From: Leucothrix mucor DSM 2157
Lineage (GTDB): Bacteria > Pseudomonadota > Gammaproteobacteria > Thiotrichales > Thiotrichaceae
DNA: 64,000 bases
Assembly (NCBI RefSeq): GCF_000419525.1
Contig: NZ_ATTE01000002.1
Span: 1 to 64,000, forward strand
Direction of reading: 5' to 3'
Shown: in pieces, positions 1 to 64,000 of the stretch
How positions within the stretch are numbered: position 1 is the first letter of the stretch
Layout: every line of letters starts with the position of its first letter
Notes under the pieces: generated by a model
What the model was told of the DNA's origin: nothing
Seen by the model: only the letters and a program-made list of their open reading frames with translations
Database searches by the model: none
Made by a program: the position numbers and the translations under genes

Positions 1-872
1 GCATTCCGGTATCGGTTGGATTTGGTTCCACCAAAACGCTGGCCAAACTTGCCAACCGAGTCTCCAAAAAAAGGGCTGGATTAAATGGTGTATTTAATCT
101 ATCAGATGCCGAAGACCTGGATATGGTGCTGGCGACAGTAGCCGTTGCTGATGTCTGGGGTGTCGGTCAGCGCTGGGCTGAAAGACTTAAACAACAAGGT
201 ATTTACACCGCACTAGACCTTAAAAACTGTGATTCAGGTACCATAAAACAACGCTTTAATGTGGTGTTAGCCAGAACCGTTCAGGAGCTTCAAGGTATGT
301 CGTGTATTGAGCTGGAAGAGACTCAGGCAGATCGCCAGCAGGTTCTATGTTCACGTTCCTTTGGCGTGAGAGTCACTGAGTTTCAAGATATGCGAGCCGC
401 TATCACCCACTTCGTATCCCGAGCATCTGAGAAGCTACGCTCTCAGAAGCTGTTAGCCAATGCTATCAGCGTCCATATCAGCACTAGCCCATTTGATGAG
501 CGCCGTGAGTATTATAACAATGCGACCACCAGACAGTTAACGATTGCTAGTGATGATACCCGCGAATTAACCGCGTTAGCGCAACACCTACTAAAGACTA
601 TTTACTTACCAGGTCAGAGTTATCAAAGAGCGGGGGTATTGTTAATAGATCTGGTTCCACACCGCTTTCAACAACAAGACCTATTTGAAAAGACCAATCA
701 AAGCCAACATTCTGTTGCCTTAATGAGTACCTTAGACATGATCAATGCGAAAATGGGAAACGGGACCTTGCGATTTGCTGGTGAAGGGTTTGAGGCTGGC
801 TGGCGTATGAAACAAGGACTCCGTTCACCTCGTTATACCACACAATACTCAGAGCTAAAGTCTGTTCGTTAG
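1..872 (+). CDS. umuC: DNA polymerase V subunit UmuC, 3' part
   Basis: This is the C-terminal portion of a UmuC-type Y-family translesion polymerase; the reading frame is open from base 3, so the 5' end lies outside the window. The first visible residues, IPVSVGFGSTKTLAKLANR, are the typical UmuC finger/palm segment. They are followed by the helix-hairpin-helix (DVWGVGQRWAERL) and the little-finger domain, which begins near RSFGVRVTEFQDM. The enzyme copies damaged DNA during the SOS response together with cleaved UmuD; no umuD is visible because the gene is cut. Plasmid-borne umuDC/rumAB operons are common on conjugative elements. The gene ends about 190 bp before a convergent nuclease gene. 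Confidence 0.93.
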   Translation, partial: IPVSVGFGSTKTLAKLANRVSKKRAGLNGVFNLSDAEDLDMVLATVAVADVWGVGQRWAERLKQQGIYTALDLKNCDSGTIKQRFNVVLARTVQELQGMSCIELEETQADRQQVLCSRSFGVRVTEFQDMRAAITHFVSRASEKLRSQKLLANAISVHISTSPFDERREYYNNATTRQLTIASDDTRELTALAQHLLKTIYLPGQSYQRAGVLLIDLVPHRFQQQDLFEKTNQSQHSVALMSTLDMINAKMGNGTLRFAGEGFEAGWRMKQGLRSPRYTTQYSELKSVR

Positions 873-889
873 CTACTTGAGTGTTGAAT

Positions 890-922
890 GGGTTGCCCCA
901 TGCTCCAAGCATGAGACAACCC
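890..922. other. Hairpin between umuC and nuclease gene
   Basis: GGGTTG (890-895) pairs with CAACCC (917-922), and an inner CATGCT (899-904) pairs with AGCATG (908-913). It lies 18 bp past the umuC stop between convergent genes, so it may end transcription, but there is no clear T-run on either side. Confidence 0.45.
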
Positions 923-1060
923 AAAGGGGAATGCACTAAGGGCTTTTCTTAGCGACCAGAGAATAGTAGTCCTGTTTTGAAGTTGTTCCTATGTATTCCG
1001 CTTTTATTTAGTGAGCTGATAAGTTTTACAACGAAAAGCAACATGTCTGTTTTTCTGAGA

Positions 1061-1780
1061 CTAGGGACAAGAAGTATCACACTGTTGGTTACACGGGATC
1101 CCATCATGATTACCATCCAGCCGTGAGATATTACAGGTCTCCAAGTAAAAACAGGCTTCACGACATGAAGTCATTTGCTTGCAAAAGCGCTTCGAGTCGC
1201 AACTAAAGTGCTCTGGTGTAATGGGGTTTTCAGTAAGTACTGATACTGTGCTTTTACTAGTTCTGACGCCTTTTCGCCAATCCGAGGGTGTAATTGGATT
1301 AGGTTCAGACCATAAGCCGACCACATCAGACTTTGCCTGAACTTCAGCTTTTGCATACAAGGCTCTGTCATCAGGCGACTGCTCTAATTGATATTTTTTA
1401 TAATGCCAAGCATACCCTGCGGAAACCATCGATAAGTTAACATCCCTACCCTGATACCAAATAACACCGACCAGTCGGCGGTATCGATCCAGTTTGTTAC
1501 CGGCTATACACACCTGCTTTTGATTGACCTGTTTTGCAAGGTACTTACCAGCGGCTTTTCCATAAGCTTGCTTACGTTCAGGAGCATCAATACCAGCTAA
1601 CCGTATCGTATGTGTAGCATTGTCAGAGTCGAGAACTTTAACGGTATCGCCATCAGTCACCTTAATCACTTTCCCAGAAACAGCACATAGCCCTAATGGC
1701 TGCGATAGGTTTTCAGCAATACTCATTTCACTGATCAAACCCAGTGACAGCAGAGCAAAAAATATTAATATTTTCATCAT
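1061..1780 (-). CDS. Secreted thermonuclease-like protein with Excalibur-like C-terminus
   Basis: About 239 residues. A signal peptide (MMKILIFFALLSLGLISEMS) is followed by an SNase-like fold (staphylococcal nuclease family). The motifs VTDGDTVKV, IRLAGIDAPE, YGKAAGKYL and DRYRRLVGVIW contain the expected Asp/Arg/Glu catalytic residues. The C-terminus has paired cysteines and LDGNHDGIPCNQQC, which resembles the Excalibur calcium-binding motif DxDxDGxxCE. The start at 1780 (or the next ATG, 1777) is chosen because AGGA lies 5-8 bases upstream; the longer frame to 1798 lacks a ribosome site. Such nucleases are common plasmid cargo and probably act in the periplasm or outside the cell. It is transcribed towards umuC. 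Confidence 0.88.
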   Translation of the reverse strand: MMKILIFFALLSLGLISEMSIAENLSQPLGLCAVSGKVIKVTDGDTVKVLDSDNATHTIRLAGIDAPERKQAYGKAAGKYLAKQVNQKQVCIAGNKLDRYRRLVGVIWYQGRDVNLSMVSAGYAWHYKKYQLEQSPDDRALYAKAEVQAKSDVVGLWSEPNPITPSDWRKGVRTSKSTVSVLTENPITPEHFSCDSKRFCKQMTSCREACFYLETCNISRLDGNHDGIPCNQQCDTSCP

Positions 1781-1917
1781 ATCAGTCCTAAAAACCACTT
1801 TTATTATTTTATTTTAACCCATTACGATATATCCGGTTTTAGCAGATTATCTTCCTGTACTATTACTCGCCATCAACGTTCATACACAGCGTAATCCGAA
1901 CAAGAGATGCCATAAGC

Positions 1918-2205
1918 GTGAAAATTATTTCAAAAACTGATGCTGATTACACTGCTGTATTAGCGGTGAATCATCTCAAATGTTACTTAAATGGGACTTT
2001 AATATCTCACTTAGCAGTACGAAATAAAGCTGAGGCACAAGCGATCATCGACTACTGGTCAACTAGAAAGTGCGCTCTTTATGATGCACAGCGCTTTTAT
2101 GACCTTAGCCAAGCCCATCCTGAAGTCAAAATGGATGACATGTACTTTTCACCCAGTCGAAGGTCAATTCTTTATCGAGGCTCTGTACTCACGTATGACG
2201 TATAG
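1918..2205 (+). CDS. Small hypothetical protein, paralogue of the one at 4196
   Basis: A 95-residue protein of unknown function with a GTG start. It shares its layout with the 94-residue protein at 4196-4480: MKI start, an L-x-CYLNGTLI / L-EVFFNGETM segment, a middle block ending in DA-x-x-F, and the C-terminal motif S-x-x-R-x-SILYRG. The two flank the AbiE genes, so the AbiE cassette may have inserted between duplicated genes or the pair may have arisen with it. There is no signal peptide or transmembrane segment. I do not recognise the family. Confidence 0.6.
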   Translation: MKIISKTDADYTAVLAVNHLKCYLNGTLISHLAVRNKAEAQAIIDYWSTRKCALYDAQRFYDLSQAHPEVKMDDMYFSPSRRSILYRGSVLTYDV

Positions 2206-2247
2206 ACACTATTAATCGATTTCAGAAGGTATCGGCACTCTAAATAT

Positions 2248-2312
2248 TGACAAGATTACTTATCCGCTGTATATGTCCTTAGGACATATACAGCGGATAA
2301 GTAATCTTGTCA
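2248..2312. promoter_or_regulatory. 65-bp near-perfect palindrome overlapping the AbiEi start
   Basis: A 32-bp left arm (2248-2279), beginning TGACAAGATTACTTATCC, is an exact inverted copy of the right arm (2281-2312), separated by a single base. The AbiEi TTG start codon (2307) lies inside the right arm. AbiEi antitoxins are known to repress their own operon by binding inverted repeats, so this is the obvious operator. As RNA it would fold into a very stable hairpin holding the start codon. Confidence 0.8.
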
Positions 2313-3185
2313 GATAAAAAAACATTAGCGGTTGAACTGCAACAAACGATACTCACCGAGCACTCAGAAGCACTAATCAGTCGGTATGAATTTGTAAAGT
2401 ATCGGGCAGCACTGAAGCGACAAGAGCAGGACACGGCCATTCTGAGAAGTGCGCACATCAACACGTTAATCAAAACATTTATCAATACCGGAATCATCAC
2501 TCCAGTACAGGACTTGCCCGTCTATAAATTAGTGGGTCACCCAGCTCCCTCGGCACAGCAGGTAATCTGCAAGCTAAATCCATTTTGTTACTTGTCTCAC
2601 TTAAGTGCGATGGAGTGGCATCACCTGACAGATCGTATCCCTCACTCTCTCCATGTAGTGACCTGCAGTGCGGCACAGTTCAAACAGCTAGCTTCTGAAC
2701 TAGCTGCGGCCGATTTCCCAAATGATCAGCGCATCCCTTTTGTACCGGTCAAGCCTTATACTATTCAGGAGAAAATTCTGGACCGACAGATTGAGGTACA
2801 CCAACGCAAGCTGTTTAAGAATCCACTGCCACTAGATGATAGTGGTGGGGTTCGAGTGGCCTCGATTGGCCAAACCTTTTTAGACATGCTGAAGGAGCCC
2901 GAGTTTTGTGGCGGTTTCGCGCATGTGCTGAACGTCTTTGAGGATCACGCCGCGCACTATTTATCCATCATTGTTAAAGCCACTGAGCGCGATGGCAAGC
3001 CCATTGATAAGGTCCGTATGGGCTATGTACTGGAAGAACACTTAGGTCTCTCTCACCCCAAAATAGAAACATGGAAGACGCTGGCACAGCGTGGAGGCTC
3101 CAGAGTATTAGTTGCGGGGCAGCCCTTTAGTGAAACGTATTCCGAAACCTGGAGTCTTTCGATAAACTTGCCCGATGGAATCTAA
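2307..3185 (+). CDS. abiEi: AbiEi-type antitoxin (type IV toxin-antitoxin)
   Basis: A 292-residue protein. Its N-terminal part looks like a winged helix (EALISRYEFVKYRAALKRQ). A central AbiEi-like segment (LNPFCYLSHLSAMEWHHL) is followed by the C-terminal domain with RVASIGQTFLDMLKEPEFCG and the RMGYVLEEHLGL motif. The start is a TTG at 2307, the only plausible start because an in-frame stop precedes it and no in-frame ATG follows for a long way. In the family, AbiEi neutralises AbiEii and represses the operon through inverted repeats; here the start codon sits inside a palindrome. The gene overlaps the toxin gene by 11 bases, indicating translational coupling. Confidence 0.85.
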   Translation: MSDKKTLAVELQQTILTEHSEALISRYEFVKYRAALKRQEQDTAILRSAHINTLIKTFINTGIITPVQDLPVYKLVGHPAPSAQQVICKLNPFCYLSHLSAMEWHHLTDRIPHSLHVVTCSAAQFKQLASELAAADFPNDQRIPFVPVKPYTIQEKILDRQIEVHQRKLFKNPLPLDDSGGVRVASIGQTFLDMLKEPEFCGGFAHVLNVFEDHAAHYLSIIVKATERDGKPIDKVRMGYVLEEHLGLSHPKIETWKTLAQRGGSRVLVAGQPFSETYSETWSLSINLPDGI

Positions 3186-4053
3186 TATCGCCGAATGGGT
3201 CAAGGCAGCCCCAGCGGATCGCCGCTTATTCAGGCAGGCTGTTCATCTGATCTTGCATGGTATTGGTGGTGATGAATACCTGCGTATGAACATGATCATG
3301 AAAGGCGGTATGTTGCTAGGAATTCGATACCAAAGCTCTCGTTATACAGAAGATATCGATTTCTCAATTGGCCATCAGCTCCAGGACATCAATCAGCAAC
3401 ATTTTTCTGACTTACTCAAAGATGCCTTAGTGGTTGCAGAGGATGAGTTGCCGTATCAAGTCACCTGCCGGCTTCAGTCATTAAAAGTCCAACCCAAACA
3501 GGGCGGCACCTTCCCCTCTCTTAAAATGCAAATCGCTTACTCAGACCCCAGAGACCAGCGAAGCATGCAACGTATTGAACGAGGAGACTCGCCCAAAACC
3601 GTTAAAATTGATTACAGCTTTAATGAAGCCAGTTATCAAATCGAAGAACTTAGCCTTGCGGGTGAAGAGGTCATTCAAGCTTATGCGTTAGTGGATATTA
3701 TCGCTGAAAAATTAAGGTCAGTGATTCAACAAGTGGTTAGAAAACGTAACCGGCGACAAGACATCTATGATCTTTGGTATTTGCTAACAACCTGCCCCCC
3801 ACTATCTGAGGCAGAAAAACAGCAAGTCCTAAATAGCTTTAAACGCAAGTCAGCAGCGCGCTTAGACGCCTCTTTGATTCAAGCCTCCACCTTCAGCAGA
3901 CCAGATGTAAGAGCCGCCTCACTTGTTGGGTACGAATTACTAAAGGATGAGGTCATGGGCGAGCTACCGAGATTTGATCTGGCCTATAACCATGTATGCG
4001 AGTTTTATGAGTCTCTACCTTGGTCATCTTTTGGGTCTTCGAACAGCATTTAA
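3175..4053 (+). CDS. abiEii: AbiEii-type nucleotidyltransferase toxin
   Basis: A 292-residue protein of the AbiEii/AbiGii family. The nucleotidyltransferase core is visible as KGGMLLGIRYQSSRYTEDID, with the GG and D-x-D residues that bind nucleotide and metal. A third acidic strand (TVKIDYS) and the downstream EKLRS...RRQDIYDLWYLL motif are typical of the family. These toxins modify tRNA or other targets to halt growth, either on phage infection or on plasmid loss. It overlaps the antitoxin stop by 11 bases and shares its operon. No missing catalytic residue is apparent, so it is probably active. Confidence 0.9.
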   Translation: MESNIAEWVKAAPADRRLFRQAVHLILHGIGGDEYLRMNMIMKGGMLLGIRYQSSRYTEDIDFSIGHQLQDINQQHFSDLLKDALVVAEDELPYQVTCRLQSLKVQPKQGGTFPSLKMQIAYSDPRDQRSMQRIERGDSPKTVKIDYSFNEASYQIEELSLAGEEVIQAYALVDIIAEKLRSVIQQVVRKRNRRQDIYDLWYLLTTCPPLSEAEKQQVLNSFKRKSAARLDASLIQASTFSRPDVRAASLVGYELLKDEVMGELPRFDLAYNHVCEFYESLPWSSFGSSNSI

Positions 4054-4195
4054 GTATCGATTACCGTCTTATTTTAATCAAATAAAGGCCTATCTTTTAA
4101 GTTAAAAGCCAGACTGCTTAAATATATTTCACTATTGTTTCGATCTGGTATTATGTGCATTAATAGATCAATGTATATAGAAAGGCATAGTTTTA

Positions 4196-4480
4196 ATGAA
4201 AATTAACTCCCCTGATGACTCTCGATACCAAGCAAACTGGGCTCTTGGTTCTCTGGAAGTATTCTTTAATGGCGAAACTATGGGTAAAACCCATGTTCCT
4301 GATCTTAAAGATACTAAAAAAATACTTAACTGTGTTGTGAAAAATAAAGCCACGCTTCAAGATGCCACCTACTTCAATGAGGCCTCTAAGCAGATGATTG
4401 GAGTGGATATTCTAGAAATGAGCTTCTCAAAAGATCGCCTAAGTATATTGTATCGAGGAAAATTTTTTGCAGAAGTCTAA
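4196..4480 (+). CDS. Small hypothetical protein, paralogue of the one at 1918
   Basis: A 94-residue protein of unknown function with an ATG start. Its C-terminus SKDRLSILYRGKFFAEV parallels SPSRRSILYRGSVLTYDV of the 95-residue protein at 1918. The similarity continues in the N-terminal strand with the NGE/NGT turn. It follows the AbiE toxin by 142 bp with an AT-rich gap that could hold its own promoter. It has no export signal. Confidence 0.6.
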   Translation: MKINSPDDSRYQANWALGSLEVFFNGETMGKTHVPDLKDTKKILNCVVKNKATLQDATYFNEASKQMIGVDILEMSFSKDRLSILYRGKFFAEV

Positions 4481-4594
4481 ACTAGGCTTCATTTGTGATT
4501 GAGACCAATATCACTGATCACTCAGAAGCCCATCCACTTTTAAATTGAAACGCTTACCTCTTTTGCCGAGACCAATTAGAACTGGGTCGGCTAT

Positions 4595-4856
4595 CAGTGT
4601 ACTGCAACAAGTCTACCGGTCTAGTGTGTTCCAGGTTGCGCCAGGACAGCTCAAACTGCACAGAGGAAGCTTTCAGGCCGCCCGAGTCGCCGCAAAGACA
4701 CTCCCGAACTTGATGTACGGCTTTGCCGCACGTTCGGCAGTTGCGGCCATTCGGGCAGCTCTTACACCATCCTCTGCTGCTTTGACCTGCACTTATGCAA
4801 CGTCGGCGAGATGCTTTCGTAGTTTCTATAATTTACGTCTGCGCCTCCACTAAAGG
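4595..4856 (+). repeat. Leader repeat, Ash-like copy 3 (divergent)
   Basis: About 260 bp, clearly related to the two near-identical repeats at 61039 and 62634: gtctaccggtcta, gttgcgccag, the reading GTCTGCGCCTCCAC near the 3' end, and a shared open frame (AARVAAKTLPNLMYGFAAR... against ALRVASETLPCFMRGFATR...). The frame resembles P4-phage Ash-type ORFs, so it is more likely a structured leader or regulatory element than a real gene. It lies about 200 bp upstream of the 222-residue gene at 5055. Confidence 0.6.
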
Positions 4857-5054
4857 TGGCTTTGCCAGTCAAAGACTAAGACTGTTTAACTAGTTCTCAA
4901 GAACAACGAATTTATCTTTATTGCTCAAATTCCTGTCATGTTTCCAGGCCATTTATTTCGTAAATTACATGCTTTAGCATTTTTATATATTCAGACGGCA
5001 TAAGGCATGATATAAAATTAAACAGATAAGAAAATCACTCCTTGGAACTTGATC

Positions 5055-5723
5055 ATGATATCAATAATAAAAAAAACAATAACAGGCTTCTCACTTATGC
5101 CCAGCTCCAGCTATGCGGGCCATGCAATCTCGTTGCATCATAGGAATGGGTGGTTTACTAAGCTAAAGGTTGATACTGACCCTCTCCCTTCGGCATCAGA
5201 CTTGTTTAAGCCGACTAACCAAGTGAATGACATGCAGGATACAGAACATTGCTCCGCTCGTTGGAAAACAGTCTCGATCCATTTAGACGATGATGAGTTT
5301 GTCTGCGCCAGCTTAGTGAGTGCATTTAACCAGTTACATCCTGAAGCAAAAATACTTAATATCATCTGGAATAACAAATCTGCGGCTCAATACCGTTGTA
5401 CTCAGGAGACCTGCACAATTAGTGACATCGTGCGTTTAATTGATGGCAGTGCTTTACACTCTGAAAAGGCGAAAGCCAACTTTCAAGATACTAGTATTGA
5501 TGAAGGAACAAGAATACTGTGGTCTAAACTACATTTTGCAGGTATAGATCCAACTAAGCTACCTAGCTTTGAGGCTATTGAAAATGGCTGCCTACACTTT
5601 CCGTTAAGAAGTACTATCGCAATTTACACTGACTCAAAAACCAGAGTCGCCTACCTAGACTGGGTTATGGCTGTCATTAAGGACTTTAACCAACTGATCA
5701 AACACAATCGAGTATCCGCTTAA
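5055..5723 (+). CDS. Hypothetical protein with a frameshifted paralogue at 50240
   Basis: About 222 residues, function unknown. The ATG at 5055 has GGA 8 bases upstream. Distinctive segments are SARWKTVSIHLDDDEFV, FNQLHPEAKILNIIWN, a cysteine pair (YRCTQETCTI), DEGTRILWSKLHFAGI and TRVAYLDWVMAVIKDF. The same order of segments occurs in the broken gene at 50240-50726 (minus strand), so this is an element-borne family in two copies. The two cysteines are conserved in the copy. There is no clear signal peptide, although residues 1-25 are mildly hydrophobic. Confidence 0.7.
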   Translation: MISIIKKTITGFSLMPSSSYAGHAISLHHRNGWFTKLKVDTDPLPSASDLFKPTNQVNDMQDTEHCSARWKTVSIHLDDDEFVCASLVSAFNQLHPEAKILNIIWNNKSAAQYRCTQETCTISDIVRLIDGSALHSEKAKANFQDTSIDEGTRILWSKLHFAGIDPTKLPSFEAIENGCLHFPLRSTIAIYTDSKTRVAYLDWVMAVIKDFNQLIKHNRVSA

Positions 5724-5808
5724 TGACATCCATATCATCCGCTCTACAAACATAATGAAGCAACAGAATTTGAGATTTCTTGAAGCTGCAAATATCGTTA
5801 TAGGGGTA

Positions 5809-5991
5809 TTAGCTTTTAGCTACTGCTAACTCTGCTTTGTACCTTGGACACTGATAGGTGTTCATTACTAACTCCAGAGTTTTCAACTGTGACAGCTTCA
5901 GTGGAGTAGGGTCCTCAGTCTCGCTAACCTCATTCTGAAGGGTTGCATGTTGGCGCCGGATTTTACAATCATCATAGAAGGACTTATTCAT
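5809..5991 (-). CDS. Possible small hypothetical protein
   Basis: A 60-residue frame (MNKSFYDDCKIRRQHATLQN...) starting at the ATG at 5991. Residues are mostly polar, ending MNTYQCPRYKAELAVAKS. There is no good ribosome site and no recognised family. It sits alone between the 222-residue gene and the transfer operon; it may not be a gene. Confidence 0.3.
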   Translation of the reverse strand: MNKSFYDDCKIRRQHATLQNEVSETEDPTPLKLSQLKTLELVMNTYQCPRYKAELAVAKS

Positions 5992-6027
5992 TATTTTTAT
6001 ACCTAATTGATTGGGGGTAGACAGCAT

Positions 6028-6440
6028 GGTGGGGAAAATACTGTGGGGATATTATTAAACACTTTGATGAACTATTGTTAATCATTAGACCAGCGGATAT
6101 TCATTGGCTCTTTGTTCTTTATGATGGCCTAACAACATATTAGAGCCAGTCCACACATACTATGTTTCCTAAAGTCACTACTCCGGCAGAGCTACAAACA
6201 CTCAGATAGTCACACAACACAGCCGCCTCACAGAGACAGTGTGTTGTCCACAAAATCTGTGGATAAGCGTGTTGATAGCAAAACAACAACCACCGTAGCG
6301 TGAGGCAGGCCTACATTTTAACCAAAATGGTTATTAATCAATCAACTAGAGTACAAGCAAAAAAGAAAACCTCATGACTTCATCAGATAACTCTTTTTTA
6401 CCTTAGGCCGATTCAATCATAACGGTGTCACAGTGACTCA
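6028..6440. other. Non-coding end region of the transfer operon
   Basis: About 410 bp without a convincing gene, just past the last transfer gene. It holds an inverted repeat ACAACACA (6214-6221) / TGTGTTGT (6240-6247), which could form a stem in the transcript, followed by TGTGGATAAG, which matches a DnaA box. No T-rich terminator tail is visible. Confidence 0.4.
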
Positions 6441-8010
6441 TTACTTCCCAACCGAAGCTTTGGTTTTAACACCTCTAGCATAGCTATTAGCTAAGCCTAC
6501 ACCGCCACTCATTGCCGAGTTACTGGCAGATGACACCCCACTCATCGCAGACCCCATAGAGCTCGCCGCCCGACCGCCCATTGAGACCACTAACAGGATC
6601 CACAAATAGGTAAAGACCGCATAGCTACTTAGAATCACCAGATCCCAGGCTACGCGGCCCATGGATACCTGACCAACAAAGTAATTCTGATCTGACCATA
6701 CAGCTTGTAAAACGACCTGATCAAGCCAAGTAACGATGTGCCAGATTCCTGGCAATAAAAACAGCCCAAAAATGGTTACCATTGTCGAGACAATACTACT
6801 GGGTTGATAGCGTCCAAATAGAATCAGAAACGGCAAAATAATGACGATAAACATGACCACAACGCCCTGTAAAATCGGCAAGGCAAAACGCACAATTGTT
6901 GTGGCGAACTGATTCACAGCATTACCCATGCCGCCCATTAACGCACTCCCCTTTTCAATCGCCCATTGAAAGACACTTCCCTCGCGATTGCCAATCCCTG
7001 CATCACCACCGGATGCTGCCAGATTGGTCCGGGTCAGCTGTCCATACAAAGCCTTATCTGTATCAAAAAACAGGGTACTTAACCCTGCTTGTACGCCACT
7101 GCCATTAAAGTCTGACTGTAAGCGCGTTTTTAACCCAAACCCAGTCAGGCCACCATTATCCCACCAATCAAAACACCCTAAATCACTGAAGCGCTCGCCT
7201 GCCAAATGAGGGGTCAATGGTGGAGCACCACGAGGGATGCAGAGTGATCCAGATCCATTAGGGTCAGTGCTCGGGCAAATAGTATTTTGATAAAAGTAGT
7301 TGGTATAAAACTGATTTCCAGCATAGCCCGTCGCAATCTTCCACTCTTCGGATAAGTCTTCACCTGCCGCATCAATCTGACTTTGAATATGCTGAGTTTC
7401 ACCGGCAACCTGAGTCGCTAACTGAGATCCTGAAATACTCATGGTATACGCATATCGAGCTTGTGCCGGCACCATGCAATGCGCTTTAAAGGATTGATAC
7501 TCATCCAGCAACACGGGATCCTTCACTGCGATTTGTTGGACCTGATGCATCAACTGCCTAACCGTCACCGCAGTGGGCAGAATTTGCTTTAAGGTATGAT
7601 TAAACCCATGCGTAAAGACAATCATGCCATACCAGGCCGGAGGGATTTTAACGGTATCTGGTAACGTTGCCGACAGAGCGCTAAAACCAGAACCGCCACC
7701 GGCTCCGGTTTCAAGACTCGTACCATTATCATAGGCAAAGTTCGCTTTGCTCACCGGAACCATTGGATTTAAAAACAATGCAATCATTAACAATGATAAA
7801 TAGATCTGGATTTCCAGCGTAATCAGGCTGTTGACCGGGTTATAGCGATGCCCTTCCCCGTTACCCCGCCCACCAAAGATAGCCAGATATAGAATGAAGA
7901 AGTAAGGCACCAACCAAATCCCACTCAGAATCAGGAACCCTACGATTTGATTGTTGGCGTACCACCCGAATAAGTGACCGTAAATGCTAAAGCTGCTCCC
8001 CACATCCATG
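6441..8010 (-). CDS. traG: TraG-like (N-terminal domain) conjugation membrane protein
   Basis: About 522 residues, last gene of the transfer operon. It has an N-terminal membrane segment (VGFLILSGIWLVPYFFILYL), a second near residue 75, and a cysteine-containing periplasmic middle region. A cluster of C-terminal transmembrane helices follows (ALPILQGVVVMFIVIILPFL, TMVTIFGLFLLPGIW, LVILSSYAVFTYLWILLVVS) before a Ser/Gly-rich tail. This matches the TraG N-terminal-domain proteins that close PFL-type ICE transfer operons and take part in pilus assembly and mating-pair stabilisation. The long C-terminal TraG extension of F plasmids is absent. The ATG at 8010 is preferred over the upstream TTG because GGGGAG lies 6 bases before it. 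Confidence 0.82.
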
Positions 8011-8020
8011 CTCAACTCCC

Positions 8021-9466
8021 CTATTGTGCTACGCCATACCCCAGCCGTTTGGCTGAGGATGGGTTAGGTATCAAGCGGCTATTACGTAGCTGGTCATCCG
8101 AGTATTGATAGATCTTGCCAATGGTCTCGCTCAATAGTGACTGGGAGACTTTGCGTTCAAACATCAGCATCTCGATATCCTTTTCCAGAATTGCGATTTT
8201 CTGAGCGATCTCCTGTTGTGCAACTTGGTAGCTGCCAATATGCGGCTCATTGCGCCCGGCAATTAATACCCGACGCGCTTCCAAGGCATAGCCAATCACA
8301 TTACTGATTGCAATATCCTCAGCAATTCGACGAATTAAAGCGCCTTCTATTTTTGAGCTTCTGAGGATGTTAAATAAGTCCCGAGGAATCACACTATTAC
8401 CTGACTCCCCCATAATCTGCGTAACCTGCTCAGCAGTAGGCATACCACTCAAAGCCGACAAGGTTCGTAACTTCTGCTGAATAGTCTGCGACTCTTTGCG
8501 TACTTTGCCGGTTAACCCTAAAGCCGGAGTCGACACATCTTGCTCCAGAAACTGACGCGTTAGCAGAACATCCTCTCCACCAAGGCCTGAATCTCCGTCA
8601 TCACTGCCTTGGGTTAACGTGCCAGCGGTTCGCTGCATCACATTGTTATTAATGTCTGGTCTAAACTCCCCAACGACCTCCGCAATCCATTGACCAGCCT
8701 CCTCTGGAGTGTCCCAAATCGACAGCATAGGATCCGTCCCTGTTACCGCTAACTTATTGGTCACAGGTTTACCCAACAGCATGTTAAATCCGGCTTTGGC
8801 CGTATCAGCGATTGGCCTGATCGGTGGCTGGCTATCACCACCGGCAAACTCACCACCCAACCATCTAAGCCCCTCCTTTCCGGAGAAACGACGTACCTCG
8901 TCCACGACCTTTTCTAAATCCTGTTCACCGCGTGCTGCTGCAGTATTCATGGCGGTCACTAAATGGTTCGCTTTAGCAGCCTGAAACCAGCCTTCCAAAT
9001 GATCACGGGATTTGGCCACCTGCTGCTCCATATCCTCCAGATACTTAACCGCCACCTTCGATTTTTCTTCAGCCCGCGTGGTGTAATTTTCATGTAACTG
9101 ACAAGCCAACGGGTTCGCCCTGCAAAAAATATACCCTGGCAAAGCGGAAATTGACGCCGTGATCTCGGTACCAATTCCAACCAGCTTCGACTCCACTTCA
9201 TTTTGAATGTTGTTTAGGGTTTGCTTGATTGAGTACACCGGATCAAACACCCCACTACCAAACATCATTGCAAAGTCACGGCGCAGCATCAGGTTCGTCG
9301 GCACGTCCACTCCACCGACTTCCCGAATCCCTGTTCCGCTGCCGATGCTGTAAAAGAACTGAGTCATATCATAAGGTGGTAACACCGGCTCTTCGGCATA
9401 ACTGCTGGTACTTAGCAGGCATAAAGTCGCCGCCGCTAATTGTGGGTATCGCATCCGTTTAATCAT
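8021..9466 (-). CDS. TraH-like integrating conjugative element protein (TIGR03755 type)
   Basis: About 481 residues, exported. The start at 9466 is followed by a signal peptide (YPQLAAATLCLLSTSSYAEE) and has GGAG 8 bases upstream; the longer frame has none. The body is rich in heptad-like helices (SRDHLEGWFQAAKANHL; QEIAQKIAILEKDIEML) and has two close cysteines (IFCRANPLACQLHENY). Position and length between TraG-like and TraU-like genes fit the PFL_4711/TIGR03755 family, the TraH-equivalent envelope component of MPF_G systems. It lies 13 bp after the TraU-like gene. Confidence 0.78.
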   Translation of the reverse strand: MIKRMRYPQLAAATLCLLSTSSYAEEPVLPPYDMTQFFYSIGSGTGIREVGGVDVPTNLMLRRDFAMMFGSGVFDPVYSIKQTLNNIQNEVESKLVGIGTEITASISALPGYIFCRANPLACQLHENYTTRAEEKSKVAVKYLEDMEQQVAKSRDHLEGWFQAAKANHLVTAMNTAAARGEQDLEKVVDEVRRFSGKEGLRWLGGEFAGGDSQPPIRPIADTAKAGFNMLLGKPVTNKLAVTGTDPMLSIWDTPEEAGQWIAEVVGEFRPDINNNVMQRTAGTLTQGSDDGDSGLGGEDVLLTRQFLEQDVSTPALGLTGKVRKESQTIQQKLRTLSALSGMPTAEQVTQIMGESGNSVIPRDLFNILRSSKIEGALIRRIAEDIAISNVIGYALEARRVLIAGRNEPHIGSYQVAQQEIAQKIAILEKDIEMLMFERKVSQSLLSETIGKIYQYSDDQLRNSRLIPNPSSAKRLGYGVAQ

Positions 9467-9479
9467 CTGTCGTTCTCCG

Positions 9480-10478
9480 TTATGGGTAAATTCGCCAGCC
9501 ACGACCCGGCTTGCAACACTCATATTCTTTCCAATAGTTCCAGGCAAACTCACCAGACTCCGTTTGCTTATTCGCCGCCCACTCACCTTCTGCCCCAAAC
9601 GCCTCACAATGGCTAGCCGGAGTCGGTGAAATCATTTGCCACACAGGACTTTTTTCCGAGACACCTTCAACAACAAACGGGCTATAAATGTGTGGTCGCT
9701 GATGACGCTGAGTCACCAGATCAATCGCTCGCTGCGCAATGACCGCTGCCGCTTTAGGAGCTTGGTTTTGCATCACAAAGCCAATCCGTGGATACACACT
9801 GCCCCAGGTTTTAAGCAGATTGGTACCAATCTCCCGAAGCCCAGGCACCAACGATTCCATACTCGTATTTAATGCCGCACTGCGCCAAGCAAGGGCGTCC
9901 AGCTCACTCATGAAATATGGCTTAAGCGGCGTAACCGCACTGGGGCAGAGATAAGGAGACCCTGATAGTGATGGCACCTGATACTTGTAGACGTTTCGAA
10001 TGACCTCAATGACCGGGGTACCAACCACATTGCTTTCATTAAAGGTAAGCCCTTGCTTGATCCCTCGGCCATTGTTGAACTGCACCGAACCGCCGGATGC
10101 TGTGTCACCCAATGCGGCTTGCATTGCAGGGGAATTCAAAACCGCTAATGCCGCCACACTGGCTGTGTTTCGAATTTCGGTAAATGGTGTTTTTCCTGGC
10201 TGTTGAAAAGCGGTCACTATCAAGTCCGGTAAGCGATGCTCAATGCGGTCACGCAGCTGTGTTTTAATCTTGCAGCCAAATAGATTGCAGCTGATGTAGG
10301 CATACACACATTGACTGGTAATTCGATAGTTAAGACATGAACGTCCATCTGATGCGACCCGCAAAACATCCGTGGTATTAAACGTCTCCGCGACGGCCGG
10401 CAAGGCGATCAACCATCCCCCAACAGCCATCAACACGGCGTGCTTAAGGCTTCTTCTGATCCCACAGTTAGCGGCCAT
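9480..10478 (-). CDS. TraU-like conjugative element protein (TIGR03756 type)
   Basis: 332 residues with a signal peptide ending near LIALPAVAETF and several cysteines (SCLNYRITSQCVYAYISC, LFGCKIKTQ, YECCKPG). Cysteine-rich TraU-type proteins are disulphide-bonded periplasmic assembly factors for the conjugative pilus. Size, cysteine pattern and place directly after the TIGR03757 gene fit PFL_4710/TIGR03756. It starts immediately after the stop of the upstream gene (10478/10479), so translation is probably coupled. Confidence 0.8.
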   Translation of the reverse strand: MAANCGIRRSLKHAVLMAVGGWLIALPAVAETFNTTDVLRVASDGRSCLNYRITSQCVYAYISCNLFGCKIKTQLRDRIEHRLPDLIVTAFQQPGKTPFTEIRNTASVAALAVLNSPAMQAALGDTASGGSVQFNNGRGIKQGLTFNESNVVGTPVIEVIRNVYKYQVPSLSGSPYLCPSAVTPLKPYFMSELDALAWRSAALNTSMESLVPGLREIGTNLLKTWGSVYPRIGFVMQNQAPKAAAVIAQRAIDLVTQRHQRPHIYSPFVVEGVSEKSPVWQMISPTPASHCEAFGAEGEWAANKQTESGEFAWNYWKEYECCKPGRGWRIYP

Positions 10479-10982
10479 TTAGGGGAACCTCAATCGAGCA
10501 TAGTCATCAACCTTAGGAAACACCTGACCACGAAGCAATATGGCGGGCAGCATTGCCGGTGCAATGCCGTATTGCGTGGCATAAGCTTGATCTTGTGCGG
10601 CACGGTTTAACGCTGCCAGATACTCCGCATCCATAATGCTAGCGAGTACATTAGCCAGATCCGCTGAGGAGTGTTGCTGATGATGAGCCACTACCTGTTG
10701 GCCAATCGCCTCCTCAGATAACTGACTAAGATCACCATCAGAAAGCCCCTCCAAGACCTTGTCCAAGCTGGGTTGCAACACCTGTGTTACTGCCTCATTA
10801 ACCTTCTGCTCCAAGTTTTCTCTGGCATCCAAGTAATAAAACACCAAGGTATCGCCGTCCTCTCTTGCCTGATCTAAATTACGAATAGATGACGCTTGCC
10901 CAGTTGTTAGAAAGATCTCTACATTCTCAGAGAACACTGAACTACTAATTAGTAGTAGGAAAATACCGATTAATCGTTGCAT
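10479..10982 (-). CDS. Conjugative element periplasmic protein (TIGR03757 type)
   Basis: 167 residues; signal peptide MQRLIGIFLLLISSSVFSEN, then VEIFLTTGQASSIRNLDQAR. A central helical region follows, with a C-terminal Y-G-I-x-x-x-x-PAILLRGQVFPKVDDYA segment. This last part is the hallmark of the PFL_4709/TIGR03757 family, which resembles TraW/TrbC-like pilus assembly factors with a degenerate thioredoxin-type fold. It abuts the TraU-like gene and starts 2 bases after the ATPase stop codon. Confidence 0.78.
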   Translation of the reverse strand: MQRLIGIFLLLISSSVFSENVEIFLTTGQASSIRNLDQAREDGDTLVFYYLDARENLEQKVNEAVTQVLQPSLDKVLEGLSDGDLSQLSEEAIGQQVVAHHQQHSSADLANVLASIMDAEYLAALNRAAQDQAYATQYGIAPAMLPAILLRGQVFPKVDDYARLRFP

Positions 10983-10984
10983 GA

Positions 10985-13711
10985 CTAACCTCCATGCCGC
11001 TGACGTTTTTGATTGATTTCAGTGGCAATATGCCTTGCCGCCGCTAGCTCATCGATGCCTAGCTCGTTCATGATGTGACGACGATGTGCTTTTTCATCCG
11101 GTTCAGTTTGTGCCAACGCCAGCGCAAGTGCCGGAGGGACATTACGAAATAGCGTCATCAGTTTCTTAGACATCACGACGCCTTCGGTGTACTTCCCAAC
11201 CTCCTTACGCGTCGATTTTAATAAGCCCTGCTGCTCATCGGAGAGCTCTTTAAAACGCGTAATTTGGGCCACTTCGTCCTCATCTGTGTTCAGACAAATC
11301 CAAAACTCCGGCTGGTTTAATAACTCCCGTGCCGACTCCGGAAACTGTGCCAAATTCTGCGTAGCCAACCACAGCCATCCACCAAAGGTTCGCCACATGG
11401 AAGTAATCGAATTCAGGTATGGCCCAATCAATGGATTCTTCACCAAGATGTGGCCCTCATCGATGACCGTGATGGTGTGTCTGCCGCTAAATTGATTGTC
11501 TTCAACCACATTGTTGATTTTCGCCATCAGTCCCGCCATAGCAATGGCCAACTTATCCTCGTAGCCCTTTCTGGCAAACAGACCTAACTCGACGATGGTG
11601 ACATCAGCATCTTCCCAAGGCTCTCCGGATCGATTAAACACCTGTCCCTCAAAGCCAATGGTATACATTTCAATAATCGCAGCCCGGTTACTTAATGAAT
11701 CTCGCTGAGACTGATTGTAATTCTCCTGATCCTGAGCCAGTTCTCGCATCGCAATCACAATATCCTCAGTCAAAGCCTGATCTCGTCCAGCATCAACCAC
11801 TGTCTTGGCAGCCAATAGGATCGCTTGCTTGATTAAGGCCTTGTCCTCTTTTCGCAGACGTCTCTCTTCATCAGGGTCCCCGCCGGTGATCATCAAGCGA
11901 GCCGATATCTCTGCTTCACCCAAAATATCCCGCTCATTAACCAGAAGGCCTGCCTCTTCGTTGGTTATTAGTTTGGTGATGTCACTAAACGGGGGTAATG
12001 AGGGTGGCGTGGACAAATTGATTTGTACTTTATTAACACTCAATCCTTGGGACTCGTAGTAGTCAGCTAACAAATAAAATGTCGGTAGTGCTGTGATCAA
12101 AAACAAGCGTGGTTTATGAACTGCCATGGTTTGCAACAATAAGCTCACCAGTGTGGCAGTCTTACCAGAACCGGTTGGCCCCAGCATCAACAAGTGAGCA
12201 TTCTTTTCTCTATCTGCGCCCAAGGGGTCAAACTGCACCGGCTCCCCATCTCTTGAAAAGAACAACATACCAGGGTGCGGAGTCCCCCGACCTCTGCAAA
12301 ATAAAGGCAATAACCGAGAAGCATGACTATCCCAGGAGAGACGCGCACGCTTTTGCACACGGCGATCCAGTTCGGGGCGAAATGCCATCGGTAAACAACG
12401 GGCAAAAGTATCCAGAGTCTGTAAGTCATACTCTGGGTTAATCACTTCAAAGTTGGCGGCATTCGCCGCAGCAATGGTTTTTGAGGTTAAGTCATTTAAG
12501 GCAGGAATCGTTTCTGCATCAATGTAGAGTCCCGATAACCAGGTGATTAAGCGATTGCCTTTAGCCATCCACTGCAACGCTTCGGTACACTCCGTTGACG
12601 TTAGCATGGCATCCTGACTATCTCCAATCGACGCATTGATAATGCTCTGTAATCTCCCCTCTACCGCATCCTGTGGTTCAATGACTAATGTCGTGGACAA
12701 AATGGCTCCGTCCGGCATCCGATCAAACGGGGCACCACCACCGGTACTCTCAATATTCCAGAGGCCAGCACGTGGTATTCCCCGATACGGTTGCAAGGTA
12801 ATAAATCGGTTTACCCGTTGACCAAAGTGCCAGCATTGATTGGCCGCATCTGCCGTTACCTGATTGCCTCGAAAACACATCTCGGCTAAATCAAAACCTG
12901 GCCCCAGCTCACCGTTAGCTTCCGCCTCTTCTGGGTATTCAAACTGATCCAGGAAATTATATGCGTTGTCTCGCTCACCCGAATACCAAGGCATCAACCA
13001 CTCATAGACCGCTTTTCCATGCATCCTTGAGCTTTTAATTCCCGCCTCATTCAAGCCTTCAACTAACCGCAAAGCCTGACCATTTAAAGCCTCCGGACTG
13101 ACCTCACGAGACTGCTTATAGATCACCAGACGAACCCTTCGGTACTTAGCTCGCCAATTCAGTCCAGACTTCTGATCTTTGAACACTCCATTTCGGCGTG
13201 AGGCCAATCGAAAGTGCTCATCCAATACTCGTAGCCATTCACGCTGGAAAGGAAACCCTTCTGTTTTCGATTGCGCATATTGAGAGACGTTATGAATCAA
13301 CGCCTTGATCGGCTCATCATTAATATAGATCTGAATAATCCACGCCGGATTACTCGACGGAATATTTTCAAATGCGATACTTACCTTATTGGCAATCTCC
13401 TCAATAATTGCTTGCTCACGCCCTTCAATATCCGCTGGTACCAGATTTAAAAATACAGCCCTGCGACCATCAGGTGTGACCATTTGCTGATGCTCCGGAT
13501 CAAACCGCTGAAACGGAGCAAATGGCATAAAAGAATCCACCGGAAGTGGACCACCTTGAATGATTGGTTGTTCTATTTTAGAACGCTCAACAGGAACCGG
13601 ACCTAATCGTGGGTACACACCCACTATCCGCTTTAACCACGTCGACCATCCCGAGGGAGGGCTCACCCGACGGACTCGTGAGTACACCGTATGTTCTGAG
13701 GATTGCTGCAT
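10985..13711 (-). CDS. traC: VirB4/TraC-type conjugative transfer ATPase (TIGR03744)
   Basis: 908 residues. The Walker A motif GPTGSGKT lies at about 511-518 and Walker B (TITVIDEGHIL) near 746-756, followed by a WLATQNLAQF segment typical of VirB4-family motors. Length and order match the PFL_4706/TIGR03744 transfer ATPase. It powers pilus assembly and substrate transfer at the inner membrane. The start ATG (13711) has GGAAG 9 bases upstream. All nucleotide-binding motifs are intact. It is the central motor of the operon, between the lipoprotein gene and the TIGR03757 gene. Confidence 0.93.
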   Translation of the reverse strand: MQQSSEHTVYSRVRRVSPPSGWSTWLKRIVGVYPRLGPVPVERSKIEQPIIQGGPLPVDSFMPFAPFQRFDPEHQQMVTPDGRRAVFLNLVPADIEGREQAIIEEIANKVSIAFENIPSSNPAWIIQIYINDEPIKALIHNVSQYAQSKTEGFPFQREWLRVLDEHFRLASRRNGVFKDQKSGLNWRAKYRRVRLVIYKQSREVSPEALNGQALRLVEGLNEAGIKSSRMHGKAVYEWLMPWYSGERDNAYNFLDQFEYPEEAEANGELGPGFDLAEMCFRGNQVTADAANQCWHFGQRVNRFITLQPYRGIPRAGLWNIESTGGGAPFDRMPDGAILSTTLVIEPQDAVEGRLQSIINASIGDSQDAMLTSTECTEALQWMAKGNRLITWLSGLYIDAETIPALNDLTSKTIAAANAANFEVINPEYDLQTLDTFARCLPMAFRPELDRRVQKRARLSWDSHASRLLPLFCRGRGTPHPGMLFFSRDGEPVQFDPLGADREKNAHLLMLGPTGSGKTATLVSLLLQTMAVHKPRLFLITALPTFYLLADYYESQGLSVNKVQINLSTPPSLPPFSDITKLITNEEAGLLVNERDILGEAEISARLMITGGDPDEERRLRKEDKALIKQAILLAAKTVVDAGRDQALTEDIVIAMRELAQDQENYNQSQRDSLSNRAAIIEMYTIGFEGQVFNRSGEPWEDADVTIVELGLFARKGYEDKLAIAMAGLMAKINNVVEDNQFSGRHTITVIDEGHILVKNPLIGPYLNSITSMWRTFGGWLWLATQNLAQFPESARELLNQPEFWICLNTDEDEVAQITRFKELSDEQQGLLKSTRKEVGKYTEGVVMSKKLMTLFRNVPPALALALAQTEPDEKAHRRHIMNELGIDELAAARHIATEINQKRQRHGG

Positions 13712-13752
13712 CTTAGATACTTCCGATTACTTGACAAGGTGATAGTGGGCGA

Positions 13753-14184
13753 TTACCAGGCCGCATTCATTTCTCCCGGCAGAGCATATTGATTACGGTC
13801 ATATAACGGAAAGCAGCTGGTGTAACCCGGCACGGTTGCCTGCTCATTGGAGAGGTGCGGATAGACATACATACACATATCAGGGTTCGGCAGCCGTGGA
13901 AATATCCCGTTCAGCTCTTTTTGCTGAGAACGCGTATAGTCAACGTAATTAGTCAAACCGTTAGCAGGCGGCGCATTGACGGTCACTTTACGATATTCGG
14001 CCACCGGCGCAACACTGCTTTGATTGGCATGCGTTCTTAGAATATCTTTCATCGTTTGACCTTGCGGCATACTTGCCTGAGCAGGTTTCGGGCGTGGTGA
14101 AGACTCATCCGGAGCCTGAACGATAGTACAACCGCCCATTAGAATACTAGTCAGTAAAACTGTGTAGATTGTTTGTTGGCGCAT
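13753..14184 (-). CDS. Conjugative transfer region lipoprotein (TIGR03751, VirB7/TraV-like)
   Basis: About 143 residues. It starts at the ATG at 14184 with GGAGAG 6 bases upstream. The signal sequence ends in the lipobox LMGGC, so the mature protein is lipid-anchored at the Cys. Conserved-looking blocks include QTMKDILRTHANQ, DYTRSQQKELNGIFPRLPNPD and MCMYVYPHL. It overlaps the end of the TraB-like gene by 38 bases, a compact arrangement seen in this family. It likely stabilises the outer-membrane core complex, like VirB7/TraV. Confidence 0.85.
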   Translation of the reverse strand: MRQQTIYTVLLTSILMGGCTIVQAPDESSPRPKPAQASMPQGQTMKDILRTHANQSSVAPVAEYRKVTVNAPPANGLTNYVDYTRSQQKELNGIFPRLPNPDMCMYVYPHLSNEQATVPGYTSCFPLYDRNQYALPGEMNAAW

Positions 14185-15568
14185 ATACAACTCTCCTTTG
14201 TAATGATGTTTGGTCAAGCTCTAAAGTGATTTCCATGTGTACCGCCACACGCTGGCCGCTCGGCACAACAACCGCATCCCAAATATCAAACTCTTGCTTT
14301 TGAAGGTGTTCAACAATGCGGTTGGTGCCATTAGATAGCGCCACACCTGCAATGTATTTCTCGGTATCACCAGTCACGCTGGATGAGGTAGACCCCGTGC
14401 TGGATAGATTGGTGGTCGTTTGTGACGCGGCAAAAGCATTGGCAGCACCCGCGACTAATCCAGTTAGAAATGATCGTTGAAGCTGCTGCTTGGCATTGGT
14501 GTAGTAGGTTCCCTGTATGCAGGGGTTGCCATAAGGGTCGGTCAGATAACCAATCACCGTATCTCGTCCACTGTTGCCACTAGGAAACGTAATCCCACGT
14601 CCATCTTCGAAAATATAAGTTGCCCGCTTTAGCTTCGTTCTAACGCACTTAAGCATCGAGTCACCGTAGACAATACCGGACATAATCATGCCTTTGAGGT
14701 TAGGAATCTCAAAACCGTTGGCCGCCAGATTTTCACTACCAATGATGACTTTAAAAGGAGCCGGATCTGAGATATCCCCATCGCGCGGGATACGACCAAT
14801 CAGGTGCGTTACGGTAAGAGCATCATTTAAGATAGAATCCGCAAACACGGTATAGCGCGGATCGATCACCACAGATTTTTTGCGCTCTGAGTCCGAAGAT
14901 GACACTCTCTCGGACTCTGGTTGTGGCACTGAAGTGACAGGCTTCAGGCTATCAAGGTACCCTGAATCCAACTCTCCTTTCTCATTTAGAGGCAGGTTTA
15001 TACTGCGAACTCTGGAAGTACTGCCATCATCTACCGGTACCACTGGCTCTGGCTCCACGGCATCAGAGTGAATTTCATAATCAGCGGTATCAGTGTTTGA
15101 TGAAGTCCCTCTTAAAGACTCCATCTCAGTCTTGATGTCACTAACCAGACTGGATCGCAGCGAGTCGATGTCAAACGATGGGGCAGGCTGCTGCTGTAAT
15201 TGTGTGATGGTGCCGGATTGCATTGTAATTTGCTGTTCCAGCAACTGGTTACGTTCTGTCAGTTGCTGAACCACTTTTGCCAGTTGATCGATTTGTTGCT
15301 GGCTTTGACTAGCGCCCTCCTGATAACCCTTAAACTGCGAACGGATATCTGCGCTGTCTCTGGCGATATTACTCAGTGTATGTTCTGCAGTATCCGCATC
15401 AAGCTGCACCTGAGTTACCGGCGCTTTTTTACCAAAATCAAAGAAGGATAAGGTCGAGTCTGGCTCAGCCGTTTGTAAGCTCTCATCATTAGCGGCCAAG
15501 GCGACGATGCCTCCTACAATCAAAAAGACCAGCAACACCAACACGCTAACCAGTTTATTCTGCTTCAT
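14147..15568 (-). CDS. TraB/VirB10-like core component (TIGR03752)
   Basis: 473 residues. An N-terminal membrane anchor (LVSVLVLLVFLIVGGIVALA) is followed by a Gln-rich coiled coil (residues ~60-125: ITMQSGTITQLQQQPAP) and a Pro/Ser linker. The C-terminal TraB-like beta domain contains RIPRDGDISDPAPFKVIIG and GMIMSGIVYGDSMLKC. The PFL_4705/TIGR03752 family spans the envelope, coupling the inner-membrane motor to the outer-membrane pore. It is followed, with overlap, by the TIGR03751 lipoprotein gene and preceded by the TraK-like gene. Confidence 0.86.
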   Translation of the reverse strand: MKQNKLVSVLVLLVFLIVGGIVALAANDESLQTAEPDSTLSFFDFGKKAPVTQVQLDADTAEHTLSNIARDSADIRSQFKGYQEGASQSQQQIDQLAKVVQQLTERNQLLEQQITMQSGTITQLQQQPAPSFDIDSLRSSLVSDIKTEMESLRGTSSNTDTADYEIHSDAVEPEPVVPVDDGSTSRVRSINLPLNEKGELDSGYLDSLKPVTSVPQPESERVSSSDSERKKSVVIDPRYTVFADSILNDALTVTHLIGRIPRDGDISDPAPFKVIIGSENLAANGFEIPNLKGMIMSGIVYGDSMLKCVRTKLKRATYIFEDGRGITFPSGNSGRDTVIGYLTDPYGNPCIQGTYYTNAKQQLQRSFLTGLVAGAANAFAASQTTTNLSSTGSTSSSVTGDTEKYIAGVALSNGTNRIVEHLQKQEFDIWDAVVVPSGQRVAVHMEITLELDQTSLQRRVVYAPTNNLHSFTD

Positions 15569-15570
15569 AC

Positions 15571-16410
15571 TTAGCGCCCTACCCGAATCATGGGATGGCT
15601 TTGAACTGCGACCTTAAACGGCTGCTCCGAGATCAGAAACAAGGTGGTATTATCCCCTCGGGAACCTGCTGCGCTTAAGGCATTACGATGAAATAAGGCC
15701 GCTTTCCACACTCCCCTAATCTCCCGTGGATCCAACCTCAAGGGTTGGCGACTACGGTTGGATATCTCAACGGCAGTGACGTACAAGCCGCCTGCCCGCC
15801 AAGCGACCGCAGTGCGAGCATGGTAAGCATTGCCTGGCAATAAGTGCTGAACCGTTTGCTGTCCCGTGGGTACTTTGATAATACCAGTGCCTTTATCACG
15901 CAACCGCTCAGGTGCATAAACCTCTTTGGCAGCAAACTTCAGCAAGGAGGCATATCCTGCAATCGGAGACCGACTCCTTTTCTGTGCCCGGTCAACCGGT
16001 GTGTTACGTGGCATCGCAGGCTTAGCCGCCACAGCACCGTAGGGGTCAACACCATCTTTAATAACAATGCGAGTATTATTGGATCTGGCATTGCTGGACA
16101 CCACATCCAATAAATAGACTTTGCCACTTCCCTCTTCTCCTAAAGTAATCCGGATTCGCTTGAATGCCGCTTTGGCCGTCCAATACACGTTGTTACCGAC
16201 AATCTGGGTCTTTAGCTTATCTTTCACAAAGTTCGGAATATCCGCCCAGACCAGCTTGGCTCCCGGAAAGGTAATGCGCTGCTCCGCATGAGTGCTGAGT
16301 GACACGGCGATAGGGTCGCCTTTCCAAACGTACTGCTTTGGCGGTGTTTCTGAATGAGCAGTCCAACTGATGCACAGTAGAGTCAGCCCTATAAGTAGGT
16401 GTTTAAACAT
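15571..16410 (-). CDS. TraK/VirB9-like secretin-type component (TIGR03749)
   Basis: 279 residues; signal peptide (LLIGLTLLCISWTAHSETPP). An N-terminal beta domain contains PIAVSLSTHAEQRITFPGAK, and the C-terminal part has RLDPREIRGVWKAALFHRN. The 'PREIRG-W-AA-FHR' block is characteristic of PFL_4704/TIGR03749, the TraK/VirB9 equivalent of the outer-membrane core. It begins at the stop of the upstream TraE-like gene (shared base 16410) and ends 2 bases before the TraB-like start. Confidence 0.86.
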   Translation of the reverse strand: MFKHLLIGLTLLCISWTAHSETPPKQYVWKGDPIAVSLSTHAEQRITFPGAKLVWADIPNFVKDKLKTQIVGNNVYWTAKAAFKRIRITLGEEGSGKVYLLDVVSSNARSNNTRIVIKDGVDPYGAVAAKPAMPRNTPVDRAQKRSRSPIAGYASLLKFAAKEVYAPERLRDKGTGIIKVPTGQQTVQHLLPGNAYHARTAVAWRAGGLYVTAVEISNRSRQPLRLDPREIRGVWKAALFHRNALSAAGSRGDNTTLFLISEQPFKVAVQSHPMIRVGR

Positions 16411-17048
16411 TATTTTGTCTCCAGAGTTAATGGTTCAGGCTCCGCTGCATAGCCACCTAATACCAAGCCCCAAGGGTTGCGGTTTCGATCTACCTCGCGG
16501 CGGGTCACTATCATTGGATAGCGCAAAAACAATCGTTTCACTACTTCACCCCGATAGGTTTCCTGTAGCTCCATATCCAATGCCACGACCCAATCGGTGG
16601 CTAGTCCGTTAGACCGGCGACTGATGCTGACCCGGTCATAATCCCAGCTCACCAGTAACGGCTGTAATGCCCGTTCCCGGTTATTCAATTCACCCGCCTT
16701 TGCTCGGCGCTCAAAGTCCCTCAATAAAAACGCCTTGTATTGCGGGGTAAAAAAGTCACTGTATTGTTCTATGTTGTCCCGATAATCCTTTGCACCATTG
16801 AGGTTCCAGCGTTGTAAGGATTGGAAAATCCGGCTGGCAAAATCGTAGACGGCTGTTTTTGGAATTTCATCCGGCACTAATGAGGCACCCAAGGACAGAT
16901 CTGGTGGAATCGCGATACGAATGTCCTGACGTACATTATTGATGGTGTGTACCTGATACATAATGACCATAATTAAGGTGAATATAATGGTCCCGAACAC
17001 TCGGATTAAAGCGGTTTGGTTCTCACTGTGGTCATCAAAAAGATTCAT
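16410..17048 (-). CDS. TraE/VirB8-like component (TIGR03746)
   Basis: 212 residues with one N-terminal transmembrane segment (GTIIFTLIMVIMYQVH). The periplasmic NTF2-like domain contains YDFASRIFQSLQRWNLNGA, YSDFFTPQYKAFLLRD and LFLRYPMIVTRREVDRNRNP. PFL_4703/TIGR03746 proteins are the VirB8/TraE inner-membrane scaffold. It overlaps the TraL-like gene by 4 bases and abuts the TraK-like gene. No anomalies. Confidence 0.88.
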   Translation of the reverse strand: MNLFDDHSENQTALIRVFGTIIFTLIMVIMYQVHTINNVRQDIRIAIPPDLSLGASLVPDEIPKTAVYDFASRIFQSLQRWNLNGAKDYRDNIEQYSDFFTPQYKAFLLRDFERRAKAGELNNRERALQPLLVSWDYDRVSISRRSNGLATDWVVALDMELQETYRGEVVKRLFLRYPMIVTRREVDRNRNPWGLVLGGYAAEPEPLTLETK

Positions 17049-17395
17049 CGGCTAACCTTAAAGCTGGTGGTTTTATGGATAAAAGGAGCCACTTTGAACC
17101 CCAACCTTTCTACTTTGATGTAGCCTGCGTGGGTCAGATAATGATTTGGACGCTCACGCTTAATCGCTGCGATCATTAGCACTCCGACAATCAATACGCA
17201 CACTGTAGTCATCATGCCGAAGGCAATCCCTACAAAAAAAGATTGGAAGATCAATCCCATCACTAGTACCCCAAACAAGCCCAGCGGGATTGCCATGGCA
17301 ATAATCAAGTACAGCTCTGGAGCCGTCACTCCTCTGATAATGGCGGGATCACGATCAATCCGATTGGGGACCAGTGATGGAATCGAAGGCTTCAT
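17045..17395 (-). CDS. TraL/VirB3-like membrane protein (TIGR03750)
   Basis: 116 residues. The N-terminus SLVPNRIDRDPAIIRGVTAPE is followed by two transmembrane helices (LYLIIAMAIPLGLFGVLVMG and SFFVGIAFGMMTTVCVLIVG) and a basic C-terminus. The 'R-x-D-x-x-x-I-RG-T-E' opening marks TIGR03750. In the complex it partners the VirB4-type ATPase at the inner membrane. It starts 1 base after the preceding stop and overlaps the TraE-like gene by 4 bases. Confidence 0.87.
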   Translation of the reverse strand: MKPSIPSLVPNRIDRDPAIIRGVTAPELYLIIAMAIPLGLFGVLVMGLIFQSFFVGIAFGMMTTVCVLIVGVLMIAAIKRERPNHYLTHAGYIKVERLGFKVAPFIHKTTSFKVSR

Positions 17396-17803
17396 TTAGA
17401 AGTTATCGTTCAGAATCGCCAGACCCTGAGTCAGTAGATACATCACAAACACCGTGGCCAAAATTGCGATAAAGAACATCAACAAAACACTGCCTAAGGT
17501 GGCACCAGGCTTTCCTTGTCGCCAATCATTAATGGATCCTATAATCCAGAAGCTGGCGATCACGAAGGCAATAGCACCGGATCCGAAAATGATGTACTGC
17601 GCATATTTTTTGAAAAAACTAGCCGTGTTTGTCGCAATCTCTCCACCATCAGTACCCACGGTGGGTAAAGCCCCTGCGGCAGCCTGCACCTCCGTCCCTA
17701 ATAAGAAAGTACTGGCGAGGATGGTGAGCAGTAAGCCAAGTAACGACAATGGGCTAAATGACTGAAAAACCAGTCCTTGGTTTTTTTGGGTCGGGTTTAT
17801 CAT
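17396..17803 (-). CDS. Pilin-like conjugative membrane protein (TIGR03745)
   Basis: About 135 residues. Start ATG at 17803 with AGGAG 5 bases upstream; a longer frame to 17944 runs into the neighbour and has no ribosome site. The leader is hydrophobic (LSLLGLLLTILASTFLLG) with a likely processing site after VQAAAG. Two further transmembrane helices follow (YIIFGSGAIAFVIASFWIIG; LMFFIAILATVFVMYLL). This matches PFL_4702/TIGR03745, whose topology suggests the VirB2/TraA pilin equivalent; the pilin role is inference. Confidence 0.8.
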   Translation of the reverse strand: MINPTQKNQGLVFQSFSPLSLLGLLLTILASTFLLGTEVQAAAGALPTVGTDGGEIATNTASFFKKYAQYIIFGSGAIAFVIASFWIIGSINDWRQGKPGATLGSVLLMFFIAILATVFVMYLLTQGLAILNDNF

Positions 17804-17811
17804 AGACACTC

Positions 17812-18588
17812 CTAGTTTGAGATAAACGTGATAAAAATACTGGCTAGTGCCAGTGAACGAACGATGTAGATCAGGGATGAGGTCACCGAAAATTGATGCT
17901 CTCGTAAGCCACTCACTACAAAGAGAACTTGCCAACTTAGCCAAACCAGAATGATCACGATCAAGGCATATACCAGCCCTCGTCGGATGGCTGACGCCTG
18001 GATACCTACTGCGGCTTCAAACGAGGCCATCACGGTACTCAGTGATGGCGTATTGATTGGTTTGTACGACGTACCTGACGTACTTGCGGGCGTTGATGAA
18101 ACACTTTCAGGTAATCCGGATAAAGCCAGAGCGCCATAGCCAGACTCCTCCAGAAACCCGGAGATTCTTCGGATATACGTTACCGTCTCCTCAAAGGGTG
18201 GCACACCACCGTAACGCTGCACTCTGCCAGGCCCTGCGTTATAGGCCGCCAAAGCCAGAACGACATTGCCATCATTGGTTGCCAACTGCTGCGCCAAATA
18301 ACGTGTTCCACCCATAATGTTCTGACGAGGGTCTAAACGATCACTAACCCCCATATCACTTGCCGTATCCGGCATTAGCTGCATTAAACCTTGAGCCCCA
18401 ACAGCAGACTGCGCATTGGGATCAAATTGAGACTCTTGTCGAATCACCGACCGAATCAAACGCGAATCCACTCCATAGGCTTGCGAAGCTTCAGCAATAA
18501 AATCATCAAACTGATCATTGGCAACCGCTATCCCTTGCCACGCAAGTAGCAATAGCAACAACCCCATTGGTCCACAACGCAGCATCAA
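17812..18588 (-). CDS. Lytic transglycosylase fused to a TIGR03758-like membrane tail
   Basis: 258 residues. Signal peptide, then a lytic transglycosylase domain (RSVIRQESQFDPNAQSAV with the catalytic Glu near residue 52, GLMQLMPDTA, ALAAYNAGPGRVQRYGG). After a Ser/Thr linker (~165-185) there are two transmembrane helices (ALIVIILVWLSWQVLFVVSG; SLALASIFITFIS). In related operons the slot before the TIGR03745 gene is held by a short two-helix protein, TIGR03758/PFL_4701. Here those helices look fused to a muramidase, which would open the cell wall at the secretion channel. It overlaps the RAQPRD gene by 4 bases. Confidence 0.82.
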   Translation of the reverse strand: MMLRCGPMGLLLLLLAWQGIAVANDQFDDFIAEASQAYGVDSRLIRSVIRQESQFDPNAQSAVGAQGLMQLMPDTASDMGVSDRLDPRQNIMGGTRYLAQQLATNDGNVVLALAAYNAGPGRVQRYGGVPPFEETVTYIRRISGFLEESGYGALALSGLPESVSSTPASTSGTSYKPINTPSLSTVMASFEAAVGIQASAIRRGLVYALIVIILVWLSWQVLFVVSGLREHQFSVTSSLIYIVRSLALASIFITFISN

Positions 18589-19106
18589 TACTCACCAGAT
18601 CCTGAAGGAAAGCGTCTTGGTCTTTCGCCAGCACCGGCGATGGCAATACGAATGGCATCAACAACTGCACTTAAGTCACTGGCAATAAAATTAAAATCAA
18701 CTCGTCGATTAGTACCACTTTCAGACTCCATTGCTTCTAGGCGCAAGCAGTCATCATGTAGGCGGTTTAGTTCCTGAATCAGTAACAGCAAGAAACGGCT
18801 TTCCGTGCGCTTACCCGCATAACCGTATTGAACAAATAAAGCACGTGGCAGAAACGAGCCTTGCTCAGCCCCCTGCAATGCAGCTCTTAGCCCTTGCTTT
18901 ACGGTCACCAGATCTGCACGTAGATCCTGATACTCAAAGCGGAACCGTTCCTGACGATCTGCATTACGCTGCGCCTCATCTATGATCGTAAAGCTGGCCG
19001 TTAAATCATCTAGGATAGACTCCAGCGAGACCGGATAATCCGCAGCTGCAGCCGGCATCAGCAATACCCATAGCACTAGGCACTTTAGTCTGAACATCAT
19101 GATCAC
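18585..19106 (-). CDS. RAQPRD-family conjugative element protein
   Basis: 173 residues; signal peptide (LVLWVLLMPAAAADYP). A helical domain follows with AQRNADRQERFRFEYQDLRADLVTVKQGLRAAL, the pattern of the RAQPRD family (TIGR01690). A C-terminal part (residues ~85-170) is longer than the usual ~100-120 residues, which suggests an extension. It is a small periplasmic component of unknown detailed role in MPF_G transfer systems. It sits between the TIGR03747 and transglycosylase genes. Confidence 0.72.
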   Translation of the reverse strand: MIMMFRLKCLVLWVLLMPAAAADYPVSLESILDDLTASFTIIDEAQRNADRQERFRFEYQDLRADLVTVKQGLRAALQGAEQGSFLPRALFVQYGYAGKRTESRFLLLLIQELNRLHDDCLRLEAMESESGTNRRVDFNFIASDLSAVVDAIRIAIAGAGERPRRFPSGSGEY

Positions 19107-19107
19107 C

Positions 19108-19794
19108 TTATAAATACTTCTTGAACTTCAAACTGCTAAGCCAGACGGTTAGGCCAAAGCAGATTGCAAATGGCAGGATTACCCAATTCGGATGAATCGA
19201 AAACGGACTGGCCAGATAAATTACAAACGGCAAAATAAACATGGGCTTGATTAGCACCACTGCACGATTCCAAAAATAGGATGACTCTCTGTCTCCGCCG
19301 AATCGACGCAGATCCCGTTGTGATAAGCCGTCGATTAAACCAATCACCCCGAACACCAAAAAGACCGGGAATGAAAACACAATCACCACAAGGCGAACCG
19401 CAAATAAGTAAACCATGTTAGTTGTCGCTTCTAGGTATTGCTGATATCCGATGCCGACAGAAATGCCCTGTAAGACATCACTACCGGACCACACGAACAA
19501 CGCCTTATAGAACTGCTTGGCAAAGCCAACCGCTGCAGCAGCAGGCTGACCTACTACCCGCCCAAAGTCCTGATTCAACCAACCCAGTTCAAGACTTAAC
19601 ATCTGTGATGAATGCAAAGCACCGGATAAATCCCAGTAACGAAAAAAGATCCCACCCCACTCAATCGCCACATTGAATATCAAGGCGAAGATCAGCCATG
19701 CGGCGACATTCAGCACACGGTCAATACTCTTGGCGAGGATACCCTGAGGTTTATGCACTGTGCTCTGTTGTGTGGCATAAGCTGCTTGGTTCAT
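19108..19794 (-). CDS. Conjugative element membrane protein (TIGR03747)
   Basis: 228 residues with at least four transmembrane segments (VAAWLIFALIFNVAIEWGGI, LFAVRLVVIVFSFPVFLVFG, PMFILPFVIYLASPF, VILPFAICFGLTVWLSSL). The motif GLIDGLSQRDLRRFGGDRESSY is characteristic of PFL_4697/TIGR03747, which is always encoded next to TraD and probably assists the coupling protein. It overlaps traD by 4 bases. Confidence 0.88.
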   Translation of the reverse strand: MNQAAYATQQSTVHKPQGILAKSIDRVLNVAAWLIFALIFNVAIEWGGIFFRYWDLSGALHSSQMLSLELGWLNQDFGRVVGQPAAAAVGFAKQFYKALFVWSGSDVLQGISVGIGYQQYLEATTNMVYLFAVRLVVIVFSFPVFLVFGVIGLIDGLSQRDLRRFGGDRESSYFWNRAVVLIKPMFILPFVIYLASPFSIHPNWVILPFAICFGLTVWLSSLKFKKYL

Positions 19795-21833
19795 ACGTAT
19801 CCCTTGCCCGCTTCGCTGCGTTTAAACCAATCCTCAGGTGTGGTACTCAGGTAACGCTCTTTCATATCTTCCGCAATGGATTCCAGTGCATCAGGCAAGC
19901 TGTCATCGGTATGCGAGAATGGAATTCTGACCTTAAACAGGTTTCCTTCGGTAAATAAGAAGGCCTGCCCTTTAGGTAAGGCAATTAGCTCACTAGGGCT
20001 CAATAACGGCACATTCTCAGTCGTTATCCTGTCCTCATTCGTGGACGTGAAGTGCGTCTCTGTATCAACTTCTGAGCTGTCTCTGGCACTGGTGACCGTG
20101 GTTAACTGAGCGACCTGAACTTGTGGCAACTGCTCTGTTAGAAACTCAGCGGTCTCCTTATTCTTAACCCGCAATACCAACAAATTATTGAAGTTTCCGG
20201 CAATCTGTCTGGCCTTATCAGCATTGCCAATCCCCACCGTTAAGTCCGCACTGGTTTGGGTATAGGCGGTGATTTGCAAACCTGCACCACCGCCTTTGTT
20301 GGCCAGAGGAATAAACTGGTCACCCAGTAATTCTGCAAACTCATCTGCATGCAGACAAATACGACGGATTTTTGAATTGCCTTTATAAATTCCGCCTAAG
20401 GTAGCGGTCAGGTCACTGAACATTGAAGCACCCACAGCACCTCCGACCACCGAATCACTCAAACAGTCCAAGCCCACATAAACCACAGCTTCCTGCTCAA
20501 TGACTGACTTCCAGTCAAAGATTTCACGAGGGTCATCCAAGTCCAGATAATCAGGGGTTAACAACTCACTAGTCCGCCCCGTATTTAACTGCTCCAGCAA
20601 GGGCGTCATATTGGATACAATCTTATCGTAATAGCTTTTATCGGCCCGAAACGATGAGAGTAAACCATCAAAAATTGGATCTGATAACTCCTCATTCTTA
20701 TACAATTGCATTACCGCAATGGCTTCATTGTCCCGCCCACGAATCGCGGGAGGCAGCTGGTTATGGTTCACTGCCGCAGCGAGTGTCGCCAGCTTTTCAG
20801 AATAATCCTCAACCCGCTGACCTTTAAAGAAGGCATGACCGAACTCCACGAATAACTCATCCATGGATAAAATGTGCCGGTTGATACTCTGATAATCTGG
20901 AATGTATCCCAGGAACACCAACGCCTGCGCCACAATATTCACATACCGCCAACCAAACATCTTAAAGGCGGCAGAACTGCCCTCACCTGAGGCCCGGTCT
21001 GTAATCCTTGTTGGAACTTCAGTGATCCGACTAAAATTACCAATCGGGTTATAGCGGGCAGAGATGTCTGGATACCCCAAATGAAATACATAGCACTTTC
21101 GCTTAGCATCACATGCAGCCTGAAACGTGCTACGCATCAGATCAGCATCACCTTTCGGATCAAACACAATGGTGACATCACCACGCGCGATATCCTGCTT
21201 GATCAGAACCTCTGCGGTTCGAGTTTTACCAACCCGAGTGGTTCCTAAAACCAAGGTATGCCCGTTGCGCTCACCAAGATTCAACGTGACATTACTCTCA
21301 CCTTCATACATGCCAACCGCATGAATCTCAGGATGCCCACCAATACTTGGTACCGGACGAAATGGATTAAAGCGACTATTGGCCGACAACGGCGCTAACA
21401 ATCGACTGATGCAAAGGTTGTGCTCAAAGCGCAATTCACAGGCCCGTACAAACCGATAGCTTCGGGACTGCTCGGTATATCGTCGTCCCCCGTATAATGA
21501 GATATCGCGCATTCTCTGGACATGCCTTTGCTGCCACTCAAAGCCCTTACCCACGAACAACACCTTATTAGAGACCGGTATCTCCTTATTACTCATTTCA
21601 TAGTAAGGCAGGGCTCTAAGGTTCTTCTTATAACGTACGATTCGCCATCCCTGACGGGCACGGATGACTAGTAGGATACTCAACAATAGCAATGTCAGAT
21701 TCGCTACCGACGGCGTCATAAAGATAATCCCTGGAGCCCAGTACAGGAACACCATGAACAAGCCTGTAACCAGTACCGTATTAAATTCAATAGCCGGACG
21801 CAGCAAGGCCTCTATTTGATAAACCTTACTCAT
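19791..21833 (-). CDS. traD: Type IV coupling protein TraD (SXT/TOL subfamily)
   Basis: About 680 residues. Two N-terminal transmembrane helices (residues ~20-60) are followed by a P-loop domain: Walker A GTTRVGKT near 197-204, IVFDPKGDADL, and Walker B-like ICLHADEFAELL near 492-502. A QITAYTQTSADL segment is typical of the SXT/TOL TraD subfamily. It recruits the relaxase-DNA complex and pumps DNA to the secretion channel. The start at 21833 (MSKVYQIEALLRP) is chosen because the family begins this way; it overlaps the upstream transglycosylase gene by 8 bases. A longer start at 21863 is possible. Confidence 0.93.
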   Translation of the reverse strand: MSKVYQIEALLRPAIEFNTVLVTGLFMVFLYWAPGIIFMTPSVANLTLLLLSILLVIRARQGWRIVRYKKNLRALPYYEMSNKEIPVSNKVLFVGKGFEWQQRHVQRMRDISLYGGRRYTEQSRSYRFVRACELRFEHNLCISRLLAPLSANSRFNPFRPVPSIGGHPEIHAVGMYEGESNVTLNLGERNGHTLVLGTTRVGKTRTAEVLIKQDIARGDVTIVFDPKGDADLMRSTFQAACDAKRKCYVFHLGYPDISARYNPIGNFSRITEVPTRITDRASGEGSSAAFKMFGWRYVNIVAQALVFLGYIPDYQSINRHILSMDELFVEFGHAFFKGQRVEDYSEKLATLAAAVNHNQLPPAIRGRDNEAIAVMQLYKNEELSDPIFDGLLSSFRADKSYYDKIVSNMTPLLEQLNTGRTSELLTPDYLDLDDPREIFDWKSVIEQEAVVYVGLDCLSDSVVGGAVGASMFSDLTATLGGIYKGNSKIRRICLHADEFAELLGDQFIPLANKGGGAGLQITAYTQTSADLTVGIGNADKARQIAGNFNNLLVLRVKNKETAEFLTEQLPQVQVAQLTTVTSARDSSEVDTETHFTSTNEDRITTENVPLLSPSELIALPKGQAFLFTEGNLFKVRIPFSHTDDSLPDALESIAEDMKERYLSTTPEDWFKRSEAGKGYV

Positions 21834-22578
21834 CAGCCGTTGCCCGAATTCGGGTGTGCCCATTCATTGGGCCAACCTCAGACTGCAGAGTCACTGATCG
21901 GTAGCGGGTAACACCTGCCTGTGATTGAAAGACCTGAGGACTACGCGCAGAGGTTGTTTTTAACCTAGCAGATTGGCGAACCGGTTGGCTTGATGATCGC
22001 TGTTCTAGTGACGGACGCTGGCCATCGGTTGCCCGATTTACCGGCGTTTGTGACACCAATAAGGCAGCAAGGTCACGAATCTTTGGGACTGGAGACACTG
22101 ACGGTTTCGTTGTAACTGCCAAGCCCAATCTGGACTGTTTGTATTCTTTATAGAAACGCTTTACGCGTCTAACGTAATGCTGCGTTTCCCGATAAGGAGG
22201 TATCCCCTTATAGCGATCCACTTTACCTTCGCCTGCATTGTAGGCCGCTAATGCAAATTCGATATTCCCCTTATAGCGTTTCAGTAGCCACTTAATATAG
22301 CGAGTACCACCGCGGATATTCTGATCAGCAGAATACACATTGGTCACGCCAAAACGTTTGGCTGTAGCCGGAATCATTTGCATCAAGCCCTGAGCATTTG
22401 CCGTTGATACTGCTCTTAATTTGAAGTTTGACTCTTGACGAATCATCGCTTTGATCAATGAAAAATCCACACCATAGTGACGCGCATGTTTTTCAATTAA
22501 GTGGTCATAACGACTGGAATCTGCAAAAGCAGACTGTCCACAAAACAAGGCACATAGCATCAAAAATCGCATGCTCAT
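21826..22578 (-). CDS. Lytic transglycosylase, transfer-operon
   Basis: 250 residues. A signal peptide ends near CGQSAFADS. The SLT domain shows AMIRQESNFKLRAVSTANAQ with catalytic Glu, GLMQMIPATAKRF, GGTRYIKWLL and ALAAYNAGEGKVDRY. A basic Ser/Gln-rich C-terminal tail of ~90 residues follows. It is the VirB1-like muramidase position (PFL_4694) of the operon. The element thus encodes two transglycosylases, the other being at 17812. It overlaps genes on both sides. Confidence 0.92.
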   Translation of the reverse strand: MSMRFLMLCALFCGQSAFADSSRYDHLIEKHARHYGVDFSLIKAMIRQESNFKLRAVSTANAQGLMQMIPATAKRFGVTNVYSADQNIRGGTRYIKWLLKRYKGNIEFALAAYNAGEGKVDRYKGIPPYRETQHYVRRVKRFYKEYKQSRLGLAVTTKPSVSPVPKIRDLAALLVSQTPVNRATDGQRPSLEQRSSSQPVRQSARLKTTSARSPQVFQSQAGVTRYRSVTLQSEVGPMNGHTRIRATADE

Positions 22579-23264
22579 CGCTCAACCATATAAGGTAACT
22601 TAGTGATACCCCGACTCAGGGATAAACCATTATCAAGATTAAGCGTTATCTGTTTACTGCTCACTCTTGCGGGTGAGATGTTCATTGACACGGCCCACTT
22701 TTTAATCGTCTTCGCCGTTGCACCGACAAAGTAAATATTGACGGTGACACCTGCCTCAATGAGTGCCGAGAGCTTGGGCTCACAGACCTTGCAAGGCAGC
22801 TTTAAAAAGAAATCAACGGTCTGAGTACTCTTCGCCTCACCGTAGCCACCGGCAGGTGCCGGGCCTTGACGGTACAATGGTATATCTCCGAACAGCTGTG
22901 ATTGCGCTGCCTGATAAGCTGCTTCAAATGCCAGCTCCTGTTCAACTCGCTGGCGCTCGATCTTTACCAGCTTACGGGCATAATACTCTCGCTCTGATAC
23001 CGTCTTTGCATGAATGCCTAACACGGTAATTGGATCCAAGTCAGGACTCCATAGTCCGCGCGGGCCTTGCATGAGGGTTTGGTAGTCCATCCAGTCTTTG
23101 GGTAATAAGTCCCAACTTTTAGCCTGACTGATTGCTGCCTGACTTAGAGTAGATTCACTAAACTGAGTGGTATCCGGCACTTTCTCCTTGGCCGTTAACA
23201 ACACTGGATTAGCGAACAACGGCATTAGTAAAACACCGGCTAATATGGCATATCGGCGGCGCAT
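22575..23264 (-). CDS. Conjugative element protein (TIGR03759)
   Basis: About 229 residues. The ATG at 23264 overlaps the stop of the lipoprotein gene (TGATG). Signal peptide (AILAGVLLMPLFANPVLL), then SWDLLPKDWMDYQTLMQGPR, DLDPITVLGIHAKTVSEREY and a C-terminal thioredoxin-like-looking portion with FFLKLPCKVCEP (CxxC variant) and VNIYFVGATAKTIKKWA. These blocks match PFL_4693/TIGR03759. It is a periplasmic protein required in this class of transfer systems; its exact role is not known. Confidence 0.88.
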   Translation of the reverse strand: MRRRYAILAGVLLMPLFANPVLLTAKEKVPDTTQFSESTLSQAAISQAKSWDLLPKDWMDYQTLMQGPRGLWSPDLDPITVLGIHAKTVSEREYYARKLVKIERQRVEQELAFEAAYQAAQSQLFGDIPLYRQGPAPAGGYGEAKSTQTVDFFLKLPCKVCEPKLSALIEAGVTVNIYFVGATAKTIKKWAVSMNISPARVSSKQITLNLDNGLSLSRGITKLPYMVER

Positions 23265-23638
23265 CAGTAAGCTCGCTTTGGCATGCAATACACCACTTTG
23301 GAGTTAGGCCTGGATAAGTCTCTAATGATATAGCGACATAGTGCTTTTGATGGTGTGGCAACCTTAATAGCAGAGCGCTGCCTGCTTGCGTATTTTGGTT
23401 TGGGTGGCAATCTGTTCGCTAGGACAGCGCGAACGGGTACCGCCGTCGTGCTTGCCTTGGCGACGGCCAACACAGGCCTTAGTCGCTCGTTCTCAACTTG
23501 CTTACGCTGCTTGCTCATAGTTGGCAGCACAATTTTAACAAGCGAACGATTCTCCCCTAACATTGGGCTAGATACCGAGCATCCAGCGATGATAATCACG
23601 GACAGGCTGAGTAAGCAGAGGTGTCGTTTGGTAATCAT
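23264..23638 (-). CDS. Small lipoprotein of the transfer operon
   Basis: 124 residues with a signal ending in the lipobox IIIAGC, so it is predicted to be lipid-anchored. The mature part is short and very basic (KSKQ-, RQRSAIKVAT, KPKYASRQ). It ends with a Cys-containing RYIIRDLSRPNSKVVYCMPK. I do not recognise a family. It starts at the last base of the PilL-like gene and its stop overlaps the next ATG, so it is clearly part of the operon. Confidence 0.7.
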   Translation of the reverse strand: MITKRHLCLLSLSVIIIAGCSVSSPMLGENRSLVKIVLPTMSKQRKQVENERLRPVLAVAKASTTAVPVRAVLANRLPPKPKYASRQRSAIKVATPSKALCRYIIRDLSRPNSKVVYCMPKRAY

Positions 23639-24360
23639 TAGCGTAGCTCCTGTGGGATCATATCCAGCGTTAAAACGGTGCCTTTATTCAGTACAGATGA
23701 ATTGATCTCACCAAGTACTGTGCTCAAGCCTTGCTTATAGCTGGCAACCTGTTTCCGGCTACTGTGAGGTTTTGCAGCTCGTTGAATTACAGGCACCATC
23801 GGAGCCTTACGCACAACGGGTATGGTTCTACTTGCTGCCGCTTTAACTGCTGGTTTGATCCGCGCTGCTCTGACCTGATGTGAGGCACGGCTTACGGATA
23901 CAGGGACAGATACCAGCGGGGCTTTATAACTCAGTGGCAATTGGAAAGTGATCAGTCGATTAATTGGATCAACAGCTAATATCCACGGCTCCCCAGACAG
24001 GGTCTCCAAGGCACTTTCTAAACTCATCGGTCCCATCGTTCTGTGCACGTCAGGTAGAGGCAAACCGAATAGCTGATGGACTCGTCTATCCGGATGGTAT
24101 TTGGCAATCTGATACCCTGAATCTTTAAGCAAAGACTCGACAGCATTAAAGACAGTTTTCACATGTGGACTAAAGACAATTTTTGGAATCACTGACTGCA
24201 ATGGATTGCGTTGTGCCATTGATGCCCCAGGGCTCAATGTCACATAGCGCGATACACGCATGGCATCTTGAGATGAATCACCCTTGGGTGAGGCAGCCAG
24301 TTCATGACTACTTAAAAAGAGAAGTGACATGACACTGACCATTAATTTTAGCTTGCTCAT
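23638..24360 (-). CDS. PilL N-terminal-domain protein, first gene of the transfer operon
   Basis: About 240 residues. Start ATG 24360, with GAGGG 7 bases upstream. After a signal peptide it has RYVTLSPGASMAQRNPLQSV, VESLLKDSGYQIAKYHPDRR, LFGLPLPDVHRTMGPMSLES and LSGEPWILAVDPINRLITFQ. This is the PilL N-terminal domain (TIGR03748 type), which in these elements belongs to the conjugative pilus region; the larger PilL C-terminus is replaced here by a basic Ala/Ser-rich tail. It opens the long minus-strand operon ending at 6441. Confidence 0.85.
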   Translation of the reverse strand: MSKLKLMVSVMSLLFLSSHELAASPKGDSSQDAMRVSRYVTLSPGASMAQRNPLQSVIPKIVFSPHVKTVFNAVESLLKDSGYQIAKYHPDRRVHQLFGLPLPDVHRTMGPMSLESALETLSGEPWILAVDPINRLITFQLPLSYKAPLVSVPVSVSRASHQVRAARIKPAVKAAASRTIPVVRKAPMVPVIQRAAKPHSSRKQVASYKQGLSTVLGEINSSVLNKGTVLTLDMIPQELR

Positions 24361-24770
24361 ATGGCACCCTCGCACCTCGATTAACTAAAACTATTAGAGC
24401 ATGGACGCTACTGAATGAACTGCCTTATAAGAATCACAAGCCTGTCACTTTAAACGGCAAAGAAAGTACGGATTGCCAGTCAGCAAAGTGATGTTTGAGC
24501 ACCACTAGGTGATACCAAAGGTATTAAAAAATTGGTAACTGGTTGCTTGTAGACTCAGGGTTAAGAGTGGTCATCGACAGCGACTTTTAGGTCATGCTGA
24601 TAAAATGAAAGTGTGTTTTTGTTTTAAATAATTTTTATTAGAATTCGACTGTGAACACAGCACTATATAACTTGTGGTTAACGACAGCCCTCACGAAGCG
24701 TGACCGTTCAATTTGGCCATTTGACTTCATTGGCTTGAGAGCTGAGAAGAAATAGATCATGAATAGGGTT
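24361..24770. promoter_or_regulatory. Promoter region of the transfer operon
   Basis: 410 bp between the TIGR03761 gene and the PilL-like gene, both on the minus strand. It is AT-rich, with a poly-T/A stretch near 24610-24650, and has no gene. As the only long gap before the operon, it most likely holds the main transfer promoter. I see no clear operator. Confidence 0.45.
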
Positions 24771-25409
24771 CTATTTACCAGAGGGAGAATAGGCCGGAAC
24801 TAGCTGCCCAGTGAGGATCGCTTTAGGCACTATCCCCATTTGCTTCATAGCAGCCTTCGCAACATCCGTCTGTAGCTGCAGTTGCTCACGATTTAGAGCA
24901 TGGGAATGGTATAGCATCGCTTCACTAAACAAGGCCAGCAAGCCTTGGTTTAGTGTTGCAATCTGGGTATGCATCTGACTGTCTGTCATCAACCCCACCC
25001 TATTCACTTGCATGGCCATCAAACAAAAATCATCAAATTGCTTTATTTGTCTGGCAGCTTGCCAGCTGTAAGGTGTTTTCAGATTCAAATCGACCGACAT
25101 AGGCCGGTCTGGCTCAAAGGGCTGGAATGGAACTACATCCTTTGTATTCATTAACGTCTGCACCGTTTGCTGGCACTGTTCCAACAACAACTGAATACTC
25201 TGTTGCCTATCCGTTAACCGAACCAACCACCACAAGGCATAAGGATTCCCCAAAGCAGCATCATCCCAAATAATGCGAGCTAAACTCGCAAACTGGAAAA
25301 GGCCATAGATCGGCCGCAAACCGAACTCAGCATCACCGGGCCGCCCCTGCAGCATACGCTTTGCCTGAAATGTGAGTAGCTCCAATTTTGCGGCCTTAGG
25401 GCTATTCAT
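24771..25409 (-). CDS. Conjugative element protein (TIGR03761, PFL_4669 type)
   Basis: 212 residues, soluble. The N-terminal LELLTFQAKRMLQGRPGDAE, the IYGLFQFASLARIIWDDAAL block and NPYALWWLVRLTDRQQSI match PFL_4669/TIGR03761. These proteins are encoded beside the DUF2857 protein near the relaxase and replication side of ICEs; their function is unknown. It overlaps the DUF2857 gene by 8 bases. Confidence 0.85.
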   Translation of the reverse strand: MNSPKAAKLELLTFQAKRMLQGRPGDAEFGLRPIYGLFQFASLARIIWDDAALGNPYALWWLVRLTDRQQSIQLLLEQCQQTVQTLMNTKDVVPFQPFEPDRPMSVDLNLKTPYSWQAARQIKQFDDFCLMAMQVNRVGLMTDSQMHTQIATLNQGLLALFSEAMLYHSHALNREQLQLQTDVAKAAMKQMGIVPKAILTGQLVPAYSPSGK

Positions 25410-25971
25410 CAGTACTTATTTCGTCATATGTGAATCGACTCCACAAGGTCAGAATTTCTCTGATCGTCAGGTTGTACTCATTGGCTAGTCGCAAGCATCT
25501 TTCAGGAGAAGACATGAGGCATATATCTTCATTAAACAGGCGATCAAAGTCTGTTAATAGACGTTTATGCTGATCACTATGCTGCTCAACTTCCGGTATT
25601 TTCCAGCGCCCAATGGGTGCCCTTTCCATACCATGACGCTCACGAATAACCATGTATTCTTTACCACTCAAGCCATACTCTTTCGTTAGCATTTTACGTG
25701 GTGCATCGTTGAGAACTAGCTGATCAATCAGATCCGCAAGTTTTACCTCCTGATCTGCATAACTAATGAGGTTCTCTAGTTTGGAGGCATTCACTGTGAT
25801 ATCAAAAAAGGGACTACTGCAAACGCTACGAACTGCTCTGGCATCCATTTTTGAAAGTCTGTTTGCCAGCGTATGATCGACACCTAAACGTTCTAATTTT
25901 TCTAATTGACCATCCAAGCTGTATTGCTGGATCTCCGTTACTAATTGCAAGGCTAGAGATGATTTAAGCAT
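25402..25971 (-). CDS. DUF2857-family protein
   Basis: 189 residues. The motifs LEKLERLGVDHTLANRLSKM, DAPRKMLTKEYGLSGKEYMV and RLANEYNLTIREILTLWSRF have helix-turn-helix character and match DUF2857 proteins of ICE/SPI-7-like elements. It is co-transcribed with the TIGR03761 gene. It may bind DNA or regulate transfer, but this is inference. Confidence 0.8.
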   Translation of the reverse strand: MLKSSLALQLVTEIQQYSLDGQLEKLERLGVDHTLANRLSKMDARAVRSVCSSPFFDITVNASKLENLISYADQEVKLADLIDQLVLNDAPRKMLTKEYGLSGKEYMVIRERHGMERAPIGRWKIPEVEQHSDQHKRLLTDFDRLFNEDICLMSSPERCLRLANEYNLTIREILTLWSRFTYDEISTDE

Positions 25972-26205
25972 TCAGCACCCTACCCTTCAACACCATTAAA
26001 GACGTAACTATTCCCGCAATCTGATTCATGGCTACTCCTCGCCTCTCTGATAGATAGTTGTTATCTGACCCTACGCGAATCAAGCCAGATACTCTCTGTA
26101 TTAAGATGAATTATTCTTATTCTGAATGGTTTTAAAGCCTGATATTCATCTAAGTGAGGGTGCGCATTATACGTATGGATAACGCTAAACGGGTCTCCTT
26201 TTGTC

Positions 26206-27330
26206 TTACAAAATAACCAACTCATCATTGACAAACATACCGTCTATCAACTCATCATTAGAATCAAACCGAAAGCCTTCCAGAGTACGTCCATACGCTT
26301 CGTAACGTACTGTCAGGCAATGATCCTGCACCAGTAGTTTAATATCGGCAAGTGACTCATCAGAGCACCCCGTCAGCTTTTGATAACGAGAGTACAGTGT
26401 CGGAGTCACTGCAAATAGGCCTTTCTCGACCACATGAATTAATGAGTTGGAGGTGTTCATTACTAGCGTACCTTGCTCAATTTGTTCATAGATCCAATCA
26501 AAGAATGGCTCCTTGGCAATGCTATCAAAGACCTGACTTTGGGTCTCAGGCGCTAAACTTTTTACCTTCACATCATTACTCTTAGACGCAGGATCTACCA
26601 CTTCTGTTTGCACAACCAGAGACGGGCAGCAAGTCGCCAACTGCATAAACTTAACTACATACCGACACAACGCGTGATGGCCACTGATCCCTGCTGACCA
26701 TTCACTGATCACGGTATTGTCAACTGCGAGCCAAGTTAAGGTCTCTGGTGTTATCCAACGGTTCCCCAGAATATTAGCGCTAGCGATCGCATAACTAGAG
26801 TCATTAGAGTGCGCTGATTTAAACCTAAAATACCCCACATCTCCAAGTCCTGAGTGCATAGCATCCCAACGCTTAAAACTATGGCCGTTGTGGCTTATCT
26901 CAATTAGACAGTCATTCAGACTGTCCCTAATCGTTGCCATGACAGCTACTGAGAAAATAACAAAGGACCACTGGTTACGCTGCGCATCAACCAGATCAGT
27001 CCGGGTACCTGGTGGTAATACCAGTCCACGTCGTAACTTTAAGGCATTGATGCCCGCGAGTAGGCAGAGGTCAGCCAACCCATACGGCCGACAATAACGC
27101 TTATATTTGACCGCCGGTATACATTGCAATGTATGGAGAAGGCTTTTAATAAATTCTTGGAAGTGATGGTCAAATGAAATCCGGTCCATTGATAGCAAAC
27201 CAAACACCGTATCAATTGTAGGTTGATACTGAGTCAGTAACTCTTCAACCGGCAATGGCTGGTTTAAGCCCTCAATAACCGGATTGGAAACATCTATTGT
27301 TTGTCGTTTGAAGGAGGGGAAGAGTTTCAT
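26206..27330 (-). CDS. traI: TraI_2-like (MOB_H) relaxase homologue with degenerate active site
   Basis: About 374 residues. The start at 27330 is chosen because GGA lies ~8 bases before the ATG, and the upstream ATG at 27357 has none. The N-terminal half matches TraI_2/MOB_H relaxases: INALKLRRGLVLPPGTR, a W-x-F-V segment and ANILGNRWITPETLTWLAVD. The C-terminal half resembles TraI_2_C: FFDWIYEQIEQGTLVMNTSN, VVEKGLFAVTPTLYSRYQ. In the family the first part carries a HH pair, GGLLxH and an HD motif that bind metal. Here the matching stretches read YKRYCRPYGLADLCL and VAVMATIRDSLND, so all these ligands are replaced. It may be an inactive partner, or relaxase activity may lie elsewhere. Confidence 0.75.
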   Translation of the reverse strand: MKLFPSFKRQTIDVSNPVIEGLNQPLPVEELLTQYQPTIDTVFGLLSMDRISFDHHFQEFIKSLLHTLQCIPAVKYKRYCRPYGLADLCLLAGINALKLRRGLVLPPGTRTDLVDAQRNQWSFVIFSVAVMATIRDSLNDCLIEISHNGHSFKRWDAMHSGLGDVGYFRFKSAHSNDSSYAIASANILGNRWITPETLTWLAVDNTVISEWSAGISGHHALCRYVVKFMQLATCCPSLVVQTEVVDPASKSNDVKVKSLAPETQSQVFDSIAKEPFFDWIYEQIEQGTLVMNTSNSLIHVVEKGLFAVTPTLYSRYQKLTGCSDESLADIKLLVQDHCLTVRYEAYGRTLEGFRFDSNDELIDGMFVNDELVIL

Positions 27331-27392
27331 GCAGTATCCGTCAGCATCAGTTAGCAAAGATCAAAACCTCAACCCACTGGCATGGCTAAATC

Positions 27393-27462
27393 AATCTTCT
27401 AGTGTGTATCCTAGCGGGTGAATTTTTCGCGTAGCGAAAAAGAGGGGCGGTAATGAGCCCCT
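27393..27462. repeat. 70-bp structured repeat, copy A
   Basis: Nearly identical to 29750-29818. It contains TTTTTCGC-gta-GCGAAAAA (stem 8 bp) and GGGGC...GCCCC. Read on the minus strand the second stem is followed by CTCTTTTT, so it could be the terminator of the integrase gene. The loop of the first hairpin differs between copies while the stem is kept. Confidence 0.7.
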
Positions 27463-27543
27463 TTATACCGATCTCTCTGAATTGCAACATGCCTAACCGA
27501 TAACTGGATAAATTTCACCTCGTACCGGCCAAATATATAAAGA

Positions 27544-28428
27544 CTAGCTACCTAGATAAATTGAGGTAACTTGTTCCCGACTATGACCAAGTTCCTCGCT
27601 GATTTGCAAGCGTATGTTACGATCCACTGTCCGCTGCTCTTCATCCATATCCCTCTGACGTATCCCTCCTAAGGCCGGACACTCATTTCCTGAGAGCTCC
27701 TTATACCGCACTTGCGCGTAGTTATGCCTTAATCCGTGCCCCTTCCCTAAGCCAATTGTTGGCACCACATTTTTGTAAAGATTCAATTGATCTTTGTACA
27801 TCAGCTGAGGAGGGATCAGGGAGTTATTTCCATACTCTCGCTTCAAGCGATCGATCAGATTTTGTTGTGCATCGTTGGTAATGGGTACTTCCCTGCCTCG
27901 ACTTCCCTTACACCAACTGGGCTTTAATTTGATTGCTGCCCCAAGATCGGCATAACCTGGGTTGAACTTGATCGCTTCTTCACGTCGCAATCCGAACAAT
28001 GATTGCAACTGAAGGCTATCACGCAAATTTTTATCCGAAACTTCTGCAAGATGACTGTCTTTAAGCACAACGGCTTTACTATCATTTGTAATATAGACGC
28101 GATGTTCTATATTCAGTGCATCATTTGATGGAATCTTATGGCTAGCATTTACTTTGGTCGCCCACCATCGGATGTGTGACATTCGATTTTTAATCGTACC
28201 TGTAGCTAGTTCATCAGCTTTCCATTTTTCGACGAGCCGTTCTACGTGCTTAGCCTTTAATCCTTTTACGGATAGCTGATTAAAACCAAGTGTTTTTAGC
28301 TGCCGTGAAGCCAACGATAGCGTCTCTTGACGACTTTTTTGGGTAGAAAATCCGCCATCTCGATTATGCTTTTGTAATTCTCGCAACTGCCAATCTAAAC
28401 TGTTCAAATTTAATACCCTTGCTTGCAT
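27544..28428 (-). CDS. Tyrosine recombinase / integrase
   Basis: 294 residues. It has an N-terminal SAM-like DNA-binding region (TIKNRMSHIRWWATKVNASH) and a catalytic domain: Arg in SLFGLRREEAIKFNPG (~148/149), HGLRH (His231-Arg234), GHSREQVTSIY (His282, Tyr291). This resembles the Phage_int_SAM/Integrase_1 family found on ICEs and islands, and could act on att or resolve multimers. The C-terminus ends three residues after the Tyr. It is flanked by the paired 70-bp repeats at 27393 and 29750. Confidence 0.88.
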   Translation of the reverse strand: MQARVLNLNSLDWQLRELQKHNRDGGFSTQKSRQETLSLASRQLKTLGFNQLSVKGLKAKHVERLVEKWKADELATGTIKNRMSHIRWWATKVNASHKIPSNDALNIEHRVYITNDSKAVVLKDSHLAEVSDKNLRDSLQLQSLFGLRREEAIKFNPGYADLGAAIKLKPSWCKGSRGREVPITNDAQQNLIDRLKREYGNNSLIPPQLMYKDQLNLYKNVVPTIGLGKGHGLRHNYAQVRYKELSGNECPALGGIRQRDMDEEQRTVDRNIRLQISEELGHSREQVTSIYLGS

Positions 28429-28607
28429 TAATAGTCATAGGCACGACTTTAAGCACCTGATATATCGGAATCATCATCCCAAGCTGGCGATAAATGCACC
28501 CGGACAACAGCACTGGCTTCCTAAGTCGACCCTGTCTATTCACTGTTGATTCATGATCATCTTGCTATAACAAGATGCATAATAATAACTGAAGGAAGGT
28601 GATAAGC

Positions 28608-28808
28608 ATGGGATTAGCAGCGCATGAGAAGGCTCTTACATCTGACCTTCAAGAAAGTTTGAAAGCCTTCTATGAAGTGCATAATGTAAGTCCGGAAAGT
28701 ATCTCCATCGATATGCAATTGAATGATAAAAACGATAATAACGGACTGTCCACAATCAAGATCGTGGTTAAAGACACCCGAACTGACACCGTTCTTATCA
28801 ATGTATAA
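28608..28808 (+). CDS. Small hypothetical protein, paralogue of the one at 46005
   Basis: 66 residues. The ATG at 28608 has GAAGGAAGG ending 8 bases before it. It matches the 68-residue protein at 46005-46211: E...L...L..F.E....PES+S I.M.L......GLSTI.I.VKD. The pattern of short strands and helices is unlike any family I know. A structured region with a terminator follows at 28861-28934. Confidence 0.65.
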   Translation: MGLAAHEKALTSDLQESLKAFYEVHNVSPESISIDMQLNDKNDNNGLSTIKIVVKDTRTDTVLINV

Positions 28809-28860
28809 GCTTAAAATACAATAGTAGGCGGCTAAGCATAATTGCTTACTGCATGACCTT

Positions 28861-28934
28861 GTTCCCAGGCTATTTACTTTCGTCCACTGTAAATAGTTTG
28901 GAACTCCTGGAACCGTCCATTGGGCGGTTTTTTT
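28861..28934 (+). ncRNA. Candidate structured RNA with Rho-independent terminator
   Basis: Outer stem GTTCCCAGG (28861-28869) / CCTGGAAC (28906-28913) with one bulged base, inner stem CTATTTAC (28870-28877) / GTAAATAG (28889-28896). It then abuts a terminator, ACCGTCC-att-GGGCGGT plus seven T (28928-28934). The two structures share two bases, so they might compete. It could be the 3' end of the 28608 transcript or a separate RNA. Confidence 0.5.
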
Positions 28935-29079
28935 ATGCCTGTAGCGAATTATCTCGTTTTCATCTTCATAGACTCATTTTACGTAGTAACCAATTCAGCC
29001 TATCCATCAAATACCCATTATCTCTTTATAAAACAGTTAGCTTAGTGTTAGTCACCATCAAGAGACTAAGCGTCTAATG

Positions 29080-29749
29080 AAGCCCTTTCGGGTGAAGTGA
29101 GAGTTGAGATAAGCCCTAAAAAGGTCAGTTGTAAGCATGACGACTTGCCGTCACCTTACGCCAGTGTATCTAAAGTTAGTGTCTGATATTTCTCCTGTTG
29201 GATTGAAAATAGGTTCGGTGCTGTTGCACACCCCCCTCGGTTGAATGTAACGATTTGTCTACGGTTGAACTATGCCCTGAGGCACTTTGATTGAATCTAT
29301 GCACCATTGTGCATTTTGGCTTTCGCCTGAAAGTGCATGAAATAAAGGTTTCCCCTTATCCGACTTGTCTTCCTCATGCTTTCAAGCCTTGTCTGATCAA
29401 TAGTTGTGAACAACTATTGACCTGAATTTTGTCTGTATATTTTGCAATGCCAGTCCATCACTGGCCTGTCACTGCAAAATATACATCAGAAGCCCAAGGT
29501 AAGCAACGTAAGTTGCATACGTCACTGTCTAGTTAACTATCTAGTGACGTATGCAAAGCAAAGTCAAACCCGCAAAACCATCGCCCGCACCAGGCTCCTG
29601 TTTTAAGCACCACGGTGCTAGTTTTCAATTGCATCATAAGGTCACTTCAATCACATCAGTAAGTAACGTGTTTAAGCCTGATGCTTAAAGCAGCGATCAA
29701 ACCCCACCTAAGCAATTAATTATCGCCAATATAGCGATAATCAAAGGCT
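29080..29749. other. Structured non-coding region with three long hairpins
   Basis: No gene is seen in 670 bp. Inverted repeats are TCAATAGTTGT/ACAACTATTGA (29397-29420), TGTATATTTTGCA (29434-29446)/TGCAAAATATACA (29473-29485) with an inner GCCAGT/ACTGGC, and TTGCATACGTCACT (29513-29526)/AGTGACGTATGCAA (29543-29556). The last overlaps a small GCAAC/GTTGC hairpin. This could be a recombination or single-strand origin signal, an oriT or an RNA locus; the sequence does not decide. Confidence 0.5.
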
Positions 29750-29818
29750 AATCTTCTAGTTTGTATCCTAGCGGGTGAATTTTTCGCTTGCGAAAAAGAG
29801 GGGCGGCGATGAGCCCCT
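29750..29818. repeat. 70-bp structured repeat, copy B
   Basis: Copy of 27393-27462 with a different hairpin loop (TTTTTCGC-tt-GCGAAAAA) and the same orientation. Together the copies bracket the integrase gene and the 66-residue gene, about 2.3 kb apart. Confidence 0.7.
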
Positions 29819-30116
29819 AATAATGCCTAGCGCAGCGTTTCATTTATGGTTGGCATGGGTAGGTTTGTTGCTAATCAGTGAGCGGTAATTGTGGGCTGTA
29901 TATCCCTACTACCGCAATGTATGGTGATATGTGAGGTACGAACACATTATTTGGCTGGCTTGGCCAGTATGATGTTCCTATTAGCAGAGTATTCGTTGGC
30001 TTGATAAACACACTATCGTGTTATTGGGTGAGCTTGCGAACTCTTTTTATTAAATGTTCATCAAAAGTTCTTTTTCTGTTTCCAATTTGTTATTGATACA
30101 AAGTGGGGTGCAAACA

Positions 30117-30150
30117 GGGAAGAAAGGGAAAAAGGGAAAGGGAAAAAGGG
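30117..30150 (+). other. Five-G-tract polypurine run next to oriV
   Basis: Five GGG tracts occur in 34 bp (30117-30119, 30126-30128, 30134-30136, 30140-30142, 30148-30150), with A-rich spacers. It could form a G-quadruplex or triplex next to the iterons. Confidence 0.4.
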
Positions 30151-30195
30151 AGCTATTTTTAAGTGGCTGAAACATAAGTATAAAAATGATTTCGC

Positions 30196-30742
30196 GCGAG
30201 TTCGATTACCCACTTCCGCGAGTTACTTTACCCACTTAGGTAAAAACGCGAGTTAGATTACCCACTAGTGCGAGTTCGATTACCCACTTTTTTTGCAAAG
30301 TGCGAGTTAGATTACCCACTAGTGCGAGTTCGATTACCCACTTTTCCTTTCAAAAAGTGGCTTACCCTGTGGATAAGTCGATTTTGACGACGATGTATGT
30401 GAGTAATAATAAAGCAGTGCGAGTTAGATTACCCACTTCCGCGAGTTCAATTACCCACTTCCGCGAGTTAGATTACCCACTTTGGACGGAACCTCAGTCA
30501 TTGAGAGGATTGTTTTAAAGTAAATTTAGTGATTTATTTTAAGTAACGTAATTTGGAATTAGCGTATTACTTGTTGTCTCTTTTTCGGCTCTCATACAAT
30601 CATCTACAGACAAAGTGCGAGTTCGATTACCCACTTTTCTACCGATTATCGACGAACTGCAACCAATGGTTCAGTGTCCGCTGGTTCAGAACCAAATAGT
30701 GAATAATCCGATTTAACAAAGTGCGAGTTGCATTACCCACTT
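30196..30742. repeat. oriV: eleven iterons
   Basis: Eleven near-copies of about 20 bp, consensus GCGAGTTNGATTACCCACTT (variants TTCG, TTAG, TTCA, TTAC, TTGC after the GAG). Nine lie in a cluster (30196 to ~30482), followed by single copies near 30617 and 30723-30742. Cluster members differ mainly in the base after GCGAGTT. An AT-rich block (about 30500-30580) separates the cluster from the two distal copies. The array lies directly 3' of the replication initiator, the usual layout of an iteron-controlled plasmid origin. Confidence 0.92.
30368..30376 (+). promoter_or_regulatory. DnaA box in oriV
   Basis: TGTGGATAA is the consensus DnaA box (reverse TTATCCACA). It sits between iterons 6 and 7, as expected for a host-DnaA-assisted plasmid origin. 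Confidence 0.7.
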
Positions 30743-30765
30743 AAAGCGTCATTGTGCATATTCTT

Positions 30766-31815
30766 TTAGCCAGTTATTCGTTGTAAGTCCTTAGAACGTC
30801 GATTAGCAGCTTTCACAAACGCAATGAATGCCGCTGAAGCTGTAATTGTAAACTCAAGGTCCACAATCTTGGCTCCCTGCTTGAGTTGTTTTTCCTGTAT
30901 GGGTAAGAAGTCTCCCTTGTCATCAGGGATCACTGCATTGTTGCCGGTATTATCCTTTAATCCTCTCAGCTCCTCTAAGCACAAGCGGATTTCCTTGTAT
31001 GCATCACGTTCACGAGTATACGTAAGCCGGCATGCTTGAATGATTTGACTGGCTCTGATTCTAAACGGCGGCGCATCATACCCCGCATTGCGGTAGTTAC
31101 TGACTAATAGCTTATAGATCCACCGTGTGACGCTACGCTTGCTAGACATGTACAGAAGATAGTTCATCTGACGGAACTCTAGCTTATCGATACTATCGGT
31201 AATCAAGGTGTTGAATCTGGCCGCACAGACACTCTTACCCGTCTCCAAATACTCTTCGCGGTCAGTGAAGAGTCGTTCGGTTAGGATCGAGCCCTCAAAC
31301 GCCTTCTTTCGTCCCTGACTGACTTTTATCTTGCAGCCAATCATAATATCTAAAGACTCTTTCAGTGCCTTTATCGACATTCCATGGCCCATACGAGACA
31401 GTTCATTCTGGACCTGCTTCAATGTGAAGCGTACCCAGGTCTCTTTTCCAGGGACATGTACTGAACCGCCCTCCTCCAAGAAGATCCGGCGTAAGGCTTG
31501 CTCAACAATCTCTTCACGCTCAGAGGGGTAATACTCCACCCGCTGACCGTCTACCGGTATAATCGCAGGGGTAATCTCAATCGCATGGCTGTAACCATTT
31601 ACGTGAAACTCATGCTCCGTGATCGGAAGGTTGGGGCTGATCTTGCGCATTTTGATCTGCTCTCTGCGGGAAATGGCATACACCCCATAGAAATCCCAGG
31701 CATTAAACAGATTGGTTGACTGATCGGCGTCTTTTCCATAGAAATTACGGAATATCTCAAGCTGTTGAGAATCAACTTGTTCCGTAAGACCCTCTTCGTT
31801 TTCCTGATTGCTCAT
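30766..31815 (-). CDS. Iteron-binding plasmid replication initiator
   Basis: 349 residues. The fold looks like a two-winged-helix initiator of the Rep_3/TrfA type: AALRRIFLEE-type helix, WVRFTLKQVQNELSRMG, SIKALKESLDIMIGCKIKVS, and YLLYMSSKRSVTRWIYKLLV followed by ITASAAFIAFVKAANRR. I do not place it in a specific Inc group. It ends 24 bp from the last iteron and reads away from the leader of ardC. The family binds iterons to open the origin and controls copy number by handcuffing. Confidence 0.75.
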   Translation of the reverse strand: MSNQENEEGLTEQVDSQQLEIFRNFYGKDADQSTNLFNAWDFYGVYAISRREQIKMRKISPNLPITEHEFHVNGYSHAIEITPAIIPVDGQRVEYYPSEREEIVEQALRRIFLEEGGSVHVPGKETWVRFTLKQVQNELSRMGHGMSIKALKESLDIMIGCKIKVSQGRKKAFEGSILTERLFTDREEYLETGKSVCAARFNTLITDSIDKLEFRQMNYLLYMSSKRSVTRWIYKLLVSNYRNAGYDAPPFRIRASQIIQACRLTYTRERDAYKEIRLCLEELRGLKDNTGNNAVIPDDKGDFLPIQEKQLKQGAKIVDLEFTITASAAFIAFVKAANRRSKDLQRITG

Positions 31816-32420
31816 CGTTATCCTTTATTAGCCTGTAAACGCTTGTAGTGCCCGTTGCCACAAAAGCCCAAGCTTTGTGACAAGACGGGGCAGATTGATT
31901 TTTCTAAACCGTTTACCGTTAAAAATGCCTGAAGCTCATTATACAGTATATCCTGACTGATCGATTAAAAGAGAACTTTTAAAGAACTATTAAAGAACTT
32001 TCTTAACAAACCCTTATTGGGCAACCCGTTGGGGCATCCTCTACTTCAATACCGACACAGACTCCCCAGTAATGGTTAGCTATTCTGGCGTTTTTCCGCT
32101 GTCAAAAGTCCATACCAGACCACTGATGGGGATTCTGCCCCCGTGATTTCCCGTGCCCGGATTTTGCATTGCGGGATCCTCCCGCAGCAGTCTCAATACA
32201 ACGCTTCATTGCTTATTCCTAAGCAAGCCCTAAGGCCTTCAGCCCCGCGCAGATAAAGCATCCCCTTCGGCTAACTCCTCACTTGTTCAGACAGTCGCGT
32301 ACCTTGCCTGCTTAGCTGCAACTTGCGGTTTAGTACTGGATCTTTGCTACCCGCCACTTCGCCAGTGGGTCAGGTTTTCATCGAAAACGACCTTTATTTT
32401 TAACAGCGGAGTAACAAGAA
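31816..32420. other. Divergent rep / ardC upstream region
   Basis: 605 bp between the divergent rep and ardC genes. It contains a hairpin pair near 31845-31870 (CACAAAAG / CTTTGTG, one mismatch) and an AT-rich stretch (31920-32010) that may hold rep promoters. The ardC leader repeat (32212-32386) makes up the second part. Confidence 0.5.
32212..32386 (+). repeat. GC-rich leader repeat upstream of ardC
   Basis: Similar to the block at 38870-39035: CCCGCGCAGATAAAG, CTCACTTGTTCAGA, TTAGCTGCAACTT, CGCCAGTGGGTCAGGTTTTC, GAAAAC. It sits 34 bp before the ardC start. See also 38734. Confidence 0.6.
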
Positions 32421-33275
32421 ATGAGCAACTTATACCAGCAGATCGCCGATAAAATCCTGAAGGCTTTAGAAAGCGGTGTACGCCCTTGGGAGTGCTGCTA
32501 CTCAGTCACACAAGCGGGCTTCGCCTTGCGGGCGACTGGTGAGCCATATCGCGGCATTAATCGGTTTTTATTAACCTTTGCCATGATCGAGAATCAATAC
32601 ACCCATCCGGTTTGGATGACATTCAATCAGGCAAAGAAGCTCGGCGGATGTGTACGTAAAGGTGAAAAGGCCTCACTCTCATTATTCTTCAAGCCTTTAG
32701 AGACCATTGAGGAAGATACTCAGGAGGCAAAAGTCATTCCAGTAGCAAAGCGTAATATGGTGTTTAACGTTGAACAGATTGATGGCTTGAACGAGGACTT
32801 TTTAGCCCGCTTTAATGCAAATCCCGTGCTTCACGAGAACACCCCTCAGGAACGCGCTGAGGCCTTTATTCAGGCAATTCCAGCTAATATCGTACAACGT
32901 AATGGCACCCCAGCTTTCAGACCTTCTACAGACGAGATTTTCATGCCGGCTATTACTCAATTTCTATCATCAGAACACTATTATGCAACGTTCCTACACG
33001 AACTGGGCCACTGGTCTGGCCACCGTGATCGGCTGAACCGTGAAACACTGACGGTATTTAGTGCAGTGAACTACAACAAAGAAGAGCTATGTGCTGAGCT
33101 GACCGCCGCATTCCTGTGCCCCAGTTTAGGCATTGAACCTCTAGTCGATCACGAACATGCACCCTATATTGACGGCTACATCAAACTACTTAAAAACGAG
33201 CCTAAAGCCTTCATCACGGCCTGCTCACAGGCTGAGAAGGCTGCGGACTACCTAAAGTCCTTACAAGTCTCCTAA
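32421..33275 (+). CDS. ardC: ArdC-like antirestriction / zincin metallopeptidase-like protein
   Basis: 284 residues. The N-terminal domain is ArdC-like/DUF1738 (YQQIADKILKALESGVRPWE, EPYRGINRFLLTF, WMTFNQAKKLGGCVRKGEK). The C-terminal domain is zincin-like with the zinc motif HELGHWSGH near residue 193 and the later Glu in ELCAELTAAFLC. ArdC proteins bind ssDNA and protect incoming plasmids from restriction. The start has GGAG 8-10 bases upstream (gcggagtaacaagaaATG). A conserved leader repeat precedes it. Confidence 0.92.
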   Translation: MSNLYQQIADKILKALESGVRPWECCYSVTQAGFALRATGEPYRGINRFLLTFAMIENQYTHPVWMTFNQAKKLGGCVRKGEKASLSLFFKPLETIEEDTQEAKVIPVAKRNMVFNVEQIDGLNEDFLARFNANPVLHENTPQERAEAFIQAIPANIVQRNGTPAFRPSTDEIFMPAITQFLSSEHYYATFLHELGHWSGHRDRLNRETLTVFSAVNYNKEELCAELTAAFLCPSLGIEPLVDHEHAPYIDGYIKLLKNEPKAFITACSQAEKAADYLKSLQVS

Positions 33276-33287
33276 GCCCTTCTGGCT

Positions 33288-33315
33288 CCCTTAGAACGTG
33301 TTGGCGTTCTAAGGG
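33288..33315 (+). other. Hairpin after ardC
   Basis: CCCTTAGAACG (33288-33298) / CGTTCTAAGGG (33305-33315), a perfect 11-bp stem with a 6-nt loop, 13 bp after the stop. No T-run follows (GCGGG), so it is a stable 3' structure rather than a standard terminator. Confidence 0.55.
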
Positions 33316-33707
33316 GCGGGAAAGGAATTCGCGGTGCTCATCCGCTATTAATTGAGACGTGCTGCCGTCCCAAACCCTCACAAGTGGACTGCCGCTTCAT
33401 CCCTGAGCCTTGCTCGATACTACCGCCCTGCCCTGCTCCAGGCATTTAACGAATAATCAGAGCGTCAGACAGCGGTATTCGCCCTCTGGTCAAATAGGCC
33501 ATTCATCGTTATTGGCACTTACTTGTTCTGTACAAACTCACTGGTTATTGCTACTGTTTTCGGGCGGTACAGCGGGGACGCGATGACCGCCTAGAAGATT
33601 GCTAGTCAATCTTTATCTTATAAGGGATGCCAATGGCATCCCTTATTTATTTCTGGCAATCACAGCGCCTAGATAGCTATAACCACCCTGCCCTGCTTAC
33701 TTCACTT
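33316..33707. terminator. Non-coding end region with terminator at 33621-33645
   Basis: About 390 bp between convergent genes. Near 33590 is a CTAGAAGATT motif also seen in the repeats at 27393/29750 (reverse strand). TAAGGGATGCC-aat-GGCATCCCTTA (33621-33645) is a strong hairpin followed by TTTATTT, and by A-rich sequence on the other side, so it can end transcription from both sides. The rest has no gene. Confidence 0.65.
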
Positions 33708-35015
33708 TTATACCGACTCTACGATAGCTGGATTCAATACGTACTTGGGGCACTTTAGCCCTCCTTGCGTATAGGCTGGATTGGGTAACAATATCCGAAG
33801 GTTCATCAATGTATCGCAATGCAGCGTATCCAGAATCTCCTCTGCCTTCTGCTGACGGATGATGTCATCTGAAAAATGACCACCCTTCTTCATTGCTCTT
33901 TTTAGCGCTCGCACGTTAGGTGCCAACTCCTGAGCAATCACCAATTCACGAATCACTTGATACAAAGTTTGCTCACTATGAAGTACCGTACTCGGCACTC
34001 CCTCTGGCTCGCGCTTTGCTGATTGCTCAATTGCTCGTGTTGAATCCTGACCAGAGAGTTGAGCAAATGTTTCTTTTTTGTTCTCAATCTGTTTATCTGC
34101 TGCATGCTTTAATCGGCGAGGAGTGCGGCGCATAAATCTCACCAGATCATAGCCATGTGCAAGCAGGGCTTCACGAGCGTCGACATAACGTCGTCCAAGG
34201 TAGTGAAGGGCGACTTCAAAAATGCATACAGTGGTTAGAAACAAGACCAAACTGGCTATATCAAAGGTGGTGTTTAAAGTGGCCTTAAGGGCACGGACGA
34301 TCGCCATGTGAAACTGATCATCGCGCTCATACTGCTTGGCTGTGCTGAAGAGGGCATCCATAGTGGCGAGTGAGTCACGTTTAAGCTCTTTTTCCTGATT
34401 AGTTAAGCGGCTCACCAGTCCCTCATTGCTTGCTATACGCTGGCTTTCATAAGTCACACAACGATCAACTCGCCACTGTCCAACACTGGCATGTCGGTTA
34501 CAACGCCCCAGCTCATACTCAGCCTCTGAAAGCGCCTTGTAGGCGTTCTCTACAGCAGGTTGATAGGGGTTAGAGGTCAGGTTGCTGCTGGCTTGCTCGA
34601 TGGCCTTTTTCACACCCTGCATGGATATTGAGTTGCTGGACCGAACCTCAACCCGAGCTTCTTCACGCTGCATACCTCCACCCGTTTCAGTGATGATGGC
34701 AAAACTGATGGCAACCGCCATCATTGCAAAAGCCACCCACTTTTCCCGCTTTAACTCGCTAGAGGAATATAGGGTCAACTGAAACAACGTAACGGTGGCC
34801 ACAATACCAACGCCAATCAATCCATAAAAGGTTTGCTGCAAGGTCCAGTCATCGAACAAACTACTGCCTGCATAGGCCATTACCATAAACGACAGAGAAG
34901 CAAAGAAAGCGGTTAGGCCAGCTAAATAGAACGAAAATTTTCGTAAGCGATAAGTACTGTATGCCAAGCCCGGGTCGAAGCCGTCTTGCAATACTAGTGG
35001 TGTTGAATCTGCCAT
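33708..35015 (-). CDS. Membrane protein with coiled coil and HTH-like C-terminus
   Basis: 435 residues. Three N-terminal transmembrane helices (FYLAGLTAFFASLSFMVMAY, FYGLIGVGIVATVTLFQLTL, VAFAMMAVAISFAIITETGG) precede a soluble helical part (ASSNLTSNPYQPAVENAYKA..., with two Cys). A further helix pair (DIASLVLFLTTVCIFEVALH) leads to a cytoplasmic C-terminus. The last ~100 residues (YQVIRELVIAQELAPNVRAL, EEILDTLHCDTLMNLRILLP) look like a winged-helix, vaguely FtsK-gamma-like. I do not know the family. It is in the Stb-like operon, so a membrane role in maintenance or DNA anchoring is possible. Confidence 0.7.
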   Translation of the reverse strand: MADSTPLVLQDGFDPGLAYSTYRLRKFSFYLAGLTAFFASLSFMVMAYAGSSLFDDWTLQQTFYGLIGVGIVATVTLFQLTLYSSSELKREKWVAFAMMAVAISFAIITETGGGMQREEARVEVRSSNSISMQGVKKAIEQASSNLTSNPYQPAVENAYKALSEAEYELGRCNRHASVGQWRVDRCVTYESQRIASNEGLVSRLTNQEKELKRDSLATMDALFSTAKQYERDDQFHMAIVRALKATLNTTFDIASLVLFLTTVCIFEVALHYLGRRYVDAREALLAHGYDLVRFMRRTPRRLKHAADKQIENKKETFAQLSGQDSTRAIEQSAKREPEGVPSTVLHSEQTLYQVIRELVIAQELAPNVRALKRAMKKGGHFSDDIIRQQKAEEILDTLHCDTLMNLRILLPNPAYTQGGLKCPKYVLNPAIVESV

Positions 35016-35026
35016 AACTTATCCTC

Positions 35027-35338
35027 CTAAAAGATGATTGTGATTAAGAAAGATCCGAGCAGAAACAATGACATGTAGCGCCAGTGCTTCGCTCTCATCG
35101 CAATCAAAGCCGAGATGTTCAATACCAAACCCATAGCGGTAAACGCCAGATTCTCAATCACCGGGCGATAAGCCGCTGTATGGTGATTCAGCAGGGTTGG
35201 CAGTAAGACGAACACGGCCCACTCAAAGTAGGCAATCGAGAGGATTAAGGGAGGGATTAAGGGAATAACTGCCAGCGTTGGCTCGGGCTGGCATGAACCT
35301 ACCTGATGTGCATCAGGGGTGCTATCATGCTTATGCAT
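35027..35338 (-). CDS. Small three-helix membrane protein
   Basis: 103 residues. A His/Pro-rich N-terminus is followed by three predicted transmembrane segments (LIPPLILSIAYFEWAVFVLL, NLAFTAMGLVLNISALIAM, YMSLFLLGSFLITIIF). It is encoded 11 bp before the 435-residue membrane protein and after the StbC-like gene. Function unknown; a partner of that membrane protein is likely. Confidence 0.65.
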   Translation of the reverse strand: MHKHDSTPDAHQVGSCQPEPTLAVIPLIPPLILSIAYFEWAVFVLLPTLLNHHTAAYRPVIENLAFTAMGLVLNISALIAMRAKHWRYMSLFLLGSFLITIIF

Positions 35339-35443
35339 TGCTCATTTACCTGTTAAGTGATTATGAGTAGTGAAGTGGGGAGAGTTGCGTTGGCGCGCTC
35401 TCTTCCCCGCGCTGTTTAACGATCGGGTATTACGACTATCTCC

Positions 35444-35782
35444 TTAGATCAGTTTTCCTATAAAAAGACCAATCAACACACCAGTTAGCAGTGCAGTCAT
35501 GGCCGAGATTAGCAACCAACCAAGTGTAAACCGTGTTGGTTCAACTAAGCTGGCACGGATCTTTAAGCGATCCAGTGCATCATTGATGATCAATTCTTGC
35601 TTCTTACTCAGCCCTTTCATGCCGTGTAGTACTGCAGAACGAGTCTCAGCACGAACCTCAGCTTTTAGCTCCCCTCGAACGGTATCCAACTTATCTAGTA
35701 GATCCCCCACCTCTTCAATCGCGAATAAGGCAGCGGCAGCTCTTAAGTCTGATGTATCCTTCATGGGGATTTTATCGGTCAT
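35444..35782 (-). CDS. StbC/TraM-like small protein with C-terminal membrane anchor
   Basis: 112 residues. A helical N-terminal part (IEEVGDLLDKLDTVRGELKA, SAVLHGMKGLSKKQELIIND) ends in a transmembrane helix (WLLISAMTALLTGVLIGLFI). Position (third after a TraK/StbA-like and a ParA-like gene, overlapping by 4 bases) matches stbC/traM of R388/RP4-type plasmids. Function of StbC-type proteins is unclear. Confidence 0.6.
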   Translation of the reverse strand: MTDKIPMKDTSDLRAAAALFAIEEVGDLLDKLDTVRGELKAEVRAETRSAVLHGMKGLSKKQELIINDALDRLKIRASLVEPTRFTLGWLLISAMTALLTGVLIGLFIGKLI

Positions 35783-36477
35783 AGCACGTTACTTGCCACA
35801 GTATCCAGTGACTGCTTAAGGCCTAAAGCAATACGAGGCATCATCACTTTAGCCGCATACTCCAGCTTTTCAGCTTTCGATTCGGAAGCTTTGATTAAGG
35901 CTTTATAGTCCGTGTCATCGTTTAAGATTGACTCCACCGTGTCACCAGTAATGTTAGCTCGCTCAAAAAAGCTGCTATCTGGGATATAGCTATCGGCAGA
36001 AACTTGGATATCGATGGTCTTCAGATATTGGATCAGAGCATAAAATTCATCCGTTACATTCATATCTGTTTGGATACGATTGAAAACGATTTTGATCTTA
36101 CCTGCTTCAACGCCCATTTCTAACAAGGTATCAACCGTTGTGATGGTATCAACTTGTTGCTTTTTCTCAGGTGTTACAGGCACAAGAAACAAGTCAAAAT
36201 CTTCAATTGAACCTGCAAACAATTTCATACCATTGATGAACTGCTCTACGTTTGAGGCTCCAACATCAACGATCACATCATCATTAATGAGCAGTTGCTC
36301 TTGGATCGTATCCACCTCTTTACCCTTGAGCTGTAGTGTTGATTCACTGTTGGTAGTGTCACTATTGATAGTTTCAATTGTGATATGTACCGCTTCTGGA
36401 TAACGAGGTAGTAGCAAAAATTTGGCAATAGTGGACTTCCCTACATTGCCTGAAAAATTTAAAACCGCTATTTTCAT
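35779..36477 (-). CDS. ParA-like ATPase, StbB/TraL type
   Basis: 232 residues. It begins with a P-loop MKIAVLNFSGNVGKSTIAKF (deviant Walker A, GNVGKS), then a Walker B-like strand VIVDVGASNVEQF and a switch-like DLFLVPVTPEKKQQ. These features match the TraL/StbB subgroup of the Mrp/ParA superfamily. StbB of R388 affects plasmid stability and conjugation. It overlaps both neighbours by 4 bases. Confidence 0.78.
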   Translation of the reverse strand: MKIAVLNFSGNVGKSTIAKFLLLPRYPEAVHITIETINSDTTNSESTLQLKGKEVDTIQEQLLINDDVIVDVGASNVEQFINGMKLFAGSIEDFDLFLVPVTPEKKQQVDTITTVDTLLEMGVEAGKIKIVFNRIQTDMNVTDEFYALIQYLKTIDIQVSADSYIPDSSFFERANITGDTVESILNDDTDYKALIKASESKAEKLEYAAKVMMPRIALGLKQSLDTVASNVL

Positions 36478-36851
36478 GGTTCCTTTCCCTTCCCAAATTG
36501 GGCTAATTTATTCATTGAACGTTGCGTAACTGATTTTCTATCGGCTGTTGCTGGTTCGGTTGCGGGCTGCTGTTGAGGCTTTGGTTTTAACTTTTCCAGC
36601 GCTTCTGGTTTTACTACCGGTGTCGTCTGAGTCGCCGATGAGGCTATTTTCTTACGGGCTCGGTACAGCAAGGTTTTAAAGCTCGCAAGGTCAACAGTGA
36701 CGGTCTCTGCAATCGCTTCATGAATGGCGGCAACCTTGTAGCCTTTATCCTGAGCATCGCGGATGCTTTCATTCAATTCGCTAATGATAGAGACCAGGCT
36801 TCTCTGATTTGCTCCTTCCAGTCTTTCTAGTTGGCTAATTAACGCTTTCAT
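36474..36851 (-). CDS. StbA/TraK-like DNA-binding protein
   Basis: 125 residues. The helical N-terminal half (NESIRDAQDKGYKVAAIHEA, VDLASFKTLLYRARKKI) has the small TraK/StbA-type DNA-binding pattern (helix-turn-helix-like 'G-Y-xx-AI-E...FxxxLxRA'). The C-terminal half is Lys/Pro/Gln-rich and probably disordered. TraK of RP4 bends oriT DNA; StbA of R388 binds direct repeats upstream of its operon. It is the first gene here, behind the palindrome at 36886. Confidence 0.65.
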   Translation of the reverse strand: MKALISQLERLEGANQRSLVSIISELNESIRDAQDKGYKVAAIHEAIAETVTVDLASFKTLLYRARKKIASSATQTTPVVKPEALEKLKPKPQQQPATEPATADRKSVTQRSMNKLAQFGKGKEP

Positions 36852-36885
36852 TATTTTTTTGCTCGTTCCTTAAATGTTTACTATT

Positions 36886-36897
36886 TGTTTGCAAACA
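36886..36897. promoter_or_regulatory. Palindrome TGTTTGCAAACA before the StbA-like gene
   Basis: A 12-bp perfect palindrome 35 bp upstream of the 36851 start, within AT-rich DNA that probably holds the promoter. It could be the binding site of the StbA/TraK-like protein. Confidence 0.5.
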
Positions 36898-36977
36898 TAC
36901 GCTGATTGTCAGAACCGTGCAAAACCCTGCTTTGCGAACGCCGCGCAGTATATTCACTCCCCATGAGGTTCCTTGTG

Positions 36978-37008
36978 AGCCCACTTACAAAGCGGGCAGA
37001 TATCCTGA
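36978..37008 (-). other. Candidate oriT/nic-like motif
   Basis: TATCCTGA (37001-37008) resembles the IncP/MOB_P nic core YATCCTG|Y, except for the final base. It follows a loose GCCC/GGGC inverted repeat and lies just upstream of the TraK/StbA-like gene, where oriT sits in RP4. No MOB_P relaxase is seen in the window, so this may be chance. Confidence 0.22.
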
Positions 37009-37097
37009 CTAATGACATTCGCCAGCAAACTAAGGCAATGCCTGTAACCTTTTTCAAGCCAGATAATTATATACAGTTATATAACTATACATCAATA

Positions 37098-37385
37098 TAT
37101 CTGTATAGGTATACAACTATACATATATGTAACTGTATAGATATGCAACTGTATAGGTATGTAACTATATAGGTATGCAACTGTATAGATATGCAACTGT
37201 ATAAATATGCAACTGTATAGGTATGTAACTGTATAGATATGCAACTGTATAGGTATGCAACTGTATAGATATGCAACTGTATAGGTATGTAACTGTATAG
37301 GTATGTAACTGTATAGATATGCAACTATATAGGTATGCAACTGTATAGGTATGTAACTGTATAGGTCCATAACTGCATAGATGCA
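37098..37385. repeat. Eighteen-unit 16-bp tandem repeat array (probable partition centromere)
   Basis: Eighteen head-to-tail units of exactly 16 bp, consensus YAACTGTATAGRTATG, with degenerate extra units in 37069-37097. Unit-to-unit changes are almost only C/T at the first base, G/A at position 12, and an occasional A for G. Two units make 32 bp, three helical turns. It lies about 120 bp past the end of the RHH gene and 520 bp from parA. This is the expected form of a parS/parC-like centromere bound by a ribbon-helix-helix protein. Confidence 0.85.
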
Positions 37386-37506
37386 GTTGGGTACTTTCTC
37401 TGGGTACGTGAAATGCTAGCGAGGTTAGAACAAAAAGCGGGGAGGGGAGGGGAGGGCGACCCGCCAAGTCGTGAGCTTGGCGAGTCAGAGCTTAAATCTG
37501 GACTGA

Positions 37507-37899
37507 CTAATCCTTGTCTTTTGAAGACTTGGCAAGAGGAGGGAGGCCACGATTTTCAAATAGTCGATCCACGCCTTCCAAAATCAACCGAGTAATTGAT
37601 GTGCGCTCGTGATAAGACAGTTCCCTTAACTTTTCATGTGCTTCAGCCGGCAGCCCCAGTGAAAAGTAAGTTTTGCTTTCCTTTTCACCTGTTGAAGTAG
37701 GGGAGGGGGCTTTCGGTTTTGCCTTTGCACGTGGCTGCTTTGCCGCTGGTGTAGTTGTTGATGCACGTTGACTAGCTGGTTTTGCAACTGTCTTTGTTTC
37801 TACCGCTGGCGTATCAACTTCAGGCTCAGCTGTAGTGCTTGATAAATTTTTCAATGCAGAAAGACCTGCTGCTTGTTTTTTAGTCTTATTCACGCTCAC
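37507..37899 (-). CDS. Ribbon-helix-helix partition protein (ParG/ParB-like)
   Basis: 130 residues. A basic, disordered N-terminal ~80 residues (KPASQRAST, PAAKQPRAKAKPKAPS) precedes a ribbon-helix-helix domain: KTYFSLGLPAEAHEKLRELS, YHERTSITRLILEGVDRLFE. Ribbon-helix-helix proteins with mobile N-termini (ParG of TP228, omega) bind centromere arrays and stimulate ParA. It overlaps the ParA stop by 4 bases, so the two form one operon. The likely DNA target is the array at 37098. Confidence 0.82.
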   Translation of the reverse strand: MSVNKTKKQAAGLSALKNLSSTTAEPEVDTPAVETKTVAKPASQRASTTTPAAKQPRAKAKPKAPSPTSTGEKESKTYFSLGLPAEAHEKLRELSYHERTSITRLILEGVDRLFENRGLPPLAKSSKDKD

Positions 37900-38522
37900 G
37901 CCGCTAACCTCTTACTTTTCTGTTTAACCCATTTGTATAAGGCAGTTACCTCATCACTGGCTTTATCTTTAGCATCATACTCATTCACACCCTCACCCGT
38001 TGCATAAGCAAGCTTGTAAGCTTTACGTTCAACAGTGAAAGGTTTTGCAACCAAGCCTAATGCAGATAAACCTTCTCTGGCACTCACTTGATCCTGCCCC
38101 ACAGAAGGGCATCGAGTTAAGACAAATGCATAGTTTTTGTTGTTCCGCTTCAACAGGTCGACCGTAGGGTATACCGCTTCTATATCAGCTAATGAAGGCT
38201 GACAAGGTACCAGACAAAAAGTAGCAGCAAGAACTGCTTGGTTGTCTTGTAAAGACTCACGACCTGCTGTATCGATAATAACTAAGGTATAACCATTGGC
38301 TTTAGCCAACTTAATACCTTCTGACACTTCATCAGGTTTAAGTCTTACAAGAGCAGGGGCCTCTTCTTCACGACGTTCCCACCAGCGAGACGCACTATTT
38401 TGAGGATCTGTATCGATAATCAAGACTTTTTCGCCTGCTTGCGTCGCTGCAACGGCCATATTAGTGGCCAATGTCGTTTTACCAGCTCCGCCTTTTTGGC
38501 AGGCATAGACCCAAACTTGCAT
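37896..38522 (-). CDS. parA: ParA partition ATPase (ParF type)
   Basis: About 208 residues with the start at ATG 38522. The longer frame to 38672 has no ribosome site and adds a low-complexity tail encoded by the AT repeats. Deviant Walker A KGGAGKTT near residue 10, LIIDTDPQNSASRWWERR, and a Walker B-like strand LVIIDTAG. The length fits the short type Ib ParA/ParF class. It segregates the plasmid by forming ATP-dependent gradients on the nucleoid. The promoter region overlaps AT repeats like those of the array (38524-38565), implying autoregulation by the RHH protein. Confidence 0.9.
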   Translation of the reverse strand: MQVWVYACQKGGAGKTTLATNMAVAATQAGEKVLIIDTDPQNSASRWWERREEEAPALVRLKPDEVSEGIKLAKANGYTLVIIDTAGRESLQDNQAVLAATFCLVPCQPSLADIEAVYPTVDLLKRNNKNYAFVLTRCPSVGQDQVSAREGLSALGLVAKPFTVERKAYKLAYATGEGVNEYDAKDKASDEVTALYKWVKQKSKRLAA

Positions 38523-38523
38523 T

Positions 38524-38565
38524 GTTGTATAACTCCATAAATGTATATATGTATAACTATATAGA
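38524..38565. promoter_or_regulatory. Array-like motifs at the parA promoter
   Basis: TATAACTCCATAAATG and TATAACTATATAG match the 16-bp array units, with AACT boxes 24 bp apart (one and a half units). They lie just upstream of the parA start, so probably form an operator for the RHH protein. Confidence 0.65.
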
Positions 38566-38733
38566 CTTGTGACCCCAATTAAAATAAGTGCATCTAACAC
38601 ACTGCATTTAATGGAATGGTAGAAATCAAAGTCGCAAGCAGCCCGTTGGCTATTATTGCGTGAAAACATCAATCAGCCATACCAAAATAGCTAACGAGAC
38701 CTGTATACGCACAATATTACTTAATGTTGGTAT

Positions 38734-39035
38734 GCTTCGCACCAGGCTCCTACAGGTTCCGCTTCGCTTCATCCCCGTGGGACAAGCCTTCCTGATCCTT
38801 TACCCCTCTGATCCTTCCGCTGCGCTGCACTCTCTCCGTACTCCGTTTGGCGGCTAGGGGCATTTGCCCCGCGCGCGGATAAAGAATGCCCTACGGCTAA
38901 ATACTCACTTGTTCAGATTCTCTTTATGGCTTCGCCACGTCGCTCTCTTAGCTGCAACTTCCGTTTTAGTTCTTGATCCTTTCTACCCCCACGCTTCGCC
39001 AGCGGGTCAGGTTTTCATTCGAAAACCACTTTCAA
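38734..39035 (+). repeat. GC-rich leader repeat upstream of radC
   Basis: Two modules. The first (38734-38850) is GCTTCGCACCAGGCTCC, TACAGGTTCC, CTTCATCCCCGTGGGACA, GATCCTTCCGC; it is shared with 40778, 49554 and 62909. The second (38870-39035) is CGCGGATAAAG, CTCACTTGTTCAGATT, CTTAGCTGCAACTTCCG, CGCCAGCGGGTCAGG; it is shared with the ardC leader. It ends 49 bp before the radC start and can be read as a structured RNA leader. Confidence 0.65.
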
Positions 39036-39083
39036 AAACACGCCGACCGGTTAACCGGAACGGCAAAACCGGAGAGAGACCCG

Positions 39084-39716
39084 ATGATCCAAGAAACATT
39101 AGCCTTAACCTTTGAGAGCTACAGCGCGAGCACCTTTAATTCAGCCGCAGAGTGCAGCAAGCGCGGGCCGCGTGAATTGTCAGATGTGGAGTTAGTTTCT
39201 ATGCTGTTTAGACTTGATTTAACAGCATCCGCGCAGTGGTTAGACCAAATGGGGAGCCTGTCCGCATTGGTTAATAGCTCAGACATGGCTCAGGCTGTTA
39301 TGGAGTTTGCAAGCCGCTATATTAAGGAGGAGATTAAACGCGGTGAAGCTTTGACCGACGTTAATGCTGTTCGTCAATACCTAACAACTCGCTTACGAGG
39401 GTATCCTTATGAGGTGTTTGCATGCTTATTTCTAGATAATAAGCATCGTGTGATCGAGTATCGGGAGCTATTTAAAGGCACCATTGATTCCTGCTCTGTT
39501 CATCCCAGAGAGGTTGTTCGCCAAGTCATTAATCACAATGCGGCGGCAGTTATTTTTGCCCACAATCACCCATCAGGTATGACTGAGCCTAGTCAGGCAG
39601 ACCACCGAATCACTGATCGACTAAAAGAGGCTTTGGGCATGGTGGACTGTCGGGTACTTGATCATTTTATTATTGGTGACGGAGTAACGTCATTTGCAGA
39701 ACGAGGCTATTTATAG
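39084..39716 (+). CDS. radC: RadC-family DNA repair protein (JAMM domain)
   Basis: About 210 residues. Start ATG 39084 with GGAGAGAG 5 bases upstream; an upstream start at 38973 would read through the leader. It contains the JAMM metalloprotease-like motif HNHPSGMTEPSQAD with EVFACLFLDNKHRVIEYREL before it. The N-terminal HhH-like part is reduced (RELSDVELVSMLFRLD). RadC proteins are typical plasmid/phage genes; the function in repair is uncertain. Confidence 0.92.
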   Translation: MIQETLALTFESYSASTFNSAAECSKRGPRELSDVELVSMLFRLDLTASAQWLDQMGSLSALVNSSDMAQAVMEFASRYIKEEIKRGEALTDVNAVRQYLTTRLRGYPYEVFACLFLDNKHRVIEYRELFKGTIDSCSVHPREVVRQVINHNAAAVIFAHNHPSGMTEPSQADHRITDRLKEALGMVDCRVLDHFIIGDGVTSFAERGYL

Positions 39717-39844
39717 CCCAAGTGAAGCGCGATATATCGCGCTGAAGCTGACGGATGGTGAAAGACTTCACCATCCGGTAAGATGCCGCTGTTTAGCCTT
39801 GCACTAGTCCAGCGGCAATTTTGAATCACAGATCAGGAGGTCTC

Positions 39845-40093
39845 ATGAGTGTTTATGATCCACCAAACCCCGAGGAGCTGCGGGAGATATTACAGACCTT
39901 AGGATTATCCAGAAGTCAGGCGGGAAAGTTGGCAGATGTCACCGGTAACCGCATTGGTAAATGGTGTTCTACTGGTGCAGCCATGCCGTATAGTGTCCTT
40001 TTTACAATTGTTGCGAAACATTGTAATTTACAGCTATCAGAAGCTGATTGGCGAAGTGAGATTAAGGCTATTTTTGAGAGGCAGGGCGAGTGA
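39845..40093 (+). CDS. Small XRE-like DNA-binding protein
   Basis: 82 residues. Start ATG 39845 has AGGAGG 4 bases upstream. The helix-turn-helix LGLSRSQAGKLADVTGNRIG followed by KWCSTGAAMPYSVLF looks like a compact XRE/Cro-type domain. It may regulate radC or neighbouring genes; it lies 128 bp after radC. Confidence 0.75.
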   Translation: MSVYDPPNPEELREILQTLGLSRSQAGKLADVTGNRIGKWCSTGAAMPYSVLFTIVAKHCNLQLSEADWRSEIKAIFERQGE

Positions 40094-40199
40094 TTTCCCT
40101 TACGGCTTCTCAAGTCTTCGACTTGGTTCAGCATATCGGTAATCCATATCCTTTTTAAAAACGTAATAATGTTTAGTCAGTTAAATAACAAGGTATAAC

Positions 40200-40631
40200 A
40201 TGAGCGAGATTTCAGCGTATTTAGAAGAGCACAGACCTGCAGAGCAGGAGACCATCGGTGGTGTAATTATTAACCCTAAACAACGCTCTGGTTTTGATGA
40301 CACACCCAATGAAGATCGTGATCGTTTAGAGATTAGTGACTGGTGGGGAAAGCCCTATATCCGAACTTACAAGTGGGGAGATAACCTAGAGTCATGGGAG
40401 GAACATGTAGCTCGAATGAGCCAGTATCCTGATGCAAAGGTTCGATCAAAAGAGGACTATGAAGAAGATATGATGGAAAGAAAGCAATCTTGGTATGCGT
40501 CTTTTCCAGAAGGTATTAAGTATGAAGTACATTGCCTGAATGGTGGAGCTTGGGATAGGCCAACGTTCTGTGGTAAGTCCAGCAACCTAGAGGGTGCACT
40601 TCAGATAGTGAAAAGTCTCATCACTGAATAA
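40200..40631 (+). CDS. Hypothetical protein
   Basis: 143 residues, acidic and soluble. Distinctive features are a Trp-rich middle (SDWWGKPYIRTYKWGDNLESW) and a C-terminal VHCLNGGAWDRPTFCGKSSN. The ATG has AAGG 6 bases upstream. It follows the XRE-like gene by about 100 bp and may share its transcript. I do not recognise the family; it looks like accessory cargo. Confidence 0.65.
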   Translation: MSEISAYLEEHRPAEQETIGGVIINPKQRSGFDDTPNEDRDRLEISDWWGKPYIRTYKWGDNLESWEEHVARMSQYPDAKVRSKEDYEEDMMERKQSWYASFPEGIKYEVHCLNGGAWDRPTFCGKSSNLEGALQIVKSLITE

Positions 40632-40777
40632 GAGATTGTAGATTAGATGCTCGCGGAGCAGGGAAGGGCGCTATTTTGAGTCAGTGCCCTTGCATTCTGA
40701 CCTTTTTCAGAGAACGAGCCGGTGACTTTCTAGTTGCTGGTTCGATGCCATTTAAGGGCCTTCTTTTTAGTGGTTGT

Positions 40778-40882
40778 GCTACGCAGCAGGCTTCTTCAGG
40801 TTACGCTATCGCTTCATCCCTGCGGGACATGGCCTTTCAAATCCTTCACCCTTCCGTGCTACGCACTCCGCAATCCTTGCGA
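40778..40882 (+). repeat. Leader repeat (module 1) without an obvious downstream gene
   Basis: GCTACGCAGCAGGCTTCTT, CTTCATCCCTGCGGGACA, CCTTTCAAATCCTTCACC, GTGCTACGCACTCCGCAAT. Closely related to 49554-49672 and 38734-38850. No plus-strand gene follows until 42698, so this copy may be orphaned. Confidence 0.6.
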
Positions 40883-41003
40883 CGTGGGGTCCACGCAGTG
40901 CCGAGTGATTGTGTTTGTCGTAATGCTAGGCCTGGATGCTTTAACCTTTCCAGATAAGTTATAAGCTATTTCTATAACAACCTATAAAAAATACAAATAA
41001 AAA

Positions 41004-41047
41004 CCTAGTTAGAATAGGTTCGGACAAGAAAAGACGTTCTAACTAGG
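41004..41047. other. Inverted repeat
   Basis: CCTAGTTAGAA (41004-41014) and TTCTAACTAGG (41037-41047), an 11-bp perfect inverted pair with a 22-nt loop, in a 400-bp gap without genes (40950-41339). Role unknown; no T-run. Confidence 0.4.
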
Positions 41048-41339
41048 GTGTACCTTAAATATAATGTTATGAGCGGTAACGTCAGCATTAATGGATGCAT
41101 TTGGTCCGATGATTGCATTAAGGACTCACCGATTAATGAGTCGCTACTTGGACTTTTGGTAGAAAAGAATGCAGTGAGTGGAAAGCACGGGGGCTGACGA
41201 TAAAACTACATCAACCATCAAACCACCTTTTACCCCGAGATGGCTTGATAGTTTTCCTTAAAAGACATTTTTTCAATTTCAGGTTGCCATTTCGCACACA
41301 TTTACTTGAGTTTTGGAGTAAACACCTACTAAATTTGAT

Positions 41340-41891
41340 TTATAACCCTAGTCGCTCTGGATTCAACTCACTGACGACCTCTGCTAAATCTTCATTAGCC
41401 TGGGGTGTTATGAAAGAGCCGTCTTTAAAGTGCTCATAGAACGATGGGATGGAATAGGTTCCGCATAAGTTTGCGTCAAAGAACGAAACCGTATTAGCCG
41501 CTATTTCAAGTAGTGACTGCCCCCCTCTTGGCCCTGGTGACGTCGCAAGCAGCACCAAGGGCTTGCCTTGATAGACTTTTGGATTAATCCGAGAGCACCA
41601 ATCAAGCAGATTTTTATAGGCTACTGTGTAGTTTCCATTATGTTCAGCAAGTGAAATCAGCAAAGCATCCGCTTCTCCGATTTTATTAAAAAACCTCATG
41701 GCACTTTCCGGTTGGCCGAGTTCCTTCTCAGCGTCTTCGCTAAACAATGGCAGCTCATAATCATTTAAATCCGCGATTTCCGTCGAGTAGCCGGTAAGCA
41801 TGGATGCTGCGTGCGTTACGAGTTGTTTATTTATTGAGTTGCGACTATTTGAAGCCGCATAAGCAAAGAGCTTAGGGGTGTTGATTGTCAT
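41340..41891 (-). CDS. NADPH-dependent FMN reductase-like protein
   Basis: 183 residues of the flavodoxin-like NADPH-dependent FMN/quinone reductase family: N-terminal KLFAYAASNSRNSINKQLVT phosphate-binding loop, ADALLISLAEHNGNYTVAYK and LVLLATSPGPRGGQSLLEIA. It probably reduces quinones or flavins using NAD(P)H, in the cytoplasm. It is co-transcribed with the pirin gene (15-bp gap), divergent from an HxlR regulator; the set fits a response to electrophiles or quinones. Confidence 0.88.
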   Translation of the reverse strand: MTINTPKLFAYAASNSRNSINKQLVTHAASMLTGYSTEIADLNDYELPLFSEDAEKELGQPESAMRFFNKIGEADALLISLAEHNGNYTVAYKNLLDWCSRINPKVYQGKPLVLLATSPGPRGGQSLLEIAANTVSFFDANLCGTYSIPSFYEHFKDGSFITPQANEDLAEVVSELNPERLGL

Positions 41892-41906
41892 TGTGACGTG
41901 TTTTCC

Positions 41907-42587
41907 TTAGTGATTTTCATAAATAAGCGCCAGACCCAAGTCAGGGCCGGCGGTGAGCTCTAGTGAGCTACCTTCGATTAAATCGCCTTTCGCTACGGGC
42001 ACACCATTTGCAGTCGCGTCACCCTGCGTGATAAGAACTATAAATGGTTGAGGCACTGCTACTGATTTTCCAACAGCTAAATAGCCCACCTTGCAAACCA
42101 TATTGCTATTGAAGCTCCCATCCTCGCCGCCAAGTACGGTTGTTAAACCATTGTCATCGATCTTGAAATTTTTGTAGGCTGGCTCCAAGCCATTTTGGGG
42201 TGGCTTAAACCAGATTTGTGCAAAGTCAGCAGCAGTATCACGGAGGTTAAATTCGGAGTGCTGCATCCCTGTACCAGCGCGCTGCACCTGAACCTCAGGT
42301 GCGTGGATCGCGGTGCCATCACCAAGCGTTCCTTTGTGCCCCACGCTGCCAGAGAAAACCACACTAACAATATCGACATCATGATGCGGGTGTAACGGTG
42401 CACCGTCATTAGGTAAAAACTGACCGAGTGCTAAGTAAATAAAGTCTCCAAGTCCATGACTAATGTCTGTGCGTCCTCTGGATCGTGGCCATAAATCTGG
42501 GTTTTGAACCATGTGGCGTTCAGTAATTCCAGCAAAACCGCTCTGGGGTAGGTCGTCATAGTGAATGACTCTTTGGGTAGTGCTCAT
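41907..42587 (-). CDS. Pirin-family (quercetin dioxygenase-like) cupin protein
   Basis: 226 residues. Pirin signature parts are visible: LYLALGQFLPNDGAPLHPHH-type metal-binding cluster, HDVDIVSVVFSGSVGHKGTL, the PEVQVQRAGTGMQHSEFN motif, and a C-terminal cupin repeat. The metal ligands HPHHDVD and H-x-E are kept. Some pirins degrade quercetin; the real substrate is unknown. It is the first gene of the reductase operon. Confidence 0.9.
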   Translation of the reverse strand: MSTTQRVIHYDDLPQSGFAGITERHMVQNPDLWPRSRGRTDISHGLGDFIYLALGQFLPNDGAPLHPHHDVDIVSVVFSGSVGHKGTLGDGTAIHAPEVQVQRAGTGMQHSEFNLRDTAADFAQIWFKPPQNGLEPAYKNFKIDDNGLTTVLGGEDGSFNSNMVCKVGYLAVGKSVAVPQPFIVLITQGDATANGVPVAKGDLIEGSSLELTAGPDLGLALIYENH

Positions 42588-42697
42588 GGGGGCTTCTCCT
42601 AATGGCTATGATTTACTCGCCCTTGATTACGAGGGTTCATTAGTGTTAAATATTGCATATTAGTTATTTTTTTGTAAGTAGGTACATTTTTGTAACC
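42588..42697. promoter_or_regulatory. Divergent promoter region, pirin/hxlR
   Basis: 110 bp between divergent genes. The repeat TTGTAAGTAGGTACATT, with a further TTTTTGTAAC just before hxlR, is a likely HxlR operator, since HxlR-type regulators usually control the divergent operon. Confidence 0.5.
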
Positions 42698-43057
42698 ATG
42701 GATATTTCAACTAAGAAAAGCCTAAAGGGAACGATCGAAGCAGGTGAAGAGTGTCCTGTAGAAATAGCAATAAGAGTCGTCGGTGGGCGCTGGAAATGCC
42801 CAATTATTCATCACTTATTGACCGGTACGAAGCGCTTCAATGAGCTTCGTAAGCTTATACCTGCTGCATCCCAGCGCATGTTGACTAAACATCTGCGTGA
42901 ATTAGAGCAAGACGGGATTGTTCTTCGTAAAGTCTATGCAGAGGTACCGCCGAAAACTGAGTATTCACTGACGGATGTGGGCGAGTCGTTAGAGCCAGTT
43001 TTGTGGGCAATGCACGATTGGGCTACTGCGAACTTTGTTTTGGACGCAGATGGCTAA
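42698..43057 (+). CDS. HxlR-family transcriptional regulator
   Basis: About 119 residues. Start ATG at 42698. The HxlR winged helix is clear: EECPVEIAIRVVGGRWKCPI, RFNELRKLIPAASQRMLTKH, LRELEQDGIVLRKVYAEVPP, KTEYSLTDVGESL. The N-terminal Cys, as in redox-sensing HxlR proteins such as YodB, is present. It probably represses the divergent pirin/FMN-reductase operon and releases it on electrophile or oxidative stress. Confidence 0.92.
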   Translation: MDISTKKSLKGTIEAGEECPVEIAIRVVGGRWKCPIIHHLLTGTKRFNELRKLIPAASQRMLTKHLRELEQDGIVLRKVYAEVPPKTEYSLTDVGESLEPVLWAMHDWATANFVLDADG

Positions 43058-43459
43058 GTTAATTAGAAAATTATTCTAAGAAAGTGGCTTAAACAAGGTT
43101 GAATTCGTCTGGACAAGGGTACCAAAAGTATTGAAAATCACCTTTGATTTTTTCGCCAAGACATAATCCTGCGATCAGTAACTCTATAGAACTTGTGCCG
43201 GGTTTCAGTTCTGTACCTGAAGTTTGGGCAAGCTAAACATAACATCGATTATGCGAAACAGCGGTCGGGTAGCCTAGGGGGTCGAGCCTGTGACTGCCTT
43301 TGTGCATGGTAAATCCGAAGAATAAAAAAAGGTAGTGGGTTACCTTCCAACAAAGGGACGTGATGCGACATCACGCTGATGTCGGTACGCGACCTGATCC
43401 ACGCTGGTGAGCATCTTAGCGGGGCATTGAGTCAGGAGGGCGCTAATCAGTTCTGCCCG
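43058..43459. other. Non-coding region after hxlR
   Basis: About 400 bp with no gene. It includes short inverted segments near 43370-43400 (GATGCGACATCACGC, ACGTGATG repeated) and a GC-rich stretch (43262-43300). I see no tRNA or known RNA motif. Confidence 0.35.
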
Positions 43460-43573
43460 TTATTTGTCATCGTGATGAGTATCATTGTTTTTATGGTTCA
43501 ACCAATAGGCAAAGCTGATAAGCCCTATCAGCACGAGCCCTAATATCAGCGTAGAAAATTCTATAGTAGTCAT
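43460..43573 (-). CDS. 37-residue single-pass membrane peptide
   Basis: MTTIEFSTLILGLVLIGLIS followed by FAYWLNHKNN and a His/Asp tail. One transmembrane helix (residues ~8-24). The start is supported by a strong Shine-Dalgarno (AAGGAGGAG, 3-4 bases before the ATG). It lies 75 bp from the Cys-rich gene at 43648 on the same strand. Function unknown. Confidence 0.6.
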   Translation of the reverse strand: MTTIEFSTLILGLVLIGLISFAYWLNHKNNDTHHDDK

Positions 43574-43647
43574 GTCTCCTCCTTGTTGTGTCTATAGTTA
43601 ATTAGACATTAGAGAGATAGATCAGGCCTTAACCGGGTCAACAGGCA

Positions 43648-43887
43648 TTACCGGATATATTGGGGCCGTAGTGTTGCATGTTTAAAGCTGTAGCACTCGA
43701 CCGTACAAAAGAAGCAACCATTCACTTTTCTAAAATGCTGACGCGCTTCAAGAAGTGCTTCTTGACACGTCACGAACGCCCCTAAGAATATCCGATGATC
43801 GCCTGCTGGCAGACAGCTGCACTCAAATGTGTGAATATCATGAGTACCCTCCGACTGTTTGTTTTTGTCGACAAAATAAAGATTCAT
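43648..43887 (-). CDS. Small Cys-rich protein, divergent paralogue pair (left)
   Basis: 79 residues with the pattern MN-L-YFVDK, S-G-HDIH-x-x-x-C, DHRIFLGAF-x-TCQEA, GCFFCTVEC. It is the mirror partner of the gene at 43975, which shares MNVYFVNK, IHQANCNYL, HRRIYLGAFSTCQQA and GCHICSVSC. The four Cys could bind metal. The starts lie 87 bp apart on opposite strands. Similar 'IHxxxC...LGxFxxCxxA' proteins of unknown function are common in bacteria. Confidence 0.65.
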   Translation of the reverse strand: MNLYFVDKNKQSEGTHDIHTFECSCLPAGDHRIFLGAFVTCQEALLEARQHFRKVNGCFFCTVECYSFKHATLRPQYIR

Positions 43888-43974
43888 ACAAGTAGTTCGA
43901 AATAATCATAAAAGTCATGGTGTGCAAATACTGCCCTACATTTGTACCATGCTCAGCTAAGAGCAGAAACTAGA

Positions 43975-44181
43975 ATGAATGTGTACTTTGTGAATAAAAC
44001 TCGCCTTTCTAACGGCAGCTATGAAATACATCAGGCTAATTGTAACTACCTTTCGCGACCTCACCGTCGAATTTACCTAGGAGCATTTAGTACCTGCCAA
44101 CAGGCTGTTGCTGAAGCTAAGAAATATTATGGCAGGGTTAGTGGTTGCCATATTTGTTCTGTATCGTGTAAGGCCAGGTAA
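43975..44181 (+). CDS. Small Cys-rich protein, divergent paralogue pair (right)
   Basis: 68 residues with start ATG at 43975; the upstream in-frame start at 43942 adds an unrelated tail. It matches the opposite-strand protein at 43648 and has six Cys, of which GCHICSVSC is conserved with the partner. The two genes share an 87-bp divergent promoter region. Confidence 0.65.
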   Translation: MNVYFVNKTRLSNGSYEIHQANCNYLSRPHRRIYLGAFSTCQQAVAEAKKYYGRVSGCHICSVSCKAR

Positions 44182-44385
44182 CCCCAAGCAGGGACGTGAT
44201 GCTTTTCTTTAGATAGTCTAAAAGCGATCTAAATAAACCATATTTCATCAAATGTAGCTAAAAATTCTTAAAATTCAACATTAGCTAGATGATTGATAGA
44301 GCCATAGCTCTGCCTGAAAGTGCACTTATTATGTTACATTAAACCAAGTCGTGCGGTGAGAGCGTGACAGCTAAGGGAGAGAGGG

Positions 44386-45306
44386 GTGAAACATCTTACA
44401 ACCTGCAACTTATTAAAAGAGCTGCGCGCTTTCTGTGTGACAAGACAAGAAGGCAGTATGAGTAAAGCGGCGAAAATATTGTATGCCAGTCAGCCAACGA
44501 TCTCGTTACAAGTAAAAGTACTGGAAGAGGCGTTGAAGGTTAAGCTGTTTCAGCGTCGTGGTCCCCGCTTAACACTGACTACAGAGGGTGAAACACTCTA
44601 CGACCTTGTAAGCCCGCTAGTTCAAGGCATTGATGGGATAAAGAACAATTTCACCGCACATTATGACAACCTTAGCAGCGGTGAACTGACCATTGCTGCA
44701 GAAGCATCCACGATACTCTACCTCTTACAACGATCCCTCCAAACATTCGTTCACGATTATCCAGGGATTAGACTTAAATTAGCCAATGTGACGGGCTACG
44801 AGGCTCGTCATTTAATTCTGACGGACAAAGCCGATTTAGCGGTCAGTTCTGTATTAGAGCTCCCAAAAGGGCTGCATGCTTCGCTTTTGGCTTCGTATTC
44901 TTTAGTTTTGATCATGCCAAAAAATCATCCTCTTACCGAGTTACCTAAGATTACACTGAATGATATTGGCCGGTATGGGATGATCACACCGTCTTCTGAA
45001 TATAGCAGCTGTCGTTTGGTGAAAATGGTGTTTGCGTTGAACGGTAGCAGCTATACAGTTGCTCTGGAAGTTGATGGGTGGGAGGCGGCCAAAAAATACG
45101 TTCACATTGGCGTTGGGATTTCAATAGTCACTGAAATTTGCATTACAGAATCAGATCGTGAGCAATTCGCCATCGTGAAGTTAGACGAGTTTTTCCCAGC
45201 GCGAAGATATGGAATTATTACAAGAGAAACAAGGGCCTTATCAGCACCTGCACAGAAACTCATTGAAATACTCAATGATGAGTACCACGGGCAGCCCTCC
45301 AATTAG
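44386..45306 (+). CDS. LysR-family transcriptional regulator (CysB-like)
   Basis: 306 residues. The N-terminal winged helix (LRAFCVTRQEGSMSKAAKIL, SQPTISLQVKVLEEALKVKL) is followed by an effector-binding domain (ELTIAAEASTILYLLQRSLQ, YPGIRLKLANVTGYEARHLI). A GTG start at 44386 has GAGAGAGG just upstream. It is closest in pattern to CysB/Cbl-like regulators, but the effector is unknown. No divergent target gene is visible, so its target is unclear. Confidence 0.9.
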   Translation: MKHLTTCNLLKELRAFCVTRQEGSMSKAAKILYASQPTISLQVKVLEEALKVKLFQRRGPRLTLTTEGETLYDLVSPLVQGIDGIKNNFTAHYDNLSSGELTIAAEASTILYLLQRSLQTFVHDYPGIRLKLANVTGYEARHLILTDKADLAVSSVLELPKGLHASLLASYSLVLIMPKNHPLTELPKITLNDIGRYGMITPSSEYSSCRLVKMVFALNGSSYTVALEVDGWEAAKKYVHIGVGISIVTEICITESDREQFAIVKLDEFFPARRYGIITRETRALSAPAQKLIEILNDEYHGQPSN

Positions 45307-45471
45307 CGCAACCGGATTGTGCATTCTGAGTGCAGAGTCATTGTTAGTATCTTCGATGGTTTGATTGGGTTAACAGCCTGCTCGTGGGGGATAGCTTTCG
45401 GTCAATGATTAACCGTATCGACTACTAAATGCAAACCGTGAGACGAGTGGCACTATCCACTATTTCCAAAA

Positions 45472-45502
45472 AACCGCTTTGTCGATTGAAGACAAAGCGG
45501 TT
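45472..45502 (-). terminator. Rho-independent terminator for the minus-strand genes at 45710-46211
   Basis: AACCGCTTTGTC (45472-45483), 7-nt loop, GACAAAGCGGTT (45491-45502). The T-run (TTTTTT) sits on the minus strand at 45468-45473. It ends the operon running leftward from 46211. Confidence 0.75.
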
Positions 45503-45709
45503 AAACAGGTATCTAAGACATTAGATAATAATGAACCGCATCGAGGTTAAATCATAATACACAACTCTATTTTGCTATGACTTTAATCGTTAAACGGTCA
45601 GTTTGAGTCATCAAATGGTTTTAATGTCGAGAAGCAAACTGAGCCTTAATAAATCAGTGATGCAGAGCGCCGATTAAGATCATACCGGCCTGGTCAGAGC
45701 AAGCCTATA

Positions 45710-45997
45710 CTATGACTGAGCGCTCACAACATCACCGTCAGTCGCAGTAGGCACGTCGCCAACATTCAGCTGCCTAAAGTAATTGATAATTTCAGCATCG
45801 ATTGCTTCGTCTACCTGCTTTTTTGCCACCGCTAGCACAACATCCCGCTTTTCAGCCTGTGGCAGCTTTCTAAATGCCGCCAACTCATCGCCTGATAAGT
45901 GCTGTTCGACCGCCTTGATCTCTTGGTTTAATTTAAACTTCATAAAGGGAGAGTGACTCTCCCGACTCACAGACTTTGCTTTTCGTTTCTTCGACAT
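45710..45997 (-). CDS. Small Lys-rich hypothetical protein
   Basis: 95 residues; Lys/Arg/Ser-rich start (MSKKRKAKSVSRESHSPFMK), then helical (GDELAAFRKLPQAEKRDVVL, EAIDAEIINYFRQL). It follows the 68-residue gene by 7 bases and they probably form one operon. No family recognised. Confidence 0.55.
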   Translation of the reverse strand: MSKKRKAKSVSRESHSPFMKFKLNQEIKAVEQHLSGDELAAFRKLPQAEKRDVVLAVAKKQVDEAIDAEIINYFRQLNVGDVPTATDGDVVSAQS

Positions 45998-46004
45998 AGC
46001 GATG

Positions 46005-46211
46005 CTAAACGGTCATCAGCGTCATACCAGTACACGCATCTTTAACCAAAATGTGAATCGTTGACAACCCAGTTTCTTGATCTGATTTGTCTAGTCTCAT
46101 CTCAATAGAAACGCTTTCAGGTGTTTCATCATTCGCTTCGAAAAATGCCAAAATGCGTTCACGCAGTTCTTTTTCTAGCTCTCGCCGATGTGCAGCCAGT
46201 ACTTCAATCAT
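46005..46211 (-). CDS. Small hypothetical protein, paralogue of the one at 28608
   Basis: 68 residues: MIEVLAAHRRELEKELRERI, LAFFEANDETPESVSIEMRL, GLSTIHILVKDACTG. It shares the F-E-x-N-x-x-PES-S-I-M-L ... GLSTI-I-VKD pattern with the 66-residue protein at 28608. It is the first gene of a two-gene minus-strand operon ending in the terminator at 45472. Confidence 0.65.
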   Translation of the reverse strand: MIEVLAAHRRELEKELRERILAFFEANDETPESVSIEMRLDKSDQETGLSTIHILVKDACTGMTLMTV

Positions 46212-46519
46212 GAGTTCACTCCTGATAGATCGTTTATTGTATGAATTTATAACAAATAGTTAATGAATGAAAAATGAACATGACCTTAATTAACTACATT
46301 TATTAGTTTTTTGTATCAAGGTCAGTAATACGATGAGAGTACATCAATAGTAGATAAAGTAAGGTGTACTTAGGTGAATGGTTTATTTGAGTCGATGGTT
46401 GGTTTTTTGTTTTTTACTAACTATTCATGACTTATTTCTATGGTTATTATTCGAATTTTCATTTAAAAATGAACGTTAGCTGAATGAAATTAGCTATTTT
46501 CTATGCTATGGTAAATAAA
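46212..46519. other. AT-rich non-coding region
   Basis: About 300 bp, very AT-rich, with no convincing gene. It is the likely promoter region for the minus-strand pair at 46211 and for the plus-strand candidate RNA that follows. Confidence 0.4.
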
Positions 46520-46709
46520 AATAACCCCGAGAGGCAACGGCCCCACAACCAATGCCTCTACTACTAACATGGCCCTTTAGCCCGAGTGTCGTGTAAAAAA
46601 TCGTAGCGCCTAGCCCCGGCGTCACGAGAGTGTCGAGAATAACCGGCTTCCCCCGAGTCTGGTCTCAAGCACTGCTAAGCCATCGCAAGGACGCGATGGC
46701 TTTTTTTTT
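46520..46709 (+). ncRNA. Candidate small RNA with terminator
   Basis: About 190 nt, more GC-rich than its flanks, with no good ORF. It has AGAGGCA/TGCCTCT and CGCC-x7-GGCG stems, three copies of CCCGAG followed by short variable bases, and two of GTGTCG. It ends in a textbook terminator (GCCATCGC-aaggac-GCGATGGC plus nine T, 46679-46709). Immediately beyond, a separate terminator faces left at 46712-46739. I do not recognise the class. Confidence 0.5.
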
Positions 46710-46711
46710 GC

Positions 46712-46739
46712 AAAAAAATACCGCCATAAAATGGCGGTA
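46712..46739 (-). terminator. Leftward terminator (TACCGCCAT-aaa-ATGGCGGTA)
   Basis: Perfect 9-bp stem (46719-46727 / 46731-46739), T-run on the minus strand. It may end transcripts from the secreted-protein gene at 47556, or isolate the RNA locus. Confidence 0.6.
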
Positions 46740-47178
46740 AAAGAAGACCGGAATAGGTCTATGCAATCTAGCAAGTGTTCGGGGGGCGTGAACAAAATTA
46801 ATGTATTAAAACTAATCAATTTAGTCAATCTGTATTTAGTTCTTTACTTGAAATAATCTCATTGACTCTTCAATTGTTTCATTAGTTGCTCATGCTGAAT
46901 CTTGAGTGCACCCAGTTTCCCCGCTCAGTGGGCCGCTTTGCGGCTGCCACCAGCAAACTTATTCGCTTCCGACAGCTTGCCTGCAATGTTGAATAAATAT
47001 AAAGACAGCCAATATGAGGATTAGTCGCCGAGAAATTGGGTAGATCAGTAGGGATTACTGACTGTTTCTTGAAATAAACCCCTATGTGAATTTTTCGGTC
47101 ACATAGAGTATTATTTAAACCGTGTTTTTTCCGTCGGCTTGACTGGCTAAAACGTTGGTTATCAGCGTCTATAACTGC
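46740..47178. other. Non-coding region
   Basis: About 440 bp without a gene; it includes a GC-rich patch near 46920-46985 and AT-rich flanks. Nothing recognisable. Confidence 0.35.
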
Positions 47179-47556
47179 TTACAGAGCGCTGGCATTCGCC
47201 TCAACACACTCAGCCAAAAACGTGGTTAGCTCATTACCTTGTAATTCATCTTCCATCGCTATTTCGTTACATGTCTCTTGAGCGATTTGTAAGGTGCTTT
47301 CCTCTAAATTTCCATCACCAGTGTCATAGTCGTTCGCATCGACGCACTCACTAACAAAAGTCGGTAGACCATCATTTGACACCCCACTATCAACACCCAG
47401 CTGATGGCAAGTCTCCATAACGTCGTTTAACTCATCTTCACTCATTTCATAAGCGAGAGGAGTTTCATCAGAATCAGTATTCTCTGCATAGGCAAGCACA
47501 GAAAAAGAGCAGCATAGCGTCACGCAAAGTAACGCGAAAGAAAGTTTATTTTTCAT
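47179..47556 (-). CDS. Secreted protein with duplicated Cys motif
   Basis: 125 residues from the ATG at 47556. A signal peptide (LLCVTLCCSFSVLAYAEN) is followed by an acidic N-terminus, then two ~28-residue repeats: ETCHQLGVDSGVSNDGLPTF-x-x-ECVDAN and ETCNEIAMEDELQGNELTTF-x-x-ECVEAN. Each repeat has a Cys near both ends that could pair. Likely a periplasmic or secreted protein of unknown function. Confidence 0.7.
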   Translation of the reverse strand: MKNKLSFALLCVTLCCSFSVLAYAENTDSDETPLAYEMSEDELNDVMETCHQLGVDSGVSNDGLPTFVSECVDANDYDTGDGNLEESTLQIAQETCNEIAMEDELQGNELTTFLAECVEANASAL

Positions 47557-47766
47557 ATTATTAGCTTCCAATATTGTTATATTTTTCAGAGGAAGACTTA
47601 TACACATAAAATTAGCAACCAGAAAATGAAAAAAAATTGTTGTGACGATCACTATTTTTTCACAAGCAGCGCTTTGTATTCGAAGCGGCAACGAAGGAAG
47701 GTATTGATCAGTTAGCACGCTAGTTTATGCCCTCCATGACATGCACTACATCACAAGATAAGTTAT

Positions 47767-47814
47767 ATAACTATATAGATGCATAATTACATAAATATAT
47801 AACTCATAAAATAT
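47767..47814. repeat. Three 16-bp AT-rich units like the partition array
   Basis: ATAACTATATAGATGC, ATAATTACATAAATAT and ATAACTCATAAAATAT follow one another at 16-bp spacing. They resemble the 37098 array. Possible secondary centromere or RHH binding site. Confidence 0.6.
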
Positions 47815-48015
47815 TCTAAGCCATAAGTCTTGCCAGAAAAGGGGCCGTAGTATTGTCAGTTATTGAAACACTCTAATTATTGTTTTTTTCTCCTCAAAAA
47901 CTACTACCATTCATCGGCAATAAACCTATAAATCACTGATTTATAATATAATTAGACTGTAGCATACAGAAAGCCGCCAGCATTGGAGGGCTAGTTATTG
48001 CTACGGGTTTTTATT

Positions 48016-48303
48016 ATGCGCTTAAAAGATCTAGCGGTCGTCCGTACCGATTTTGAGGGGGCCGACTTCTGGTTATCCCGTCGAGGTTCAATTGAGACAA
48101 TTGGCCAACCCTCCCGCACTTACTCCCCTTATCACATTGGTGTTAAAGTCGAGAAAACAGAGATTTTGCTACCGGACTATCTGTATTATATGTTCATCCA
48201 TTGGCATGAAACCGGACGCTGGAAACCACTAGCATATGGATCGCTTGATCTGGTTCAGATTCGTGTTGATGATATCCGCAATATTGAACTCTTAATGAAA
48301 TAA
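48016..48303 (+). CDS. Hypothetical protein, first of a two-gene operon
   Basis: About 95 residues with start ATG 48016; the upstream TTG is less likely. It has ADFWLSRRGSIETIGQPSRT, YSPYHIGVKVEKTEILLPDY, YYMFIHWHETGRW. I do not recognise it, though it has the look of a small nucleic-acid or RM-related domain. The next gene starts 43 bp downstream and carries an HTH-like region, so they may act together. Confidence 0.6.
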   Translation: MRLKDLAVVRTDFEGADFWLSRRGSIETIGQPSRTYSPYHIGVKVEKTEILLPDYLYYMFIHWHETGRWKPLAYGSLDLVQIRVDDIRNIELLMK

Positions 48304-48346
48304 CAAAGGACGGGGCAAAGCCCCGTTCTCTTTTGCAGGTGAGACA

Positions 48347-48772
48347 ATGAAGATTAACGTACCTGGGATGGCCGCGCAGCAACGCTTTATCTTTGAAGCG
48401 GCGACGAAGGCCGGTATTGAACAACTAGAAAAAAATCTACAGGCTCCGGTCATCGATGATCTGGAGTTAGACGAGCGTCAATATAGTCATAGCCACTTGT
48501 TATCTGAGGATCGCTGGGAACCACCACACCCTGATCTGGTACATGCCTATATTGATCAATTAAAGCGTCACAGCGAGTATACCTCTGATGCAGCCATAGT
48601 TCAGTGGCTAGGACTCAAGGGTAACAATGCAGAGCGCCGCTTGCGCTCTTATAAGACCGGAGAAAACAAACCGCCTTATGGGATCTGGCGTAAGATTTTA
48701 GTGGCGACGGGCAGGGTGCCTCAAGAGATTGAGCCGGTGATCGCATTTATGCGAGGCAAAGTCGAGGACTGA
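48347..48772 (+). CDS. Helix-turn-helix-like protein, second gene of the 48016 operon
   Basis: 141 residues. AGGTGAG precedes the ATG. The C-terminal half (YTSDAAIVQWLGLKGNNAER, RLRSYKTGENKPPYGIWRKI) resembles a XRE-like HTH with a following kink, and the N-terminus (VPGMAAQQRFIFEAATKAGI) may be a dimer segment. It may regulate or assist its neighbour. Confidence 0.65.
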   Translation: MKINVPGMAAQQRFIFEAATKAGIEQLEKNLQAPVIDDLELDERQYSHSHLLSEDRWEPPHPDLVHAYIDQLKRHSEYTSDAAIVQWLGLKGNNAERRLRSYKTGENKPPYGIWRKILVATGRVPQEIEPVIAFMRGKVED

Positions 48773-49087
48773 AAGCACTCAGGTCGTAGTTATCGAACCT
48801 CACTATCGATTTAACGGTTGTGGTTGTACTAGGCTGTAAATCACTTTGTGTCTCTGCCCGATTTTAAAAATAGGATGATTCAATCACACTGGTCTTATAG
48901 ATATGACTTTATGCTCAGTTTGCATGCCTGCCTATTGTAAGGCAAAAAATGCATATTTTGTTTGCATGACTTTACGCCTGCTTGACACACATTAACAGTC
49001 ACCTAATGCACAATAGCTTAATCGGCTGACGCAACGTCGCTGACTACATCAACTATTTTTGAAGCATATTTAGCTAAGGGATTCATT
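48773..49087. promoter_or_regulatory. Upstream region of the LysM gene
   Basis: About 315 bp without a gene. A -35-like TTGACA near 48983 and TAATGC 16 bases later may be the LysM promoter. Confidence 0.4.
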
Positions 49088-49387
49088 ATGAAACTGTTAA
49101 ACACAATTGTTCTTTCAACTCTTCTTTCAATTGGCTTGGCTGGTAATGCAATGGCGGCACAAGGACACGACGTTAAAGGTCAGGGTAAAGCGGCAATCAG
49201 CAAGGTTGCTGTGAAGTCAGCGAATCATAAAAATATTCAGAAAACTTACCGAGTCACTAGAGGCGATACGCTTTACAGCATTGCTGCTAAAACAAAAGTA
49301 CCTGTAAGTAAACTGATGAAGCTGAATAACTTGACCAAAAAGAAGGCTAACAACCTGAAAGTAGGTACGATTATTCGCTTATCGTAA
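49088..49387 (+). CDS. Secreted LysM-domain protein
   Basis: 99 residues. Signal peptide (TIVLSTLLSIGLAGNAMA), a short basic linker and one LysM domain (TYRVTRGDTLYSIAAKTKVP, NNLTKKKANNLKVGTIIRLS). LysM binds peptidoglycan, so this is a cell-wall-associated protein. The ATG has AAGGGA 7 bases upstream. It has no catalytic domain. Confidence 0.92.
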   Translation: MKLLNTIVLSTLLSIGLAGNAMAAQGHDVKGQGKAAISKVAVKSANHKNIQKTYRVTRGDTLYSIAAKTKVPVSKLMKLNNLTKKKANNLKVGTIIRLS

Positions 49388-49395
49388 TCATCTAA

Positions 49396-49532
49396 CTAGC
49401 AGCGTTGCGTGCGGCCACGGGAGATATAGAGCATCACCTCTCCCTGGTTGCTAATCACTGTTTCAGGAGTGTAACCGTTACGCACATTGCGGCTATCGCC
49501 AAGGAATGACCCATCGGATGCAGACACACAAT
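49396..49532 (-). pseudogene. Gene remnant, 3' end
   Basis: A ~45-residue frame (VSASDGSFLGDSRNVRNGYT, PETVISNQGEVMLYISRG) with an upstream stop and no ribosome site. It looks like the tail of a lost gene, possibly a surface or pilus-like protein, next to a leader repeat. Weak. Confidence 0.3.
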
Positions 49533-49553
49533 TTAGTTTATAGCCTTGGGAGT

Positions 49554-49672
49554 GCTAAGCAGCAGGCTTCTACAGGTTAAGCTATCACTACATCCCCATG
49601 GGACACATTGCCTTTCAAATCCTTCACCCTTCCGTGCTAATGCACTTCGCAATCCGTGCGACAACTGCTCAG
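49554..49672 (+). repeat. Leader repeat (module 1) upstream of 49887
   Basis: GCTAAGCAGCAGGCTTCT, CTACATCCCCATGGGACA, CCTTTCAAATCCTTCACC, GTGCTAATGCACTTCGCA. Very close to 40778-40882. Located about 215 bp before the zinc-ribbon gene. Confidence 0.6.
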
Positions 49673-49886
49673 GAATAAACTACCTTCTAATCGCGGCATA
49701 CGGGGTAGTACAACCGCTACTAGTGCGGTGTGTTACAGCTTTGTTTCAATCAGCAACTTTATAAGCCTCTTAAAAAGTCGCCGACGTTTTTTAGAACATT
49801 CACTTAACTACACATCATTTAAAACAACAATTAGCGGCATTTTGGAGTATCTTGCGTGACTATTAATTAATCAATGAGATCAACAA

Positions 49887-50123
49887 ATGTTCAAATCATT
49901 TGGTCCAGGTGTTATCTATGAGTCAGTTATGACTTGCCCTAATTGTAAACATCAGGAAACCGTTACCATGCCTAAAATGCCAGGAGGGCAACTTTACGAA
50001 TGCACTCGATGCCATACCTTGCTCAGTGAAAAGCCAGGAGATTGCTGTATCTATTGTTCTTACGGCAGCCGAAAGTGCCCACCCATTCAGGACATTCGCT
50101 TAAAACTAAAGCACAGCGAATAA
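49887..50123 (+). CDS. Small zinc-ribbon protein (GDCCxxCSYG family)
   Basis: 78 residues (or 64 from the ATG at 49929). The motif MTCPNCKH, YECTRCHTLLSEKPGDCC, CSYGSRKCPPIQ has at least eight Cys and would bind zinc. The GDCC-x-x-CSYG-x-x-CPPIQ pattern is a widespread small protein family of unknown function. The downstream start 49929 would match the usual length better. No partner gene is evident. Confidence 0.7.
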   Translation: MFKSFGPGVIYESVMTCPNCKHQETVTMPKMPGGQLYECTRCHTLLSEKPGDCCIYCSYGSRKCPPIQDIRLKLKHSE

Positions 50124-50239
50124 ACAAATAGAGTGGGAAAGAGGGCACATGAGGCCTCATATGATCGCCCCCCATCAGATATAAAATTTCCCCATTACGC
50201 CTATTAAGCGGTTTGGTTATGTTTCATAGCTAGGCTGGA

Positions 50240-50726
50240 CTATCCTGACGTAAATGTGAGTAAATTATCGAAATCCTTGATTACTGACTGAGCCCAATCC
50301 AGATAGGCGACTCTCATCTCTGCGTCTATGTAGATCCCCAGCGTTTCCCTACCGGCCAAGTACTGACAACTGTTTTCAATATCCTCATAACACCTGATCG
50401 TTTCCGGGTAGATTCCAGCTCGGTAAAGGTTAGACCAAAGTAGTCTTGTACCTTCTTCGATATTGATGCCACGGAAGCTGGCACAAGCAAGCTAGAGGCT
50501 TGTCATCAACCAAACGTTCAATATTGTGAAGTGTGCAGGTGCTTTGAGTACAGCGGTATTGGGCAACCGGCACCTTATTCCAAACGATGTTCAAGGTATA
50601 GGCCTCGGGATGTAGTGTGTTAAATGCATTTAACAAACCGGCTCCCACAAACTCGCTATCGATGAATTGAACTGTGGCTATCTTCCATCGTGCTGAAGAT
50701 GATGAGTGACGAGGAGGAGACTGCAT
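50240..50726 (-). pseudogene. Frameshifted paralogue of the 222-residue gene at 5055
   Basis: Minus-strand frame 50726-50430 (HSSSSARWKIATVQFIDSEF, NTLHPEAYTLNIVWNKVPVA, QYRCTQSTCTLHN) shifts near 50475. In another frame it continues with NIEEGTRLLWSNLYRAGIYP, MRVAYLDWAQSVIKDFDNLL to a stop at 50240-50242. Both halves align in order with the gene at 5055. A single frameshift explains the break. Confidence 0.75.
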
Positions 50727-51035
50727 ACCTTCGAGGTTTCCTGAAACGCTGAGAATATATAGTGACTGGGGGTGACTATCATTATCGCAATTGACAAAGA
50801 CACCGACAACATCAAATTAAGTGATCATTTTATGATAACGTTGTCATAAATTATAAGCTTATTGTTTCTTATTATTAACGACCAAAGTGAAAAATATTAG
50901 AATAACAAAGCTACTCTTATGTCCGACTGTGTGCTATTTTTACTCAAAAATAGAGCAAGCTTAGTTTACTCAAAGCAACTCACACGATGCTTTTTAGGGT
51001 GGGTGCTCACTAATAAAAATAAAGGAAGTACGGCA

Positions 51036-51365
51036 ATGGGCATTGTTTACAACTGGGAAGACAGCAACTGGCAAGAAACCAATTCACCGTTTAATCAGAC
51101 ACTTCCCCCTGAGGACCAACTGGATGACGCTGGCTTTTTTGGTTGCATTGAGTCTGGCAATACAGAAGAGGGGATTGGGATAGGGGTGCTCCCACACCGG
51201 GATGGTGAGAAATACCTGATAGAGCTTTGGGCATTTGGTTGTTTAGAAGCCCAGCTGATCGTCAACTCACCGCAACAACTATTCAAATGCTTGGCGGAGT
51301 TCATGCCACTAGTAAATTCAGGCTGGTCACCTGTGATGCCAAAGGAAAGCAAGGTCTTTAGCTAA
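51036..51365 (+). CDS. Hypothetical protein
   Basis: 109 residues from ATG 51036 (GGAAG 8 bases upstream); a longer frame from 50919 lacks a ribosome site. Sequence DDAGFFGCIESGNTEEGIGI, LIELWAFGCLEAQLIVNSPQ. No signal and no known family. A hairpin (51491-51517) follows, shared with the converging small gene. Confidence 0.6.
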   Translation: MGIVYNWEDSNWQETNSPFNQTLPPEDQLDDAGFFGCIESGNTEEGIGIGVLPHRDGEKYLIELWAFGCLEAQLIVNSPQQLFKCLAEFMPLVNSGWSPVMPKESKVFS

Positions 51366-51490
51366 CCAGGAAACCTTGGGTAGGCACACGGGTAAAGAAT
51401 TCTGAAAAACTAAAGGGGATTCAATTCATCCCACCTAAGCCTAAACAGCGTCATGAGTCTCTGACAGATCACTATTTGTTCTTGGCAATA

Positions 51491-51517
51491 GAAGGCCTCT
51501 TAATGTCAGAGGCCTTC
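51491..51517. terminator. Hairpin between convergent genes
   Basis: GAAGGCCTCT (51491-51500) / AGAGGCCTTC (51508-51517), perfect 10-bp stem, placed between the plus gene ending at 51365 and the minus gene starting at 51666. Bidirectional terminator likely, though T-runs are weak. Confidence 0.5.
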
Positions 51518-51528
51518 TGAGCCTTGGC

Positions 51529-51666
51529 TTATTTTCTTAAGTGGTGCTCACAGTCACCCTGATACCCACCAGCGTCCATGCACTCATTGTATCCCCCCAT
51601 CGCCAAGCCAGTTGCCGTTAGCCCACTGACAGCAAGCATAAAAATCATTAAATATTTGCGAATCAT
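51529..51666 (-). CDS. 45-residue exported peptide
   Basis: MIRKYLMIFMLAVSGLTATG followed by LAMGGYNECMDAGGYQGDCE and HHLRK. A signal peptide and a short mature part with two Cys. A ribosome site AGGAG lies 7 bases before the ATG. A possible toxin-like or secreted signalling peptide; no homologue known to me. Another small secreted protein lies 67 bp upstream on the same strand. Confidence 0.55.
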   Translation of the reverse strand: MIRKYLMIFMLAVSGLTATGLAMGGYNECMDAGGYQGDCEHHLRK

Positions 51667-51732
51667 TGTCTTTCTCCTATTAGATAAAATCACTCATTTA
51701 TTACGTAAAGCTCAATTGATGAAATATGACTG

Positions 51733-51966
51733 TTAGCTGTGGCCACGTGGTCTTGGTGTTACGCGACTACCATTGTAGTAGCCCATTGTCTGACTCATGC
51801 TGTCCCCGAATGGTTGCTCAAAATTCTTTGGTTTAGTTTCAGTGTTACAACTGTCATCGCAACACCCAGGGCAGGCCATTGCGCTTGGAGATGCCATCAC
51901 GGCAGATCCAATAGCCGAAGCAAACAGAACCGTTGAAGCTGCTTTTGATAGAAATGAATTTTTCAT
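51733..51966 (-). CDS. Small secreted Cys-rich protein with GSRVxPRxR tail
   Basis: 77 residues. A signal-like N-terminus (SKAASTVLFASAIGSAVMAS), then MACPGCCDDSCNTETKPKNF with four to five Cys, ending YYNGSRVTPRPRGHS. The C-terminal GSRVTPRPR matches GSRVGPRAR in the secreted protein at 60444, otherwise unrelated. Possible shared processing or binding tag. The next small secreted gene follows on the same strand (51529). Confidence 0.6.
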   Translation of the reverse strand: MKNSFLSKAASTVLFASAIGSAVMASPSAMACPGCCDDSCNTETKPKNFEQPFGDSMSQTMGYYNGSRVTPRPRGHS

Positions 51967-52170
51967 GAGTTACTCCGTTTCGTTTAAGTGAGTCTGCAAT
52001 TTAACAAGCTCAGGAATTATGAAAAGAGGAGCTTTTAGCGTCATAACGCAACCTACCTGTCCGTTTCCGACCTATGCATAAGCGCTATCAGCATTAGCCC
52101 TATAGGGCTGTTTTCGCCCTATGTACTACCTGACCCGATGTGTTATTTTTACACATAGCGAGGTATTACT

Positions 52171-52623
52171 ATGGAACCAACATTATTAAACAGCTCTGCT
52201 GACCTTGAGCACTCAAACGCTGAAGCCTCATCAAGAGTCGTTGAAAAGCTGCTTCAGCTTGCCAAGTGGAGTGACATTTACCCGTACCTGTTAGAGAGCG
52301 GATACGTCCCTGCGAGTCAGGGTACAGAGAAACAAGCCAAAAGAGCGCTGGTTGACTTGGACACCTATGTAGTTGCCTTACTTTTGTGCCATAAGTTTTT
52401 TGAGGGTGGTGAGCCGTTTACGCTTAGATCACTGTCTATGGCAATGGATGGTGAAGACTTCAATAGCATTAAAGCAATGGAGAAGCGGTTAAGGCTGCTC
52501 ATTGAAAGACTGGAAAGATTTAATATTATTCGCTTTTACAAGGATACGCATCGCGGCAAACGAGAGTGCTGGAGAATAGAAGCAACCCCGACACTTGTTA
52601 ACTTTATTGAGACCAGGATTTAG
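52171..52623 (+). CDS. Hypothetical winged-helix-like protein
   Basis: 150 residues, soluble and helical: LQLAKWSDIYPYLLESGYVP, LVDLDTYVVALLLCHKFFEG, KAMEKRLRLLIERLERFNII, HRGKRECWRIEATPTLVNF. The last two segments look like a winged helix, so a DNA-binding role is likely. It is 2 bases upstream of the small exported peptide, so they share a transcript and the terminator at 52798. Confidence 0.6.
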   Translation: MEPTLLNSSADLEHSNAEASSRVVEKLLQLAKWSDIYPYLLESGYVPASQGTEKQAKRALVDLDTYVVALLLCHKFFEGGEPFTLRSLSMAMDGEDFNSIKAMEKRLRLLIERLERFNIIRFYKDTHRGKRECWRIEATPTLVNFIETRI

Positions 52624-52625
52624 CC

Positions 52626-52763
52626 ATGAAAAAGAAAACCATCAGTGCAATATTACTCATATTAATGGTGAGTGCTATTACCTCAACAACCTATGCTGCG
52701 AGCAGTACGGACTCTCTGGCATCGTATCTGAAGAAGAATACTAAACAAGGCTCATCATCGTGA
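52626..52763 (+). CDS. 45-residue exported peptide, same operon as 52171
   Basis: MKKKTISAILLILMVSAITS followed by TTYAASSTDSLASYLKKNTK and QGSSS. A clear signal peptide with a likely cleavage after TYA. The mature part is only ~20 residues. It starts 2 bases after the stop of the winged-helix-like gene. Function unknown; could be a secreted signal or bacteriocin-like peptide. Confidence 0.6.
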   Translation: MKKKTISAILLILMVSAITSTTYAASSTDSLASYLKKNTKQGSSS

Positions 52764-52797
52764 CTCGCTGGCTTTGAGAGTCACCTGCAAACATGAA

Positions 52798-52820
52798 AGC
52801 CCGCTGCCTGCGGGCTTTTT
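52798..52820 (+). terminator. Rho-independent terminator
   Basis: AGCCCGC-tgcct-GCGGGCT plus TTTT, 35 bp past the stop of the exported peptide. Confidence 0.8.
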
Positions 52821-52865
52821 AATGGAGAGGCTGAATGGTTCGCTGTTGCTCGTTCTATTAGTTAG

Positions 52866-52913
52866 TTATATATATATAGATATATAACTACATATCTATA
52901 TAAATATATATCT
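52866..52913. repeat. Three 16-bp AT-rich units, partition-array-like
   Basis: TTATATATATATAGAT, ATATAACTACATATCT and ATATAAATATATATCT at 16-bp spacing, related to the 37098 array and 47767. It lies between the terminator and a gene remnant. Confidence 0.5.
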
Positions 52914-52914
52914 T

Positions 52915-53600
52915 TTGGCACACTGGTATCAGGTGAGTTGCTGGGGAGGCAGACGGGATATCCAGAGTGACATTGATAGCTTCTTCACCGCCTCCGTAAA
53001 GAAGCCTTTTAGTCGTAGAGTCATCGTGACCACCACTAATAACTGGAGTGAGCACGCTGATGATGCGCTGAGAGACTAGCACCCGCCCAAAAGATCGACC
53101 TTAATGACCTCGAAAACAGCCAGATAGACTGGGCAAAATACCAACCTAACAAACCTGTTGTTCTGAAGCCCCAAAAGACACTCAGGCCACATCAGGAAAA
53201 GGCACTGGAACGCGTTACACAAGGGCTTAAAACAGCAGAGCGCGGCAAGCTGGTTATGGCCTGTGGGACGGGTAAAACCTTCACCAGCCTTAAGGTTGCA
53301 GAAACCATGGCAGGCGCTGGGAAGCGCGTACTGTTTCTGGTTCCAAGCCTTTCCTTACTTGTCCCAAACTCTAACTGAGTGGACACAAGAGTCTGGCGTC
53401 CCTTTGCACAGCTTCGCGGTATGACATCGGCAAGAAGCGCAAAAAAGACGACGACATCGTTCAAACATTCGCACATGAACTGCAGTACCCCGCAACGACC
53501 AATGCAGAACGCTTAGCAAAGGAAATGAACGAATGGCATAACCAAGCGCACATGAGCATCGTGTTTTCCACCTATCACTCTCAGCGGCCAAGCAATGACC
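52915..53600 (+). pseudogene. Multiply frameshifted DEAD/DEAH helicase-type restriction gene remnant
   Basis: Three fragments in different frames: DIDSFFTASVKKPFSRRVIV, then KIDLNDLENSQIDWAKYQPN through LRPHQEKALERVTQGLK and Walker A MACGTGKTFTSLKVAETMAG, then after a stop TEWTQESGV...KKRKKDDDIVQTFAHELQ, ending IVFSTYH. It matches the helicase part of a type ISP-like or other large restriction enzyme. The rest of the gene is gone; it is flanked by AT-rich array-like units. Non-functional. Confidence 0.75.
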
Positions 53601-53829
53601 GGCCACACTTCGTGTGTTATTCAATTAATGATTGGTCAGGTGCTGTCATTTAATCCGACTAGCTCAGTAAAGGCTCCTATGGTGGTTATCAGCAGTTGTA
53701 TTGCTATTCAGCTTCGGTCGAGGCCAGAGGGGGTATGTTAGCAATAACGTGCCTATAATTCTGTTTTTATGGCATATTTTAACTGATAAAAAATAAACTT
53801 ATTTATCAGCCACTGAAAATCTATCGGAT

Positions 53830-56800
53830 ATGAAGATACTAATGAGCGATAAAAATAATTTAACGAGTTCATTGTTGGTGGCTTTTTTTGTGTTGTCATG
53901 CTTGCTGCTAAGCGGTCAATCACAGGCTGCAACACAAATCCTTAATAGCAACGGCGGGCAGTGTGCGTTTGACGGGAGTAATGGGGGGCTTAAGGTTTAT
54001 GTCGGGGATAACTCGCAATTTCAGGTTGAGCGTTGTTCTGCTAATGGTCTTAACAGTGGTTCAAGACAGTATTATAGTACTAGTGCGATACCTCCTTCGG
54101 GCAGTGTATTCAACTCAATATACCTTCGTGTAGGAAGCACTGTTTTTGGTGCGAGTGGCTTGCAGGCTGTAAATACTGCTTGGACAAGTATTTCTAGCAG
54201 TGGGGGATCAACGCTCGGTGATGGCTCGGTTATCACCGTTTATAGTGCAGTCACGGGTGGGTTAACGTATACCGTGACACAAACCGTTACCTACATTTTT
54301 CCCAATGATTTTTACTCTGTGAAGCTGGATGTAGGCGTGCCAGTAGGAAATACACAAGACGTGAGATTGTACAGTTGGACAGATCTTATGTTAGACGGTA
54401 ATGACAATGGGACATGCTCACGAATTGCGGCTTTCCCTGAGTATGTCATTGCCGATAATACCGCTGGGACAATGTACGCGGGTTATCGCCAGCGCTCTGT
54501 GAGCAATCATTGGGATCGCTATCAATGTGGTAACTATAGTGCTGCTCCGAATACTTATATTGCAGGCACTCAAAGCGGCGACCTACCAAATACCTTAGTC
54601 ACTACCAATCATGATGTGGGGGCCGCAGTGCAGTGGGATATTGGTAGCGTATCAAATACGACTTTCACGGCAGATTACGACTTTGTTTTTTCGCTCACTG
54701 AGCCAACATTGACCAAGCGCTATGGCCCTGATGATGGTGATGTAGATCATACGATGGGGGTTGGAGATACCACAACGTTAACCTTTGATATCACTAATCG
54801 TCCTGGAAACCCGGCTCAGGGGCCGTTAAGTTTTACTGAAACTCTACCTCTTAATGTTACCATTGTAGGTACGCCTGCAGCATCTCAATGTGGAGGAACT
54901 GTAACCACGGGCACTAGCGGAGGAAGAGGCACCATCACCCTAGCAGGAGGGCAAATGACGGGGGGTACCCAATCATGTACGGTTGTTGCCGATGTAACCT
55001 CTGTAACCGCTGGTGTGTACGATGACCCTAGTACAAATATCAGTAATATTAATGAACTCAAGAATATCGCACAGGCTGAGTTAACGGTAACAGCAGCGGT
55101 CGAATCTTCCGCTTGTGCGACAGGGGTTGATACCGATGGTGATGGCATCGCCAATGCGTGTGATCTGGATGATGATAATGACGGTATTATCGATAAAAAC
55201 GAGGGCGTAACTCGCAACTATCAATGGACGACGTGGAATGCATCATCTGGCAATGCAATTACCGGGACGGCATTTGGAATTGGCGTAAGCTATACCTCTT
55301 CTCAAACAGTAGAAACTACCTCATCACTGTATCATCATGCCACTGTGCCCTCTGAATATTTGGTTCCTGATTCGACGAGTATTAAGAATACGGTTGCGTC
55401 TGATAATACGATTACATTCAGTCAACCGGTTGAGAATCCTTTGTTTGTATTTACCTCTGTGGGTAATCCTTCAACATCTGTTCCTGTGATCTTTAATAAG
55501 GATATTCAGGTGCTGTGGGGAACGGGTGAGGCGGGTGGTGCCTACACCGTTGATAGTCTGAGGCAATTTACTGCTAATGAGGGTTTCTTAGTGGTTCGGG
55601 TGCCGGGCACTCATTCTAGTGTTAGCTTTCAGTATACAGCCAACGAGAACTATGCAAACTTCACTTTCGGCTACGCTGCAACCACTGCGATAGATAGTGA
55701 TGGTGATGGAATTGATGATTATCTCGATCTTGATAGTGATAACGATGGTATTCCCGATACCATTGAGGCACAGACAACCGCTTCTTATCTCGTAGCCGTC
55801 AATATCGATACGGATAATGATGGTCTGGATAATGCTTTTGACCTAGATGATAACAATACGGCAGAAGCGGCCTCTGCTGGCTTAACTCCGGTTAACACAG
55901 ATGGGGATACTCAGAATGATATCTTGGACCTTGACAGTGACAACGATGGTTTAACCGATTTAGCGGAAAGTGGGCTGTCGCTACTGGATGCCGATGCTAA
56001 CGGGAAAACGGATGGAGTCGTTGGTACGAATGGTTTAGATAATGAGGGAGAAGCTGCTGATACCTATGCGGATAATAACGGATCATCCCACGACGGGACT
56101 AATTTCCTGTTGGCCGACTTTGATAATGATACGGCAGCCAATGGCAGTGATGCGGTTCCTTTAACTAAGGATCTTAGCTACCGTGATATTGAAAGAGACC
56201 GTTCCGATGCGCCTACAAGTTTTGGTGAAGCAACACATTCATTAGTGTCTGGTCTGAAGCTAGGGGTAACGGTTGACTCGGATGGCACGAGTATTGAGAG
56301 TAATGATGCGTCGGGCGATGGTAGTGATGATGATGGTGTCTTTACCGATGCAGCATTAACTACTGGTTTTCAGGATGCTTCACTTAATCTTGAGGATTCT
56401 GTGACTTTGTATGTGCCAGTGACCGGTAGTGGAAAGCTCTCTGCTTGGATTGACTGGAATGGTGACGGGGACTTTGCCGACTTAGGTGAGCAGATTGCCA
56501 ATGCCGTTGCTGGGGCTGACGAAACGTTAGCTGTCGTAGTCAATGTGCCATTAAGTGCAACACTTGCTACAGCCTATGCTCGCTTTAGATTCTCCAGTGA
56601 TACAGCTGCCTCAACACCCACTGGTGCCGCTAGTGATGGTGAAGTTGAGGATTACCAAATCATCATTGCAAATAATGCGGTAGCACCGACGGCACCTGCT
56701 ATTGCTTATTGTAGCAATACTTGGGTGTTAGATAATGGTGTCTATAGGTCGATAACCAATCAGGGTGTTGTGATTTCTGCGAGTACGACAGCTTCGTCCG

Positions 56801-59800
56801 GAGCAGCGTGGTCTTTTTCTCCGAATGATGCTTTTAATGAAACGGGTAGCTTTAGTTTGTCAACGTTGAATGGCTCACCATCACTGAGTACGGTATTCAC
56901 TTGGGATACCTCACCCGAAGATGGCCGCTTAGCCAATGCCGCGACGGATGCGGCGACAGGAACGTTAACATTTGCTTTTGGTGTCCCTGTAAAGAACCCA
57001 ATCATTCATATCGATCGACAAGGGGGCTACGGTAGTAGTTCGGCCGCAACGCCGATGGGACTGAGTAACTCATCAATCATTACACCGAATACGGCCAACT
57101 CTGCCGCAACCTTTACCCGACTTGCAGGCACGACCCATTTTGATGTGACCACCAACACGATTCAGCGTACGCCGAATGAAACCATGCAAGAGACGGGGGT
57201 TACAGGATTATCGGGAGTGGATAGCTCGGTCCATACAGCAATGGGCTCCGTGCAAGTGAATGGAACTTATAACAACCTAAGTTTGGATTTTTCAGGTGTT
57301 GGCGTCGAAGGTGCTGGTGCAGACGGTATTGAGTTCATCGTGTGTGCAGAGCCTTATGATTATGGTGATGCGCCCACTAACTACGGTGAGGCAACTCACA
57401 AAATTCCTGAAACACCTATTGTGTATTTAGGAGATATTGCCCCTGACCATGAGCCACAGATTCAGAATACGGCAAATGGCGGAGCAGATGGCTTGGGTGA
57501 TGATCAAAATGGCAGCGATGATGAGGATGCTTATGATACGTTACCGGCAATCTGGACGACTCAATCACAGTATCGTTTAAAAGTGGATTGTAGTGATCAA
57601 GGGGCTTATGTATCAGGTTGGGTCGATTTTAATCAGAACAATCAATTTGATGCTGGAGAGCGAAACACTGATTATCCGACACGTTGTAATGTGAGCGGCA
57701 ATGTGACTCTGAACTGGACGGGACTCTCCGGTTTGAGCCCAGGTACTACGTATGCCCGGTTACGTATCGCTTCAGACTCTGTTGAAGCCTCAACCGCAAC
57801 CGGCACCGCCACCGATGGAGAGGTGGAGGATTATCCTGTCATCATTCAAGCACCGGGAGCTACGCCGGGGGTCTGTGTGGGCGAACCGAGCTGGCTAAAT
57901 ACTAGTGGGCAGTCTGCTGACCCGACATCAAACTGGGCACTAAACTGGGCTGAACGTGGTATTAATGCCAATGTGAGCTTTAGCACTACGATGACGGGTA
58001 ATAATGCAAAGTGGACAGCGGCTCCTGCAAAAGCATTGACAGAAAGCGCCTTTGCTAATCGGTTTGGTTCACCGGGATATGGGGTGAATTTGAACTACCC
58101 TGAGGACCTTAGTGGGGCGGGGGAAACAAGTGCTTACTTCACTTTTGACAAGTCCTTACCCGCCAATACTTATATGGTTATCAGAGATATTGATGCCACC
58201 GATGAATCAATCACCTTTTCAGGTAATAACTTGGGGTCGCTACCTGCACCGAGTCTGTGGGAAACACAAAGTCCTTTGAATGCGACTGCGAATAGCCCGA
58301 GTCTTTTTGCATCTTGGGATAGTGTGAGTCAGCAAATTGTTACTTTGTCTGATGGCCCAAATAATGATCAGGAAGCGTATGTCTGGCCAGTCACTGGTTT
58401 AACCAGTATCCGAGCGACTTATCAAACGTATGCAGGTTCAGCGAATATTGGATTTGTTAGCTGTGTACCCCAAGATTACGGTGATGCACCGGAAAGTTAT
58501 AAAACCAGCAAAGCCAATGCTGGCCCGCAGCATGGCATCATCAATGGTGTGTATCTGGGATCGAATACGCCAGATGCTGATATTGATGGACAAGCTTCTA
58601 TCGCGGCTAACGGTGATGGTGCTGATGAAGATGGTATTAGTACGTTGGCTGCACTAACAACATCTGACCGTACTTACAGCGCCACCGTCAAAGCAAGTAA
58701 TGACACCTCATCTCAAGCGACTTTAACTGCTTGGATTGATTTTGATCGCAATGGCACTTTTGATGCCGACGAAGTGGCGATTCAACCTGTCCCGGCAGGT
58801 AGTAACCAAACTAGTTTCACCCTTAACTGGTCTAATATTCCGGTGGATATCCAGACAGGTGACACGTATGTGCGTGTTCGTTTAACCACGGATTCCTTGA
58901 ATAACCGCGAACCAAACGGCCCTAAGCTGGATGGTGAGGTTGAGGATTACCCAATCACGATCACCACTGCAGGCGTCACGGTGAGTGGTCGTGTGTTTAA
59001 TGATGCCAATGTGAGTGCGGCGAATGATAGCGGTGAAGTCGGCGTCACTCAGTTGCCGGTCGTGCTGATCAAAATTGAGACAAATCCCGTCAACAATCGC
59101 TGTGTGAGTGCGCGGACTGATGGCAATGGTAACTACCGCTTTGAAGATGTGGTTCCAGGGACTTATCAGGTGTATGAAGCCTCTCGCGAGAGTGTGCCGG
59201 TTCCTAGAAATTGTAGTATCGCCTCGGCTAAAAATCCGGGTAGTTACCGCTCAACGACTGACAACGTTCGTGCTGAATTTACCGTAACGACCAGTGACAT
59301 CACCAAGCAAGATTTTGGTGATGTTAAGTTGCCAGTCTTTGAGCCAGACAATAGCGCTCAGATTTTACCGGGCAATGTGCTGTTCTATGCGCACAAGTTC
59401 ACCACGCGAGCGAAAGGCAGTGTGAGTTTCGCGAGTGCTTCCAGCGGTAATCGCAGCAGCGGTTGGTCGTCGATTCTTTATCGCGATGCAAACTGTGATG
59501 GCAAGCTAAACCAAAGCGATGGCACTACACCGATAGGTACCAGCGCAATCTCTGTGAGTGCTTTAGATAACATTTGTGTGATCAATAAAGTCTATGCGCC
59601 TGCCAATGTGGCGGCCAATGACCAGTACATTCAGACCATTACGGCGGACTTCAATTATAACAATGCGATTGCGGGTACCTTGGCACTCAAAGTGCAGGAT
59701 GTGACAGTGGCCCAACAGGTTCAGGCTCCCGCGCTACCGGCAACACCAGCGGTGGTAGCAGCCGATGTGGTTGAGGCTCAGGAAGAACAACCCGCGACAT

Positions 59801-60255
59801 CCGGCACTCCAGCTACTGAAACAACACCCGCAGTGCCTGCAACCCCTTATATTCCTGCCACTGATCCGATACCGGCCCAACCGGCCGTTGCGGCGACACC
59901 GGTAACGCCTGCTGTCGGGCCATCTCGATTAGAGTTGCGCAAAACGGTTCAAAATACCACGCAGAATACGGCTGAAACGTCGACGGTAAACCAAGCGGCA
60001 CCTGGCGATACGCTGAAATATCGGATTTATTACAGTAATACGGGCACTGGGCCGCTGACGGAGTTGATCGTGAACGATAATGCGCAGGCTTATACTGAAA
60101 TTAAGGCTGGCACCGCTGTGTGTAATACGACGCCCGCTGAAATTACCTCGTGTACGCCGGTGATCAGTGGCGACCGTGTGAGTTGGGAGTTTAACGGACC
60201 ACTAATGGGGGGGAAGTCTGGTTTTGTAAGTTATGACGTTGTTATTGATGAATAA
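53830..60255 (+). CDS. Giant secreted multidomain protein with GEVED and SdrD-B-like domains
   Basis: 2141 residues, signal peptide (LLVAFFVLSCLLLSGQSQAA), ~227 kDa. N-terminal region to ~300 unique; ~300-420 a DUF11/DUF7933-like domain. Asp-rich calcium-binding repeats (DTDGDGIANACDLDDDNDG and relatives) lie at ~430-460 and ~620-715. Three GEVED domains end GEVEDYQ (~937), GEVEDYP (~1331) and GEVEDYP (~1702). An SdrD-B-like domain (~1717-1795: GNGNYRFEDVVPGTYQVYEA) precedes a Pro/Ala linker (~1965-2030) and a C-terminal DUF11-like domain. There is no LPxTG, PEP-CTERM or autotransporter barrel. It is probably a large adhesin or matrix protein secreted by a type 1 or 9-like route; how it is exported is unclear. 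Confidence 0.85.
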   Translation: MKILMSDKNNLTSSLLVAFFVLSCLLLSGQSQAATQILNSNGGQCAFDGSNGGLKVYVGDNSQFQVERCSANGLNSGSRQYYSTSAIPPSGSVFNSIYLRVGSTVFGASGLQAVNTAWTSISSSGGSTLGDGSVITVYSAVTGGLTYTVTQTVTYIFPNDFYSVKLDVGVPVGNTQDVRLYSWTDLMLDGNDNGTCSRIAAFPEYVIADNTAGTMYAGYRQRSVSNHWDRYQCGNYSAAPNTYIAGTQSGDLPNTLVTTNHDVGAAVQWDIGSVSNTTFTADYDFVFSLTEPTLTKRYGPDDGDVDHTMGVGDTTTLTFDITNRPGNPAQGPLSFTETLPLNVTIVGTPAASQCGGTVTTGTSGGRGTITLAGGQMTGGTQSCTVVADVTSVTAGVYDDPSTNISNINELKNIAQAELTVTAAVESSACATGVDTDGDGIANACDLDDDNDGIIDKNEGVTRNYQWTTWNASSGNAITGTAFGIGVSYTSSQTVETTSSLYHHATVPSEYLVPDSTSIKNTVASDNTITFSQPVENPLFVFTSVGNPSTSVPVIFNKDIQVLWGTGEAGGAYTVDSLRQFTANEGFLVVRVPGTHSSVSFQYTANENYANFTFGYAATTAIDSDGDGIDDYLDLDSDNDGIPDTIEAQTTASYLVAVNIDTDNDGLDNAFDLDDNNTAEAASAGLTPVNTDGDTQNDILDLDSDNDGLTDLAESGLSLLDADANGKTDGVVGTNGLDNEGEAADTYADNNGSSHDGTNFLLADFDNDTAANGSDAVPLTKDLSYRDIERDRSDAPTSFGEATHSLVSGLKLGVTVDSDGTSIESNDASGDGSDDDGVFTDAALTTGFQDASLNLEDSVTLYVPVTGSGKLSAWIDWNGDGDFADLGEQIANAVAGADETLAVVVNVPLSATLATAYARFRFSSDTAASTPTGAASDGEVEDYQIIIANNAVAPTAPAIAYCSNTWVLDNGVYRSITNQGVVISASTTASSGAAWSFSPNDAFNETGSFSLSTLNGSPSLSTVFTWDTSPEDGRLANAATDAATGTLTFAFGVPVKNPIIHIDRQGGYGSSSAATPMGLSNSSIITPNTANSAATFTRLAGTTHFDVTTNTIQRTPNETMQETGVTGLSGVDSSVHTAMGSVQVNGTYNNLSLDFSGVGVEGAGADGIEFIVCAEPYDYGDAPTNYGEATHKIPETPIVYLGDIAPDHEPQIQNTANGGADGLGDDQNGSDDEDAYDTLPAIWTTQSQYRLKVDCSDQGAYVSGWVDFNQNNQFDAGERNTDYPTRCNVSGNVTLNWTGLSGLSPGTTYARLRIASDSVEASTATGTATDGEVEDYPVIIQAPGATPGVCVGEPSWLNTSGQSADPTSNWALNWAERGINANVSFSTTMTGNNAKWTAAPAKALTESAFANRFGSPGYGVNLNYPEDLSGAGETSAYFTFDKSLPANTYMVIRDIDATDESITFSGNNLGSLPAPSLWETQSPLNATANSPSLFASWDSVSQQIVTLSDGPNNDQEAYVWPVTGLTSIRATYQTYAGSANIGFVSCVPQDYGDAPESYKTSKANAGPQHGIINGVYLGSNTPDADIDGQASIAANGDGADEDGISTLAALTTSDRTYSATVKASNDTSSQATLTAWIDFDRNGTFDADEVAIQPVPAGSNQTSFTLNWSNIPVDIQTGDTYVRVRLTTDSLNNREPNGPKLDGEVEDYPITITTAGVTVSGRVFNDANVSAANDSGEVGVTQLPVVLIKIETNPVNNRCVSARTDGNGNYRFEDVVPGTYQVYEASRESVPVPRNCSIASAKNPGSYRSTTDNVRAEFTVTTSDITKQDFGDVKLPVFEPDNSAQILPGNVLFYAHKFTTRAKGSVSFASASSGNRSSGWSSILYRDANCDGKLNQSDGTTPIGTSAISVSALDNICVINKVYAPANVAANDQYIQTITADFNYNNAIAGTLALKVQDVTVAQQVQAPALPATPAVVAADVVEAQEEQPATSGTPATETTPAVPATPYIPATDPIPAQPAVAATPVTPAVGPSRLELRKTVQNTTQNTAETSTVNQAAPGDTLKYRIYYSNTGTGPLTELIVNDNAQAYTEIKAGTAVCNTTPAEITSCTPVISGDRVSWEFNGPLMGGKSGFVSYDVVIDE

Positions 60256-60443
60256 TTAATTCCAAGTTGGGCAAACACTGTTCGATGGCTTTGCTGCTTA
60301 TTAACTTATAACTTATTAGGTCGCTAGCAGTAGCATGCCTTATGCGTCTACTAGGTCATTTGTTGTAAATAATGGACGGTCAGTCTGATCTAATCGACTT
60401 GGTGGACGCTTTGGAGGTTCACATCTATTGAGCTTTAGTACTC
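60256..60443. other. Short non-coding gap after the giant gene
   Basis: About 190 bp without a gene; the next gene runs on the opposite strand. No clear terminator hairpin. Confidence 0.35.
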
Positions 60444-60740
60444 TCACTCACGGGCACGAGGGCCAACACGGGAGCCACCCGAAAGTCCTCCGGTGATTGG
60501 CGATGTTTTTTGCTGCAACTCAGCATTTACTTGAGCTTGGGCCTGAGCCTTTATAAACATGTTTAAGTTATGCACTGCTTTCGAATTTTCTGCCGGTGTC
60601 ACTACTCTCATTGCCACTTTAGCGGCATCACTAGACGCTACTTTTTTAGCTGCACCTGTGGCGATAGCATTAGCACTTACGACTTGAGGTAGAGAAACTG
60701 AAGCGATAAGAACGATTGGTGCAAGGTAACGAAACATCAT
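60444..60740 (-). CDS. Small secreted protein with GSRVxPRxR tail
   Basis: 98 residues from ATG 60740 (AGGTGG upstream; a GTG at 60749 is also possible). Signal peptide (FRYLAPIVLIASVSLPQVVS), an Ala-rich mature region (NAIATGAAKKVASSDAAKVA), a Gln/Ala-rich stretch, and a C-terminus TGGLSGGSRVGPRARE. The tail shares GSRV-x-PR-x-R with the protein at 51733. Function unknown. Confidence 0.65.
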   Translation of the reverse strand: MMFRYLAPIVLIASVSLPQVVSANAIATGAAKKVASSDAAKVAMRVVTPAENSKAVHNLNMFIKAQAQAQVNAELQQKTSPITGGLSGGSRVGPRARE

Positions 60741-61038
60741 AATATCCACCTAATTAATTGCCTTAAACATACGCTTTAAAATAATTTGTATGAATATTAG
60801 TCTTTCTGGTTTTTGATTAGTTCAGTACTAGCCCCTCGGTACAAACTCACAATCGTTGCTGCCTGATACTACTCCCCAGTTACTCATGATCTAACTTCAA
60901 GACCGACCTGGTGTGTCACGGCAGAGAATTATTTTCACTTGGCTAATACCTGAATTAACCCAATCCGTTAAAACAAATAGTCTGTTTTCAGTTGCTAGTA
61001 CTTTTGATGGTGGGGGGTTATGAGTATTTAAGGATGGT
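60741..61038. other. Non-coding region
   Basis: About 300 bp, AT-rich, between the leftward small secreted gene and the leader repeat. No gene seen. Confidence 0.35.
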
Positions 61039-61302
61039 AAGTGCCTGCTGAGAGAGGTCTACCGGTCTAACTTTTTTCGTGTTGCGCCAGTCCACCCCAA
61101 TCCTGCGCATCGGAAACCTTCAGGCTCTCAGAGTCGCCTCAGAGACACTACCGTGCTTTATGCGAGGCTTCGCCACGCGCACGGAAGTTGAGGCCATTCT
61201 GAGCGCTCTTGCGGTATCCTCTACTTGGCTTTGGTTGCACTTCTGCAACGTCGGCGGGGTAGGGCTGTCGTTCTGTTTGGCTTGCGTCTGCGCCTCCGCG
61301 GT
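61039..61302 (+). repeat. Ash-like leader repeat, copy 1
   Basis: 264 bp, about 85-90% identical by eye to 62634-62898 and related to 4595-4856. It carries an open frame with ALRVASETLPCFMRGFATRT, EVEAILSALAVSS and C-rich ends (Ash-type). It sits about 107 bp upstream of the DUF4143 ATPase gene. Confidence 0.8.
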
Positions 61303-61371
61303 GAGGAATATTGTGATTGTTTGTGCCTTGGATGGTGAATTGAGTACTTTATTGTTGATCAAGCCTATTTA

Positions 61372-61409
61372 TCCTTGTAATTTTAATTCCTGCCGTTAAA
61401 ATTACAAGG
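61372..61409. promoter_or_regulatory. Inverted repeat covering the ribosome site of the DUF4143 gene
   Basis: CCTTGTAATTTT (61372-61383) / AAAATTACAAGG (61398-61409), a perfect 12-bp inverted repeat with a 14-nt loop. It ends at the AAGG of the ribosome site, one base before the ATG. It could be an operator or an RBS-sequestering hairpin, like the palindrome at 2248. Confidence 0.7.
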
Positions 61410-62579
61410 ATGATTAAAAGACCTCTCGCACACAATAAAATCGAAAAAGCGCTTAAGCGACAGCCTGCTGTTGCAATGATTGGGCCACGCCAAGTTGGAA
61501 AAACAACACTGGCAAAGTCAATTGCTCAGAATAGACCTTCAATCTACCTGGACCTTGAACGAGCTGAAGACCGTGCAAAATTAAGTAGCCCGAGAACTTA
61601 CTTAAAAAGCCATCAAGACAAGTTAGTTGTATTAGATGAAATACATCGAGTACCTGAGTTATTCAATGAGCTGAGAGGGATCATTGATGAAGGACGAGAA
61701 AGTGGACATGAGAACGGTCGCTTTTTAATCCTTGGTTCAGCATCTATGGATTTGATGCAACAATCAGAAACGCTGGCTGGTCGAATTGCTTATATTGACC
61801 TGCCGCCTTTATTGTATACCGATACACAAGATATTGACCTCAATACCTTATGGCTTCGAGGGGGCTACCCAAGGAGTCTTCTAGCTGCCGATGATGAAGA
61901 TAGTTTCGATAACCGGCTAGACTTCATCCGTTCATATCTCGATCGTGATGTCCCCATGTTTGCTCCACGGATGTCTGCAACGTCCGTGGGTAACTTATGG
62001 ACTATGCTAGCTCATGGGCAAGGGGGGCTACTTAACTCATCAAAACTGGCAGGAAACCTTGGTGTTTCAAGCCCTGCCATCAGCCGTTACTTAGACCTTT
62101 TAACTGACCTATTGCTGGTTAGACGCTTGCCTCCTTATTTTACCAACACCAAAAAAAGGTTAGTTAAAGCACCAAAAACATATGTGCGGGATAGTGGTTT
62201 GGTTCATGCACTTTTAGGTATCGAGTCGCGGGACGAACTGCTAGGGCATCCCGTTGTAGGAAGTAGCTGGGAAGGTTTTGTTATTGAAAATATACTCAGT
62301 GCTGCCCCTCGTCGAACACAAGCCAGTTTTTATCGTTCCAGTGCAGGGGCTGAAATCGATCTGGTTTTAAACATGGGGGCCAAACATGGTGTTTGGGCAA
62401 TTGAAATAAAGCTTTCAGAAGCCCCAAGTACTAGTAAAGGCTTACACTCTGCAATGATCGATATTCAACCTGACAAGACATTTATTGTTTATTCCGGTAA
62501 TGATCGTTACCCAAAGACAGACAGTATTGAAGTCATCTCTTTGCCAGGATTGTTGGATGAATTACTCGCCTTGCATTGA
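61410..62579 (+). CDS. DUF4143-family AAA ATPase
   Basis: 389 residues. Walker A GPRQVGKTTLAKS near residue 25, Walker B-like LVVLDEIHRVPEL, then a DUF4143 domain with GASPAISRYLDLL-like motif (SSPAISRYLDLLTDLLLVRR) and a C-terminal nuclease-like EIDLVLN...EIKLSEAPS. ATPases of this family appear in defence, toxin-like and mobile islands; function is mostly unknown. It lies alone between two leader repeats with a hairpin over its start. Confidence 0.9.
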   Translation: MIKRPLAHNKIEKALKRQPAVAMIGPRQVGKTTLAKSIAQNRPSIYLDLERAEDRAKLSSPRTYLKSHQDKLVVLDEIHRVPELFNELRGIIDEGRESGHENGRFLILGSASMDLMQQSETLAGRIAYIDLPPLLYTDTQDIDLNTLWLRGGYPRSLLAADDEDSFDNRLDFIRSYLDRDVPMFAPRMSATSVGNLWTMLAHGQGGLLNSSKLAGNLGVSSPAISRYLDLLTDLLLVRRLPPYFTNTKKRLVKAPKTYVRDSGLVHALLGIESRDELLGHPVVGSSWEGFVIENILSAAPRRTQASFYRSSAGAEIDLVLNMGAKHGVWAIEIKLSEAPSTSKGLHSAMIDIQPDKTFIVYSGNDRYPKTDSIEVISLPGLLDELLALH

Positions 62580-62633
62580 TTATGGTTATGAATCTGGATC
62601 TGGATCTGGTTATATTTCCATTTTGAGGAGGCT

Positions 62634-62898
62634 AAGTGCCTGCTGAGAGTTATCTACCCGTTTAACTTCTTTCGTGTTGCGCCAGCCCACCCCAATCCTG
62701 CACACCGGAAACCTTCAGGCCCTCAGAGCCGCCTCAGAGACACTACCGTGCTTTATGCGAGGCTTCGCCACGCGCACGGAAGTTGAGGCCATTCTGAGCG
62801 CTCTTGCGGTATCCTCTGCTTGTCTTGGGCTGAGCTTCTGCAACGTCGGCGGGGAGATTCTGTGGGTTCTCCACGCTTGCGTCTGCGCCTCCACGGTA
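62634..62898 (+). repeat. Ash-like leader repeat, copy 2
   Basis: About 265 bp, nearly identical to copy 1 at 61039 over most of its length. The tail reads GTCTGCGCCTCCACGGTAAGG and is directly followed by the GC-rich module at 62909. Confidence 0.8.
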
Positions 62899-62908
62899 AG
62901 GTCGCTTC

Positions 62909-62990
62909 GCGGGCTCCATGCTTCTCCTGCTTACACGTTCGCTTCATCCCTGCGGGTCTTTGCACTTATCACTTTCCCGTTGGTGCTTTA
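62909..62990 (+). repeat. Leader module 1 copy before the WYL regulator
   Basis: GGCTCCATGCTTCTCCTG, TTCGCTTCATCCCTGCGGG, TCTTTGCACTTATCAC. Shares the TTCATCCCTGCGGG core with 38734, 40778 and 49554. Confidence 0.55.
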
Positions 62991-63183
62991 AAATCGTATT
63001 TTTTTGATCCTTTAAGCAAATCTCACTGAACTATTAAAGAAGAGGTGCATGGTTATCGGCTTTTTATTTTATAAAATACGCAATTTTACTGTAGAAAGTA
63101 CGCTCAGCTCATCACAAACTAAAACTGGTAAAAAACTTTACAGTAATTTTTTTGTGGGGTAATTTGATTCACCCGATCAACTG
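62991..63183. promoter_or_regulatory. Upstream region of the WYL regulator
   Basis: About 190 bp, AT-rich, no gene. It contains a partial inverted repeat ACTGGTAAAA / TTTACAGTAA near 63124-63150, a plausible autorepression operator of the WYL protein. Confidence 0.45.
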
Positions 63184-64000
63184 ATGAGATTTCAGATGCC
63201 TTATGAAAAACATGAAGCGATGTTACGCCTCAGAGCCATTGAATTACTGGCTTACTGGGAAGGACGATTAGTTACTAATCGCCTTACTGCTTGGTTTGGA
63301 ATAAGCCGTCAACAAGCCTCATCAGATATCAAACGCTACAACACCACCAACAACCCAGATTCTTTAATACATGACCCTTCAGTCAAAGGTTATGTGCCTA
63401 AGGCTGGCTTTCAGCCAGTCTTAACTAGCGGACAAATCAACGAGTACTTTGAATTAATGTCAGGCTTATTAAATGAGTCTGATGCGGTGACTCTGGAGTC
63501 AGCAGATCACCTCAGCGCGGTGCAGTTACCTGACCGCATGGTAAGGCCTGAAGTGTTCAGGGCGATGAGCCGTGCCTGCCGATCCCGAAGCAGCCTCAAG
63601 ATCATTTATGCCTCGATGAGTAGCCCACTGCTTAAAGAGCGGGTGATCTCGCCACATACGCTTATTTACACAGGGTTTAGGTGGCATGTAAGAGCCTACT
63701 GCCATCTGCGAGAGGAATTCCGGGATTTTATTTTATCCAGGATAGACAGAATACCCAAACCAGCTTCCGAGTCATCTCCGGATCCCTCGCAAGATGCACT
63801 ATGGCATGAGCAGGTTTTGCTGACTTTGGTACCGAACCCTCGGTTGAATGAAGGCCAGAAAGCGTTGGTTGAAAAAGATTTTGGTATGCCTGATGGTAGG
63901 CTGCAAATATCGGTCCGAAAGTCGCTGGCACACTACACGTTACAACGCTATCAAGCGGGAATTACGGCTGATGATGCAAGCAATGAATTGAAGTTTCCGG
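63184..64000 (+). CDS. BrxR/CapW-like WYL-domain regulator (5' part)
   Basis: An open frame from ATG 63184 to the window end (272 codons; the stop lies outside). N-terminal winged helix (MLRLRAIELLAYWEGRLVTN, RLTAWFGISRQQASSDIKRY), then PSVKGYVPKAGFQPVLTSGQ and a WYL-like domain (SSLKIIYASMSSPLLKERVI, TLIYTGFRWHVRAYCHLREE). This is the layout of BrxR and CapW, which repress BREX and CBASS operons until phage infection. A defence operon probably follows beyond the window. Confidence 0.85.
   Translation, partial: MRFQMPYEKHEAMLRLRAIELLAYWEGRLVTNRLTAWFGISRQQASSDIKRYNTTNNPDSLIHDPSVKGYVPKAGFQPVLTSGQINEYFELMSGLLNESDAVTLESADHLSAVQLPDRMVRPEVFRAMSRACRSRSSLKIIYASMSSPLLKERVISPHTLIYTGFRWHVRAYCHLREEFRDFILSRIDRIPKPASESSPDPSQDALWHEQVLLTLVPNPRLNEGQKALVEKDFGMPDGRLQISVRKSLAHYTLQRYQAGITADDASNELKFP

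What the first reader, a model, noticed from the sequence alone, without database searches (positions are those of the whole stretch)
26206..27330. TraI_2/MOB_H relaxase homologue that has lost all metal ligands
The protein aligns over its length with TraI_2 plus TraI_2_C (W-x-F, LRRGLVLPPGT, ...FFDWIYEQIEQGTLVMNTSN, GLFAVTPTLYSRY). Yet the segments that should carry the HH pair, GGLLxH and the HD motif read YKRYCRPYGLADLCL and VAVMATIRDSLND. The rest of the fold is well conserved, so this looks like selection on a non-catalytic role. Yet it lies next to an intact transfer operon and TraD, which need a relaxase. Either another relaxase lies outside the window, or this is a partner of one, or the element mobilises by a new mechanism.
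Basis: partly seen in the sequence, partly recalled or inferred. Interest (0 to 1): 0.8.

Follow-up and report, generated by a model that had tools for sequence, protein, structure and literature searches.

The report
Dead conjugation relaxase beside a recombinase
On this plasmid the enzyme that should cut DNA to start bacterial mating has lost its whole active site, and the same loss recurs in other transferable elements, nearly always together with a second DNA-cutting enzyme (a tyrosine recombinase) that has probably taken over the cutting.

Summary
ORF 26206-27330 (-) is a full-length TraI_2/TraI_2_C (MOB_H relaxase) homologue in the relaxase position of an 89-kb circular plasmid with a GI-type T4SS. 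All metal ligands are replaced (HHH to KRY, GGxxxH to L, HD to AT), not shifted. It is the genome's only TraI_2 copy; no Relaxase, TrwC or MobA_MobL family member was found.

It is not a private decay product. The same loss occurs in Methylophaga and Halioglobus plasmids and in a large Enterobacterales clade that includes SGI-4, an ICE shown to transfer. In that clade the dead domain is under purifying selection.

The neighbouring gene 27544-28428 encodes a PF12834-PF12835 tyrosine recombinase. Such a gene accompanies dead TraI in 10 of 11 records and intact MobH in 1 of 13. Close homologues sit beside TraD in Legionella GI-T4SS islands, which transfer although no relaxase has been found. A palindrome, GTCACT...AGTGAC, lies 0.45-1.1 kb upstream of the gene in 24 of 24 window-type loci read (window: 29513-29556).

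Best model: the recombinase nicks an oriT there, and dead TraI remains as relaxosome adaptor. Loss of catalysis is about 0.95 likely; recombinase takeover is inferred, about 0.5. No nicking was shown.

The parts
26206..27330 (-). Ligand-less TraI_2/TraI_2_C protein, 374 aa from the ATG (ORF extends to a TTG at 27357, 383 aa)
   Evidence: Pfam and NCBIfam matches; alignment; model
27058..27126 (-). Site of the 3H motif (residues 78-100): QCIPAVKYKRYCRPYGLADLCLL in place of QxxPASExHHHxxxGGxxxHxL
   Evidence: alignment
26911..26949 (-). Site of the HD motif (residues 137-149): VAVMATIRDSLND in place of ALLHDxGK
   Evidence: alignment
27544..28428 (-). PF12834-PF12835 tyrosine recombinase, 294 aa, catalytic R-K-HxxRH-H-Y set complete, ends 3 residues after the Tyr; proposed nickase
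29513..29556 (.). 22-bp-arm palindrome with core GTCACT...AGTGAC, shared with other loci of this recombinase type; proposed oriT or recombinase site
29434..29485 (.). 24-bp-arm inverted repeat, 4-nt loop, second of three hairpins
29392..29425 (.). 16-bp-arm inverted repeat, 2-nt loop, third hairpin
30193..30745 (.). Eleven iterons (GCGAGTTNGATTACCCACTT), presumed oriV
30766..31815 (-). RepA-like replication initiator
   Evidence: tblastn to plasmid replication proteins
25402..25971 (-). DUF2857 protein
24771..25409 (-). PFL_4669/AcaB family protein
19791..21863 (-). TraD coupling protein
   Evidence: TIGR03754, 804 bits
6441..24375 (-). GI-type (MPF_G) T4SS gene cluster: TraG_N, TraU, TraC, TIGR03752, TraD, SLT, TIGR03759 and others

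Best explanation
The gene is a true descendant of a MOB_H relaxase that has lost metal binding and therefore DNA cleavage. It is kept as a structural part of the relaxosome: an HD-like scaffold plus the TraI_2_C domain, which would bind DNA and/or the coupling protein. The cleavage step has passed to the adjacent PF12834-PF12835 tyrosine recombinase, which would nick a palindromic origin at about 29392-29556, and TraD with the GI-type T4SS would export the DNA. Shown here: loss of all ligands; absence of any other TraI_2, Relaxase, TrwC or MobA_MobL relaxase in the genome; recurrence in other elements, one of which transfers (literature); purifying selection on dead domains in relatives; co-occurrence with the recombinase; the conserved palindrome. 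Inferred: that the recombinase nicks, that the palindrome is oriT, and that TraI is an adaptor.
For: Motifs lost. Only one TraI_2 in each element checked and no classical relaxase, except a MOB_F gene on the Serratia hybrid plasmid. SGI-4, with the same loss, transfers at up to about 1e-4 per donor (PMC6543542). dN/dS 0.07-0.24 in dead N-domains, similar to intact pairs. Dead TraI falls in separate places of the tree: window, Methylophaga, Enterobacterales. PF12835 recombinase in 10 of 11 dead-TraI records against 1 of 13 intact-MobH records. Window-type recombinase pair beside TraD in Legionella GI-T4SS islands without detectable TraI, islands for which no relaxase could be identified although one transfers (PMC3864950). 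Halioglobus: recombinase inside the tra region and an even more eroded TraI. Conserved palindrome upstream in 24 of 24 window-type loci. Precedents: TcpM, MpsA and MobK are tyrosine-recombinase relaxases with oriT upstream of their genes.
Against: No nicking, oriT activity or transfer was shown for this plasmid. The recombinase keeps a core-binding (SAM-like) domain that TcpM, MpsA and MobK are said to lack, and it is common on small plasmids where dimer resolution is a plain alternative. About half of the Legionella recombinase pairs have no T4SS gene within 10 kb. The SGI-4-type and Methylophaga recombinases lack the palindrome. Genome-level association is confounded by taxonomy. The window protein sits on a very long branch, and its own selection could not be measured.
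Confidence: 0.5

Rival explanations
1. TraI is catalytically dead and kept as an adaptor, but the nickase is some other protein of an unrecognised family on the element, or one supplied by the host or a co-resident element. The PF12835 protein is only a dimer-resolution or integration recombinase, and the palindrome is its recombination site.
For: PF12835 proteins of the window type occur on 4-15-kb plasmids, mostly typed non-mobilizable, with only a rep gene and small ORFs. They keep the core-binding domain of ordinary recombinases. [quoted passage not shown]
Against: Does not explain why the recombinase goes with dead or missing TraI and is nearly absent with intact MobH, nor its place beside TraI or TraD in the tra region.
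Confidence: 0.27
2. The window plasmid is simply losing conjugation: TraI is a decaying relaxase and the T4SS will follow.
For: Very long branch of the window protein; no close relatives found; some Xenorhabdus copies are truncated.
Against: Open frame with both domains and no stop; T4SS genes score over cut-off; in relatives with the same loss the dead domain is under purifying selection and one such element transfers.
Confidence: 0.12
3. Ligand-less TraI is still the nickase and cuts by a different, metal-independent or re-built active site.
For: It remains in the relaxase position and is conserved. In ICESb1 the traI gene carries the same '**' mark as traD, traB and traC in a table whose key includes 'essential for conjugation' (PMC3864950), but its motif state was not read here.
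Against: No alternative polar active-site set is shared by window, Methylophaga and Enterobacterales copies. Halioglobus has deleted the whole loop. 3H and HD motifs are both reported as required in the one MOB_H enzyme studied (PMC12857230).
Confidence: 0.07

Closest known systems
MOB_H relaxases (TraI/MobH of pUM505, ICEhin1056, GGI, SXT/R391, IncA/C)
   Same: TraI_2 plus TraI_2_C domains, fold, position in a GI-type transfer region
   Different: No 3H motif, no HD motif, no third His; short linker; below the MobH equivalog cut-off
SGI-4 and SGI-4-like/SPI-7-type ICEs and plasmids of Enterobacterales
   Same: Same loss of ligands in TraI at the same locus; PF12835 recombinase on the element; GI-type T4SS
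   Different: Different PF12835 subfamily, several kb from traI; a UvrD helicase gene next to traI; no GTCACT palindrome
Legionella GI-T4SS islands (LGI)
   Same: GI-type T4SS with window-type recombinase and the same palindrome upstream; no classical relaxase
   Different: Recombinases come as a tandem pair beside TraD; no TraI at all; chromosomal
Tyrosine-recombinase relaxases TcpM (pCW3, MOB_M), MpsA (SGI1), MobK (pIGRK)
   Same: Catalytic domain class, Tyr near the C-terminus as in MpsA, putative oriT with inverted repeats upstream of the gene
   Different: Window protein keeps a core-binding domain; no sequence relation tested; a dead TraI partner is kept
Chromosomal TraI_2 homologues of Legionella/Coxiella-like genomes (3kq5)
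   Same: Short TraI_2/TraI_2_C proteins; closest solved fold (Z 17.6); those read have also lost ligands
   Different: Solitary chromosomal genes beside rsmA/apaH or other housekeeping genes, not on a conjugative element; separate clade (support 100)

Membership tests
MOB_H relaxase | TraI_2 and TraI_2_C domains | tested here: met
   32.2 and 32.6 bits, over cut-offs 23.9 and 27.3
MOB_H relaxase | 3H motif PASExHHHxxxGGxxxHxL | tested here: not met
   PAVKYKRYCRPYGLADLCL; motif definition from PMC4036041
MOB_H relaxase | HD motif (L/V)xHDxGK | tested here: not met
   VMATIRD
MOB_H relaxase | NCBIfam MobH and TIGR03760 curated cut-offs | tested here: not met
   74.8 of 200 and 87.9 of 161.4 bits
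MOB_H relaxase | Metal binding and oriT cleavage | not testable with these tools
   needs protein
Tyrosine-recombinase relaxases (TcpM/MpsA/MobK type), for 27544-28428 | Catalytic R-K-H-R-H/W-Y set with nucleophilic Tyr | tested here: met
   GLR146ff, CKGSRGR, HGLRH, LGH, SIY
Tyrosine-recombinase relaxases (TcpM/MpsA/MobK type), for 27544-28428 | No core-binding domain | tested here: not met
   PF12834 Phage_int_SAM_2 at 4.8e-15
Tyrosine-recombinase relaxases (TcpM/MpsA/MobK type), for 27544-28428 | oriT with inverted repeats upstream of the gene | tested here: inconclusive
   three hairpins about 1 kb upstream, conserved palindrome; oriT activity not shown
Tyrosine-recombinase relaxases (TcpM/MpsA/MobK type), for 27544-28428 | Tyr-dependent strand-specific nicking and transfer | not testable with these tools
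   needs experiment
GI-type (MPF_G) conjugative element | PFGI-1-type TraC/VirB4, TraD, TraU, TraG_N and TIGR037xx genes | tested here: met
   TIGR03744 834 bits, TIGR03754 804 bits, TIGR03752, TIGR03759, TraU, TraG_N

The most novel reading that the evidence does not exclude
GI-type conjugative plasmids and ICEs have repeatedly replaced the MOB_H relaxase as nickase by a PF12834-PF12835 tyrosine recombinase, in one branch acting at a conserved GTCACT...AGTGAC hairpin. TraI survives only as a non-catalytic adaptor, or is lost as in Legionella, where the recombinase pair would be the missing relaxase. This would be a new relaxase family and, as far as I know, the first case of a dead relaxase kept in a relaxosome.
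Probability: 0.45. Interest if true: 0.9.

Novelty: new variant of a known kind. Interest (0 to 1): 0.8.

Why it matters
Plasmid typing and ICE finders treat a TraI_2 hit as a relaxase. Here a whole class of such hits, including that of a transferable metal-resistance ICE of Salmonella, lacks every residue known to be needed for cutting. Conversely, MOB-suite calls many of these elements non-mobilizable although they carry a full T4SS. If the recombinase is the nickase, it would explain how SGI-4-like ICEs and Legionella GI-T4SS islands can transfer, and it would bear on the mobility of many small plasmids carrying the same gene. It also offers a natural experiment that separates the cleavage and adaptor roles of a relaxase.

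Tried and rejected
Motif shifted rather than lost: rejected, because the QxxPA anchor is directly before the site and the alignment is continuous. Second TraI in the genome or the rest of the plasmid: none. Relaxase (PF03432), TrwC and MobA_MobL in the genome: none; among comparison records only the Serratia hybrid plasmid has a TrwC. Mob_Pre, MOB_C and Rep_trans were not searched. Close relatives of the window protein: none in genome contigs or viral contigs by peptide patterns. Single-sequence AlphaFold failed (pLDDT 32). The palindrome was sought in Methylophaga and SGI-4-type loci and not found; some of the latter have a different hairpin about 40 bp upstream (Klebsiella michiganensis, Serratia). 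Chromosomal short TraI_2 proteins are a separate clade and were set aside. Of the 73 loci, L077 and L127 gave unreadable frames and L140 is truncated before the HD site; the intact status of G045, G057, G060 and G061 was assumed from length and match, not read. VIA-align rows at Z 7-8 (HD enzymes) are in the range where a shared arrangement alone could give the score.

Full report
What it is. The window is the first 64 kb of an 89,037-bp contig. A umuC frame reads continuously across its ends, so it is a circular plasmid. It has a RepA-like gene with eleven iterons, ParA-like genes and a complete-looking GI-type (PFGI-1/MPF_G) T4SS: TraC 834 bits, TraD 804 bits, TraU, TraG_N, TIGR03752, TIGR03759. 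The protein of interest, 26206-27330 on the minus strand, matches TraI_2 and TraI_2_C over their curated cut-offs and is the only TraI_2 copy in the 5.19-Mb genome. In Vibrio pVS127 the order TraI - hypothetical - PFL_4669 at the mobH locus is the same. The window order is recombinase, TraI, DUF2857, PFL_4669/AcaB, then the T4SS genes.

The active site. Intact relatives read PASExHHHxxxGGxxxHxL, then ALLHDxGK, then a further His. The window reads PAVKYKRYCRPYGLADLCL, VAVMATIRD, and Ala. Nothing is shifted. The structural model (37-row alignment, mean pLDDT 75, core above 90) has the relaxase fold: best solved match 3kq5 from Coxiella, Z 17.6, then the STY4665 C-terminal domain, Z 8.6, and HD enzymes at Z 7-8. 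Both motifs are reported as required for cleavage in the one MOB_H enzyme characterised (PMC12857230), so catalysis by the usual route is excluded by inference.

Not a single case. Methylophaga pinxianii and M. thalassica plasmids with a related T4SS and RepA have 406-408-aa TraI proteins reading GEYAKKGG and ALLRDFGG. Halioglobus pRR3-57 has lost the whole 3H loop and keeps mainly the C-terminal domain. A genome scan with the enterobacterial form returned 73 loci. The two non-enterobacterial ones are intact, and the readable enterobacterial ones (68) all lack HD; some (L133, L135) still keep HH and GGxxxH. The scan used patterns from ligand-less proteins, so it says nothing about the frequency of intact copies. 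The enterobacterial clade includes SGI-4, whose authors list this gene as the traI relaxase and show excision and transfer (PMC6543542). In the tree the enterobacterial dead proteins form one clade (support 100) beside the intact Pseudomonas/Haemophilus group (99 together). Methylophaga and the window fall elsewhere; the window pairs with an intact protein from its own bacterial family (81, weak). All ligand-less proteins together are not recovered as one group. Several independent losses are therefore likely but not formally tested. Dead N-domains evolve under constraint, dN/dS 0.07-0.24, against 0.08-0.12 for intact pairs.

Which enzyme cuts? None of the records checked, including the window's own genome, has a Relaxase (PF03432) or MobA_MobL domain. 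A TrwC is found only in the Serratia hybrid plasmid. Every one of the eight first checked has a PF12835 tyrosine recombinase. Extended, it is 10 of 11 ligand-less records against 1 of 13 intact-MobH records, the one being a weak hit (Fisher p 9e-5). At genome level it is 38 of 41 against 3 of 29, but there taxonomy is confounded with state, because nearly all ligand-less genomes are Enterobacterales and no control is. In the window the recombinase ORF lies 186 bp upstream of the TraI ORF.

Legionella. In 20 places read, they nearly always form a tandem pair; in 10 of the 20 TraD of a GI-type T4SS lies within about 12 kb, and no TraI was detected around them. Wee et al. describe this arrangement: no relaxase could be identified, tandem integrases lie near 13 of 14 clusters, and the island of LpcGI-2 transfers (PMC3864950).

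A conserved site. Upstream of the window recombinase lie three hairpins within 165 bp (fold z = -8.0, no shuffle as good). One has the core GTCACT...AGTGAC. The same core palindrome lies 445-1092 bp upstream of the recombinase (or of the pair) in all 24 window-type loci read: the window, two small plasmids of 4-5 kb, a Shewanella plasmid, Halioglobus, and 19 Legionella loci. Outer stem pairs differ between lineages but remain paired, and Gallibacterium has a paired change inside the core. Exact versions occur once in 1.34 Mb of enterobacterial control loci and not in 0.30 Mb of flanking Legionella DNA. The site therefore goes with the gene. Whether it is oriT or a recombination site is not decided by sequence. 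The Methylophaga and SGI-4-type recombinases, which are more distant, do not have it.

How it most likely works. The recombinase would nick at the hairpin site. It has the full R-K-HxxRH-H-Y set, and the family members compared end within about ten residues of the Tyr, unlike the integrases compared. TraI would keep the bridge to DNA, coupling protein or helicase. A precedent for the division of labour is SGI1, where the tyrosine-recombinase relaxase MpsA is essential and the helper's TraI is dispensable but raises transfer by three logs or more (PMC6414798). Against it: the protein keeps a core-binding domain that TcpM, MpsA and MobK are said to lack, and it is common on small plasmids where resolution is a plain alternative. 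Confidence: loss of the catalytic site 0.95; retained function in the wider group 0.85; recombinase as substitute nickase 0.5.

Novelty. Tyrosine-recombinase relaxases and MOB_H relaxases are both known. No paper found in the held library (nine searches) describes ligand-less MOB_H proteins as a class, their co-occurrence with PF12835 recombinases, or the shared palindrome; the library is partial. I rate it a new variant of a known kind, of high interest because it is directly testable and bears on an open question about Legionella islands and SGI-4.

Noticed in passing
L014/L157 (G086:C193), L016/L169 (G125:C171), L017 (G066:C5), L156 (G263:C71), L165 (G286), L171 (G103); PDB 3kq5: Short solitary chromosomal TraI_2 homologues beside rsmA/apaH, lnt or other housekeeping genes in Legionella/Coxiella-like genomes have also lost most ligands; they look like a domesticated relaxase of unknown role.
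   Followed up: partly
window 27393-27462 and 29750-29818: A 70-bp direct repeat (93% identical) with two small hairpins in it flanks the recombinase gene and the three-hairpin region.
   Followed up: no
L247 (Acinetobacter ursingii, 5.5 kb), L248 (Gallibacterium anatis, 4.4 kb), and 185 plasmid records: Window-type recombinase is carried by many small plasmids with only a rep gene and small ORFs, mostly typed non-mobilizable; they may be mobilizable by an unrecognised system.
   Followed up: partly
L181 (Shewanella baltica pSBP2_mcr4) 9636-12861: The same recombinase with its palindrome lies just downstream of an mcr-4.3 gene.
   Followed up: no
same plasmid outside the window: L020 1295-15165 (plasmid 65295-79165): BREX-like defence system: BrxC, methylase, PglZ, BrxL.
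   Followed up: no
L020 15466-19677 (-) (plasmid 79466-83677): Operon with a Prok-E2/ThiF/JAB fusion protein and two unassigned partners, possibly a ubiquitin-like defence system.
   Followed up: no
window 37092-37467 (-): Two overlapping frames of a repetitive low-complexity ORF (LYSYIPIQLHTYTVAY units), a short-repeat array between parA-like genes.
   Followed up: no
window 2307-4053 and 53830-60255: AbiE-type toxin-antitoxin pair; and a 2141-aa GEVED/SdrD-B-domain surface-type protein.
   Followed up: no
L173 4095-6122 (-) and L178 1336-1707 (-): In genome G196 a further ligand-less TraI sits next to a probable PFL_4669/AcaB-like gene, and a window-type recombinase end lies on another contig.
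   Followed up: partly

Follow-up and report, generated by a model that had tools for sequence, protein, structure and literature searches.

The brxR gene cut by the right edge of the window (64,000 bases) very probably encodes a BrxR orthologue and heads a complete type I BREX operon, an assignment in which comparison with characterised and predicted relatives gives us high confidence. The window corresponds to positions 1–64,000 of contig C2 (89,037 bp) of Leucothrix mucor DSM 2157, and genes beyond its edge are given in C2 numbering, which continues that of the window. In its BREX part the locus follows the textbook layout, and regulator and operon alike belong, as ordinary members, to known families. 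A separable two-gene module, M25A–M25B, is nested between pglX and pglZ. For the PDC-M25 family, to which these genes belong, the locus adds a clean comparison of an empty with a filled junction, together with evidence that unrelated defence operons share this family.

BrxR and the operon behind it

The open reading frame at 63184–64000 (+ strand) is present and remains open to the window edge; the full gene ends at position 64062 of the contig. Counted from the first ATG of the frame, the complete protein has 292 residues. Its start codon is probably the ATG at 63196 (MPYEKHE...), because 7T8K and the Acinetobacter and Vibrio annotations begin there in the alignment. A phmmer search aligned it end to end with BrxR from Acinetobacter sp. 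NEB394 (PDB 7T8K; 418.9 bits, E 6.4e-125; match spanning residues 5–272), whereas CapW structures gave weaker matches (E 1e-35 to 1e-40). The WYL domain PF13280 was detected at E 3.6e-15, and the motifs GISRQQASSDIKRY and KGYVP were both found. The product is a winged helix-turn-helix–WYL protein with full-length similarity to a characterised BrxR, in which Arg47 is conserved within DIKRY; in the NEB394 protein this residue is required for DNA binding, and the R47A substitution abolishes it (PMC9122589). The preliminary description had recognised a WYL/winged-helix regulator of the BrxR/CapW kind, and the comparison narrows this to BrxR, well ahead of CapW.

Six core genes follow brxR directly within about 15 kb, all on the + strand: brxA (64076–64702), which begins 13 nt past the brxR stop codon, brxB (64657–65280), brxC (65295–68996), pglX (69010–72585), pglZ (74478–77099), and brxL (77126–79165). 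Each of the six matches PADLOC models along essentially its whole length, as well as Pfam BREX families where such families exist, and the type I core is complete in one operon. The catalytic motifs of pglX (NPPY, DPASGSG), pglZ (SDAFRYE, TADHG), and brxL (GPRGTGKS) are intact. Compared with the BREX operon of Vibrio tubiashii p123, the core proteins are 75–93% identical, with the exception of PglX at only 49%, a value that fits what is expected of a variable specificity protein under diversification. Among 63 genomes of the order, seven contain PglZ relatives, and the single one in L. mucor DSM 2157 is carried by the plasmid.

The regulator had been expected to precede a phage-defence operon, with BREX, CBASS, and DISARM among the types proposed. 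Once the sequence to the right of the window was obtained and scanned with PADLOC, BREX proved to be the type present, and neither CBASS nor DISARM. The alternative that the gene is a lone WYL regulator, with no defence operon following it, has virtually no chance of being correct: nothing was found in its favour, and the six co-directional core genes rule it out.

Taken together with what is known of relatives, these features suggest how the operon would work. BrxR would act as an autoregulated repressor at the head of the operon, its dimer binding a pseudo-palindrome over the −35 box (63122–63146) and lowering transcription of the whole unit. PglX, together with the other BREX proteins, would add site-specific m6A methylation to a six-base motif in the host DNA, and the BREX complex would block replication of unmethylated phage DNA.

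Control region and plasmid setting

In NEB394, transcription starts 23 bp upstream of brxR, and BrxR binds from −51 to −27 relative to that start, at a pseudo-palindrome of two 10-nt half-sites spaced by 5 nt that overlaps the −35 box (PMC9122589); these positions place the BrxR site at −74 to −50 relative to the start codon. Leaders of five Acinetobacter plasmids contain a 25-nt pseudo-palindrome of 10-5-10 layout (8–9 of 10 positions symmetric) that starts exactly 74 nt ahead of the ATG, with a −35/−10 pair after it. The homologous block in L. mucor begins the same 74 nt before the ATG, at 63122, and that of V. tubiashii is off by one base.

The predicted BrxR operator AAACTGGTAAAAAACTTTACAGTAA (63122–63146, + strand), recognised by this offset and by its conservation in relatives, comprises two 10-nt half-sites with a 5-nt spacer at −74 to −50 from ATG 63196. 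The predicted brx promoter (63137–63165, + strand), also part of the conserved block, consists of a −35 box, TTTACA (63137–63142), a 17-nt spacer, and a −10 box, TAATTT (63160–63165). The −35 box falls inside the right operator half-site, an overlap of the kind found in NEB394, and both position and sequence fit a pseudo-palindromic operator upstream of brxR. Symmetry is lower here, at 6 of 10 positions compared to 8–9 of 10 in the Acinetobacter and Vibrio relatives, so the affinity of the operator may differ from theirs.

Across the 42-nt operator/promoter block, 30 positions are identical here, a value that no leader sequence among 5000 Markov shuffles reached; with V. tubiashii alone the count is 28 of 42, which one shuffle equalled. 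The predictions of operator and promoter rest on conservation and position. The promoter, although conserved, escaped a simple promoter scan, owing to the poor −10 box TAATTT. Phylogenetic footprinting at this locus represents independent support for the NEB394 operator.

Further upstream, an AAA_14–DUF4143 ATPase gene (61410–62579, + strand; Pfam DUF4143 E 1.2e-42, AAA_14 E 3.5e-25), which PADLOC lists as the single-gene candidate PDC-S01 (E 7.8e-83), is bracketed by two copies of a 280-bp repeat. The copies, located with blastn on the + strand, lie upstream of the DUF4143 gene (61027–61306) and upstream of the brx promoter (62622–62901) and are 88% identical; blastn placed a third, about 71% identical, at 4612–4850, beyond an AbiEii-containing gene pair. 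Within the genome, the three copies occur on the plasmid only. A single strand of the repeat folds better than shuffled sequences (z −3.0), and an Rfam scan of 60200–64000 gave no match. A blastn search of 72,556 plasmids with the repeat and leader gave no match, and across the 63 genomes of the order just one repeat match was found in another genome. This match, a partial relative near a umuC gene, is in another genome of the genus. The repeats may delimit exchangeable cargo.

It had also been proposed that the regulator shares an island with the DUF4143 ATPase and with the repeats. As neighbours in a plasmid island they may do so, but the evidence speaks against a single transcription unit with BREX, because a conserved promoter of its own precedes brxR, both repeats lying upstream of the predicted operator/promoter (63122–63165), and because close BREX relatives in Acinetobacter and Vibrio carry other upstream genes. 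No link of the repeats to BREX regulation was found. The ATP-binding gene upstream of the operon in Acinetobacter WCHA55 was considered as a DUF4143 homologue and rejected, as it gave no match at E 1e-3; its lack of homology argues against a conserved DUF4143–BREX link.

The best reading of contig C2 is a circular plasmid that is probably conjugative. The umuC reading frame is continuous across its two ends, which indicates circularity, and this is joined by the F-type transfer genes TraG_N and TraC and by an ArdC-type gene. The last of these encodes an ArdC-type anti-restriction protein (ArdcN and MPTase-PolyVal domains; 32421–33275), so that the plasmid would combine restriction-like defence with anti-restriction. 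Other loci on C2 resemble defence genes. Two adjoining genes at 2307–4053, the second matching AbiEii (E 7e-28), represent an AbiE-type toxin–antitoxin candidate. To the right of the window, on the minus strand, a three-gene module (79466–83677) encodes a 250-residue protein of no assigned family, a 747-residue E2–E1(ThiF)–JAB fusion, and a further protein matching PADLOC models of the metallo-beta-lactamase type (LmuA, E 3e-13; RTasMBL); it is likely a bacterial ubiquitin-like defence module beside BREX. Three + strand genes follow at 83830–85648, the last of which encodes an M78 peptidase with a PADLOC match to CapP (E 1.7e-46), which suggests a defence regulator adjoining the E2–E1–JAB module. 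The AbiE, DUF4143, BREX, and E2–E1–JAB loci may lie side by side within a single defence island of the plasmid.

The M25A–M25B pair between pglX and pglZ

M25A (72582–73736, + strand; PDC-M25A model, E 3e-164) and M25B (73738–74481, + strand, GTG start; PDC-M25B model, E 1.3e-98) are adjoining genes and together supply both components of the PADLOC candidate system PDC-M25, a name not found in the open-access papers searched. As judged from the gene junctions, its insertion into the operon is clean, because the pglX/M25A and M25B/pglZ junctions are 4-nt overlaps here and in V. tubiashii pglX and pglZ meet in a bare 4-nt overlap with nothing between.

Structure models were built on the Marinobacter proteins of a related locus (L019), which are 62–66% identical. 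M25A contains Walker A, Walker B, and H-loop motifs, and its model resembles PtuA, Rad50, and SMC heads (Foldseek E ~1e-12); by motifs and model, it is an ABC ATPase of the OLD/Rad50/PtuA type. The M25B model (pLDDT 92) places an invariant GEGxxD after strand 1 and a DxD after strand 3, positions that fit the Toprim pattern and make M25B a candidate Toprim-like protein. Foldseek returned no match to this model at E 0.001 or better, and PDB sequence searches with M25B found no match, even with a profile and a cutoff of E 10. OLD nuclease domains appeared in the structural list at VIA Z 5.0–5.6, below unrelated lumazine synthase entries, and neither was taken as a relative.

Could the nested pair simply be PARIS (AriA–AriB), as in the Salmonella D23580 BREX operon? 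Like PARIS there, it is nested in a type I BREX operon with the ATPase gene before the Toprim-like gene, generic AriA models match the M25A ATPase (E 1e-22), and the EGxxD...DxD pattern is held in common. However, the likeness of M25A to AriA is limited to the ABC core (58 columns), and M25B has no AriB/DUF4435 match in PADLOC or Pfam. Its profile is unrelated to that of AriB (hhalign E 0.42), whereas a control AriB from the Oceanisphaera locus (L016) scores E 5e-22. Moreover, M25AB and a PARIS pair occur together in one BREX operon in Oceanisphaera and in two uncultured betaproteobacteria (L093 and L095). PARIS membership, which calls for AriB, a DUF4435 Toprim nuclease, beside AriA, was rejected for the pair, and we regard identity with PARIS as very improbable.

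A scan of species genomes recovered 77 loci with an M25B frame, with M25A directly upstream in 75. BREX core genes flank 19 of the 77 loci on both sides (16 between pglX and pglZ, two between brxC and pglX, and one within a multi-insert operon), and at a further six a BREX-type gene lies on just one side. The pglX–pglZ slot seen in L. mucor also holds the pair in Acinetobacter WCHA55 and Azotobacter salinestris, and Moellerella and Oceanisphaera carry it between brxC and pglX. In L093, from an uncultured member of the Nitrosomonadales, and in L095, stacked OLD-ATPase modules that include M25AB and PARIS occupy the pglX–pglZ interval. In a relative from the family to which L. mucor itself belongs (L099, 4257–12780), the pair is inserted in a type I Wadjet operon, with jetB on one side and jetC on the other, and elsewhere it adjoins type I restriction–modification genes and a DISARM-type methylase. 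These settings are evidence, at the level of gene neighbourhoods, that the M25AB family is common to unrelated defence operons.

The same survey bears on whether the pair is coupled to its host operon. According to one explanation, the two M25AB genes form a mobile defence or toxin–antitoxin unit of their own, functionally uncoupled from BREX, for which the operon is only a landing site and promoter donor. At 52 of the 77 loci no BREX gene was detected in the available flank, although short contigs may merely have ended there, and many loci lack a close same-strand neighbour. A second M25A–M25B pair stands alone on the L. mucor chromosome (L102, 8794–10752), beside ABC transporter genes and without BREX, and a quick tree with several unsupported forks implies that the setting switched between BREX and non-BREX at least 15 times. 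Conversely, the pair has been recruited repeatedly into the same two BREX slots, and also into Wadjet and to sites beside type I restriction–modification genes, and the co-directional, short-overlap insertions suggest selection for co-expression with the host system. An independent unit falls just short of an even chance in our estimate.

Our preferred reading gives M25AB a PARIS-like role as a guard of BREX, a role that we hold with slightly less than even confidence. By analogy with PARIS, the M25A ATPase would serve as a sensor that releases or activates a nuclease once the host system is inhibited by phages. The PARIS embedded in Salmonella BREX was inactive in the tests reported so far (PMC11341690), so that guarding is unproven even in its case. 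A broader proposal appears rather unlikely: that M25AB serves generally as a guard, different from PARIS, nesting in unrelated defence operons (the two type I BREX slots, the Wadjet jetB–jetC interval, and sites next to type I restriction–modification and DISARM-like methylase genes) and firing when a phage inhibits the host system.

Comparison with known systems

The closest characterised relative is reminiscent of the present locus in most respects. The type I BREX system of NEB394 (PMC9122589; 7T8K) likewise has brxR first, the same six core genes, the conserved Arg47, and an operator that overlaps the −35 box at an identical distance from the start codon, but it consists of seven genes only, whereas here the PDC-M25A/B pair is inserted between pglX and pglZ.

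Nested modules in BREX have precedents. PARIS within a BREX operon has already been described, in a study whose survey found genes between BREX components in about 7,000 of 12,000 genomes, about 5,000 of them without a known defence system (PMC11341690). The Salmonella D23580 operon of that study also places an ATPase and a small nuclease-like protein inside type I BREX; its pair is ariA–ariB and it has no upstream regulatory gene, in contrast to the PDC-M25 family and brxR found here. Modules of an OLD ATPase and a TOPRIM protein inside BREX have been described in general terms in the available part of PMC12839542, which, as proposed here, sees a backup effector module inside BREX operons; that part treats OLD-ABC/TOPRIM modules as PARIS-like and does not name the PDC-M25 family.

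Two plasmids provide the nearest comparisons. Acinetobacter sp. WCHA55 pNDM1_010055 has the same gene order, including the M25A/M25B slot (75% and 64% identical), and the same operator offset, and differs in its upstream genes and plasmid backbone. V. tubiashii p123 (NZ_CP009357), a conjugative plasmid, carries the closest BrxR found on plasmids (75–76%) and is the closest BREX relative, differing by its empty pglX–pglZ junction and by its PglX (49%). Matched BREX cores with this junction empty in V. tubiashii and filled in the L. mucor plasmid and Acinetobacter WCHA55 form a natural comparison, and the close similarity of the empty and filled operons makes guarding by nested modules directly testable.
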